Source: Crambe crambe (taxonomy: Eukaryota > Porifera > Demospongiae > Poecilosclerida > Crambeidae). Taken from it: a stretch of 64,000 bases of DNA. Position 1 is the first letter of the stretch, and each line of letters begins with the position of its first letter. This document shows positions 1 through 64,000 of this stretch, piece by piece. The position numbers were made by a program, and so were the translations under genes. The stretch covers positions 744,001-808,000 of the forward strand of contig OZ004594.1 of the NCBI GenBank assembly GCA_963924555.1, given 5' to 3'. Under the pieces are notes generated by a model, which made no database searches, had not been told where the DNA came from, and was given only the letters and a program-made list of their open reading frames with translations.

Positions 1-10145
<10,145 letters not shown>

Positions 10146-10217
10146 CTGCATACACACATGTTTACAAGGAGAAAAAAAACTCTGAATAAGAACCATAACT
10201 ACTTTCGATAATTAACC

Positions 10218-10351
10218 AACCCCTTACCCATCACCAATACTGCCAAACTACGAGCTAACTATTCCTACTTCACTCCCATGACAGGCTAAGATGAGATATA
10301 AAGGGAGTGAAGTAGGAATAGTTAACTAATATTGGTGCTGGGTAAGGGGTT
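10218..10351. mobile_element. Short palindromic element, copy a
   Basis: Terminal inverted repeats aaccccttacccatcacca and its imperfect inverse tggtgctgggtaaggggtt enclose a palindromic body (gagctaactattcctacttc versus gaagtaggaatagttaact). It lies just inside the PRKDC intron acceptor side. Confidence 0.75.
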
Positions 10352-11019
10352 ACTTGACTGAAGTTCACTCGCTTGTTGAATTTTTTTGAACTGCACACAG
10401 CCGATCCCTACTTTTCATTTTTAATGTATATAATTTTTTAAGGCCTTTACTGATACTGTTGCATCAAGGCTTAGTGCCAAGGGTTCACGCTCTGAGCATT
10501 GAGAGACCAACATCAAGAGAAAGCTAATGACAGAGAAGCTAGTCAGTTGTGAGGTCAAGGTCCAAGAATCACATGTACGGGGCGGGGCATAAAAATGTCT
10601 GCCACATTGTAGATTGAAAGCTAGCAAGTTGGAAACTGACATGCTATTTTTGAACATGTCGAGTTAAAGGTAAAAGATTATAGCGCAGTCAATTGTGAGT
10701 AGTGTGGTATAAAAATTAATGAACCATTTCTGAAATACATTGTTTGATGATGACAACCAAATGTTTTAGAAGTCGCTGTAAAATGACACTGCTCTGTCTC
10801 CTACTTGAGTCGTGTTCTGTCTTCAAGTTAGGAGTTGCTGACTGTAGGAGGGACCAGTTATGAAAGAAAATAGTAATATTATATAGAATATAGTAAGTAT
10901 TAGTCCAATGGGGCAATCTGTGCCATCCCTACTTAGAGAGTACATGTGTATAATTCCAAAAATTGTTGTTTTTTTTTGAAATGGATTAAACTTTTGCAGG
11001 GGCTATTTTTATAGAGCCA

Positions 11020-11135
11020 GCTGCCTTCACAGTTGCATTGGGTTTACAGATTACATTCCTGCTATGAATATCACTTCTGGCAGTTGGCCACACCTCTCCA
11101 TCTTTTCCTGTATTGCCTACTCCCACATACTGGAC
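11020..11135 (-). repeat. Conserved block just downstream of each TRIM stop codon (five copies)
   Basis: A segment containing the gccagctgcc, cacttctggcagttggc and cctgtattgcctactccc tracts follows each TRIM stop by about 40-160 bp: here and at about 15205-15335, 19062-19185, 23062-23142 (shortened) and 27205-27328. It is probably the shared 3' UTR. It could also simply reflect recent duplication. Confidence 0.7.
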
Positions 11136-11185
11136 ATAAACAGTACAAATTAAAAATTCATTTAGATACAAGAAATCAAAGTAAA

Positions 11186-13414
11186 TCAAAATACTTGAAT
11201 CCTATGATTATTATAATCACAGACGTACACAAAACCATCTCCATCAACACACACTCCCCAAGGATTCGTAAAGTCACCTTTATTACTACCCCTTTGTCCA
11301 AATGAGGTTACATATGCCCCCTCAGTGGTGAACACTGATATGTTGCAGTTGCTCCAATTAACCACATACACATACTGACCAGCTACACACACACCACAGG
11401 GTCCATTCAGCTTGTTTACACCATTCTCATCACAGCCAAATGAACGCAAGAATTCACCACCATTACTGAGGACTTGGATACGAGAGTTATTATGTTCACT
11501 GACATACAAGTTGCTGTGTTCGTCTGAAGATATATCACGAATGCCATTAAACTTTCCAGGGTCTTTACCACGAGAGCCAATCTGTCTTACATAGTCTAGT
11601 TCTGTGGTGTACACGTGAATACAGTCATTTCTATAGTCACACACCATCACTTCATCTCCAACTACAGCCATACCCAGTAAATAACAGGGCTGTTTGCTGC
11701 TGTAGGTCTTCAATAGCTTCATGTCCTTACTCAGTTTCACAATCCTGTGTTCATTATGGTGAGCAAGGTACACACAGTCAGTACTATCAATGGCCACACC
11801 ATATGGATCATGAATATTATAATCAGATGCACTAATACTCTTCAATCTTGTCCCTTCCTTATCAAACACATCAATTTGATTTGAACCTGTAACAATCATC
11901 TCTCCCACAGAATTGACTACTATATCCCAAGGACACTTCTCACCACCAGTATTAATCACCCTGACAGGTTTGCCCAGCTGAGTAGGAGGGATGGAGACAA
12001 ACACAGGGAAGGGACTGCCAGCTACTTCTTGACCGTTCACAGAGACAATGAGTTCATGTCGTCTACGGAGGGTGGGTGTGTACTGGATGTGATATTCATT
12101 ACCATGAATCAGATCAACGTTACATTTGACAATGGAGCTATCAACGAGTGACTTCAGATGGCATGTGATGGTACACTTTCGTCTTGTGTCACTCCCATTC
12201 GTCAATTTAGTTTTCAGGAATAATTCAGTTGCTTTGTTGATTTCAGCCATCTTCACTCCTTCACCTGATATGACACACTGTTCAAGGTCAACTGGTAGTT
12301 GAGTTATCTTAGCTTTGGTCTGACAGAGCTGCTTGAGGTCCTCAGCACAGCTCACCTCCACCCCTACGTCCACCTTTTCCACTGGATCCAGACTCCTCCC
12401 TTCCTTGCAGTGCTCTTTGACCTCCTGGTCTATTCGACTCTCAAGCTCGGCATGCATACACATGATCTCGTCTTCAGCCGAATGCTCTACAGACTGTTCA
12501 GTGTATTCTATCACACTCTGGACCACTGCACGATCAGTGGACAGGCTCTTTGCCTGCACAGAGAGACGCTCCAACTTCTGTGTAACTTTCGTTGCAGCTT
12601 CTTTCAAAAGTTCTTGTTTGCGATTTTCGATGATGGTATGAAGTTCTTCGAACAAGTTGACGATCTCATTAGCCACAGAATCCCCCTGGGCCTCTATCTC
12701 GGACTTGGTGGTTTGTATCTCCTCCACAGCATGTGAGAGATTAGCATGCACCTCCTTCAGGGGCTCCAACTGCTGAATCAGCTTCTTCTTTGTCTCTGGT
12801 GCAGATACTTTGATGAATTCATAGTTATGACCAGAATGATCCTTGACAGTGCAGTGGAGACAGATGAGACAGCTGCAATCAAAACAGTAGATGTTCATGG
12901 GCTGGTCGTGCTTAGTACACGTCTGAAGGGGAGACTCCTGAGTAACGATCTCCTCGGCTCCTCCCCTTTTAAGCTCATCAAAAGTAACAACCTTATGCCC
13001 AGGAAATGACTTTTTCATCCTCTGATGTGCCTTGATGCATTCTTCACAAATGAATTGGGCACACTGTCGACAGAAGGCTTCGGCCTTGTCCCCAGAACAC
13101 AACTCACACTTGGCATCCACTTTACCATGAGCTCGCTCCATCTTGGAATGCAACTCTTTCAAGCGATTGACAAAGAAAGCAGTTGGGAGGTTGTCCACAC
13201 TCCCTTGAGGGAGAGTGGTGTCTTTACGACACTCGGGACAGGAGAATGGTTTGTCAAGGCCAGTCCTCAGGGCCAGCCTGTAGACGCACTGTTTGCAGTA
13301 GTAATGGAGGCAAGAGAGAACCTTGGGTTCAGTGTAGTGTTCTTGACAGATGGCACACGTAATCTCCTTCTCAAGATCTTCCACACTCTTCTCAACTACA
13401 ACACGCTCAGCCAT
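11186..13414 (-). CDS. TRIM-NHL E3 ubiquitin ligase, copy 1 (TRIM2/3/71-like)
   Basis: Intronless 742-residue protein. Domains in order: C3HC4 RING (C20, C23, C35, H37, C40, C43, C59, C62); B-box 1 (about 103-143); B-box 2 (about 165-205, CTKHDQPMNIYCFDC); coiled coil (about 205-345); filamin-type Ig repeat (about 395-505, ending GSPFPVFVSIPP); six NHL blades (about 510-742) ending RIQVF at the stop. This is the canonical order of TRIM2/TRIM3/TRIM71 proteins, which ubiquitinate substrates chosen by, or bind RNA through, the NHL propeller. Length matches the family. ATG at 13414 is the MAERVVVEKS start shared by all copies. Copy 1 pairs with copy 4: both have MAERVVVEKS with one V fewer than copies 2, 3 and 5. 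Its 3' flank carries a conserved block (11020-11135). Ligand and substrate cannot be told from sequence. Confidence 0.93.
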   Translation of the reverse strand: MAERVVVEKSVEDLEKEITCAICQEHYTEPKVLSCLHYYCKQCVYRLALRTGLDKPFSCPECRKDTTLPQGSVDNLPTAFFVNRLKELHSKMERAHGKVDAKCELCSGDKAEAFCRQCAQFICEECIKAHQRMKKSFPGHKVVTFDELKRGGAEEIVTQESPLQTCTKHDQPMNIYCFDCSCLICLHCTVKDHSGHNYEFIKVSAPETKKKLIQQLEPLKEVHANLSHAVEEIQTTKSEIEAQGDSVANEIVNLFEELHTIIENRKQELLKEAATKVTQKLERLSVQAKSLSTDRAVVQSVIEYTEQSVEHSAEDEIMCMHAELESRIDQEVKEHCKEGRSLDPVEKVDVGVEVSCAEDLKQLCQTKAKITQLPVDLEQCVISGEGVKMAEINKATELFLKTKLTNGSDTRRKCTITCHLKSLVDSSIVKCNVDLIHGNEYHIQYTPTLRRRHELIVSVNGQEVAGSPFPVFVSIPPTQLGKPVRVINTGGEKCPWDIVVNSVGEMIVTGSNQIDVFDKEGTRLKSISASDYNIHDPYGVAIDSTDCVYLAHHNEHRIVKLSKDMKLLKTYSSKQPCYLLGMAVVGDEVMVCDYRNDCIHVYTTELDYVRQIGSRGKDPGKFNGIRDISSDEHSNLYVSEHNNSRIQVLSNGGEFLRSFGCDENGVNKLNGPCGVCVAGQYVYVVNWSNCNISVFTTEGAYVTSFGQRGSNKGDFTNPWGVCVDGDGFVYVCDYNNHRIQVF

Positions 13415-13805
13415 GACACCAGTTCTAGAAGTACTTGAAACAGAGTTAGTCGAGATAACTTTCTAAAGGTTCTCTCAAAGTAGCTTTTAACACACAAAAA
13501 TAGCTGTTAAACAATGGGTGTATGTTGATAAAATTCCATTCATACCAAAAAGGGTGGGTAGGATAGATTATCTCTATGGTGATACCAATATTCACAACCC
13601 AGACTAGACTATGGGGTGATTTCTCTCCATGACTGAAGTGTACACACTGCAGAGGCTTGAGATAAGTGAGGGACAACCTCTGCATGTATCCTTAGTTAAG
13701 GGACAGGAAAAGGGGTGTGGTCTAAGTGAGAACTATTTCATGCACTGACAAGTAAAGGGGTGGGGTCTGTGGACGATGAAATAGTTTGAATCATGTGATT
13801 ATTAC

Positions 13806-14050
13806 GATTAACAGACACATATTAACACATCTTCATCAACACACGGTCCACATGGACCCTTCAAGTCACCTTCACCACTACCTTCTCGTCCAAATGAGGT
13901 CACGTACGCCCCTTCAGTGGTGAACACTGATACGTTGTGGTTCCTCCAATTAGCCACATACACACACCCCATGGACCACTCAACTTGTTCACACTATTCT
14001 CATGCCAATGGCACACAGGAATTCATCACCATTACTGAGGACTTGGACTT
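13806..14050 (-). pseudogene. Decayed NHL-domain fragment in spacer 1
   Basis: Reverse-strand sequence resembles the last one and a half NHL blades of the neighbouring TRIM genes. Segments corresponding to tccaaatgaggtcacgta, cagtggtgaacactgata and cattactgaggacttgga are all recognisable, but the segment is truncated at both ends and has internal deletions. No RING or B-box is present. It is a remnant of a former TRIM gene 3' end. Confidence 0.8.
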
Positions 14051-14097
14051 GAATATGAAAGGCTTGACACCTATGTTTATTATCTATACTTTATTGT

Positions 14098-14141
14098 GTT
14101 TCCATGGAGCATAAAGACAGCAGCTCTACCAGGTCACATGA
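14098..14141 (-). pseudogene. PRKDC exon relic, type A, unit 1
   Basis: ccatggagcataaagacag followed by the ctaccaggtcacatg tract matches the PRKDC exon start at 10104-10149 (ccatggagacataaagg, then ctatcaggtcacatg). Further relics of the same kind are at 22126-22165, 26089-26128 and 30033-30070. The AG acceptor dinucleotide of the real exon is not preserved, so these are probably not spliced in. Confidence 0.7.
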
Positions 14142-14275
14142 TCATACATGAAGGGGGAAAAAATTTTTCTCTCTCCAAAGTGGTCATTATCGAAGTGATA
14201 TTCATAATATCGTTGTAGTGCAAAAACTATAAACCCAATGCAGACAGCTGCTTCTATAAAAAGCATATATCAAAA

Positions 14276-14514
14276 GGGAAAAAACATTTCTGTGAAATGA
14301 AAAAAATGTAGGGATGACCATTGCTCAAAAAAGTAAGGAAACAAGAAGGATGGAAATCGGATCAATCTTTGTTCTACGTTGGGTAGCTTCAGATAATAGT
14401 GAGTATATGTAGGGATTGTTGGCTGGATATACAGAACAAAGATTTCCATCCTTTACTTTTTTGAGCAATGGTCATCCCTACATTTTTTTTCATTTCACAG
14501 AAATGTTTTTTCCC
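14276..14514. mobile_element. Hairpin (MITE-like) element, spacer 1
   Basis: Two inverted arms of roughly 95 bp flank a short centre. The left arm contains gtagggatgaccattgctca; the right arm contains its reverse complement tgagcaatggtcatccctac. Ends are gggaaaaaacatttctgtga and its inverse. It has no coding capacity. Confidence 0.8.
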
Positions 14515-14770
14515 TTACTTGTTCCTGGTCTTTTTTTCCCTCTTTTATGTATAGAGTTCATTCTTCTATGTGAATGCAGGGACAGAAATAGCATAGCAGC
14601 CCAATGATTATTTATCAGATATTAGCCATACAACACTTACTTTACTAGGTGGGAGAGATGATTCCAAGAAACTTTATAATTACCTCGTACCCTTATTCAA
14701 AGGTGAGAGTTAGGGGGTGTGGCCAACTAGTAGTTGACTTCACAAACTATAATCCGATCTCCCCTACAGC

Positions 14771-14836
14771 TATGACCTTATGCAAGCTAGTCCATGTCAC
14801 CATGGAGACATACAGGCAGCTGCCCTATCATATGTT
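14771..14836 (-). pseudogene. PRKDC exon relic, type B, unit 1
   Basis: A longer match to the PRKDC exon at 10081-10149 covering cttatgcaag, ccatggagacata and aggcagctgccctatca, with substitutions and a short insertion. The first ten exon bases and the acceptor are lost. Sister copies are at 22802-22872 and 26769-26836. The spacer therefore contains two independent fragments of the host exon. Confidence 0.75.
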
Positions 14837-15371
14837 CATATACAATTCTCTCTGAAGTAGAATAAGTGTACAGTAACAATGCCCACAACTACCCGTATAT
14901 TTGAAGCTTTGAACAAAATGAACAAATTGCAGTGTACACGAACTAGTGATCGTTTGAAGTGCCAAAGAGAAAGCCATGGATGATGAAGGAGAATCTCAGA
15001 ACTAAGACTTTGAGGCAGTGAGAGAATCCAGTACACATACTTCAATCAAGCTATGCGTGAGAATAACCATTCAAAACGGCAGTTCAAAAGCATTGAACAG
15101 CAAGAATACCTTACTACAATAAGCCATATTGCTCAGTGCACATAATTTAGAAAGTTTAATAATAATAATAATAAAGGCTGCACTGAAGTGCTGAGATTTT
15201 TTTTTATAGAGCCAGCTGCCTTCATAGTTACATTGGGTTTACAGTCCTGCTATGATATTACTATGAATATCACTTCTGGCAGTTGGCCACACCTCTCCAT
15301 CTTTTCCTGTATTGCCTACTCCCACATAATACTTAAAATTCAAAATTCATTTAGATACAAGAAATCAGACT

Positions 15372-17570
15372 TTAAAATACTTGAATCCTATGATTATTAT
15401 AGTCACAGACATACACAAAACCATCTCCATCAACACACACTCCCCAAGGATTGTCAAAGTTACTAAAACCCCCTTGACCTAATGAGGTCACATACACCCC
15501 CTCAGTGGTGAACACTGATACGTTGTGGTTGTTCCAATTAGCCACATACACATACTGACCAGCTACACACACACCACAGGGTCCATTCAGCCTGTTCACA
15601 CCATTCTCATCACAACCGATGGAACGCAGGAATTCACCACTATTACTGAAGACTTGGATACGACGAGATTCACTGACATACAAGTTGCTGTGTTCATCTG
15701 AAGATATATCACGAATGCAATCAGGGTCTTTACCATGAGAGCCAATCTGTCTTACATAGTCTAGTTCTGTGGTGTACACGTGAATACAGTCATTTCTATC
15801 ATCACACACCATCACTTCATCTCCAACTACAGCCATACCCAGTAAATGACAGGACTGTTTGCTGCTGTAGGTCTTCAATAGCTTCATGTCCTTACTCAGT
15901 TTCACAATCCTGTGTTCACTATGGTGAGCAAGGTACACATAGTCAGTACTATCAATGGCCACACCAAAACAGGAGATATTATAATCAGATTCACTAATAC
16001 TCTTCAATCTTGTCCCTTCCTTATCAAACACTTCAATTTGATTCAAACCCGTAACAATCATCTCTCCCACAGAATTGACTGCTATATCCAAAGGACACTT
16101 CTCACCACCAGTATTAATCACCCTGACAGGTTTGCCCAGCTGAGTAGGAGGGATGGAGACAAACACAGGGAAGGAACTGCCAGCTACTTCTTGTCCATTC
16201 ACAGAGACAATGAGTTGATGTCGTCCACGGAGGGTGGGTATGTACTGGATGTGATATTCATTACCATGAATCAGATCAACGTTACATTTGACAATGGAGC
16301 CATCAACTAGAGACTTCAGGTGACATATGATGGTGTACTTTCGTCTCGTGTCCCTCCCATTCGTCAATTTAGTTTTTAGGAACAATTTAGTTGCTTTGTT
16401 GATTTCAGCCATCTTCACTCCTTCACCTGAGAAGACAGGGTCGATTGGTAGTTGAGTTATCTTAGCTTTGGTCTGACAGAGCTGCTTGAAGTCCTCAGCA
16501 CAGCTCACCTCCACCCCTACGTCCACCTCTTCCACTGGATCCAGATTCCTCCATTCCTTGCAGTGCTCCTTGACCTCCTGGTCTATTCGACTCTCAAGCT
16601 CGGCATGTATGCACATGATCTCGTCTTCAGCCGAATGCTCTACAGACTGTTCAGTGTATTCTATCACACTCTGGACCACTGCACGTTCAGTGGACAGGCT
16701 CTTTGCCTGCACAGAGAGACGCTCCAACTTCTGTGTAACTTTCGTTGCAGCTTCTTTTAAAAGTTCTTGTTTGCGATTTTCAATGATGGTATGAAGTTCT
16801 TCGAACGAGTTCACTATCTCATTGGCCACAGAATCCCCCTGGGCCTCTATCTCAGAGTTGGTGGTTTGTATCTCCTCCACAGCATGTGAGAGATTAGCAT
16901 GCACCTCCTTCAGGGGCTCCAACTGCTGAATCAGCTTCTTCTTCATCACTGGAGCAGATACTTTGATGAATTCATAGTTATGACCAGAATGATCCTTGAC
17001 AGTGCAGTGGAGACAGATGAGACAGCTGCAATCAAAACAGTAGATGTTCATGGGCTGGTCGTGCTTAGTACATGTCTGAAGGGGAGACTCCTGAGTAACG
17101 ATCTCTTTAGCTCCTCCCTTTTTAAGCTCGTCTAAAGTAACAACCTTATGTCCAGGAAATGTTTTCTTCATCCTCTGATGTGCCTCGACACATTTCTCAC
17201 AAATGAATTGGGCACACTGTCGACAGAAGGCTTCGGCCTTGTCCCCAGAACACAATTCACACTTGGCATCCACTTCACCGAGAGCTCGCTCCATCTTGGA
17301 GTGCAACTCTTTCAAGCGATTGACAAAGAAAGCAGTTGGGAGGTTGTTCACACTCCCCTGAGGGAGAGTGGTGTCTTTACGACACTCGGGACAGGAGAAT
17401 GGTTTGTCGAGGCCGGTCCTCAGGGCCAGCCTGTAGATGCACTGTTTGCAGTAGTAATGGAGGCAAGAGAGAACCTTGGGTTCAGTGTAGTGTTCTTGAC
17501 AGATGGCACAAGTAATCTCCTTCTCAAGATCTTCCACACTCTTCTCAACTACAACCACACGCTCAGCCAT
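15372..17570 (-). CDS. TRIM-NHL E3 ubiquitin ligase, copy 2
   Basis: Intronless, 732 residues from the conserved ATG at 17570. An upstream in-frame extension to 17609 exists but has no ATG and is not needed. The RING is the same as copy 1 except for rare substitutions (QCIYRL for QCVYRL). The second B-box 1 helix differs (EKCVEAHQRMKKTF instead of EECIKAHQRMKKSF). The coiled-coil to filamin linker lacks the EQCV residues. Blade 4 is shortened: residues between the IGSHGKDP and IRDISSDEH motifs and after YVSES are deleted. The last blade reads GQGGFSNFDNPWG. These same signatures occur in copy 5, which identifies it as the sister of this copy in a block duplication. Confidence 0.92.
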   Translation of the reverse strand: MAERVVVVEKSVEDLEKEITCAICQEHYTEPKVLSCLHYYCKQCIYRLALRTGLDKPFSCPECRKDTTLPQGSVNNLPTAFFVNRLKELHSKMERALGEVDAKCELCSGDKAEAFCRQCAQFICEKCVEAHQRMKKTFPGHKVVTLDELKKGGAKEIVTQESPLQTCTKHDQPMNIYCFDCSCLICLHCTVKDHSGHNYEFIKVSAPVMKKKLIQQLEPLKEVHANLSHAVEEIQTTNSEIEAQGDSVANEIVNSFEELHTIIENRKQELLKEAATKVTQKLERLSVQAKSLSTERAVVQSVIEYTEQSVEHSAEDEIMCIHAELESRIDQEVKEHCKEWRNLDPVEEVDVGVEVSCAEDFKQLCQTKAKITQLPIDPVFSGEGVKMAEINKATKLFLKTKLTNGRDTRRKYTIICHLKSLVDGSIVKCNVDLIHGNEYHIQYIPTLRGRHQLIVSVNGQEVAGSSFPVFVSIPPTQLGKPVRVINTGGEKCPLDIAVNSVGEMIVTGLNQIEVFDKEGTRLKSISESDYNISCFGVAIDSTDYVYLAHHSEHRIVKLSKDMKLLKTYSSKQSCHLLGMAVVGDEVMVCDDRNDCIHVYTTELDYVRQIGSHGKDPDCIRDISSDEHSNLYVSESRRIQVFSNSGEFLRSIGCDENGVNRLNGPCGVCVAGQYVYVANWNNHNVSVFTTEGVYVTSLGQGGFSNFDNPWGVCVDGDGFVYVCDYNNHRIQVF

Positions 17571-17938
17571 GACACCAGTTCTATAAGTACTTGAAACAGA
17601 GTTAGTCAAGATAACTTCCTAAAGGTTCTCTCTAACTCAAGGAATAGATAACACACGAAACTAGCTGTTGGACAATGGGCGTATGTTGATAAAATTCCAT
17701 TCATACCAAAAAGGGTGGGTAGGATATAGATTATCTCTATGGTGATACCAATATTCACGACCCAGGCTAGACTATGGGGTGATTTCTGAAGTGCACACAC
17801 TGCAGAAGCTTGAGATAAGTGAGGGACAACTTCTCTTACCTCTGCATGTATCCTTAGTTAAGGGACAGGGAAAGGGGTGTGGTCTATCTAAGTGAGAACT
17901 ATTTCATGCACTGACAAGTAAAGGGGGTGGGGCAAACT

Positions 17939-18071
17939 AACCCCTTACCCATCACCAATATTACCAAGCTACGAGCTAACTATTCACTCCCATGACAGGC
18001 CAAGATGAGATATGAAGAGAGAGAAGTAGCTCATAGCTTGGTAATATTGGTGATGGGATGGGTAAGGGGTT
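17939..18071. mobile_element. Short palindromic element, copy b
   Basis: Same terminal repeats as at 10218 (aaccccttacccatcacca ... gggtaaggggtt), between TRIM copies 2 and 3. The downstream sequence (18072-18850) also matches 10352-10920, so the spacer and element were duplicated together. Confidence 0.75.
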
Positions 18072-19238
18072 ACTTGACTGAATTACACTCTCTTGTTGCT
18101 GAACTTTTTTGAACTGCACACAGCCGATCCCTACTTTTCGTTTTTAAATATTTTCCCCTTTACTTGTTCATAACCTTTTTTTGATATAATGCTCTATTAT
18201 TTTATTAGTCGTCCAGCAAAGATGAGGAAGGATTCTAACTAGCAAAGTAAGGAACTTACCTACTCAGTAATGGCTATACTATCATTGAAAAATGGCTGCA
18301 GGTTGGAGGCTTGTGGTAGTGATCTCCGGGAAAAATTACTCAAGCTTTTTGAAGTCTTATTTATAGGCAACTGGATGCTGTGATCCTGCTATCCATGTAG
18401 TTCATTGGAGGTTTCATTATAATACCGTATGAGCCGAAATGAATCTGATCTGGAAGGACTTGCTATCCATTGACCTATGTTAATGTATATAATTTTTTAA
18501 GGCCCTGTTGCATCAAGGCTTGATTCATAACCAGACTAGTGCCTAGGTTTACGCTCTGAGCATCGAGAGACCAACATCAAGAGAGAAAGCTAATGTCAGA
18601 GAAGCTAGTCAGTTGTGAGGTCAAGGTCCAAGTGGGGCATAAAATGTCTGCCACATTGTAGGTTGAAAAATTAATGAACCATTTCTGAAATACGTTGTTT
18701 GATGATGACGATAAGAAGTCGCTGTAAAATGACACTGCTCTGTCTCCTACTTGAGTTGTTTCTGTCTTCAAGTTAGGAGTTGCTGAACGAGTTATGAAAA
18801 AAAAAAAAAAAAAAAAGTTCAATGGGGTGATCAATGCCATCCCCACTTAGAGAGTACTATCGTACTGTCTGATACAATTCTCAATAAGTATACAGTAATA
18901 ATGCCCACAACTACCCGTTATTTTTTTTTTGTTTTTTTTTTTTAAACAAGTCTACTACACCATGTGTATATTTGTAAGCTCTCCAAAAAATTGATTTTTG
19001 AAATGGATTGATAGAAATTTTTTGCAGCCTGTGTATGGGGGGGGGGGGGGGGGGGGCTATTTTTATAGAGCCAGCTGCCTTCACAGTTGCATTGGGTTTA
19101 TAGATTACATTCCTGCTATGAATATCACTTCTGGCAGTTGGCCACACCTCTCCATCTTTTCCTGTATTGCCTACTCCCACATACTGGACATAAACAGTAC
19201 AAATTAAAAATTCATTAGATACAAGAAATCAAAGTAGA

Positions 19239-21470
19239 TTAAAATACTTGAATCCTAACATTATCATTGTCACAGACGTACACAAAACCATCTCCATCAA
19301 CACACACTCCCCAAGGATACTTAAAGTCACCTTTACTACTACCCTTTTGTCCAAATGAGGTTACATATGCTCCCTCAGTGGTGAACACTGATACGTTGTG
19401 GTTGCTCCAATTAACCACATACACATACTGACCAGCTACACACACACCACGGGGTACATTCAGCTTGTTCACACCATTCTCATCACAGCCAAATGAACGC
19501 AGGAATTCACCACCATTACTGAGGACTTGGATACGAGAGTTATCACTATCACTGACATACAAGTTGCTGTGTTCGTCTGAAGATATATCACGAATGCCAT
19601 CAAACTTTCCAGGGTCTTTACCATGAGAGCCAATCTGTCTTACATAGTCTAGTTCTGTGGTGTACACGTGAATACAGTCATTTTTACAGTCACACACCAT
19701 CACTTCATCTCCAACTACAGCCATACCACGTAAATAACAGGACTGTTTGCTGCTGTAGGTCTTCAATAGCTTCATGTCCTTACTCAGTTTCACAATCCTG
19801 TGTTCACTAATGTGAGCAAGGTACACACAGTCAGTACTATCAATGGCCACACCATGTGGATGACGAATATTATAATCAGATGCACTAATACTCTTCAATC
19901 TTGTCCCTTCCTTATCAAACACATCAATTTGATTCGAACCTAAAACAACCATCTCTCCCACAGAATTGATTACCATATCTATAGGTTTCTTATAACCACC
20001 AGTATTAATCACCCTGACAGGTTTGCCCAGCTGAGTAGGAGGGATGGAGACAAACACAGGGAAGGGACTGCCAGCTACTTCTTGTCCGTTTACAGAGACA
20101 ATGAGTTCATGTCGTCCACGGAGGGTGGGTGTATACTGGATGTGATATTCATTACCATGAATTAAATTACATTTGACAATGGAGCCATCAACGAGTGACT
20201 TCAGGTGACATGTGATGGTACACTTTCGTTTTGTGTCCCTCCCATTCGTCAATTTAGTTTTCAGGAACAAGTTACTGGTAGTTGCTTTGTTGATTTCAGC
20301 CATCTTCACTCCTTCACCTGATAAGACACACTGTTCAGGGTCAATTGGTAGTCGAGTTATCTTAGCTTTGATCTGGCAGAGCTGCTTGAGGTCCTCAGTA
20401 CAGCTCACCTCCACCCCTACGTCCACCTCTTCCACTGGATCCAGACTCCTCCCTTCCTTGCGATGCTCTTTGACCTCCTGGTCTATTCGACTCTCAAGCT
20501 CGGCATGCATACACATGATCTCGTCTTCAGCCAAATGCTCTATAGACTGTTCAGTGTATTCTATCACACTCTGGACCACTACACGATCAGTGGACAGGCT
20601 CTTTGCCTGCACAGAGAGACGCTCCAACTTCTGTGTCACATTTGTTGCAGCTTCTTTCAAAAGTTCTTGTTTACGATTTTCGATGATGGTATGAAGTTCT
20701 TCGAATGAGTTCACGATCTCATTGGCCACAGAATCCCCCTGGGCCTCTATCTCTGACTTGGTGGTTTGTATCTCCTCCACAGCAAGCGAGAGATTAGCAT
20801 GCACCTCCTTCAGGGGCTCCAACTGCTGAATCAGCTTCTTCTTCATCTCTGGTGCAGATACTCTGATGAATTCATAGTTATGACCAGAATGATCCTTGAC
20901 AGTGCAGTGGAGACAGATGAGACAGCTGCAATCAAAACAGTAGATGTTCATGGGCTGGTCGTGCTTAGTACATGTCTGAAGGGGAGACTCCTGAGTAACG
21001 ATCTCTTTAGCTCCTCCCTTTTTAAGCTCGTCAAAAGTAACAACTTTATGCCCAGGAAATGACTTTTTCATCCTCTGATGTGCCTTGATGCATTCTTCAC
21101 AAATGAATTGGGCACACTGTCGACAGAAGGCTTCGGCCTTGTCCCCAGAACACAACTCACACTTGGCATCCACTTTACCGAGAGCTCGCTCCATCTTGGA
21201 ATGCAACTCTTTCAAGCGATTGACAAAGAAAGCAGTTGGGAGGTTGTCCACACCCCCCTGAGGGAGGGAGGTGTCTTTACGACACTCGGGACAGGAGAAT
21301 GGTTTGTCGAGGCCAGTCCTCAGGGCCAGTCTGTAGACGCACTGTTTGCAGTAGTAATGGAGGCAAGAGAGAACCTTGGGTTCAGTGTAGTGTTCTTGAC
21401 AGATGGCACAAGTAATCTCCTTCTCAAGATCTTCCACACTCTTCTCAACTACAACCACACGCTCAGCCAT
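19239..21470 (-). CDS. TRIM-NHL E3 ubiquitin ligase, copy 3
   Basis: Intronless, 743 residues from ATG at 21470. RING, both B-boxes and the coiled coil are intact. The filamin domain lacks the two residues VD before LIHGNEYH and has a two-residue insertion (TS) in the preceding helix (KATTSNLFLKTK). NHL blades are the most individual of the five: GGYKKPIDMVINS in blade 1, VCDCKND in blade 3, YVSDSDNSRI in blade 4, LNVPRGVCV in blade 5 and GSSKGDFKYPWG with CDNDNVRI in blade 6. It sits between the two duplicated pairs, so it may be the unpaired middle member. Its downstream flank contains long homopolymer runs (A 18798-18816, G 19038-19054) that could be assembly-sensitive. Confidence 0.92.
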   Translation of the reverse strand: MAERVVVVEKSVEDLEKEITCAICQEHYTEPKVLSCLHYYCKQCVYRLALRTGLDKPFSCPECRKDTSLPQGGVDNLPTAFFVNRLKELHSKMERALGKVDAKCELCSGDKAEAFCRQCAQFICEECIKAHQRMKKSFPGHKVVTFDELKKGGAKEIVTQESPLQTCTKHDQPMNIYCFDCSCLICLHCTVKDHSGHNYEFIRVSAPEMKKKLIQQLEPLKEVHANLSLAVEEIQTTKSEIEAQGDSVANEIVNSFEELHTIIENRKQELLKEAATNVTQKLERLSVQAKSLSTDRVVVQSVIEYTEQSIEHLAEDEIMCMHAELESRIDQEVKEHRKEGRSLDPVEEVDVGVEVSCTEDLKQLCQIKAKITRLPIDPEQCVLSGEGVKMAEINKATTSNLFLKTKLTNGRDTKRKCTITCHLKSLVDGSIVKCNLIHGNEYHIQYTPTLRGRHELIVSVNGQEVAGSPFPVFVSIPPTQLGKPVRVINTGGYKKPIDMVINSVGEMVVLGSNQIDVFDKEGTRLKSISASDYNIRHPHGVAIDSTDCVYLAHISEHRIVKLSKDMKLLKTYSSKQSCYLRGMAVVGDEVMVCDCKNDCIHVYTTELDYVRQIGSHGKDPGKFDGIRDISSDEHSNLYVSDSDNSRIQVLSNGGEFLRSFGCDENGVNKLNVPRGVCVAGQYVYVVNWSNHNVSVFTTEGAYVTSFGQKGSSKGDFKYPWGVCVDGDGFVYVCDNDNVRIQVF

Positions 21471-21839
21471 GACACCAGTTCTATAAGTACTTGAAACAGA
21501 GTTCAAGAAAGGCACACGAAACTAGCTGTTGGACAATGGGCGTATGTTGATAAAATCCATTCATACCAAAAAGGGTGGGTAGGATAGATTATCTCTATAG
21601 TGATACCAATATTCACGACCCAGGCTAGACTATGGGGTGATTTCTGAAGTGTACACACTGCAGAGGCTTGAGATAAGTGAGGGACAACTTCTCTTACCTC
21701 TGCACGTATCCTTAGTTAAGGGACAGGGAAAGGGGTGTGGTCTATCTAAGTGAGAACTATTTCATGCACTGACAAGTAAAGGGGTGGGGCCCGTGGACGA
21801 TGAAACAGTTTAAAATACTTGAATCATTACGATTAACAG

Positions 21840-22082
21840 ACACACATTAACACATCTTCATCAACACATGGTCTACATGGACCCTTCAAGTCATCTTCAC
21901 CACTACCTTCTCGTCCAAATGAGGTTACGTACGCCCCTTCAGTGGTGAACACTGATACGTTGTGGTTCCTCCAATTAGCCACATACACATACCCCATGGA
22001 CCACTCAACTTGTTCACACTATTCTCATGCCAATGGCACACAGGAATTCATCACCATTACTGAGGACTTGGACTTGGATATG
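21840..22082 (-). pseudogene. Decayed NHL-domain fragment in spacer 3
   Basis: Near-identical to the fragment at 13806-14050, with the same end points relative to the flanking TRIM copy. It was therefore already broken before the spacers were duplicated. Confidence 0.8.
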
Positions 22083-22301
22083 AATGGCTTGACACCTATG
22101 TTTATTATCTATACTTTATTGTGTTTCCATGGAGCATAAAGACAGCAGCTCTACCAGGTCACATGAACATACATGAAGGGGAAAAATTTTTTTTCTCTCT
22201 CCAAAGTGGTCATTATCAAAGTGATATTCATAATATCGTTGTAGTGCAAAAACTATAAACCCAATGCAGACAGCTGCTTCTATAAAAAGCATATATCAAA
22301 A

Positions 22302-22547
22302 GGGAAAAAACATTTCTGTGAAATGAAAAAAATGTAGGGATGACCATTGCTCAAAAAAGTAAGAAAATAAGAAGGATGGAAATCAGATCAATCTTTGTTC
22401 TACGTTGGGTAGCTTCAGATAATAGTGCGTATATGTAGGGATTGTTGGCTGGATATACAGAACAAAGATTGATCCCATTTCCATCCTTTACTTTTTGAGC
22501 AATGGTCATCCCTACATTTTTTTCATTTCACGGAAATGTTTTTTCCC
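22302..22547. mobile_element. Hairpin (MITE-like) element, spacer 3
   Basis: Same palindrome as at 14276-14514, same position relative to the TRIM gene. The right arm retains the gattgatccca segment that is deleted in the spacer 1 copy. Confidence 0.8.
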
Positions 22548-22801
22548 TTACTTGTTCCTGGTCTTTTTTCCCTCTTTTATGTATAGAGTTCATTCTTTTA
22601 TGTGAATGCAGGGACAGAAATAGCATAGCAGCCCAATGATTATTTATCAGATATTAGCCATACAACACTTACTTGACTAGGTGGGAGAGATGATTCCAAG
22701 AAACTTTATAATTACCTCGTACCCTTATTCAAAGGTGAGAGTTAGGGGGTGTGGCCAACTAGTAGTTGACTTCACAAACTATAATCCGATCTCCCCTACA
22801 G

Positions 22802-22872
22802 CTATGACCTTATGCAAGCTAGTCCATGTCACCATGGAGACATACAGGCAGCTGCCCTATCATATGTTCATA
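22802..22872 (-). pseudogene. PRKDC exon relic, type B, unit 3
   Basis: Same host-exon fragment as at 14771-14836, in the spacer upstream of TRIM copy 3. Type A partner at 22126-22165. Confidence 0.73.
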
Positions 22873-23194
22873 TTGAGAGAATCCAGTACACATACTTCAA
22901 TCAAGCTATGTGTGAGAATAACCATTCAAAACGGCAGTTCAAAAGCATTGAACAGCAAGAATACCTTACTACAATAAGCCATATTGCTCAGTGCACATAA
23001 TTTAGAAAGTTTAATTTTAATAATAATAAAGGCTGCACTGAGTGCTGAGATTTTTTTTTATAGAGCCAGCTGCTATGAATATCACTTCTGGCAGTTGGCC
23101 ACACCTCTCCATCTTTTCCTGTATTGCCTACTCCCACATAATACTTTTTAAGCAGTAAAAATTCAAAATTCATTTAGATACAAGAAATCAGACT

Positions 23195-25423
23195 TTAAAA
23201 TACTTGAATCCTATTATTATTATAGTCACAGACATACACAAAACCACCTCCATCAACACACACTCCCCAAGGATTCATAAAGTCACCTTCACTAAGACCC
23301 CATTGACCAAATGAGGTAACATACGCCCCCTCAGTGGTGAACACTGATATGTTGTGGTTGTACCGATTAGCCACATACACATACTGACCAGCTACACACA
23401 CACCACAGGGTCTATTCAGCTTGTTCACACCATTCTCATCACGACCAAATGAACGCAGGAATTCACCACGATTACTGAAGACTTGGATACGACGAGATTC
23501 ACGAGATTCACTGACATACAAGTTGCTGTGTTCATCTGAAGATATATCATGAATGCTATAGAACTTTCCAGGGTCTATACCATGAGAGCCAATCTGTCTT
23601 ACATAGTCTAGTTCTGTGGTGTACACGTGAATACAGTCATTTTCACTGTCACACACCATCACTTCATCTCCAACTACAGCCATACCACGTAAAATACAGG
23701 ACTGTTTGCTACTGTAGGTCTTCAATAGCTTCATGTCCTTACTCAGTTTCACAATCCTGTGTTCACTATTGTGAGCAATGTACACACAGTCAGTACTATC
23801 AATGGCCACACCATATGGATCATGAATATTATAATCAGATGCACTAATACTCTTCAATCTTGTCCCTTCCTTATCAAACACATCAATTTGATTCGAACCT
23901 GTAACAATCATCTCTCCCACAGAATTGACAACTATATCATAAGGATACTTTCCACCAGTACTAATCACCCTGACAGGTTTGCCCAGCTGAGTAGGAGGGA
24001 TGGAGACAAACACAGGGAAGGGACTGCCAGCTACTTCTTGTCCATTCACAGAGATAATGAGTTCATGTCGTCCACGGAGGGTGGGTGTGTACTGGATGTG
24101 ATATTCATTACCATGAATCAGATCAACGCTACATTTGACAATGGAGCCATCAACTAGACACTTCAGGTGACATGTAATGGTACACTTTCGTCTTGTGTCA
24201 CTCCCATTCGTCAATTTAGTTTTCAGGAATAATTCTGTTGCTTTGTTGATTTCAGCCATCTTCACTCCTTGACCTGATAAGACACACTGTTCAGGGTCAA
24301 TTGGTAGTCGAGTTATCTTAGCTTTGGTCTGACAGAGCTGCTTGAGGTCCTCAGCACAGCTCACCTCCACCCCTACGTCCACCTCTTCCACTGGATCCAG
24401 ACTCCTCCCTTCCTTGCAGTGCTCTTTGACCTCCTGGTCTATTCGACTCTCAAGCTCGGCATGCATACACATGATCTCGTCTTCAGCCGAATGCTCTACA
24501 GACTGTTCAGTGTATTCTATCACACTCTGGACCACTGCACGATCAGTGGACAGGCTCTTTGCCTGCATAGAGAGATGCTCCAACTTCTGTGTCACATTCA
24601 TTGCAGCTTCTTTCAAAAGTTCTTGTTTGCGATTTTCGATGATGGTATGAAGTTCTTCAAACAAGTTGACGATCTCATTAGCCACAGAATCCCCCTGGGC
24701 CTCTATCTCAGACTTGGTGGTTTGTATCTCCTCCACAGCATGTGAGAGATTAGCATGCACCTCCTTCAGGGGCTCCAACTGCTGAATCAGCTTCTTCTTC
24801 GTCTCTGGTGCAGATACTTTGATGAATTCATAGTTATGACCAGAATGATCCTTGACAGTGCAGTGGAGACAGATGAGACAGCTGCAATCAAAACAGTAGA
24901 TGTTCATGGGCTGGTCGTGCTTAGTACACGTCTGAAGGGGAGACTCCTGAGTAATGATCTCTTCGGCTCCTCCCCTTTTAAGCTCATCAAAAGTAACAAC
25001 CTTATGCCCAGGAAATGACTTTTTCATCCTCTGATGTGCCTTGATGCATTCTTCACAAATGAATTGGGCACACTGTCGACAGAAGGCTTCGGCCTTGTCC
25101 CCAGAACACAACTCACACTTGGCATCCACTTTACCGTGAGCTCGCTCCATCTTGGAGTGCAACTCTTTCAAGCGATTGACAAAGAAAGCAGTTGGGAGGT
25201 TGTCCACACTCCCCTGAGGGAGAGTGGTGTCTTTACGACACTCGGGACAGGAGAATGGTTTGTCAAGGCCAGTCCTCAGGGCCAGTCTGTAGATGCACTG
25301 TTTGCAGTAGTAATGGAGGCAAGAGAGAACCTTGGGTTTAGTGTAGTGTTCTTGACAGATGGCACACGTAATCTCCTTCTCAAGATCTTCCACACTCTTC
25401 TCAACTACAACACGCTCAGCCAT
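23195..25423 (-). CDS. TRIM-NHL E3 ubiquitin ligase, copy 4
   Basis: Intronless, 742 residues, ATG at 25423, 12,009 bp from copy 1. Almost identical to copy 1 through RING, B-boxes and coiled coil (EEIITQES versus EEIVTQES is a typical difference). It diverges in the NHL propeller: GGKYPYDIVVNS, KQSCILRGMAV, VCDSENDC, GKFYSIHDI, YVSESRESRRI, LNRPCGV, VANRYNHNIS, GQWGLSEGDFMNPWG. The blade-4 YVSESRESRRI motif is shared with copy 5 rather than with copy 1, suggesting gene conversion between neighbouring copies. The last blade carries VDGGGFVYV where the others have VDGDGF. Confidence 0.92.
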   Translation of the reverse strand: MAERVVVEKSVEDLEKEITCAICQEHYTKPKVLSCLHYYCKQCIYRLALRTGLDKPFSCPECRKDTTLPQGSVDNLPTAFFVNRLKELHSKMERAHGKVDAKCELCSGDKAEAFCRQCAQFICEECIKAHQRMKKSFPGHKVVTFDELKRGGAEEIITQESPLQTCTKHDQPMNIYCFDCSCLICLHCTVKDHSGHNYEFIKVSAPETKKKLIQQLEPLKEVHANLSHAVEEIQTTKSEIEAQGDSVANEIVNLFEELHTIIENRKQELLKEAAMNVTQKLEHLSMQAKSLSTDRAVVQSVIEYTEQSVEHSAEDEIMCMHAELESRIDQEVKEHCKEGRSLDPVEEVDVGVEVSCAEDLKQLCQTKAKITRLPIDPEQCVLSGQGVKMAEINKATELFLKTKLTNGSDTRRKCTITCHLKCLVDGSIVKCSVDLIHGNEYHIQYTPTLRGRHELIISVNGQEVAGSPFPVFVSIPPTQLGKPVRVISTGGKYPYDIVVNSVGEMIVTGSNQIDVFDKEGTRLKSISASDYNIHDPYGVAIDSTDCVYIAHNSEHRIVKLSKDMKLLKTYSSKQSCILRGMAVVGDEVMVCDSENDCIHVYTTELDYVRQIGSHGIDPGKFYSIHDISSDEHSNLYVSESRESRRIQVFSNRGEFLRSFGRDENGVNKLNRPCGVCVAGQYVYVANRYNHNISVFTTEGAYVTSFGQWGLSEGDFMNPWGVCVDGGGFVYVCDYNNNRIQVF

Positions 25424-25799
25424 GACACCAGTTCTAGAAGTACTTAAAACAGAGTTAGTCGAGATAACTTTCTAAAGGTTCTCTCAAAGTAGCTTTTAAC
25501 ACACAAAAATAACTGTTAAACAATGGGCGTATATTGATAAAATTCCATTCATACCAAAAAGGGTGGTCTCTATGGTGATACCAATATTCACAACCCAGAC
25601 TAGTGATTTCTCTCCACGACTGAAGTGTACACACTGCAGAGGCTTGAGATAAGTGAGGGACAACCTCTGCATGTATCCTTAGTTAAGGGACAGGAAAAGG
25701 GGTGTGGTCTAAGTGAGAACTATTTCATGCACTGACAAGTAAAGGGGTGGGGCCCGTGGACGATGAAACAGTTTAAAATACTTGAATCATTACGATTAA

Positions 25800-26047
25800 C
25801 AGACACATATTAACACATCTTCATCAACACACGGTCCACATGGACCCTTCAAGTCACCTTCACCACTACCTTCTCGTCCAAATGAGGTCACGTACGCCCC
25901 TTCAGTGGTGAACACTGATACGTTGTGGTTCCTCCAATTAGCCACATACAAACACCCCATGGACCACTCAACTTGTTCACACTATTCTCATGCCAATGGC
26001 ACACAGGAATTCATCACCATTACTGAGGACTTGGACTTGAATATGAA
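25800..26047 (-). pseudogene. Decayed NHL-domain fragment in spacer 4
   Basis: Third copy of the truncated NHL remnant, upstream of TRIM copy 4. A much shorter trace of the same junction (accattactgaggacttgc near 29960) lies upstream of copy 5. Confidence 0.78.
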
Positions 26048-26264
26048 TGGCTTGACACCTATGTTTACTATCTATACTTTATTGTGTTTCCATGGAGCAT
26101 AAAGACAGCAGCTCTACCAGGTCACATGAACATACATGAAGGGAAAAAAAATTTTTTCTCTCTCCAAAGTGGTCATTATCGAAGTGATATTCATAATATC
26201 GTTGTAGTGCAAAAACTATAAACCCAATGCAGACAGCTGCTTCTATAAAAAGCATATATCAAAA

Positions 26265-26512
26265 GGGGAAAAACATTTCTGTGAAATGAAAAAAATGTAG
26301 GGATGACCATTGCTCAAAAAAGTAAGGAAACAAGAAGGATGGAAATCGGATCAATCTTTGTTCTACGTTGGGTAGCTTCAGATAATAGTGCGTATATGTA
26401 GGGATTGTTGGCTGGATATACAGAATAAAGATTGATCCCATTTCCATCCTTTACTTTTTTGAGCAATGGTCATCCCTACATTTTTTCATTTCACGGAAAT
26501 GTTTTTTTCCCC
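26265..26512. mobile_element. Hairpin (MITE-like) element, spacer 4
   Basis: Third copy of the 14276-type palindrome. The arms are still nearly perfectly complementary, including the gattgatcccatttccatcc tract. Confidence 0.8.
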
Positions 26513-26768
26513 TTACTTGTTCCTGGTCTTTTTTTCCCTCTTTTATGTATAGAGTTCATTCTTCTATGTGAATGCAGGGACAGAAATAGCATAGCAGCCC
26601 AATGATTATTTATCAGATATTAGCCATACAACACTTACTTGACTAGGTGGGAGAGATGATTCCAAGAAACTTTATAATTACCTCGTACCCTTATTCAAAG
26701 GTGAGAGTTAGGGGGTGTGGCCAACTAGTAGTTGACTTCACAAACTATAATCCGATCTCCCCTACAGC

Positions 26769-26836
26769 TATGACCTTATGCAAGCTAGTCCATGTCACCA
26801 TGGAGACATACAGGCAGCTGCCCTATCATATGTTCA
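26769..26836 (-). pseudogene. PRKDC exon relic, type B, unit 4
   Basis: Same host-exon fragment as at 14771-14836, in the spacer upstream of TRIM copy 4. Type A partner at 26089-26128. Confidence 0.73.
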
Positions 26837-27377
26837 TATACAATTCTCTCTGAAGTAGAATAAGTGTACAGTAACAATCCCCACAACTACCCGTATATTT
26901 GAAGCTTTGAACAAAATGAACAAATTGCAGTGTACACGAGCTAGTGATCGTTTGAAGTGCCAAAGAAAAAGCCATGGATGGTGAAGGAGAATCTCAGAAC
27001 TAAGACTTTGAGGCAGTGAGAGAATCCAGTACACATACTTCAATCAAGCTATGCGTGAGAATAACCATTCAGAACGGCAGTTCAAAAGCATTGAACAGCA
27101 AGAATACCTTACAATAAGCCATGTTGCTCAGTGTGCATTATTTAGAAAGTTTAATAATAATAATAATAAAGGCTGCACTGAAGTGCTGAGATTTTTTTTT
27201 ATAGAGCCATCTGCCTTCACAGTTACATTGGGTTTACAGTCCTGCTATGATATTACTATGAATATCACTTCTGGCAGTTGGTCACACCTCTCCATCTTTT
27301 CCTGTATTGCCTACTCCCACATAATACTTTTTAAGCAGTAAAAATTCAAAATTCATTTAGATACAAGAAATCAGACT

Positions 27378-29585
27378 TTAAAATACTTGAATCCTATGAT
27401 TATTATAGTCACAGACATACACAAAACCATCTCCATCAACACACACTCCCCAAGGATTGTCAAAGTTACTAAAACCCCCTTGACCTAATGAGGTCACATA
27501 CACCCCCTCAGTAGTGAACACTGATACGTTGTGGTTGTTCCAATTAGCCACATACACATACTGACCAGCTACACACACACCACAGGGTCCATTCAGCCTG
27601 TTCACACCATTCTCATCACAACCGATGGAACGCAGGAATTCACCACTATTACTGAAGACTTGGATACGACGAGATTCACGAGATTCACTGACATACAAGT
27701 TGCTGTGTTCATCTGAAGATATATCACGAATGCAATCAGGGTCTTTACCATGAGAGCCAATCTGTCTTACATAGTCTAGTTCTGTGGTGTACACGTGAAT
27801 ACAGTTATTTCTATCATCACACACCATCACTTCATCTCCAACTACAGCCATACCCAGTAAATGACAGGACTGTTTGCTGCTGTAGGTCTTCAATAGCTTC
27901 ATGTCCTTACTCAGTTTCACAATCCTGTGTTCCTTATGGTGAGCAAGGTACACACAGTCAGTACTATCAATGGCTACACCACGTGGATGACGAATATTAT
28001 AATCAGATCCACTAATACTCTTCAATCTTGTCCCTTCCTTGTCAAACACATCAATTTGATTTGAACCCGTAACAATCATCTCTCCCACAGAATTGACTGC
28101 TATATCCCAAGGACTCTCACCACCAGTATTAACCACTCTGACAGGTTTGCCCAGCTGAGTAGGAGGGATGGAGACAAACACAGGGAAGGAACTGCCAGCT
28201 ACTTCTTGTCCATTCACAGAGACAATGAGTTCATGTCGTCCACGGAGGGTGGGTGTGTACTGGATGTGATATTCATTACCATGAATCAAATCAACGTTAC
28301 ATTTGATAATGGAGCCATCAACGAGTGACTTCAGATGACATGTGATGATGTACTTTCGTCTCGTGTCCCTCCCATTCGTCAATTTAGTTTTTAGGAACAA
28401 TTTAGTTGCTTTGCTGATTTCAGCCATCTTCACTCCTTCACCTGAGAAGACAGGGTCGATTGGTAGTTGAGTTATCTTAGCTTTGGTCTGACAGAGCTGC
28501 TTGAAGTCCTCGGCACAGCTCACCTCCACCCCTACGTCCACCTCTTCCACTGGATCCAGATTCCTCCATTCCTTGCAGTGCTCTTTGACCTCCTGGTCTA
28601 TTCGACTCTCAAGCTCGGCATGTATGCACATGATCTCGTCTTCAGCCGAATGCTCTACAGACTGTTCAGTGTATTCTATCACACTCTGGATCACTGCACG
28701 TTCAGTGGACAGGCTCTTTGCCTGCACAGAGAGATGCTCCAACTTCTGTATCACATTCGTTGCAGCTTCTTTTAAAAGTTCTTGTTTGCGATTTTCAATG
28801 ATGGTATGAAGTTCTTCGAACGAGTTCACTATCTCATTGGCCACAGAATCCCCCTGGGCCTTTATCTCAGACTTGGTGGTTTGTATCTCCTCCACAGCAT
28901 GTGAGAGATTAGCATGCACCTCCTTCAGGGGCTCCAACTGCTGAATCAGCTTCTTCTTCATCACTGGAGCAGATACTTTGATGAATTCATAGTTATGACC
29001 AGAATGATCCTTGACAGTGCAGTGGAGACAGATGAGACAGCTGCAATCAAAACAGTAGATGTTCATGGGCTGGTCGTGCTTAGTACACGTCTGAAGGGGA
29101 GACTCCTGAGTAACGATCTCTTTAGCTCCTCCCTTTTTAAGCTCGTCTAAAGTAACAACCTTATGCCCAGGAAATGTTTTCTTCATCCTCTGATGTGCCT
29201 CGACACATTTCTCACAAATGAATTGGGCACACTGTCGACAGAAGGCTTCGGCCTTGTCCCCAGAACACAATTCACACTTGGCATCCACTTCACCGAGAGC
29301 TCGCTCCATCTTGGAGTGCAACTCTTTCAAGCGATTGACAAAGAAAGCAGTTGGGAGGTTGTTCACACTCCCCTGAGGGAGGGTGGTGTCTTTACGACAC
29401 TCGGGACAGGAGAATGGTTTGTCGAGGCCGGTCCTCAGGGCCAGCCTGTAGATGCACTGTTTGCAGTAGTAATGGAGGCAAGAGAGAACCTTGGGTTCAG
29501 TGTAGTGTTCTTGACAGATTGCACATGTAATCTCCTTCTCAAGATCTTCCACACTCTTCTCAACTACAACCACACGCTCAGCCAT
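27378..29585 (-). CDS. TRIM-NHL E3 ubiquitin ligase, copy 5 (5'-most in the intron)
   Basis: Intronless, 735 residues from ATG at 29585, 12,006 bp from copy 2 and clearly its duplicate. It shares EKCVEAHQRMKKTF, the missing EQCV segment, the blade-4 deletion and GQGGFSNFDNPWG. It differs mainly in NHL blades 1 and 2 (GGESPWDIAVNS, SGSDYNIRHPRGVAID versus GGEKCPLDIAVNS, SESDYNISCFGVAID in copy 2) and in one extra RES triplet in blade 4. It is the first nested gene met by transcription of the PRKDC intron. Upstream (29600-30300) only a decayed spacer separates it from the PRKDC donor. Confidence 0.92.
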   Translation of the reverse strand: MAERVVVVEKSVEDLEKEITCAICQEHYTEPKVLSCLHYYCKQCIYRLALRTGLDKPFSCPECRKDTTLPQGSVNNLPTAFFVNRLKELHSKMERALGEVDAKCELCSGDKAEAFCRQCAQFICEKCVEAHQRMKKTFPGHKVVTLDELKKGGAKEIVTQESPLQTCTKHDQPMNIYCFDCSCLICLHCTVKDHSGHNYEFIKVSAPVMKKKLIQQLEPLKEVHANLSHAVEEIQTTKSEIKAQGDSVANEIVNSFEELHTIIENRKQELLKEAATNVIQKLEHLSVQAKSLSTERAVIQSVIEYTEQSVEHSAEDEIMCIHAELESRIDQEVKEHCKEWRNLDPVEEVDVGVEVSCAEDFKQLCQTKAKITQLPIDPVFSGEGVKMAEISKATKLFLKTKLTNGRDTRRKYIITCHLKSLVDGSIIKCNVDLIHGNEYHIQYTPTLRGRHELIVSVNGQEVAGSSFPVFVSIPPTQLGKPVRVVNTGGESPWDIAVNSVGEMIVTGSNQIDVFDKEGTRLKSISGSDYNIRHPRGVAIDSTDCVYLAHHKEHRIVKLSKDMKLLKTYSSKQSCHLLGMAVVGDEVMVCDDRNNCIHVYTTELDYVRQIGSHGKDPDCIRDISSDEHSNLYVSESRESRRIQVFSNSGEFLRSIGCDENGVNRLNGPCGVCVAGQYVYVANWNNHNVSVFTTEGVYVTSLGQGGFSNFDNPWGVCVDGDGFVYVCDYNNHRIQVF

Positions 29586-30032
29586 GACACCAGTTCTATA
29601 AGTACTTGAAACAGAGTTAGTCAAGATAACTTCCTAAAGGTTCTCTCCAACTCAAGGAATAGATAACACACGAAACTAGCTGTTGAACAATGGGTGTATG
29701 TTGTTGATAAAATTCCATTCATACCAAAAAGGGTGGGTAGTCTCTATGGTATACCAACAGGCTAGACTATGGGTTCTAAAGTGTACACACTGCAGAATTT
29801 TCAGCTTGAACTTCTTCGTGGAGGACAACTTCTCTTACCTCTATATGTATCCTGAACTAAGAAAAGGGGTGTGGTCTGTCTTATACTACAGGGCCAGGGG
29901 TGGGCCTGTGGATGACACACCCCATGGACCACTCTTATTCTTATCCTTATTTACATCATGACCATTACTGAGGACTTGCATGGACTTGGATATGAATGGC
30001 TTGACAGTAAGCTTATCATATTTTATAGTGTT

Positions 30033-30070
30033 TCCATGGAGAAAAAAGGCAGCAACTACCAGGTCACATG
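30033..30070 (-). pseudogene. PRKDC exon relic, type A, nearest the donor
   Basis: tttccatggagaaaaaaggc followed by tcacatgaacatgaagg: the fourth type A relic, about 260 bp inside the intron from its donor. No type B partner is seen here. Confidence 0.6.
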
Positions 30071-30330
30071 AACATGAAGGGTAAAAAAAAATTTTTTTTT
30101 CTCTCTCTCCAAAGTTGTAGTGATATTCTATCAGTAAGCCTGTGAAGACAGCTCAATATAATGTGTAGTAAGCTCATAGCCACTGACAGGCCACATGCAC
30201 CTCTCCATCGCATCCAACACTGACACTGTAGTTTTAACTGGAGTCCCAAATTGAGAATGACCTATTTATTTTGGGATCCTTTGGCACTATGTTCACTGAT
30301 TACACATTTGCACTCTTACTACACACTAAC

Positions 30331-33300
30331 CTTCCCGCCGCTGTTTCAGTGGACAATATCTCCAGTAGAGAAGACCTGGATGTTTCGTGGGAACCTTTAG
30401 CCACAATAGTGAGGGTCTTTATCACCTGCGAGTGAGTGGGAGGAGTCAAGGGAGTGGATACTATCATACGTGCATATAAAGACATTGATCTCACCAGTTT
30501 GGATAACTTTTCCATTGTTTTTATATCACTGATTTCAAAACCAATGGAGGAAGGATGAAGACAGCTGAGTGCCAGCAACTTGAGGATCTCTTCACTCCAC
30601 AAAGACACAGGTACAAACTGGAGTAATGATCATGTGATCCTAGTAATAATCATGTGATCCATCACTATGACAATTATAACAACACTCACACTGGAAGGGT
30701 CGTCACGGTGATAATCCACCAATATGCCTACGAGCTCTATGAGGTTCATGACGAGGTCACACTTGGCCCTGTTGTAGTCTTCCACCTCCCGAGGGGAGAG
30801 AACGGATTCAGAGGAGCTCTCAAAGCAGTCAACGGCAACCTCTAACCCATGCAGAGCCAACTTGCTGGCAAAAAACTCCAGACACTCAAACAGACAAGAT
30901 GGCTTCTCATTTGGTCTGCTTGGTTCAGCTACACACATGAATAAATCACTGTTACCATAGGCACATGTTTTCACATGAATAATTTTATTATGTATGTTAA
31001 CTTTTCTTAGAGGCAAACCCTGTCATAATGACTACTCACCTAAGAACACTTCATTTGGGGAGAGGAGGTTGTCTCCTAGCACCCAGTTATAACAGTCCAC
31101 TGCTGCAGTGACTGTCTCCAACCACCTGATGGTCTCCACAAGGGAGAAGTTAGTACCATGGAGAGTCTGTTGCTTCTGAATGCCACCTCGTCCCTGTCCT
31201 CCTCTTTCAAACCTGGAAGGAGGAACCATACATTACAGAGGGTGCTACGTACCAGTCACAGACCACACCCAGAGGAAAGGCTGACTAACCTTGATATGAA
31301 ATAAAGCCCACCTTCTGACTCCAAGGTCTTTCTTATCCATACTCTTTCACTGGGAATCTCTGCAGAGGGTCAGTGGGTAAAGGGTAAACCACATTGAAAA
31401 CTACACTCTATATAAATTGGGTACACTCTATAGAGATTGGGTAAACGGTAACCCATTTTAAATTCTACGAGATTGGGTAAATGGTTGTCCATTTCAAAAG
31501 CCATACTCTATTAAGATTGGGTAATGCTGCTCTAGTTCAGAAACTACACTGACATACATACTTGGTAAGTGGCACGCCAATTCACAAAACAGCTCTCTAC
31601 TCTTTGTTCTGCAGGCAGTTTCAGGTGAGCCACACTGAGCCAGCAACCAACCGACTACATTCTGCAGTTCAGCTGCTTTCAATACTCTGAGAAGAAAGGG
31701 GAACAAAGCATTAGACACTGGCTGGACTGTGAGTACGAGACTTACTTAGGCACTCTTCTGGTTTTACTCGAAGTGCAGATCATGGGAGCCTTAACACAAA
31801 TGATGCGAGCAATGTGACCAATGGCTTGGCAGATCTGTTCCTGGGTTCCTGTAGCAAGAGTAAACATGGGGTTTATCGTAACCACTAGCAACTGTGTTTA
31901 CAGTACCGAGTGATTTATTGTCAGCATGAGCCAATTTCAAACTACTCATCATGTTGATAAGCATCTCCACTACAAACACATCCACAAGAGACTCTTCTTC
32001 CCTAAATAAACAAACAAATAAACAAACAAACAAACAAACAACCCATGCAGTATGTCAGTACCGGAAGATGGTGTAGATGCTGTTGATGGCTAAGGCAGCT
32101 CCCAGTCTCTTGGCAGCACTTGGATGCAGGGCAAGGCTGTAAATACGCTTCAGCAGCGACTTTGTGTTGACGGGGCTCTTTTCTTGTTGCTAGGAGGGAG
32201 GGAGGGAGAGGGAAATGAAAGCTTTAATGAAATGGAATGAAGAGAACACACCTTTTTACTGGTCTGTTTAATAGACCAGGTTAAGAATTCCTTGACACAT
32301 GTGGCAGAGAAGTCCCTCAGTGAGCTATCAGTGGGATGCACTATTCCGTCCTATGATAAGTCAGCAGCTGCTTGTCAAAAGTTTATCCCTCCCTCTCTAA
32401 AACTTACTAAAATGGCATCCAAGAGGGCGATGGTATCTGGACTCTCGTACTGGACATTTCTTGTGAACCAGTGGATCATCTGGAACACTAAAGGCCGAAA
32501 TAGCTGCTCAGCAACCTACAGTACAGCATGTAGCATCATTTGGAGTCACTTGAGAGTGATCACTGATGGAAATATCTCCCTCCTTCCCTCCCTCCCTTCC
32601 TCTCTCTCTATGGAACTGAAGAGGAGGAGGAGGAAGGAGATGATTCCCTCTGGTTAGCTTACTCGCTCCACATCACAGCCCAACTGGAAGACATATGGAA
32701 AGAGCTTCTTGTAAAGGTTAGTCATTGGACTCTGCAGGGGGAGAGAGAAGTTTTACTCCAAAGATCTTTGGGCTATATTATACCTTCTTCTGGACAGCTG
32801 GCTGAGCACTCTTGCCAATGACGAACAAGATGAGAGCATGAAGAAGCTCACAGGCTGCAATCTGAGCCAAGAGAGGAGAGGAGAGGAGAGGAGAGGGAGG
32901 GGAGGGAGGGAAGGGAGGGGAGGGGAGGGGAGGGGGAGAGAGAGAGATTAAATATACCAAGCTACTTCTCATGACACTTACTTTAGTCTGTCTATCACTG
33001 GAAGAGGTGGCCAGTTCACACACACGTGGGAGGAAGGAATCTGAAATAGAACACAATTAATTAAAGGAATGTACAGCTGCCATGACAACTGCAGCTGGTT
33101 ATTGCTAGAGCTAGAGTGACATCATTGTAGAGGAAATTGTGATGACAAGTAGAACTTACCCAGGAAGATGGATGGTTTCATGTCCTGAAAGGGGAGAGCA
33201 AACTCAAGCCACTTCCTGCTGTCCCATGCCACCACTTTGGAGGCGTGGTCAGCTGCAGGCCCCACCTCCACTAGAGAGCTGTTGATCTCGCCACCGAGAG

Positions 33301-33625
33301 AACCCAGGAAGTAAACAATGCGTTTTCGGAGTTGACCAAGAGGAGTTTCTGCTCCCTCCATGCCCTCCTTCCAGCGAGTGACTATCTTCACTGGCATCTT
33401 TCTTCCTCGGGAGGAATGGTTTCTAATGGCAACCACCCCCTTTGGTTCCGAACTGGATGGGTCCGAAGAGGTTCCCATTGTACGGAGGTAGTCGTCCAAG
33501 TGGGGGAGGACATATTGGAAGTGGGGCTTGAGGAGGTAGGCAGGAAGCTGTTCACTCCATCTCTTCAGGGCATCCAGTCCTTTATGAGCCAGAGGCAGAT
33601 AACTTAGCCCCAGTTTGAATGTGGT

Positions 33626-33674
<49 letters not shown>

Positions 33675-36600
33675 GATTACTGACTGTATGTATTTCTTTG
33701 AGTTCTCTTTACTTGTAGAGCAGGTACGAGGCCATCTAACTCTATCTGCACCAGTTCCTTTGGCAGAGAAAGAAGCAACTGGAGACATGATGCCAGAAGG
33801 TCATCTTTGTATTGTTTCATACGTACCAGAACCTTCAGGGAAGTATTAGCACTTATCACTATGCAAAAAAAAAAGAAGGTCAAAGTACTGACCTCTTTGA
33901 TGAATTTCTGGAATAGGATAAAGCAGACAGTTCTATCAGCAGTGTTTGTTTCCATGGCACTGATTTCCATGGCACCGGTCTCCATGGTACTGGTCTCCAT
34001 GAGCTCATTAGTTACATCAATATCCTGAAAAAGTGGAACATCATTATTCATGGGGAAAGTTAGTTTAGTACAGTGGAACCTCCAATAAAGGACTTTTTGA
34101 CTCCGAAAGAGGACAAACCTCTCAACAACAGACAATATGCACTCTATACAAAATAACCTCCAAAAGAGGACAACCTCTCTACAAAGGACAAAAGGATGGG
34201 TCCCAAGTGTGTCCATCATTCAAAATGATTTCCACTATGCAGTGACACGAAGTATGTACCTTGAAGTGACACTAAGTATGTACCTTGAAATAGTCAATTT
34301 TTTCACACATTTTGAAGCAAATGCTCAAGAGTTTATGGAAGCCGCTGACCAGCGGGTGGAGAGAAGAAAAGGTGATCATTTCATGGCCATATGTGTACAC
34401 CCACTCCTCAAACATGGACGCTTGGACCTTGGGCAGGACAGCTCTGCAACACCAAATCACCAATGTAAAAGGAGGGGGGAGAGGAGGAGGGAGGGGGAGG
34501 GAAGGGGAGGGAGGGAGGGGGAGGGAGGGGAAGGAGGAGGAGGAGGAGGGAGGGGAAGGAGAAGGAGAAGGAGGGGGAGGAGAGAGGGGGAGAGAAGGGG
34601 AAGGAGAAGGAGGAGGGAGGGGGAGGAAAGGGAAGGAGAAGGAGGAGGGAGGGGGAGGAAAGGGAAGGAGAAGGAGGAGGGAGGGGGAGAGAAGGGGAAG
34701 GAGAAGGAGGGAGGGGGAGGAGAAGGAATGGTACGTAATACACACTTGCATAAATCCACCAAATTAATGAATATGTGAAAGTCCTTTGGAACTGAGGGCT
34801 GCTGCAGTCTTGAGGAGAGTTCAGAGGTCATAGTGGATGCAGGGGAGGACTCCTTCTGACCAGGTGCTTCAGGCACTGGGGACTCCCCTGAAGAAGGCTA
34901 CAGCATATAGTTATAAAGAATCAAATAAGTCAAGCCAAAAAGAAATCATCACCTCTGATTTGGATGACAGGTCAAGACGATGGATGACTTTGAAAATGGC
35001 AGCTATGAACTCATCATAAATGATCTGATGAAGGACTTTTCTTGTTCCTGGATCCAAGGAAAAAAAATCCTGTCCCTGAAAGGAAAATGGAATATGAACA
35101 TGGAATGGGAATGCGGAATGGGAATGTAAAAATCACCTTGATTTTGGTAGGGTCCATGATCCTAACCCAGAGGTCAACATAGTCCTGGTATGAGGCAGTC
35201 TTCCGGCCTAGGGCATCAGCATTCTCCTCAACATAGGCCACTCCACCCTCATCACCCTTAAATAAGGTTCCACACATCAATGCATCATTAAGTGCCCATG
35301 TGAGGATCATGTGACTGTAACCACACCCACCGTGTCTAACACCAGAGGATGAGAACAGGATACGATCATTCCTTGGAAAACTGCAAGTGAAGATCATTTT
35401 TTGACGTGTGGAGGACTTTAAGAAATTGCTTTGTGCACTCACTGATGTGAGAGAGGAACGTCTTCAGAGTGACCCTGGAAGAGGAAGACACGCCCACAAT
35501 GGTCTTGAGGAGGAGCACATGGCAGGAATCGTGAACAGTTTGAGGGAGATGTGGGTAGCACTCAAACAGAAGCACAAGCAGCTTCTCCAGAGAGAGAATG
35601 AACGACTCTGGAATCTGAGGGGAAGAGAGAGTGAAAAATTTTGAGTTCTCCAGCAAGTTACAGTGTCCCTCCAGCTAGATACAGCTAGGATACACCCTCC
35701 AGTACCCCTCCAGCTAGGATATAGTACCCCTCCAGCTAGGATATAGTGCCCCTCCAGCTAGGATATAGTACCCCTCCAGCTAGGATACAGTGCCCCCCAG
35801 CTAGGATACAGGCTACCCCACCACTTCCAGCACACACATACAGTGTCCATTTCATTGATGATGGAGGCCAGGGCAGCCAGAAACGAGGGGAGGTTGAGGA
35901 AACGATTGTCCACTGATTCCACGGGGGAAAAGAACAGCTGCTCAGTCCGCTGCACCATCTCGTTGAACATAAAGTCCACATCTTCCGACTTCATAAAAAT
36001 CTTGCATGGCTGTATGTAATGAGTGACATAAAATCATAGAGTGAAATCTGCTTACTGACAGAGGGACCACCTATGGACCAGAAACAAGCTTAGTGGAGAG
36101 GTGGTTTACCGTGAGACAGGTTTCACTGCAATATGACTTACAGCTGCAAAGTATCCATAGCCTTGAATGGCTAGGGCCAGCTCCACGTGTCCACTGAGCT
36201 TGTTGTCAATGACCGCACGAAACTTCTGGATGATGTACTTGAAGATGGCAAAGTTGGAGGTCTTGTCCTTTGACGCATTTTCCTTCACATGTATTGCCAC
36301 CTAAATAATAGGAGATATTTTAATGCCAGCATGGTGGTTAGGTAGTTTTGCCACCTGACCTGCTGAAAGAAGGCTGCTAGAGCCTTGTGAGCCACACCCC
36401 TATTCTCTCTGTTGTTATGGTTACTCCAATCTGTAATACACTGGTACATATGCTAAGGGGGGAGAGAAGGTACGTGGGACAAGGGAAGGAGAGGGAAGAG
36501 AGGGAGGAGGAATATGAAAGAAGGGAGAAGAAATACTTCCTTCATTGTTATAAGGTCACACTCTCACTCACTTCATGGTCTTTGGCAAGATACTCCTTGA

Positions 36601-38183
36601 ATTGAGCAGCATGGGCTGCTATCAGAGAGAGACCAGCTGAGGAAGCAACCATAGCTCACACACTGAGAGGAACATTATAATATCACCACTCACCCCTAGG
36701 GACTTCATATCTGGTATGACTAACAGCTGGATCAATGGCCATCCGTGCAAATTTGTAAATATCCTGGGCATGTATTGAACCTGCAATGAGAGAACAAAAA
36801 TCCCCCCTCCTAATTAATAAGGCCCACCTGTATGGATAACACTACTACCACCACAATTCATTAAGTACCCCACAATTAATAAAGGCCCACCTGTCAATTC
36901 TTTAAGTATCCCCAATTAATAAAGGCCCACCCTATAAAGGCCCACCCTATAGGGCGCACCCTATAAAAGCCCGCCCTATAAAGGCCCCCATAAAAGCCCA
37001 CCCTATAAAGGCCCACCCTATAAAAGCCCATCCTATAAAGGCCCATGTAAGTATTCCCAGACGGACCTTCAGCAACTGACTGAGAGAAATTGACAAGATA
37101 GGAACAAAGTCCCCTGAGACAACCCCCTATAACAGGCATGTCTGGTTTCTTCTTAGCCTTTGTCCCCATTTCTGACTTCAGCGTCCGCATGAAGATGTCA
37201 ATCAGCCTCTCAGAATGACAGGTCATGAACTCGGGGTACACTTCACAGAGTGTTCCAAGCAGCTGGAAGATCCCACCTCGCACTAAATATGATGTCATAA
37301 CAGGCTGAATGCCTATACATAAGTACAATATCCCAACCATGTACCAGTGGAAGTGTGCTTAGTAGGCTGGAAACAGGCCTGAAGAAACCTGCACAAAACA
37401 CAAGGAGGGAGGATGAATGACCCTATGTATTAATGTCACTGTGTGTGTGCACCCTTGATAACTCACTTGTCAGCCAGTTTAGGGACATTGAGGGACTCGA
37501 CTAGAGACGTCCGACTGCAGAGTCTCAATATCTGATTCCATGGAAAATCATAATGAATGAGAATAATTAATGATGATGACTGCACTCACATCCACTAGAG
37601 GAGGGAAAATAGCATTTTTCACTTTACTGGACTTGCTGCGAGAGAATAGGCCATTGCAGACTTCCTGTTCAAAGATGTAGTAGAATATTAATGGCAAATA
37701 TCCCCCGCCTCCTCAAGCATCAAGTGTGAGGGCAGAAAAAGAATGTGGAATCCACTACCTTTATTTCCACAGCATAGTTCACTACACTCTTCTTGTGTGC
37801 TTTGATGTAACTCTCCAGGAGGTTGAGCAGCTGTTCTTGGGAAGCTGCAAACTGAAGAGTAAATGGCAGGCCTCATGAATCGTTCATTACCCAAAAATGT
37901 CACCCACCTCCTCCAGTGTTGCAGATTCCCTCAAAAAATGGATAATTCCTTTATCTTTACTAAAGAGTATTGAAGTGCAGCGTGCTACACGAGATTATGG
38001 CATGACGTGTCAGTGCAGTCACAGACTATTATGAAACCAACCTATTTCAGTGTCTGAAACACTTTCCACGCATAGAGTGTACAGGTCAGAAGCTAGCTGA
38101 GCTGCTTGAGTACCTCTGTGAGCACTCTTAGAGTGCAGTGTCGAGAACAGAGCTCGCACGGTTGAACTCAAGGAGTCCGCCAT
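30331..38183 (-). CDS. PRKDC: DNA-PKcs, 5' exons (N-terminal HEAT-repeat arm)
   Basis: This is the N-terminal half of the same gene. The start is taken as ATG at 38183-38181 ([12 protein letters not shown]); the upstream in-frame codon is not ATG. Exon 1 ends at 38042 before a GTTGGT donor. Following exons match the DNA-PKcs N-terminal helical-repeat arm in order: [17 protein letters not shown] and [16 protein letters not shown] (37050-37290), [11 protein letters not shown] (~36150), [14 protein letters not shown] (~35960), [14 protein letters not shown] (~35180), [12 protein letters not shown] (~34770), [19 protein letters not shown] (~33790), [16 protein letters not shown] (~33290), [13 protein letters not shown] (~31980), [15 protein letters not shown] (~30520). 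The last exon here ends at 30331 with codon bases AG before a GTTAGT donor; the next exon is 20 kb away at 10145. The protein acts in the nucleus. Introns between 34473 and 37050 carry several tandem repeats. Confidence 0.93.
31395..31530. repeat. Degenerate tandem repeat containing attgggtaa
   Basis: Four or so imperfect units (actctatagagattgggtaa and variants) in a PRKDC intron upstream of the exon at about 31560. Confidence 0.6.
33627..33671. repeat. (GA)n microsatellite
   Basis: About 44 bp of GA in a PRKDC intron. Confidence 0.95.
34069..34240. mobile_element. Fragment of a dispersed repeat (copy 1)
   Basis: Starts cagtggaacctccaataaag and contains aataacctccaaaagaggac. The latter is found inverted at about 62390-62425, and the second copy also starts cagtggaat at 62308. 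The shared start and internal homology mark a dispersed transposon-derived family. No ORF is supported. Confidence 0.5.
34473..34728. repeat. Polypurine GGAGG/GGGAAGGAGAA minisatellite
   Basis: About 255 bp strand-asymmetric purine tract with local repeats of aaggagaaggaggagggag, in a PRKDC intron. It is G-rich on the plus strand, so the PRKDC transcript is pyrimidine-rich here. The ORFs it opens are artefacts. Confidence 0.9.
35688..35816. repeat. Tandem repeat, about 24-bp unit
   Basis: Roughly five copies of cccctccagctaggatatag in the PRKDC intron next to the [11 protein letters not shown] exon. Confidence 0.88.
36819..37048. repeat. Tandem repeat of ccctataaaggcccac type
   Basis: Irregular 12-18 bp units (cctataaaggcccacc, cctataaaagcccacc) directly next to the [11 protein letters not shown] exon. 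The unit expansion ends within a few bases of the PRKDC donor. Confidence 0.88.
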
Positions 38184-38715
38184 CTCCAACTCCTCAGCAT
38201 GCAGCACAAGAGATTAGGTAAGGATCGTTACGCTGTAACTCGCGCATGCGCATATAGTATGGTTAAAGGATCTAGGAGGCAGGGCTTGCTCCCATGGACC
38301 AATACTAAGCTGTGATGCTATGGCTAGTCCAATGCAAGAAGGATGGAAGAGGAATGCTGGTTTCAGGGTATAGGAGGTCTGCTCCTTCGCCTCCACTATC
38401 CCCACAGATGCCACACCGGAGGCAGCCTGTGTATTCCTCATCCAAGGTACCTAAAAGGCTATTATAAGTATCAGAGCTAAAAATTTCCTGGATTAAAGGC
38501 TAGTGTGTTCTCAGCTCTGCACTTTCTCTGTCAGCTCCGGTGGAGTTCAAGTCTTGCTTCTTGCTTTAATCTTTCCACTTCTACAGTTTGAATTTCCCGC
38601 GCATTACAGTAACGGCCCGCGCGCGGCATACAGCACGCATGCGCAGGACACACCCCCAACAAGCGCATGCGCAAACACGCTCAGAGGCGGGGCTAGGCCT
38701 TATAGGGTTGGTGGT
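38184..38715. promoter_or_regulatory. Divergent promoter region, PRKDC (-) and PAF-acetylhydrolase 1 (+)
   Basis: 532 bp between two divergent start codons. It contains perfect or near-perfect NRF1-type palindromes gcgcatgcgc at 38242-38251 and 38663-38672, and cgcatgcgca at 38636-38645, plus CG-rich sequence at 38615-38630 (cccgcgcgcgg). No convincing TATA box was identified. It also contains a broken copy of PAF-acetylhydrolase exon 1 (38325-38450). Confidence 0.6.
38325..38450 (+). pseudogene. PAF-acetylhydrolase exon 1 relic
   Basis: atggctagtccaatgcaaga, then aggatggaagaggaatgctgg, then ggaggtctgctccttcg and cacagatgccacaccggagg match exon 1 of the downstream gene. The middle (GPGIPAPSGQY ... 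GDDK) is deleted and a stop follows within a few codons. It lies about 390 bp upstream of the intact start and resembles the N-terminus of copy 2 (an AxxxQEGW form) more than copy 1. Confidence 0.78.
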
Positions 38716-40516
38716 ATGGCTACTGAAGGATGGAAGAGGAATGCTGGTGTATTTAAGGGACCAGGAATCCCTGCTCCCTCAGGGCAGTACAAAGTGGGTT
38801 GTGTGGACCTGATGCACCAGCTGGAGGGAGATGATAAAGGAGGTCTGCTCCTTCGTCTCTACTACCCCACAGATGCCACACCAGAGGCAGGCTACCCTTA
38901 CAGCTTGTGGCATCCTCACCGCAGATATATCAAGGGACATTTAGAGGTTGATAAGTGGATGTTCTCTGGAATAATGGCAAGTTTACTCAAGACATTCTCA
39001 TGTGAGTCAAAGAGAGAGGCCATTTGCTAATCAAGGGCTCAAGTTTCCCCCTCCCCCCGGCCCCAGGTCCAAAACTACCAGCCCTAGAAGGAGCACCCTT
39101 AATCGGAAGTAACACTGGGTCCACAGGTAAGATCTAGAGTTAGTCTAGCAAGCCAGTATTTGTGACCTTTTGGATACAATGCTACATGCAGAGTCTACCG
39201 GTGAATCCTCTGCCCCTCCCACTTTCCCAGTCCTTGTGTTCTCTCACGGTCTGAAGGCAGTGCGTACTAACTATAGTGCAATAGCCTGTGATCTTGCTTC
39301 CCATGGCTATGTGGTAGCATGTGTGGAACATAGGTGCAGTTAATAAGTGGCCATCACCATGCAAGGGAGTGAGTAAGTCTTTCGTTGTAGGGATGAGTCA
39401 GCTTGTGTGACATTGCAGAGAGTTCCCAAGCCAGGGGGGAAGGAGGGAGAGTTGCAGGATAAGTGGATTGAATACCGCCATCCCCCTGAGCGTGATCAAA
39501 AGACCGACGTAAATTATTCATTGAGAAATGAACAAGTTAGTATCATTTTTCCTGCCTCCCCAATTTGACTGGATATTCCTTAAGGTCAAGCAACGTGCAG
39601 ATGATGCAAGGAAGTCTTTGGATGTTCTCTACTTGTTGAATGAAGGAGCAGAAATCAACAACATGCTGGGAGGTAGTTTTGACTTCAAGCAGTTCAAAGG
39701 TCGTTTGGACGTTGCTACAGCAGCCATTATGGGACACTCCTTTGGAGGGGCCACCACAGTCCAGACACTCTCAGAGGACACCAGATTCAAGTGAGTTATA
39801 GCTCCAGGGCTTACTGTAATATGAAACGTTCTGTCTCTGTTGACAGGTGTGGCATTGCATTGGATGGTTGGATGGTACCAGTAAGAGAAATCTGTGAAAA
39901 TCCCTCTAATGTGACTCAACCACTCTACTTCATCAACAGCTATGATTTCCAATGGAAGGAGAATGTGCAAAGGATGATGTCCCTGACTAAGCCACCTAAT
40001 ATCAACAGCATGACACCGTGTAGAGTCCTGACATTGAAGTGAGCACTAGGTAGATGACATTGGATGGTTAGTTTGTCAGACCTAGTGGAGGATGTTAGTT
40101 GTAAATGGTCTGGAAGTAGCCTTGTACCCAGGCCCAATTTAGTACCTCCGGAGGTACAAAAAAATAGAGGATGAGGATGATTAAGTATTTTTGTGTGCGT
40201 GTTGTGTAGAGGTACGACTCACTTCAACCAGTGTGATATTTACTTCCTGGTTCCTCGTATAATTGCCGGCATTGGACGAGACGAATCATACTTGAATGAT
40301 GTGACTGCTCACCAGATCAACATGGAGATCTGCCGTGCCTTTTTGAAGCGGTATCTCTTAAAGGGTAAGGAAGTAGATAATGTGAATTCTGTGTGTTCTA
40401 GTTCATGTTCTTCCTCAGCCTCCCAGGGACCTGAGCCGAACCTGGATGGGACTGAGGGTCACTCCGAGCACATCCTATTTGGAACCAATGTGAATTTGAG
40501 TGAGGCTCAGATGTAA
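38716..40516 (+). CDS. PAFAH2: PAF-acetylhydrolase (PLA2G7/PAFAH2 family), copy 1
   Basis: Hydrolyses the sn-2 acetyl or short oxidised acyl chain of platelet-activating factor and related phospholipids. Exons: 38716-39001, 39067-39126, 39192-39333, 39391-39535, 39585-39790, 39847-40038, 40210-40516. All phases agree, giving 445 residues (human family members are about 390-440). Catalytic triad: Ser in GHSFGGATTVQTLSED, Asp in CGIALDGWM, His in GTTHFNQCD. The oxyanion-side motif FSHGLKAVRTNYSAIACDL is also conserved. No signal peptide is seen, so it is more like intracellular PAFAH2 than plasma PLA2G7. A 54-bp in-frame stretch (40365-40418) has GTAAGG...TCAG ends and may be a mini-intron, as copy 2 has an intron there; the protein would then be 427 residues. 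It converges on the proteolipid-like gene. Confidence 0.92.
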
Positions 40517-41270
40517 GGGACAAGAGGATGAAAGGGAAGAGAAGGATCGATCGTAAGAAGAGAATGAGACACGAGTCAAAAGGACAGTTGTGAATGACTG
40601 CATTACTGCATTAGCTAGTATTATCATATTGTTACAAAATTGTTATAATTCATTTCATTGTTCAGACCTCACTTGAGTTTATAATTGCGGGGTCGAATGA
40701 GGGGCACTACCTATAATGTTTTGTACGTTCTTCCGGTTCCGTCCTTTGCGGTTCCGATAAGATGATGTCAACAGTTAAAGCTTCGCTCGCCACAATGCCC
40801 TAGTAGAGTTAATTGCCTGGAAATGGACCACATGCCTTTATGCAGCACAATAAATGCTTTATAATAATGATGAAGAGTGATACAGTGTTGGTTATGATGA
40901 ACGTACGTTTGTAGAGTCATAAAGAGCATGCAAAAAGATCTAAAGCTATCTTGTTATCCCCCTGGTCTGTATGATCTTCGATCACTCTCTCTCACACTGA
41001 CATAATTGGCACACTGCACAGCAACCAGGGTAACCTAGCAACCACACAATACCATGTGAAATACATGTGACCCAAGGGTACAGATGTAGGCAATTAGTGG
41101 GTGGGATAAAGAGAAGGCAGCTTAGGGCTCTATATGGGATGGGGTGGTGTGGGTTATGGGGTGGGGTGGGTGGGGTTGGGTAAGGTGGGATGGGAGTCCT
41201 CTTGTACCCACCACTGTCTCTCGTCTGCAGTATGCACACCTCATCCCAATACATGCACCATATGCAACAG
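40517..41270. other. Intergenic region between convergent genes
   Basis: No gene seen. It contains a G-rich tract at 41130-41195 (ggggtggtgtgggttatggg and similar), capable in principle of forming a G-quadruplex on the plus strand. The rest is unremarkable AT-rich sequence. Confidence 0.6.
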
Positions 41271-43874
41271 CTAGTTCCCAGAACTCACAAAGCCTATGAC
41301 GATTACAAGTGAGAAAGCCAGTGCTATAGCCAACACAAGACCAATCTTCTGTCCCTGTATGTAGACAAACATGAAGGATGAGTGGGCATAACAGCCAGCA
41401 TCAATCCTATATCACACACACTTGATCACAGAGCTCACTGAAACCTGTTCTGCAAAATTGTAATACATCAGTTGCTGCATTCAGAAAAAAAAAAGAAGGT
41501 GGGGAGTGAATTGAACCTCATGACAATGTTTTGTTTTGCTTTACAATTGCTTCTCCTGTATTCAAAACATGTTGTTGTACTTGTTCCTGCACTAAACTGT
41601 GGACATGCCCACAAGAGCTGGAAGTACAGAGTTGTAGTAAGACTCAATCCGACATTAACCAGCAGCCAAATAAGTAAAAAGACAAGAGAGATCACCATCA
41701 ACTGCAAATAAGGGAGAAGTCTTACATGTAAACAAGTAATGTTACAGTGCAGGTGAGTTGATTGGCATGTCCCATTGAAAATACTATAGCTACCCCTTAT
41801 CCCGAGACTATCTAAAATTCCCTCCAAGAATGACAAACGGTTGGCTATTTGGACGTTCCAGTTTCACTATAGCCTCATAGCCAGGCCCCGGGGGAGGGGG
41901 GACTGCCCCACTAAGCCTGGGTATGAAGCTAGTTCCATTAAAGCTGTTATATAGACTAGTGAAAGAGCCATGTCTGTCACTCACCACTTTGGTACATGCT
42001 CCTCCAACACACGACTTGATACTGTTGTGGTAGAGCTCATCTCGGACGTAGCCGGTGATGCAGTACGCCATCACTGTGGAGAAGATCAGAGGGACAAGGC
42101 TACCAACTGTCAAGAATGCCAACACAGGTGAAAATATGGGTGTCCTAGAGGAGGTGGAGTGATAATGTTTGCATGCACTAATGAAATTTGACACAAGGTA
42201 ACTTACTAAAGTAGTTTTAACTGATTAGTGACATAAGTGAAGTAATTATGATAATAACTATTGTATTGACTACATGCACAGGCTATATGGGCAATACTGT
42301 ACAGTTGTGCTTGGCAAATAATGGAACTCCTGAATAGCAGATTGTTTGACAGGCATTTTTATTAATTGTTCCAAGTCCTTTGATGGCAAAAGGTGAGATG
42401 ACTCCCTACATGCACCTCCACTTCCCACTTAGCTACACAAGATGTAGCTCTTTCTTGTTCCTCTTGTCTTCAGCAGTTATCCAGAACTCAGCAAGAGGCC
42501 CTACAGAGTGCTGAATTCCATCCTCTGTCTACACTGAATGGAATGCACTAACGACTGCTATTAATATCTCATTATGATGATCAGCCCCCTCGTATGTGTC
42601 TCCCCCACCCACCAAAATATTTAAAGACTCCATGCAAGGAATTAAAACCACATCCAGTAGCTACTTTCATGCAGCAAAACCACTTCAAGATGCATTGCAG
42701 TTTGTGAGCTGAAGTGAATTCGTTATCATACAGTAATCTCAGCTACAAATTCAATCATGCACTGTTTTAGCTGAATACACAATTTTAATTAACTCAATGG
42801 TAGCAACATAACTCTCAGACTTTTAACTATCCAGCACTCAAACTCACTCACAATTGAGCAAAGAGAGTACTGGCATGTGCTGTGATGATGCTGTACACTG
42901 CAGAAGAGATGAAGCCCACCAGGCCCACCAGGGTCATACTCAGAGCGAAAATAGTGCCATAGGGAGTGGAATAGCAGCACAGCTTGCAGCAGTGACATCT
43001 CTCCGCTGCACAGTGAATGCAACATGAGTGTGTGTTGTATGCTGGTTAATATAATAGTCCTGAATGTATATGGCTACCATAATCTATAGGATTAAATGTA
43101 GAGCAGTGAGACACTTCTTGGAATCCACTCAACTAGGTAGGAAAGTGAATTTTAAGAAAGTACCTCACTACCCTCATCTACCCTATATAAGTCTAACTAG
43201 CTAGTCATAATATAATACCCAGCAAGTTCCTGAACACTATAATTATCTGCCCAGCTGTCTGCCATGTCATTGTATAGTTAGAATACTTTGTACATCTATG
43301 TATGGCTACAGTTTAGCCTATACCCTCTTTAAAGCATTCTAGCTATGTGACATATTGAAATATGAACTTCAAAAAATTCTTACATCTTCCACCTACACAC
43401 AGCAACATTGCAGCTTGAGCCCACACTGCATGCAAGTCTCTTAGAGGTCCTATGGGAGATATCAGATAGCTAGCTGTACCATGGCTTGCTGTGTCATTAA
43501 AGAGAGACTTCAAAGGGAACCAAGACACAGATCTAATGGTTTAGTGCTTTTTGGGCAATGCTAGCTTACGAGTAGTTTGTACAGCTACACTTCTATGAAC
43601 TGTTCACAAACAGGATATTTATGCACTGCAACTTGCTACTGTAACATCATGCAGGGAGTCAACAAGAAGTGTTAAATATTGGATTTAGTATTATTTCCTA
43701 GCTAGCTTGCTCAGCTGACAATGAAATAATGATAGATCTAGAGCTACATGGTCTGAAGCCTTATACTGTGATCACTATATTAAAGGCTAGCTCAATGAAA
43801 GTTAGCTACTAAGCCAGCAATTGATCATGACTACTGTCACAGATAGAGGATCAATGAAAGTAGTACTCACCCAT
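41271..43874 (-). CDS. Four-TM proteolipid-like membrane protein (PLP/M6-like?), copy 1
   Basis: Five exons with consistent phases: 43874-43871, 43005-42852, 42144-41985, 41701-41517, 41406-41271. They encode about 212 residues starting MAERCHCCKLCCYSTPYG. Four hydrophobic segments: TM1 after the Cys cluster (TIFALSMTLVGLVGFISS), TM2 (LAFLTVGSLVPLIFSTVMAY), TM3 (VISLVFLLIWLLVNVGLSL), TM4 (LVLAIALAFSLVIVIGFV). A Cys-bearing loop lies between TM3 and TM4. The N-terminal CxCCxxCC cluster right before TM1, a CxxxC loop after TM2 and overall topology recall PLP/DM20/M6 proteolipids, whose N-terminal cysteines are palmitoylated. Sequence identity to that family is low by eye, so the family name is tentative; the gene model is firmer. 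Exon 4 uses an ATGAG|GTTC donor. Confidence 0.7.
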
Positions 43875-43992
43875 CCTAGTAAAAAAAATTTTTTCTGCAG
43901 ACTGGTCTTTTTCTCTCTCTCTAGCTCTCTCTCCTCTCGCTCGCTCGCTCTCCGGCCGGCCGGATCATAAAGTCATGCATAGGCAATTACGA

Positions 43993-44006
43993 TCGCGCAT
44001 GCGCAT
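43993..44006. promoter_or_regulatory. NRF1-type palindrome upstream of proteolipid-like gene 1
   Basis: cgcgcatgcgcatt; the core gcgcatgcgc is 43995-44004, about 120 bp upstream of the start codon at 43874. A CT/CG-rich tract (43915-43965) lies between. It matches the consensus YGCGCAYGCGCR. Confidence 0.6.
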
Positions 44007-44264
44007 TTGTTTGAGGGAAATCACATTTGTTACAAACAACTGCAGGGCTCTCCCCACGGATACTATGGGGAGGTCAGCTAGTCCAGTTCTTTTCATAAAT
44101 GAAATCACAGTAATGAAGGAGAATATAAAACTACGTATCCTATTGCTTAATTAAAATCACAGTACTATGATGAAGGAGACCAAAGAAAAGATATATTGTA
44201 ATCCCCCCATTTAAGGGGTTCTGCTAATAGACTGGAGTTTGATGAATGAAATCACCCTCACACA

Positions 44265-44590
44265 TTGACAATCACAGTGCAAGTAAGTAGAATGTAGTCC
44301 CAATCCGTTGATCACGCTCTTCTAGAAGAGCAATCCTCTTATGTAGAAGCACATAGGAACGTATCGTGGGAAGTGGGAGACATTGTCCCAGATTTTGAAC
44401 TTGGCAAAACTACCTGTGCCCTCTATATAAGGTAAAGTGGACACCTTGCCATTTCTACATCCATTTGGCAAGCAGCTTCTGTTTTTCTGCTCCCTCGACA
44501 TGGCAGAGTGCATACAATCAAAGAATGTCACTTAAAAAGTAACTACACAGTAGACAATAAATCATCATACTTGCAGAACTTCTTAAGAGT
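44265..44590 (+). pseudogene. Inverted ERCC1 exon 2 relic
   Basis: On the plus strand, aacgtatcgtgggaagtggg continues in frame as [20 protein letters not shown], followed by CALYI and a GTAAAG donor. This is the same as ERCC1 exon 2 at 52641-52744, but in the opposite orientation. Homology extends into both flanking introns (reverse complement of about 52490-52810). An in-frame TAG replaces codons near the exon start (cttatgtagaagcac), so it is broken. No other ERCC1 exons are near. Confidence 0.88.
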
Positions 44591-45560
44591 GGGAGGGGGT
44601 TGCAGTGCTGGTGTGTTGGATGGTTATCACTCCTGTACTGTATCCACACTGTGCTATTCTTTTCTCTCCAGGTGCTGAGGAACATTGGGTATCGTACTTA
44701 GGGTGTCCCTTTATACTATACCTAACACAGCTGGACGAATTAAGCAGGGTAAGTGTGATGGCGGAAATGAAATTAGTGTGGATGACGACTATTGCTAATA
44801 AACACAGGCAGACAAATTAAGCAGGGTAAGTGTGATGGTATTGAAATTTCAGCTATTGCTAATTGACGTAGTGTCATCCTGTCCTGCTCTAATTATTTCA
44901 ATCATCTCTTTCACTGACACGATTTTTCCCTGAGCTTGACACCAGCCCCCCTCAGTCTCTCCTCTCTGTCAATCAATCAGGTTGCACTGCACTGAGCATG
45001 CTCAGTAGTGACACACTGAGTTCATTTCAATGATGGAAATAGCTCCTCCCCCATCATTAGCATATACTGTTAGTACATGAAGACAATAGCCACTTGATTT
45101 CCAATTTGTATCATGTAGCTAGAGGCCTTTCTTCTCCTTCCATTATTAGGATGCTACAGCTTTCAACCAACCGCAGGCTGGCATAGCCTCGTAAGGCTGG
45201 CACTACAGCTAAAACTCATAATTATATTTAAATTGCAAAGAGATACATGTATACCTTGCAAATGAGTGGCTTGCAAGATAAGCACCATGGCTATGGACTC
45301 TAGTAATATTTTTCTGTATCTGGCCGTTCAGTGTATAAACCAGGAACAATCTTCATTTTCTCTGAAGATGCTCTGAGTCTGATGCTCACCGCCAGTTGAT
45401 TTGGAATGGGACCTATGAGATGCAGATCAGCAAGGCTTGTGTGGTCATTATGCGCCCATGTACGTATTATGCAAATAATGCGCCCCATGCGCCACGCCCA
45501 AGGTCCTTCAAAACAGAAATCAAGAGCACAAAGCATCTGCTGACTTAAAAGAAACTCGCT
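44591..45560. other. Intergenic region upstream of the death-domain GTPase
   Basis: No gene seen. It contains a short local duplication (aattaagcagggtaagtgtg at about 44738 and 44816). A cluster of tgcgccc/atgcgcc motifs at 45449-45492, 70-110 bp before the GTPase start codon, may be promoter elements. Confidence 0.5.
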
Positions 45561-48500
45561 ATGGAAGAGGAGGAAGAGGAAAAGTTTCAAAAGGTAAGAA
45601 AACTATCAGGTGGTGCCCATATTTTTTGCCTGTGTACATGTCCTAAGCTTATTTAAAAGATTTATGTGTAGACAGCTACAGTACAGCTAATCAGAGATAA
45701 TCAAAAAGGCCGCCTAGGCGGAAAGACTGCAGCTGGCCGGCGAGTCATTATCTAGCAGCTGCTGATTTTAGTCCAGACACTATCTAGGGCTCTAGCTAGC
45801 TGCGTATTGTTTAGCATTTAGGTGTAGAATATTCTTTAGGTTTGAGTAGAGCTATGCCATTGTGTAGTTAGCTACTTGAGTGTGCTAGAATAGTTGCTGT
45901 GACTGGTTTGTTTCTTCACAGATAAAGGAACATGAGAAAAGGATAGAGTGGTTATTGGAGGTAAGTTGTTTGTGGAAGTAGCTGCTTGTGTTGGTCCAGT
46001 GCCTCCAGCAAGACCCTCCAGTCACTTCAAGCACCTTAGGCCCATAGCAGGAGGCACATAATACATAACAACAGCCTGTTAAGATTGAGGGGTGCTCGTT
46101 TGCAGGGAGGAGTTGCTTGTTGGAATGCTGGACTACTCGACCTTAAAGCAGTTACCTCCAGTATTATTTGCCCCACTGTTTTGAGGGTGCTCCTCATCTG
46201 GAATTTCCACAGGAAGGCCAAACCCCCTGTTCAATTTTATGACTAAAATGCTGACTCAGCATAATCCCTGTGCACCTCTGCCGGGGGAAGTGGGTGGGGT
46301 CTTGAGACTCGTGTACCCCATGGCACTATTGAGCATAACATGTAACGAAGGTTCTCCATGTTTGGAATCTGCAGCTCAAATGCCTTGCATGCTAGACCCC
46401 TGCTCAATTTTCGACAGACCATAATACCCCCATGCGGGTCTGCCGAGGGAAATGGGCGGGGCCTGGCGACTCATGACCCCCATGACCTTCTGGAGCATAC
46501 TTCACTCTACACGTTCTCCAAGTTTGGAGGCCGTAGCTCACATGCTGTGCGTGTGGTGATTTTTTTTTGTGGTGCATGATGGCTGTCTTTGTGTGTTGGT
46601 TGTATGGTTGTCTCACCTTCTCTCTCTCACTCCTCACAGGACAAGGCATTCTATCAGAGGTGGATAGAGTTCAGGGAACAGGTGAGTGATGAGTGTAGCA
46701 GTGGTGTGATGAGGGCGTGGCATGTGGCCCAGTCCATACCTAGTGTGTGTTCCATGTGTGCAGAGGATTGCTGAATGCAAGGAGGAGTTGGACCAGCCCT
46801 CCCTGTCTGTGGAGAGGAGGAAGGAGCTGGAGGAGGAGGTGCAGGATTATGAGGGATACACCCAGAGTTGTAAAGAAACCATCCAAAAGTATGAAGAAGA
46901 AATAAAGGAGAGAGAAAATGCCCTCAGGCAACTGAATTGTAAGTATCAAGATGTATAAGTACTTGGCACTAATTAGATGATGTAGCAGTACATGGTGTAA
47001 TGTAAATAATACCCCCAAGCTAAAATAAGTGTGTGGTATATGTAGCGCATGTAATTAGTAGTTGTAGAAATTAATTAGTGGTTAATTAAAAGTAGGTGAA
47101 AATAATTAAAGTTTGAAAGGCCATAACTTTTGAATGGAAAGTGCTATAGTCTTCATTTAAACACCATTCTGCTCAGAAAAATTCTCTCTTCTCTCTGTAC
47201 AGTGATATCTTTCCCTAAGACTTGTGCTATCTAGATAATTAATTTTATTACTTTCTTTAAAGGAATTTTATAGAATATAAAGTGACTTTCTATTGTTTGT
47301 AGTGGATATATGAAGTAAATATGTGTATATTCACAAAGTCCTTCTTCTCTCTTCATTAGCTTCTTCTCCTGGACCCCCCAGACCTCCTGAACCCCCTGGA
47401 CCTCCCTCTGAGCCTGTCCTTCCAGCTGAAGGACCCACCAACCCTCCTACTGAACCTGGTGAGCTGACTCCTAGTAACCAAATGCAGCAACAAGTCACTC
47501 ACAGACCAGAGTGGACTTACTGTATCCCTTGTGTAGGAATCAGACATCTTGTCCTTAATTAACTGTCTAAGGTGCCTGTGCAATATAGAGATATCGGTAA
47601 TGAGCCATAAGCGGCTTTCCACACTTACCCCTCAGAGTTCTCATCATAATATTATGTTGTGGTATTCTCTCTTCATGCTATAGGTGGAAAGAAAGAGGCA
47701 CTGGCAACATCAATGGATGATGACAAAGGTAGGATGACTTTTAGTTCTAATTAGTAAGCACCCTCCACTCCCCCTTAAATTCAACCTCCTCCTTAACCCA
47801 AAGTGATTATATTTACGCAGGAGTGACGTTGTCAAGTCCTCTGGATGAAGCCACTAGAATAAAATTGGTGAGTAGAATACATGTGTTGGAGTCCTTGTAA
47901 GCACGAGTCCAATAATAACATGTTTCCTACTAGAGAAATGCAATGCATTGTGGGGCGAGCCTGAGCTGAATGTGATGCATGTTCCCTTTTAGCAAGGGTG
48001 AAACAATGAGAATGGCCTCTCTTTCTGAAAACAATCTCTGGTCTGCATTCTCTGAGACTGGCCAGCTGTCTGTGACATCAACTGCTGACTTACACTCTCC
48101 CTCAAGCACTGTCTTTTCTCTGTAGCTGTGCTTTGAGCAGGATGTCTTGCCTTCTATCTCGTACTTTCTTCTTTCTGTTCAGCGGTCTTGCTAATTTGAT
48201 CCATTCTTTAGTAGCTAGTTAGCATCTGCTATTCGATGCTTGAGGCATTCTTTTCTCTGGGCCAGCATTGTCTCTAGATTTCTCGATCTACGCATTCTTT
48301 CTGTTCAGCTAGCCTCTATATAGCTCTCTTAGCTTATAGCACATGTTTATATACGCATGTGCGTCTACTGCACTGTGATGTAATGTTACCAGATGATCGT
48401 CACAGAGAAAAACCACTATTATATATAATGCGAATTCTAGAGCCAACTCGCTCGCTCAGGCTCGCCCCAATCATGTGGAAAGATTTCCAGGCTTTTATAT

Positions 48501-50580
48501 TCTGATCATTTTTCATAGCATGACAATGCAATGGAGAAAGGGCATGTTGATACGAGTATTATCAAGGCGGTAATTGTGGGAGCAGCTGGAGCTGGCAAGT
48601 CCTCTTTCGCATCTCTCCTTTTTGACGTCATTCTTCCACATTTCCGAATCAGTACGGGAGTCATCGAGAAAGCCAAGAGGGTCATGACCACCTGTCTGAG
48701 GTTAGGCATGACTGAAGCACTAAACAATCAAGTCTGGGAGGTGGTTGGAGCTGAGGAACTTATAACTATTCTTGCAGACGCCATCAACGCGAACATTGAC
48801 GTTGATTCCACTTCTTCTGGTGTTTTCGTGCAGCAGAAATCAAATAATGGAGCTTCGAAAGAGCATGGAAGTTTTGATTCGGCCAGTAGCTCAACGTTTA
48901 CCGACTACACTGTGGCCAGAACGACTGTGATCAAGCTGATTGGTCGATCCAAGAAAGGTAGATTGCTGAAAATGACTTGGATCTACCTGATTGACAGTGG
49001 TGGGCAGCCTCAATTCCACGAGCTTCTTACGGCTTTCCTTCGAAATGCTACGCTCGGTATCTTCGTTTTTAGGCTGTGCGATCAGCTGGATGATAAACCA
49101 CAAATTGAATATTATGGAGAAGATGGCAAGCCTCTTGGTGAATCGTATCCTTTTCCCATGAGCCACAAGGAAATTTTCCAGCACTGTGTCCAGACCATCT
49201 ATTCCCTCCCCTCCACTTCCGCTGTAGAGAAGGGGCAGGAGGCACCTCGGCCTAAAATCTTAGTAGTTGGGACGCATCGCGATAAAGAAGAAGATTGTCC
49301 CGAGAGTCGTGAGCAAAAAGATCAGGTGCTTAAAGGTATTTTGCACCCTGGATCAGAGTCCGACTCAAGACCAGTTAGTGATGTCATCTACTATGGGAAG
49401 GGCTGCATATTCCCCCTCAATGCTCGATCACCAAATGCAGAAGACAAGGAAGTAGTTGGTAAAGTTCGATGTGAAGTGGAACACCTTGCACCTCCACATA
49501 CACCGATCCCCCTCCAATATTATGCCTTCGAGCTGGAAATCGAAAAGCGATTGAAAGATAATCAGCAACAGGTCATAAGCGTTCACGATTGTCTAAATAT
49601 TGCACTTTCTCTCCATTTCACAGAATCCGCAGGCAGAGCAGCTATCCTTCATCTCGACAGTCTCAACCTCATTCAGTACTTCCCTTCGAGTGCTGAGGAA
49701 GTCATCTTCTGTGATCCCAATGTCCTCCTCAATAAAGTCAACGAGCTGATCAAGAAGAGCTACAGCTTGAGAGGTGGTTCAGAACCTCTAGCCGATACTG
49801 GTGGAAAGTGGATCAACTTCCATCAGCGTGGTGAGGTGACCTTGGATATCCTTGAAAAGTTTTCTTGTGGTTATGTGCCAGGTCTGTACGACCACCACAC
49901 TGTGGCCAAGATCTTTGAAGATCTCTTGATTCTTACTCCACTTGACCTTGATCTCAACCTGTACTTCATGCCCGCTTTACTTGATATCAAGAACGTCAAA
50001 GATATTCAGCGACCAACCAAAAAGTGCCTTGTTATAGCTTTCCCCTCGGGGTATGCCCCCTTGGGACTCTTTTCTTCTTCTGTTGCTTTTCTTACTTCAA
50101 CCCAAAACAAGTGGCCTTCTCGTTGGAAGTTTTTCCTTAAAAGTGGTCAGCTTTTCAGGAATGCAATCACCTTTGAAGCAGGTTTGGCTCGTGTCACTTA
50201 TTTAGATCTTTCCACTTACTTCGAGATTCACGTGGAGACCCGTGTTGAATATGCTGTTGCTACCATGCGCCAAGTGGTGAAGACTGGTGTCTGCAAAGCT
50301 CTCGATGAATCTATCAGAGTGCGCAACATCAGCAATGCTTCCTACACTCTTGCTTTTCCATGTCCCTGTGACTCAAAGGTTGGAAATGGGTGTAAAGATT
50401 TTCATTTGGCAGAGATAGATGATGAAAGTCTACCAGGAAAGAAGTTCTGGAAGTGTAAGAAGAATCCAGGTGAATGTGGTGAGCTTGAACAACACCATGT
50501 GGAGTGGCTGAGCACACAAGAAAAGGAAGCTGAAGCTAAAAATAAAGAAGGTAGGTCACTAAAACAGCGATAATCTGTCC

Positions 50581-50615
<35 letters not shown>

Positions 50616-50953
50616 GATACTCGATGCTCCCTTGGAATGGCTGACCATTTTGAAGTCACTGAGCTGCTTGAAGATCTAGACAAGAAGGATGTTATAAAGT
50701 TGGGGACAGCTCTTGGATTGTCCTACATCAAACTGAAGAAAATGGAAACATTTCCAGAAGATATGGCTGCTGCCTGGCTTAGAGGAGATGATGACGTTAA
50801 CAAAAAAAGTGGTCCTCCCAGCTGGGAGAGTCTAGCCACAGCTCTCGATAGAACTCGTCACACAGATATAGCCTCTAAGGCCAGGAAGGTGAGTATGGAA
50901 GGAGAGGTGGAGAGATACTACTTAATATTGTCTTCCAATTGCAGAAGAAATGA
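45561..50953 (+). CDS. Coiled-coil / Pro-rich / Roc-COR-like GTPase with C-terminal death domain
   Basis: Ten exons with agreeing phases (45561-45593, 45922-45960, 46640-46681, 46764-46938, 47360-47458, 47684-47728, 47821-47867, 48519-50550, 50617-50888, 50945-50953) give 930 residues. Order: acidic start and charged coiled coil (about 1-96, KEEL...KELEEEVQDYEG); Pro-rich linker (PGPPRPPEPPGPP); P-loop GAAGAGKSS; switch-II-like DSGGQPQF; G4-like GTHRDK; then a region resembling COR domains (LHLDSLNLIQYF, VIFCDPNVLLNKVNELI). Next is a Cys/His cluster (FPCPCDSK ... CKDFH ... CKKNPGEC) and a death domain (ADHFEVTELLEDLDKKDV ... SGPPSWESLATALDRT). ROCO-type GTPases with death domains are usually signalling scaffolds in innate immunity or cell death. 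Cytoplasmic; no TM or signal peptide. Exon 8 alone holds the whole GTPase-COR part. Ligand, partners and pathway are unknown. Confidence 0.85.
46220..46560. repeat. Tandem duplication (about 175 bp, two diverged units) in a GTPase-gene intron
   Basis: Units share tgccg(g/a)gggaa(g/a)tggg, gactc(g/a)tg(t)accccatg, gagcata and gttctcca(t/a)gtttgga. The ORFs across it are not supported as coding. Confidence 0.65.
47952..48468. mobile_element. TIR element in the last intron before the GTPase exon
   Basis: ggggcgagcctgagc at the left end and its exact inverse gctcaggctcgcccc at the right end delimit about 517 bp without coding potential. The right end is 50 bp upstream of the 48519 splice acceptor of the death-domain GTPase gene. 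No clear target duplication was seen. Confidence 0.65.
50584..50610. repeat. (CA)n microsatellite before the death-domain acceptor
   Basis: About 13 CA units, immediately followed by ctgcag and the exon start at 50617. It occupies the polypyrimidine position of this very short (66 bp) intron. Confidence 0.9.
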
Positions 50954-51047
50954 TTGTTGACATTCCTCCTTCACTTTCAAGTCTACTCCAACACTCAGGT
51001 GAGCTTCAATTAGGATCATTTAGTAGGTTCAGTTGCATAGGTACAAG

Positions 51048-51074
51048 GGGGGGGGGGGGGGGGGGGGGGGGGGG
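51048..51074. repeat. Poly-G run
   Basis: About 27 consecutive G residues; similar runs occur at 19038-19054, 52016-52042 and 63070-63079. Length is likely unreliable in any assembly. Confidence 0.85.
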
Positions 51075-51526
51075 AGGGGGGCAGTAGTTATGTTGTTGAA
51101 CTCAGGGGCTACACTTTGTGTCCCTTAATTAATAGTCACAGGCCTAGATAGTAGAATCAACTGCCTTCCCTTGAGTTATGCAAGGCATTGCATGAGACTT
51201 CCTTGGGGTCATTTATTATGATTATCTGTATCATGTGATTCTGCAGATCCAGCTCCTTTCATTGCACATGCCTTCCTTGGAACTCAATATGCACATCTTT
51301 GAATTTATTTTTGATTCTGATTTGGTATTAATCGTTAATTTATAAACCTATCGCGATCGCGTATATAATTGACCCGTGATTCGGACGACCTTTACCAACT
51401 TGTCTGGTAATATGCGTACTCTGTCTCATCAAAAACATGATAACATGCACCTGTATGTTGCTGGGCTGGACTATGTGCCATAACCCTGCACATTTAAAAT
51501 TTTGACTCTGATAATAATCTTAATAA

Positions 51527-53099
51527 CTAACTGCTAACAGATTTATGCCTAACAAAGGGTTCGTGGAATAAGGCATGAAGTCGCTGTGCCTGTGGAAATC
51601 AGAATTTTAATAACAAAATTTGCATGATTCATGCAAACAACACCTTTTGTGGACCCAGTCCTGGACAGAGAGTGAGGTCTTCCTTGGATGAATTAATAAT
51701 CCCTTCCATTGTCTATATGCAATAACCACATAAATCAATTCAAAAGGATCATGACAATAACTAACCTTGAATGTATTCAGGAGTGTGCCAGCATCAGTCT
51801 TGTTAATCTTTTTCACTGTTGTTAAACACTCAGTAACCTACATGAGAAAACAATTAGCCATGATTGCAGGGTTCTCCTCACAGTGTATAATGGATAGAGT
51901 GACAGCTGCTCACCCTAGAAGAGAAGTCACTGTCTATCCTTTCCTTGAGGATGTCAGGAGGTTTGTTTTCATATGCCTTGTAAGTCTCCAAGTAACGAGC
52001 AGCTTCTTCATAGCTGGGGGGGGGGGGGGGGGGGGGGGGGGGAGAAGGGGAGGGGAGGGGGAAACAATAAAATCTTGATAGACCAACTGAGATACCAATA
52101 ATAATACCTCCAAGCCACTATGAGTGTGAGGTCAGCCAATAGTGCAATCTTTGCCAGTTCTTTCAGTGGTTTCTGGTTCTCACTCTGATTCAGGCACAAG
52201 ACAAGTATATCTGATCAAAAGCCTCTGATCTGAGAGTCTACACTTCTTACAGTGTCCACGTGGACCAGGAGGACTCTGAGGGAGTACTGCCTTCCTAAGG
52301 ATTTGAGTCGGTCGTGAATGTAGTTTGGATGGAAGGAGTGATAGCGAATGCTACAGAAATATTTTTATAATTTTCCTTAAGTAGAATGGAGTTTGATGGA
52401 TCAGGACCAATCCCCCTGTTTAAGGGGTTCTGCAAGTAGACTGGAATTTGATGGATATTGGAATGAGGGGGACGAAATTGTAACCCTGATTCTGCAAGTA
52501 GATATTGTCTACTGTGGTTACTTTTTTTAAGTGACATTCTTAAGCACTCTGCCATCACAACCATAACTATGTCATAGGGAGCAGAAAAACAGAGGCTGCT
52601 TCCCAAATGGATGTGGAGATGGCAAGAGGAAGGTGGTTACCTTATATAGAGGGCACAGGTGGTTTTGCCAAGTTCAAAGTCTGGGACAATGTCTCCCACT
52701 TCCCATGATACGTTCCGTATGTACTTCATAAGAGGGTTGCTCTTCTGGAAGAGAGTGGTTGACATGCATGATCAACAGATTGGGACTACATTCTACTTTA
52801 CTTACTTGCATTGCATTTGCTATGATTGCGTGAGGGTGGTATGTTGCTGGTGTTGCTTTATTTTGATGGTTATCACTGCTGCTGCTGCTACTGGCTCCCC
52901 CAGATTTGGATACACCAGCCCTTGATATCTTCACTGCAGGAGGTATGGCACCTTCACTGCATGAAATCTTTGGTAAATTTGGGCCTATTTTCTTTAAAGA
53001 TTTTTCCTCAAAGAGAGAAGGCTTAGAGCTTGTCCTGATCCTGTTGGCTTCTTTTATTTCTGCGACAGATGGAATAGAAAACCCTTCATTCTTTTCCAT
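51527..53099 (-). CDS. ERCC1: DNA excision repair protein ERCC1
   Basis: Non-catalytic partner of XPF in the structure-specific nuclease that cuts 5' of lesions in nucleotide excision repair and acts in crosslink repair. Eight exons, all in phase: 53099-52806, 52744-52641, 52350-52251, 52184-52108, 52013-51914, 51837-51766, 51712-51644, 51589-51527. They encode 292 residues (human 297). Motifs: [16 protein letters not shown] with [89 protein letters not shown]. The tandem helix-hairpin-helix is complete ([26 protein letters not shown]). The N-terminal about 98 residues are Ser-rich and poorly conserved, as usual. Start ATG at 53099 (MEKNEGFS). Divergent from the BRF-like gene. Confidence 0.96.
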
Positions 53100-53236
53100 A
53101 CTCAAGTGTAAATGCTGACTCAGCAAACAATTTAGAGTGTTAAAGTTCAAATGACGTAGTCTATACACTGGCGGCGCCGCCGACTTACAGCTAGCTTAGA
53201 GCATGGCAGCATAATCTAATGATGGCAGCATAATCT
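53100..53236. promoter_or_regulatory. Short bidirectional promoter, ERCC1 (-) / BRF-like (+)
   Basis: Only 137 bp separate the two start codons. It contains a CRE-like tgacgtag (53152-53159) and a perfect palindrome ggcggcgccgcc (53170-53181). Divergent housekeeping genes commonly share such a segment. Confidence 0.6.
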
Positions 53237-55381
<2,145 letters not shown>

Positions 55382-55587
55382 GAAACTTTTTCTTTGTCCT
55401 CCAGACTAACATTTACAACTGACAGCCTCAGGGCATGCATGAGGAGGAAGAAAGCATGTAGCTATTATTATCATCATCACAAATCAACAACTCTTATTTG
55501 AATAGAGTAAAATTTCATTGACCTCATTCTTTTGCAGTTGTACAGTAGATTTATGATGTATTTAAAAGGTTCCTCTTCTTCCCCTTT

Positions 55588-57287
55588 TCAATCACCTTCT
55601 CCATCACTCAAATCCACATTGGTTCCAAATAAGATGTACTTGGAGTCACCCTCAGTCCCGTCCAAGTCAGGTTCAGGTCCCTGGGAAGCTGACAGAGAAG
55701 GAGGAACACTAAAAATATCCATCCTGCTTTTTTTAATTTTTTTATTTATTTATTTATTTTATCTAGCTTACTTTCTAGGAGGTATCTCTTCAAAAAAGCA
55801 TGGCAGATCTTCATGTTGGTTTTGTGGGCATTAGTGTGATCCAGATATGACCTTCCCCAGTGTGGCATGACTGACATCACAAAGGGAACATCATTCTGAG
55901 TTTCATGATTTGCACCCCTGCATGCAACAATTTTTCAAATTTCAAATTCATTGCTTCTAAACCTGTCACCATTACTTCAATGTAAGGATTTTGCACGGTG
56001 ATATTCCATTAGCATCGGGTGGCTTGGTCAAGGACATCATCTTCTTGATGTTTTCCTTCCACTGGAAGTCGTAATAACTGTTGATGAAGTAGAGAGGTTG
56101 AGTCACACTGGATGGATTCTCGTAAATGTCCTTATCTATTGGTACCATCCAACAATCTAACGCCATACCACATCTATGATAGTGACAACTATAACGATAG
56201 AGTTTAACAGTTTAACATATTTACTGACTTGAATCTGGTGTCCTCTGAGAGTGTCTGGACTGTTGTGGCCCCTCCAAAGGAGTGACCCATAATGGCTGCT
56301 GTAGCAACGTCCAAACGACCTTTGAACTGCTTGAAGTCAAAACTACCTCCCAGCATGTTGTTGATTTCTGCTCCTTCATTCAACAAGTAGAGAACATCCA
56401 AAGACTTCCTTGCATCATCAGCACGTTGCTCGACCTTTAGAAAGGAAGATAATTCAGTTCCAAGTTTGGAGGTTTTTAGAGTCAACTCACTTGTTCATTT
56501 CTCTCGGGGAAATCTCTGTCTGATTGCAGATCCAGCTCGTTAGAAGGATGGCGGTATTCAATCCACTTATCCTGCAACTCTCCCTCCTTCCCCCCTGGCT
56601 TGGGAACTCTCTGCAATGTCACACAAGCTGACTCATCCCTAGGATGCAGTACACATCGCATAAGGTGATTGATAACTGATGGTGTGCTAGTGTTTACCTG
56701 TGTTCAACGCAGGCTACCACATAGCCATGGGAAGTCAGGTCACAGGCTATAGCACTATTGTTAGCACGTACAGCCCCAAGACCATGGGAGAACACGATGA
56801 CCGGGAAAGTGGGATGAGCTTCATCAGAACCTACATCCAGATATCAGGTCCATGATAGTACTTCATGAGCCAACTCGTTGTCTTACCTCCAAACTGCAGC
56901 AAGGGAGCTCCTTCCAATGCTGGTACTTTAGGACCTATTTTGAAATTCACTTGGTATTTGTAACCAACTCCAGCTCTTCTGTGTTCAACTAACTTGAAAA
57001 TGTTTTGAATAAGCCTGACATTATAATTGCGGGAAGTTTGAATGAACACTGTAATATCCCTCGACATATTTTGGTTGAGGATGCCACAAGCTGTAAGGGT
57101 AGCCTGCCTCTGGTGTGGCATCTGTAGGATAGTGGAGGCGAAGTATCAGATCTCCTTTATCATCTCCCTCCAGCCGGTGCATCAGATCCACACAACCCAC
57201 TCTGTACTGCCCTGAGGGAGCAGGGATTCCTGGACCCTTGAGAATACCAGCATTCCTCTTCCAACCTTCTTGTACCGCATTAGCCAT
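55588..57287 (-). CDS. PAFAH2: PAF-acetylhydrolase, copy 2 (exon 1 frameshift)
   Basis: Paralogue of the 38716 gene on the opposite strand. Exons: 57287-56994, 56934-56887, 56830-56698, 56638-56491, 56434-56229, 56173-55976, 55917-55772, 55688-55588. Triad intact: GHSFGGATT, CGMALDCWM, and GANHETQND. Start MANAVQEGWKRNAG. Compared with copy 1, exon 1 lacks one base between GYPYSLWHP and the exon end, so the frame runs into a stop (SVHSNFPQL then TAA) after about 88 codons. Every later exon keeps a consistent phase and shows no stop. It is either a very recent pseudogene or carries a base-calling error. The final intron (55689-55771) is clear here, unlike in copy 1. Exon 5 protein is virtually the same as in copy 1 (ADDARKSLDVLYLLNEGAE), unlike exons 6 and 7. 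Confidence 0.85.
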
Positions 57288-57711
57288 AGTATATCACAGC
57301 TAGCTAGCTTGTGGAAGGACATGACATCACTCACACAGGTCAAAGTGTGTCTATCTATTGACTATTGATACACTCTGGCTTCCTCACAGCCCCCTTTATT
57401 AGCTAAGATAGTTCTAGCCCCACCCACCCTTCATGCAGGCGCTGATAGCCTCAGGCATGCATGCAAGGTAGTGTTGTCAGCTATGTGCTTGATTTGGCTC
57501 ATCACACAACTCTGTTGGCTGAATTGGTTTTTCCTAGGCTCCCCCATATGCGCATCCGGCCGGCAGCTTGATGCGCACGCGCATTATATAGGCATGCCCA
57601 GCCCACACCATACTTCAGTCATATGTGCTGAAAGTCGCACAACGTTTCCCTAAAAAACTTCTAGAGGAGTGTAAGTGGTATTGCTGAGAAGGGAATAAGA
57701 GCACAAAAACA
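57288..57711. promoter_or_regulatory. Divergent promoter region, PAF-acetylhydrolase 2 (-) / proteolipid-like 2 (+)
   Basis: 424 bp between start codons. An NRF1-type site tgcgcacgcgca lies at 57572-57583, and a related gcgcatccggccgg tract at 57550-57563. The ccggccgg element also occurs upstream of proteolipid-like gene 1 (43953-43962), so the two paralogues keep similar promoter pieces. Confidence 0.6.
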
Positions 57712-59333
57712 ATGGGATGCGATTGTAAGTCTAGAAACGTTAGGTATTAAATCCTATTCTTAGCTCGTGAATATCATATTTAACAGCTGATTGGCTACAG
57801 TTAACGCCTTGCAAGGATTAATAGACCTTGTATGAGAACAAAGTGGTCTAGTAATGAAGAGAGAGAGAGAGAGAGAGAGAGCTAAGTTGCTAGCTAGCAG
57901 GCTTGAATTCAGTCGGCAATTGGGCACGATTCATCTGCATGATCTTGGCAAGCCTATCAGACTAGCTGTGATATCATGCATTTGAATCACAGGTGGGGCT
58001 TTTTTTAAGTTCTTTTCTCTCTTTAGCAATGTAGTGTTGTGGCCGTGGGGAGATGTTTGCATCAAGGCCTAGCTATAGATTCCTGCCCAAACCTAACATG
58101 CCACTCCCACTAATAAACTCTTAGGAGGTCGCATGATTCACCTTCTAGAAGACCACATCAGTCGAGAGAAGCTCAGAAGTTAATTATTATTTATTTAGCA
58201 TCTTATGAAAACATTACAGAATGCTTATCGTTGTTGACACACTCTCTCTCTGTAGGTGAGGAGTGTTGTAAGAATTGCTGCTATAGCACTCCCTTCCTCT
58301 CCTTGAGTGTAACAGGTTTCACTGGTGTGGGATTGGTCGGTTTCACTCTCTCTGGTCTCTATGGCGTTGGGAAGATGAATGAAGTCACTCACCTGCAAAA
58401 TGGGTACGAATATTGGAGAAAACAGCAGTAGTAAAGAAGGAACTTAGATTAATGGTGTTCAAACAACAGAAGTATGGAGAATACTGCATATAGTTAAGTA
58501 TAAGGGTGTGTAGCCTGGGAAACTTTTGAAGTGCCAAGGCCAGCTGCATGTGTTGTAAGGAAGTGTGACAAACAGTGTTCCAGCTGTAGTAAAGGATGTT
58601 CACACTTTAAGGAAGTGGGGGTTCACTAGATCAAGGAAAGGGTGTCCACTCTTTAAGGGTACTGAAATACCGATGTACTGCATTTAAAACTTGAGCTACT
58701 CACTGGTATTAACTCTTCTCTGCCACCAGAACCGTACTGATGGCTCCCGTGGTGAGTGCTGCAGTGGTGATGACCATCCTCCCTCTCTTCCTTGTGACCT
58801 TCATGGCTTACTGCATAACTGGTTACATCCGTGATATTCTGTTTCAATCCACGGTCAAGACTTGCATCGGCTCTTCTTGCTGGAACATGAGCGTGAGTCA
58901 GCAGTGATTCCTGAATTCAGGGGGTGCAGCGGGAACCCTTAAATGTGGACTCCATGAAAAGCAAAGGGGATCTCCTTGCAATAATATGTTAATTCACCTT
59001 TCTTATTTCTGGTCCCAGAAGTGTCCATTTTTAAAAGTTCCACTCTATAATATATTATTGTACTCAATTGGGACACGCTATAGAGATTGTGCTATGGCGA
59101 ACAGTTCAGCTGTAGTTAATTTTGGGACATACTCTGTTTTTGTGGTAATATTCCTAAGAGTTTCAATTACATGAAAAGCAATAATAAATTTGTATCAAAA
59201 CAATACTATGATATTGGGCTACTGTTATTTTGAAAGCAAGAACTTGTCCCAAAACCACCCCCCAATACTGTTAAGGGTACCGAGAGTTTTAGTCCATACA
59301 GTGATAGCTTCAGGCTAGACAGTCCATACATGT

Positions 59334-59382
<49 letters not shown>

Positions 59383-62300
59383 CAGGCCAGGCTGGATAGT
59401 CTATACACAACAAATGCTGGAAGACGAAACATTTTCAAGACCTGCCAACCCTGTTTTGCTCTGTGATCAATAACCTGATGCATACACTCATAGCCACACA
59501 CATTATATTTTGACTGGGTGGCTTGAGACCAAGACTTTGATCTGCTTAGCACCATGGGTGATACATGTCTGTCCAAATGGAGTTGTGGTGTGTATAGAAC
59601 AGAGCAATAATCTATTTAGAAACACACATACAGGGCCCATCCCAGTACAGTATTGTATACATAGATAAGGAGTGGCGCTTAAAAGCAAAAATGGTGTTAA
59701 GGCTGTTGACCCTGTTAGTTGACAAAGCACTCAGTGCTGTAGTGGCTGTCTGATTACATTTCTGCAACACACTTCAGGGACCAGTATTCTCAGAGAAATT
59801 ATTACCTGGCAGCTTCTTATGATTTGGAGAATGTCATAGTTCACAAAAACAAGTTTTTGTTGTTGTTTTTGTTTGTTTGTTTGTTGTTGTTGTTATTGTT
59901 GACTTACAACTATGAGGAACCCCTACCCTTATCACTTACATCCTTGATAAATACAGGTACTTCGACATACTACAACTATGAGGAACCCCTACCCTTATTA
60001 CTTACACCCTTGATAAATAGAGGTACTTCAACATATTACAACTATGAGGAACCCCTACCCTTATTACTTACACCCTTGATAAATACAGGTACTTCGACAT
60101 ATTACAACTATGAGGAACCCCTACCCTTATCACTTACACCCTTGATAAATAGAGGTACTTCAACATATTACAACTATGAGGAACCCCTACCCTTATCACT
60201 TACACCCTTGATAAATACAGGTACTTCGACATATTACAACTATGAGGAACCCCTACCCTTATCACTTACACCCTTGATAAATACAGGTACTTCAACATAT
60301 TACAACTATGAGGAACCCCTACCCTTATTACTTACACCCTTGATAAATAGAGGTACTTCAACATATTACAACTATGAGGAACCCCTACCCTTATTACTTA
60401 CACCCTTGATAAATACAGGTACTTCGACATATTACAACTATGAGGAACCCCTACCCTTATCACTTACACCCTTGATAAATAGAGGTACTTCAACATATTA
60501 CAACTATGAGGAACCCCTACCCTTATTACTTACACCCTTGATAAATACAGATACTTCAACATATTACAACTATGAGGAACCCCTACCCTTATTACTTACA
60601 CCCTTGATAAATAGAGGTACTTCAACATATTACAACTATGAGGAACCCCTACCCTTATTACTTACACCCTTGATAAATACAGGTACTTCAACATATTACA
60701 ACTATGAGGAACCCCTACCCTTATTACTTACACCCTTGATAAATACAGGTACTTCAACATATTACAACTATGAGGAACCCCTACCCTTATTACTTACACC
60801 CTTGATAAATACAGGTACTTCAACATATTACAACTATGAGGAACCCCTACCCTTATTACTTACACCCTTGATAAATACAGGTACTTCAACATATTACAAC
60901 TATGAGGAACCCCTACCCTTATTACTTACACCCTTGATAAATACAGGTACTTCAACATATTACAACTATGAGGAACCCCTACCCTTATTACTTACACCCT
61001 TCAGGTACTTCGACATATTACAACTAGTTTGCTGTGTGCATGCAGATACAGCGTTGCTAGGGCAGCATTTATTATTAGAAAGAGAGTAAACAACCATTTT
61101 ATGGAAGTGGTCTGTTGTAACTGTTATCCTAATGCCAGATGAAGGGAAAGATAGTGAAAAATACAAAGATGATAGTGTGTACTACGAACTGATCTCCCAA
61201 AATTTTCCATCTGAGAGTTGTGATGGTGGTTTTTTTTGTTGTTTTTTTTCTTTGGGATAATCCATAAGTTGATGGTTCTACACATACTCTAGTCAAGTCC
61301 CCAAAGTTGCAGATGATGTCCACACTTGACCCAGGCACGCAGTATCTTAAGACTAGTAGAGCTATTATGGGCAGCCTGGTCCAATCCTATCAAGCATCTC
61401 CAGTATCTCGTAGCTTAGAGCTATTGTGGGCAGTCTGGTCCAACCAGTTAAAGATGTCCACACTCAGTGTCTGGTATTGTGGGCAGCCTGGTCTATTTAT
61501 TTATAGAATCTATGGGGACCTAGTGAGGCTGCAAAGATGTCCACACTGCAGTGTCTGGTATTGATTCATTATAGAATCTGTGGGGATCTGGTGAGGCTGC
61601 AATGCTCATGTTCTAGTATTCCAATGATTAGTATCTACCACAAAAGGTGGCTACACTCAGTTACTAAAAAAACACTCCCTCTTGTCTCATATAGCATGCA
61701 TAATTACTAGGGGCACACTCATATAGCATGCATAATTACTAGGGGCACACTCACTAGGGGCACACTCATATAGCATGCATGATTACTAGGGGTACACTCA
61801 TAACATGCATAATTACTAGGGGCACACTCATATAGCATGCATAATTACTAGGGGTACACTCATATAACATGCATAATGTAATGCAGTTGGTGAGTAAAAC
61901 ATTATATATTTTATACACACAATACCTCGTGTCCAGTGAGTCTTTGCTTGTAGGCATGAGGCTGAGCATTGTTTAATTAATACAGCTGCAATCAATCCCA
62001 AGAGGTTAGCTAGCTAGATCTAATCATTATGCTGTCAGGTGAATGGTTTCCTCTATTCATGGCTACAAATTACAACATCACTACCAGTTAGAACAATGCT
62101 GTTATTATTCTCTGTTGGTTCCTGGAAGGGATCATACACTGCTTATTAACTGACCTTTGATGAGTCTAGTGCTATGTCTGGCAAAAAGACTTTGACTATG
62201 TTTCCAAATCTGTGTACGCTCATATCTGTCCGAGTATGGTGATACTTGTTCCCCTACTAAACATGATTAGTGTGTGGCTCACTTCACTTACCCAATTACT

Positions 62301-62659
62301 ACATACAGTGGAATCTTCAAATACTTGAGACCCGTTCTTTTGTCCTCTAATTCTTTTGAATCTCCAAAATAATTTGAGACCCATCTTGAACAGATGTTGT
62401 CCTCTTTTGGAGGTTATTCTGTATATACAAAGGTAGTCCTCTATTGAGAGCTTTCTGGAATGTCAATTATTGAAAGTTTCTTATCTCGATGATCTACAAT
62501 ATTGCAGCTGCTGCTGATCGTGCTTGGCTACGTGGTTGCTACTGAGTGTGGGGTTCAGCGGTGTGATGGTGTACTATGTGCAGGCACGTGTCGTCTGTGA
62601 GGCGATGGTCAACTCGTCACCGGGCACTGCCCCCATCTGTCTCACTTATGTGGACAACA
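57712..62659 (+). CDS. Four-TM proteolipid-like membrane protein, copy 2 (incomplete/frameshifted)
   Basis: Paralogue of the gene at 41271-43874. Exons 57712-57724, 58256-58403 and 58730-58892 join in phase to give MGCDCEECCKNCCYSTPF, TM1 (LSVTGFTGVGLVGFTLSGLY), an NGT sequon, TM2 and the shared loop AYCITGYIRDILFQSTVKTC. MGC plus paired cysteines before TM1 is reminiscent of M6 proteolipids. Exon 4 (62508-62659) is 3.6 kb away: it opens in the expected frame (LLLIVLGYVVA) but the TM3 continuation WLLLSVGFSGVMVYYVQAR and loop VCEAMVNSSPGTAPICLTY are in another frame, implying a one-base indel. The TM4 exon is not found before 64000; a duplicated ERCC1/death-domain segment lies there instead. 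The gene may be broken or its last exon may lie beyond the edge. Confidence 0.6.
57857..57882. repeat. (GA)n microsatellite
   Basis: About 13 GA units in intron 1 of proteolipid-like gene 2; another lies in intron 3 at 59335-59380. Confidence 0.9.
59917..61022 (+). repeat. 66-bp minisatellite, 17 copies
   Basis: Unit begins tacaactatgaggaacccct and ends aggtacttcaacatat. Sixteen full copies and one truncated copy, very similar, with alternating variants (aaatacagg or aaatagagg; cttatcac or cttattac). Because 66 is divisible by 3 and the unit lacks stops in one frame, an open frame of 421 codons runs from 59824, preceded by a (GTT)n-encoded hydrophobic stretch. It lies in intron 3 of the proteolipid-like gene and is most simply non-coding. 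Confidence 0.95.
61360..61570. repeat. Degenerate repeat containing gtgggcagcctggtc
   Basis: Three imperfect units (attatgggcagcctggtcca, attgtgggcagtctggtcca, attgtgggcagcctggtcta) interleaved with gatgtccacactcagtgtct repeats, in the same intron. Confidence 0.7.
61688..61878. repeat. 32-bp tandem repeat, about 5.5 copies
   Basis: Unit catatagcatgcataattac followed by taggggcacact, repeated with small deletions and one 15-bp partial copy. It contains the palindrome gcatgc in each unit. Confidence 0.9.
62308..62465. mobile_element. Fragment of a dispersed repeat (copy 2)
   Basis: Begins cagtggaatcttc and contains tgtcctcttttggaggttat, the reverse complement of part of 34069-34240. It lies just upstream of exon 4 of the second proteolipid-like gene. 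Confidence 0.5.
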
Positions 62660-62814
62660 GTAAGTCATTGTAGTCTGAGATACTTTTACATTAATGAATA
62701 ATTAAAACAGGGGAGGGAGAGGAAACAGAGGAGAGGGAGGGAGGGGGTCGGAACAGGGACAGGGGAGGGAGGGAGGGAGAACGGGGGAGAGGGAATGGGG
62801 AACAGGGGAGGGAG

Positions 62815-62990
62815 GAAAATTAGAGGAGATGATGACGTTAACAAAACGAGTGGTCCTCCCAGCTGGGAGAGTCTAGCCACAGCTCTCAATAAAACTTGTC
62901 ACACAGATATAGCCTCCAAGGCCAGGAAGGTGAGTATGGAAGGAGAGGTGGAGAGCCACTACTTAATATTGTTATTCCAATTGCAGAAGA
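62815..62990 (+). pseudogene. Truncated duplicate of the death-domain exon
   Basis: RGDDDVNKTSGPPSWESLAT continues to SKARK and a GTGAGT donor, then a 51-bp intron and AAGAAATGA. It matches the last two exons of the GTPase gene (50785-50953). The first half of the death domain and all other exons are missing; a purine-rich tract abuts the break. Confidence 0.85.
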
Positions 62991-63549
62991 AATGATTGTT
63001 GATGTTCCTCCTTCACTTTCAAGTCTACTCTAACACTCAGGTGAGCTACTAGTTGCATTGGTACAAAAAGGGGGGGGGGGCAGTGGGCTAAACTTTGTCG
63101 TTGAACTCAGAGGCTACACTTTGTGTCCTCTTTAAGGGACACGTGCATAGTCACAGGCCCAGATAGTAGAATTGACCGCCTTCCCTTGAATTCTGCAAGG
63201 CATTGCTTGAGACTTCCTTGGGGTCATTAATCTGTATTATGTGATCCTGCAGATCCAGCTCCTTTCATTGTATATGCCTTCCTTGGAACTCAATATGGCA
63301 CATCTTGTATTAATTTTTTTATTTTGTAATTGGTAATAATCGTTAATCTATAAACCCTATCGATCGCGTATATATAATTGACGCGTGATTCTGACGACCT
63401 TTACCAACATGTCTAGAGAATTCCAGTCTTTATCAGTTTGGTACGAGTCATCAAGAAAAACCAGCACCGCCTTGATGATAGCATGCACCTCAGCTCATCT
63501 GTATATTGCGGATTTAAAACTTTGACTCTAATAATAACCTTAATAACTA

Positions 63550-64000
63550 ACTGCTAACAGGTACATGGAATAAGGAATGAAGTCACTGTGTCTGTGGAAA
63601 TCAAAATTTTAATGACAAAATTTGCATGATTCATATTTGTGGACCCAGTCCTGGACAGCTAGAGAGTGAGGTCTTCCTTGGATGAATTAATAATCCCTAT
63701 ATGCAATAACCATAAATCAATTCAAGAGAGTCATGACAATAACTAACCTTGAATGTATTCAGGAGTGTGCCAGCATCAGTCTTGTTAATCTTCTTCACTG
63801 TTGTTTAAGACAGCTGCTCACCCTAGAAGAGAAGTCACTGTCTATCCTTCCTTGAGGATGTCAGGAGGGGAGGGTATGGAAAAACGATAAAACTTAACAG
63901 ACCAAAGAAACCAATAATAATACCTCCAAGCCACTATGAGTGTGAGGTCAGCCAATAGTGCAATCTTTGCCAGTCCTTTCAGTGGTTTCTGGTTCTCACT
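63550..64000 (-). pseudogene. ERCC1: Decayed ERCC1 duplicate (runs off right edge)
   Basis: Homologous to 51527-52200. The hairpin-helix exon copy has a four-base insertion (gcta, near 63659-63662) giving CTCTAG in frame. The copy of the VTECL exon and the following intron are deleted so that KKINKTDAG sequence runs straight into a truncated EEAARYLE exon. The last exon copy is also altered. The exon 4 copy ([10 protein letters not shown], 63924 onward) still looks intact. Confidence 0.85.

Follow-up and report, generated by a model that had tools for sequence, protein, structure and literature searches.

The window, by which we mean the whole stretch of 64,000 nucleotides analysed here, is part of a 6.8-Mb contig (C17) of the 143-Mb Crambe crambe genome assembly. 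At positions 11186-29585, on the minus strand, it carries a tandem array of five intact, head-to-tail, single-exon TRIM-NHL genes (W1 to W5, Table 1), in agreement with the initial annotation, which had recognized five tandem copies. Pfam matches to RING, B-box, filamin and NHL were obtained in all five copies. Together with the coiled coil, which appears in a structure model of W3 as long helices at residues 202-312 and 315-338, these matches give the domain order of a class VII TRIM-NHL protein: RING, B-boxes, coiled coil, filamin and a C-terminal six-blade NHL propeller. The RING begins about 20 residues after the protein start. In 59 chosen and aligned proteins, the RING zinc ligands C21, C24, C36, H38, C41, C44, C60 and C63 are invariant, and the B-box Cys and His residues are invariant or nearly so (H131 in at least 90%).

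Table 1. Features of the TRIM-NHL array in the window (protein lengths counted from the MAER start)
Feature	Position	Strand	Remark
TRIM-NHL copy 1 (W1)	11186..13414	-	742 aa, intact
NHL propeller of W1	11189..11983	-	variable D-A and B-C loops
Spacer W1/W2	13415..15371	.	blocks recur in other spacers, e.g. D14 95-99%, D15 97-99%
TRIM-NHL copy 2 (W2)	15372..17570	-	732 aa, intact; close to copy 5 (W5)
NHL propeller of W2	15375..16145	-	several loops shorter, in frame
TRIM-NHL copy 3 (W3)	19239..21470	-	743 aa, intact; numbering and structure model refer to this copy
NHL propeller of W3	19242..20036	-	residues 479-743; carries 23 selected sites; pLDDT block means 85-97 over 481-743
TRIM-NHL copy 4 (W4)	23195..25423	-	742 aa, intact
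NHL propeller of W4	23198..23992	-	single loop haplotypes in common with different other copies
TRIM-NHL copy 5 (W5)	27378..29585	-	735 aa, intact
NHL propeller of W5	27381..28160	-	

The genes are separated by spacers of 1.7 to 2.0 kb, among which blocks recur at high identity, showing that the genes were duplicated together with their spacers. The 1.5 kb upstream of W1, W3 and W4 show a mutual identity of 93-97%. The corresponding regions of W2 (17571-19070) and W5 (29586-31085) are only 50-60% identical to the others and to each other, and thus regulation may differ between copies; a 206-bp block is common to the upstream regions of W2 and W3. Rfam models at gathering scores gave no match within the window.

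The opposite strand of C17 carries, about 92 kb away, a sister array of six copies, of which one has a frameshifted tail. The frameshifted copy (S3, or L019; C17:648359-650470) loses its frame near NHL blade 5 and continues into an unrelated tail; it is either a decaying copy or a sequence error. Further related TRIM-NHL clusters were found on contigs C14, C11, C20, C10, C5 and C3, and the genome contains at least 150 RING genes (150 of 598 candidates were scored, and all 150 were above the cut-off). At C5:2264870-2365702, the TRIM-NHL pairs L034/L035, L040/L041 and L042/L043 have equal scores and are each 56,848 bases apart, reflecting either a very recent segmental duplication or a duplication in the assembly.

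Positive selection on one face of the NHL propeller

The initial annotation described a body that barely changes joined to an NHL domain that varies in its D-A and B-C loops, and all 13 of the loop strings that it quoted were found in the translations of the copies. The substitution counts bear out this description, and the pattern is stronger than first stated. Pooled over the five copies, pN rises from 0.018 in the RING/B-box part through 0.031 in the coiled coil and 0.042 in the filamin domain to 0.071 in the NHL domain, while pS is 0.089, 0.132 and 0.082 in the RING/B-box, filamin and NHL parts, respectively, and 0.084 in the coiled coil. In ten copies, pS in the RING part (0.173) exceeds that of the NHL segments (0.063-0.146). 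Since pS is not lower in the RING part, the constant body is not due to fewer mutations, and gene conversion as its cause is ruled out because synonymous divergence of the body is not below that of the NHL domain. When the five NHL domains were divided by sequence motifs, pN/pS was 1.50 in the D-A loops, 1.41 in the B-C loops, 0.40 in the strands and 0.19 in the A-B and C-D turns of the opposite face, the last value being equal to that of the RING part. Variable sites occur in the loops of all six blades, including the B-C loop of blade 1.

Codon models M8 and M8a were compared with our own program, which was checked only by simulation. For the NHL domains of 11 C17 copies (the five window copies and the six of the sister array), the comparison gave a 2dlnL of 157, with 9.3% of codons at an omega of 7.75, and a refit gave 156. 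Among 20 null simulations, the maximum 2dlnL was 4.1 in 8 runs without recombination and 10.3 in 12 runs with recombination. S3 was masked in the C17 runs, although its unmasked letters remain in the printed alignment columns, and it was excluded from the ten-copy counts and the blade-wise runs; it was still used, in the pairing with S4, for the contact-type pN/pS counts and the base-exchange counts. For the body, M8 gave 2dlnL values of 11.1 (C17), 10.5 (C10), 14.8 (C5), 5.3 (C11) and 0.2 (C14). The C17 value is near the maximum of the recombinant null, and therefore selection in the body is not claimed there; by this yardstick the body signals are weak or not claimed. Run blade by blade in the ten C17 copies, M8 gave clear signals in blades 1, 2 and 3 (2dlnL 19.0, 18.1 and 28.1, respectively) and a marginal one in blade 5 (10.7); blades 4 and 6 (3.8 and 5.3) were non-significant against the recombinant yardstick.

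An AlphaFold2 model of W3, built with the alignment of 59 sequences, contains a confidently predicted six-blade propeller (Table 1), and the rest of the model is less certain (whole-protein mean pLDDT 74.4, pTM 0.48). The closest solved folds to this propeller are the NHL domains of Drosophila Thin and TRIM71/Lin41, with RNA-bound TRIM71 and Lin41 among the nearest, and it also aligns to the NHL domains of TRIM2, TRIM3 and Brat. In the model the D-A and B-C loops share a single face of the propeller, as had been predicted. According to DSSP, 20 of the 23 C17 sites with posterior above 0.9 are in D-A or B-C loops (P 1.4e-8); the remaining three belong to strands, at their upper side, and no site falls in an A-B or C-D turn. 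The upper half of the propeller, with strands divided by us, holds 23/23 sites compared with 140/257 residues, and it likewise holds 10/12 sites in C10 and 12/12 in C5. The proposal that sites with omega above 1 cluster on the top face therefore stands: the opposite face is conserved, and neither an omega below 1 at the loops nor a random spread of the sites was found.

Excerpts of the Lin41 structural study place RNA on the upper NHL surface and name 14 RNA-contact residues, eight of which are Arg or Lys (PMC5908797). By counting these 14 contacts by hand along the TRIM71 chain, we mapped five contact types per blade, namely positions P-2, P-1 and P+1 around the PxG motif and residues 1 and 2 after the Asp of the B-C turn. 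The 30 contact-type codons hold 17 of the 23 selected sites in C17 (P 3e-14), 9 of 12 in C10 (P 2e-7) and 10 of 12 in C5 (P 4e-9); these P values are only a guide, because the types were hand-counted from published contacts after the selected sites were known. Tree-free counts gave the same picture. The ratio of contact-type pN to gene-wide pS is 3.36 in the window copies (bootstrap interval 2.41-4.53) and 2.47 in the ten copies (1.92-3.12), compared with 0.83 and 0.74 for the other D-A and B-C codons and 0.13 and 0.15 for the A-B and C-D codons. No two of the ten intact copies share the same string of residues at the 30 contact-type positions, the pairwise differences ranging from 8 to 23. 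These residues include many Trp, Tyr, Asp and Cys, and their net charge varies from +1 to +8 in C17 (ten copies), from -1 to +6 in C10 and from -5 to +3 in C5. With such mixed chemistry, there is no sign of a conserved basic RNA pocket.

The same signal recurs elsewhere in the genome. In the NHL domains, M8 gave a 2dlnL of 81 in C10 (12 sequences) and 84 in C5 (10 sequences), with an omega of about 6, and values of 5.5 in C14 and 0.0 in C11, for which only five and four sequences, respectively, entered the test; an omega above 1 was not convincing in either of these two, the C14 value being weak by the recombinant yardstick. The C5 set was assembled without L035, L041 and L043, which match L034, L040 and L042 in scores and spacing, with no letter-by-letter comparison; from L040, which has an internal stop, only the later open frame was entered. 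The C10 set omitted L053 and included L039 and L057 from other chromosomes. The selected positions of C17, C10 and C5 overlap, five or six being shared by each pair of clusters (P 5e-5 to 1.4e-4). On C3, six genes belonging to a distant clade gave 2.54 at contact types, as against 0.42 for the body and 0.45 for the remainder of the NHL domain. In protein sets from nine database contigs (46 of 120 hits listed), mean entropy is 0.86-1.56 at contact types versus 0.19-0.46 elsewhere in the NHL domain. Among these contigs, 779999 is identical to this genome, and 1015651 and 369956 are close to it. The remaining six reach only 57-65% identity to the retrieved genes of this genome, and one protein from one of them has a best whole-genome match here of 62%; with matches this weak, the six contigs likely derive from other sponges.

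Recombination and differences between assemblies

Paralogous copies recombine. PHI was below all 300 of 300 permutations, both for the whole gene and for the NHL domain. Moreover, loop haplotypes recur in otherwise unlike copies, the two C17 arrays separate in the body tree and mix in the NHL tree, and the body and NHL alignments each reject the tree of the other.

The initial annotation expected the variable sites to differ between individuals, and on this point comparison between assemblies gives an indirect and mixed answer. A 906-kb contig in the protein database encodes near-identical counterparts of W2, W3 and W4, and in addition two intact copies that match nothing in this genome at more than 91% and 87%, respectively. 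The two copies with no close counterpart here suggest that copies have been gained or lost between assemblies or haplotypes, unless this assembly collapsed copies. At the level of single sites, the excess is modest: we compared 15 of the 24 given proteins, eight of which fell in the class of at least 95% identity, and in these eight pairs 10 of 118 differences are at contact types, versus 4.1% expected (P 0.023). The body accounts for 70 of the 118 differences, and three of the eight pairs have none at contact types.

Candidate function and rival explanations

TRIM-NHL proteins are known to be conserved regulators that act in development and bind RNA. In excerpts of a survey of vertebrate TRIMs, the SPRY-bearing group 2 evolves fast and is species-specific, and the others are conserved, with a mean human-mouse Ka/Ks of 0.13 in group 1 (PMC2533329), to which we infer that the NHL TRIMs belong. 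Given that vertebrate TRIMs without SPRY are conserved, the sponge case is unexpected: as far as these partial sources go, members of the TRIM2/TRIM3/TRIM71 (LIN-41) class are conserved and slow, whereas the sponge has many tandem copies with a positively selected ligand face. The closer likeness is to primate TRIM5alpha and the teleost finTRIM (ftr), btr and trim35-like genes, which, in the portions of PMC2657112 and PMC3137616 drawn on here, are duplicated, carry positively selected loops in the C-terminal domain and recombine between copies. The sponge copies have in common with them positive selection in the loops of a C-terminal ligand face. They differ in the module itself, for the variable part of TRIM5alpha and finTRIM is a B30.2/PRYSPRY beta-sandwich, and in the sponge copies Pfam and the structure match find no B30.2/PRYSPRY at the C-terminus but filamin and a six-blade NHL propeller, whose loops are a different set. 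A search of titles and abstract openings, with preprints and most subscription papers outside its scope, returned no account of a TRIM-NHL family expanding under selection in sponges or other invertebrates. In an excerpt of PMC8242945, the legend of a figure that deals with the pattern recognition receptors of Halichondria panicea includes NHL in its list of domains.

We consider it likely that the array encodes a constant-body E3 family with a selected recognition face, each copy being directed at a different fast-changing ligand in the manner of TRIM5alpha and finTRIM. Such germline-diversified ligases would probably be immune, coupling recognition of fast-changing ligands to ubiquitination or signalling by the RING. 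The proteins would be germline-encoded, probably cytosolic, predicted E3 ubiquitin ligases, the body (RING, B-boxes, coiled coil and filamin) serving catalysis and oligomerization. The sequence statistics demonstrate or strongly favour the following course of diversification: new copies arise by tandem duplication, recombination between paralogues reshuffles loop variants, and positive selection fixes replacements at as many as about five upper-face positions in each blade. Each copy may then bind a different ligand, most likely derived from viruses, from other intracellular microbes or from symbionts, and may ubiquitinate this ligand or signal through it. This mode of action would parallel that of TRIM5alpha and the fish finTRIMs, a beta-propeller taking the role of B30.2.

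Three readings would do without selection as the driver, and we give none of them more than a very small probability. Propeller loops are often tolerant of change, a point in favour of relaxed constraint on exposed loops; we reject this account, which is hardly credible, because the same protein has conserved A-B and C-D turns on its opposite face (0.13-0.19 across the five copies), and the whole bootstrap interval at the contact types lies above 1. An artefact of recombination, alignment or collapsed assembly deserves consideration in that recombination is real, the trees conflict and the array is possibly incompletely assembled. Nevertheless, the 12 recombinant simulations never approached the observed 2dlnL of 156, the pairwise measures need no tree and the pattern turns up again in several separate clusters and contigs; a recombination artefact is therefore rejected, and we attach scarcely any weight to this class of explanation. 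Targeted hypermutation of loop codons, of a retroelement or deaminase type, instead of selection on ordinary mutations, would fit the hypervariable codons, in which bases 1 and 2 vary and base 3 is often unchanged, and the 39 of 170 contact-type codon comparisons (six pairs) that differ at two or three bases. However, such multi-base steps can be explained by recombination plus selection, and all six types of base exchange occur at the contact types (n=119: A/G 41, A/T 27, C/T 21, G/T 13, A/C 11, C/G 6), which rejects adenine-restricted mutagenesis of the kind produced by diversity-generating retroelements. The transition fraction, 0.52 at contact types versus 0.65 in spacers, is as expected from selection for replacement, and targeted hypermutation thus appears extremely improbable.

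Two further readings accept the selection and change the ligand. The proteins might be RNA-binding regulators like LIN-41/TRIM71 and Brat, each face reading a different RNA (viral, transposon or the sponge's own mRNA) with targets that change. This is suggested by the selected positions, which are of the same types as the RNA contacts of LIN-41/TRIM71 (around PxG and after the B-C turn Asp), and by the RNA-bound TRIM71 and Lin41 structures among the nearest folds. On the other hand, a reader of the phosphate backbone would be expected to retain basic residues, and the predominance of Arg and Lys in the excerpted Lin41 contacts (PMC5908797) is not matched here: conserved basic upper-face contacts of the TRIM71/LIN-41 type were not found in C17, C10 and C5, where these positions are hypervariable and range in net charge from -5 to +8. 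We regard RNA reading as unlikely, if still worth keeping in view. An internal arms race, in which selfish elements or the sponge's own gamete or allorecognition ligands drive the propeller face, would yield the same statistics, and the difference in copy content between this genome and the database contig is in keeping with it. With the RING so close to the protein start, little room is left for a secretion signal; this point is not decisive, and we judge an internal arms race to be improbable.

If a constant-body ligase family with a variable ligand face is the correct reading, variable recognition would have evolved on the TRIM scaffold on at least two occasions, using unrelated binding folds, and the sponge copies would be concrete candidate receptors for sponge-microbe and sponge-virus biology. 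The exact codons are named, which makes the idea directly testable. Only tentatively, and with somewhat more doubt than belief, do we extend it to a general demosponge repertoire: a large, individual-specific, germline-encoded set of intracellular NHL-based innate immune receptors, reshuffled between paralogues, with copies gained and lost between haplotypes, which would have arisen in an animal lineage that is among the oldest, independently of the B30.2, LRR and Ig repertoires.

Other features of the window and the genome

Adjoining the TRIM array, exon-like open frames on the minus strand at 33122-37358 match the N-terminal part of DNA-PKcs. An open frame at 38497-39030 matches platelet-activating factor acetylhydrolase. 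A single open frame of 684 aa at 48519-50573 has a weak Roc/Ras-like match below the cut-off (E 9e-5). At 59904-61001, a 66-bp tandem repeat (16.6 copies, 97% match) lies within an open frame of 448 aa; 66 being divisible by 3, it could encode a 22-residue protein repeat. Elsewhere in the genome, a combination of mitochondrial features on the 19.5-kb contig C119 suggests a demosponge: cox1 reads TGA as Trp at seven codons and has AGA/AGG at nine Arg positions, and the same contig carries an open frame that we take to be ATP synthase subunit c (atp9).
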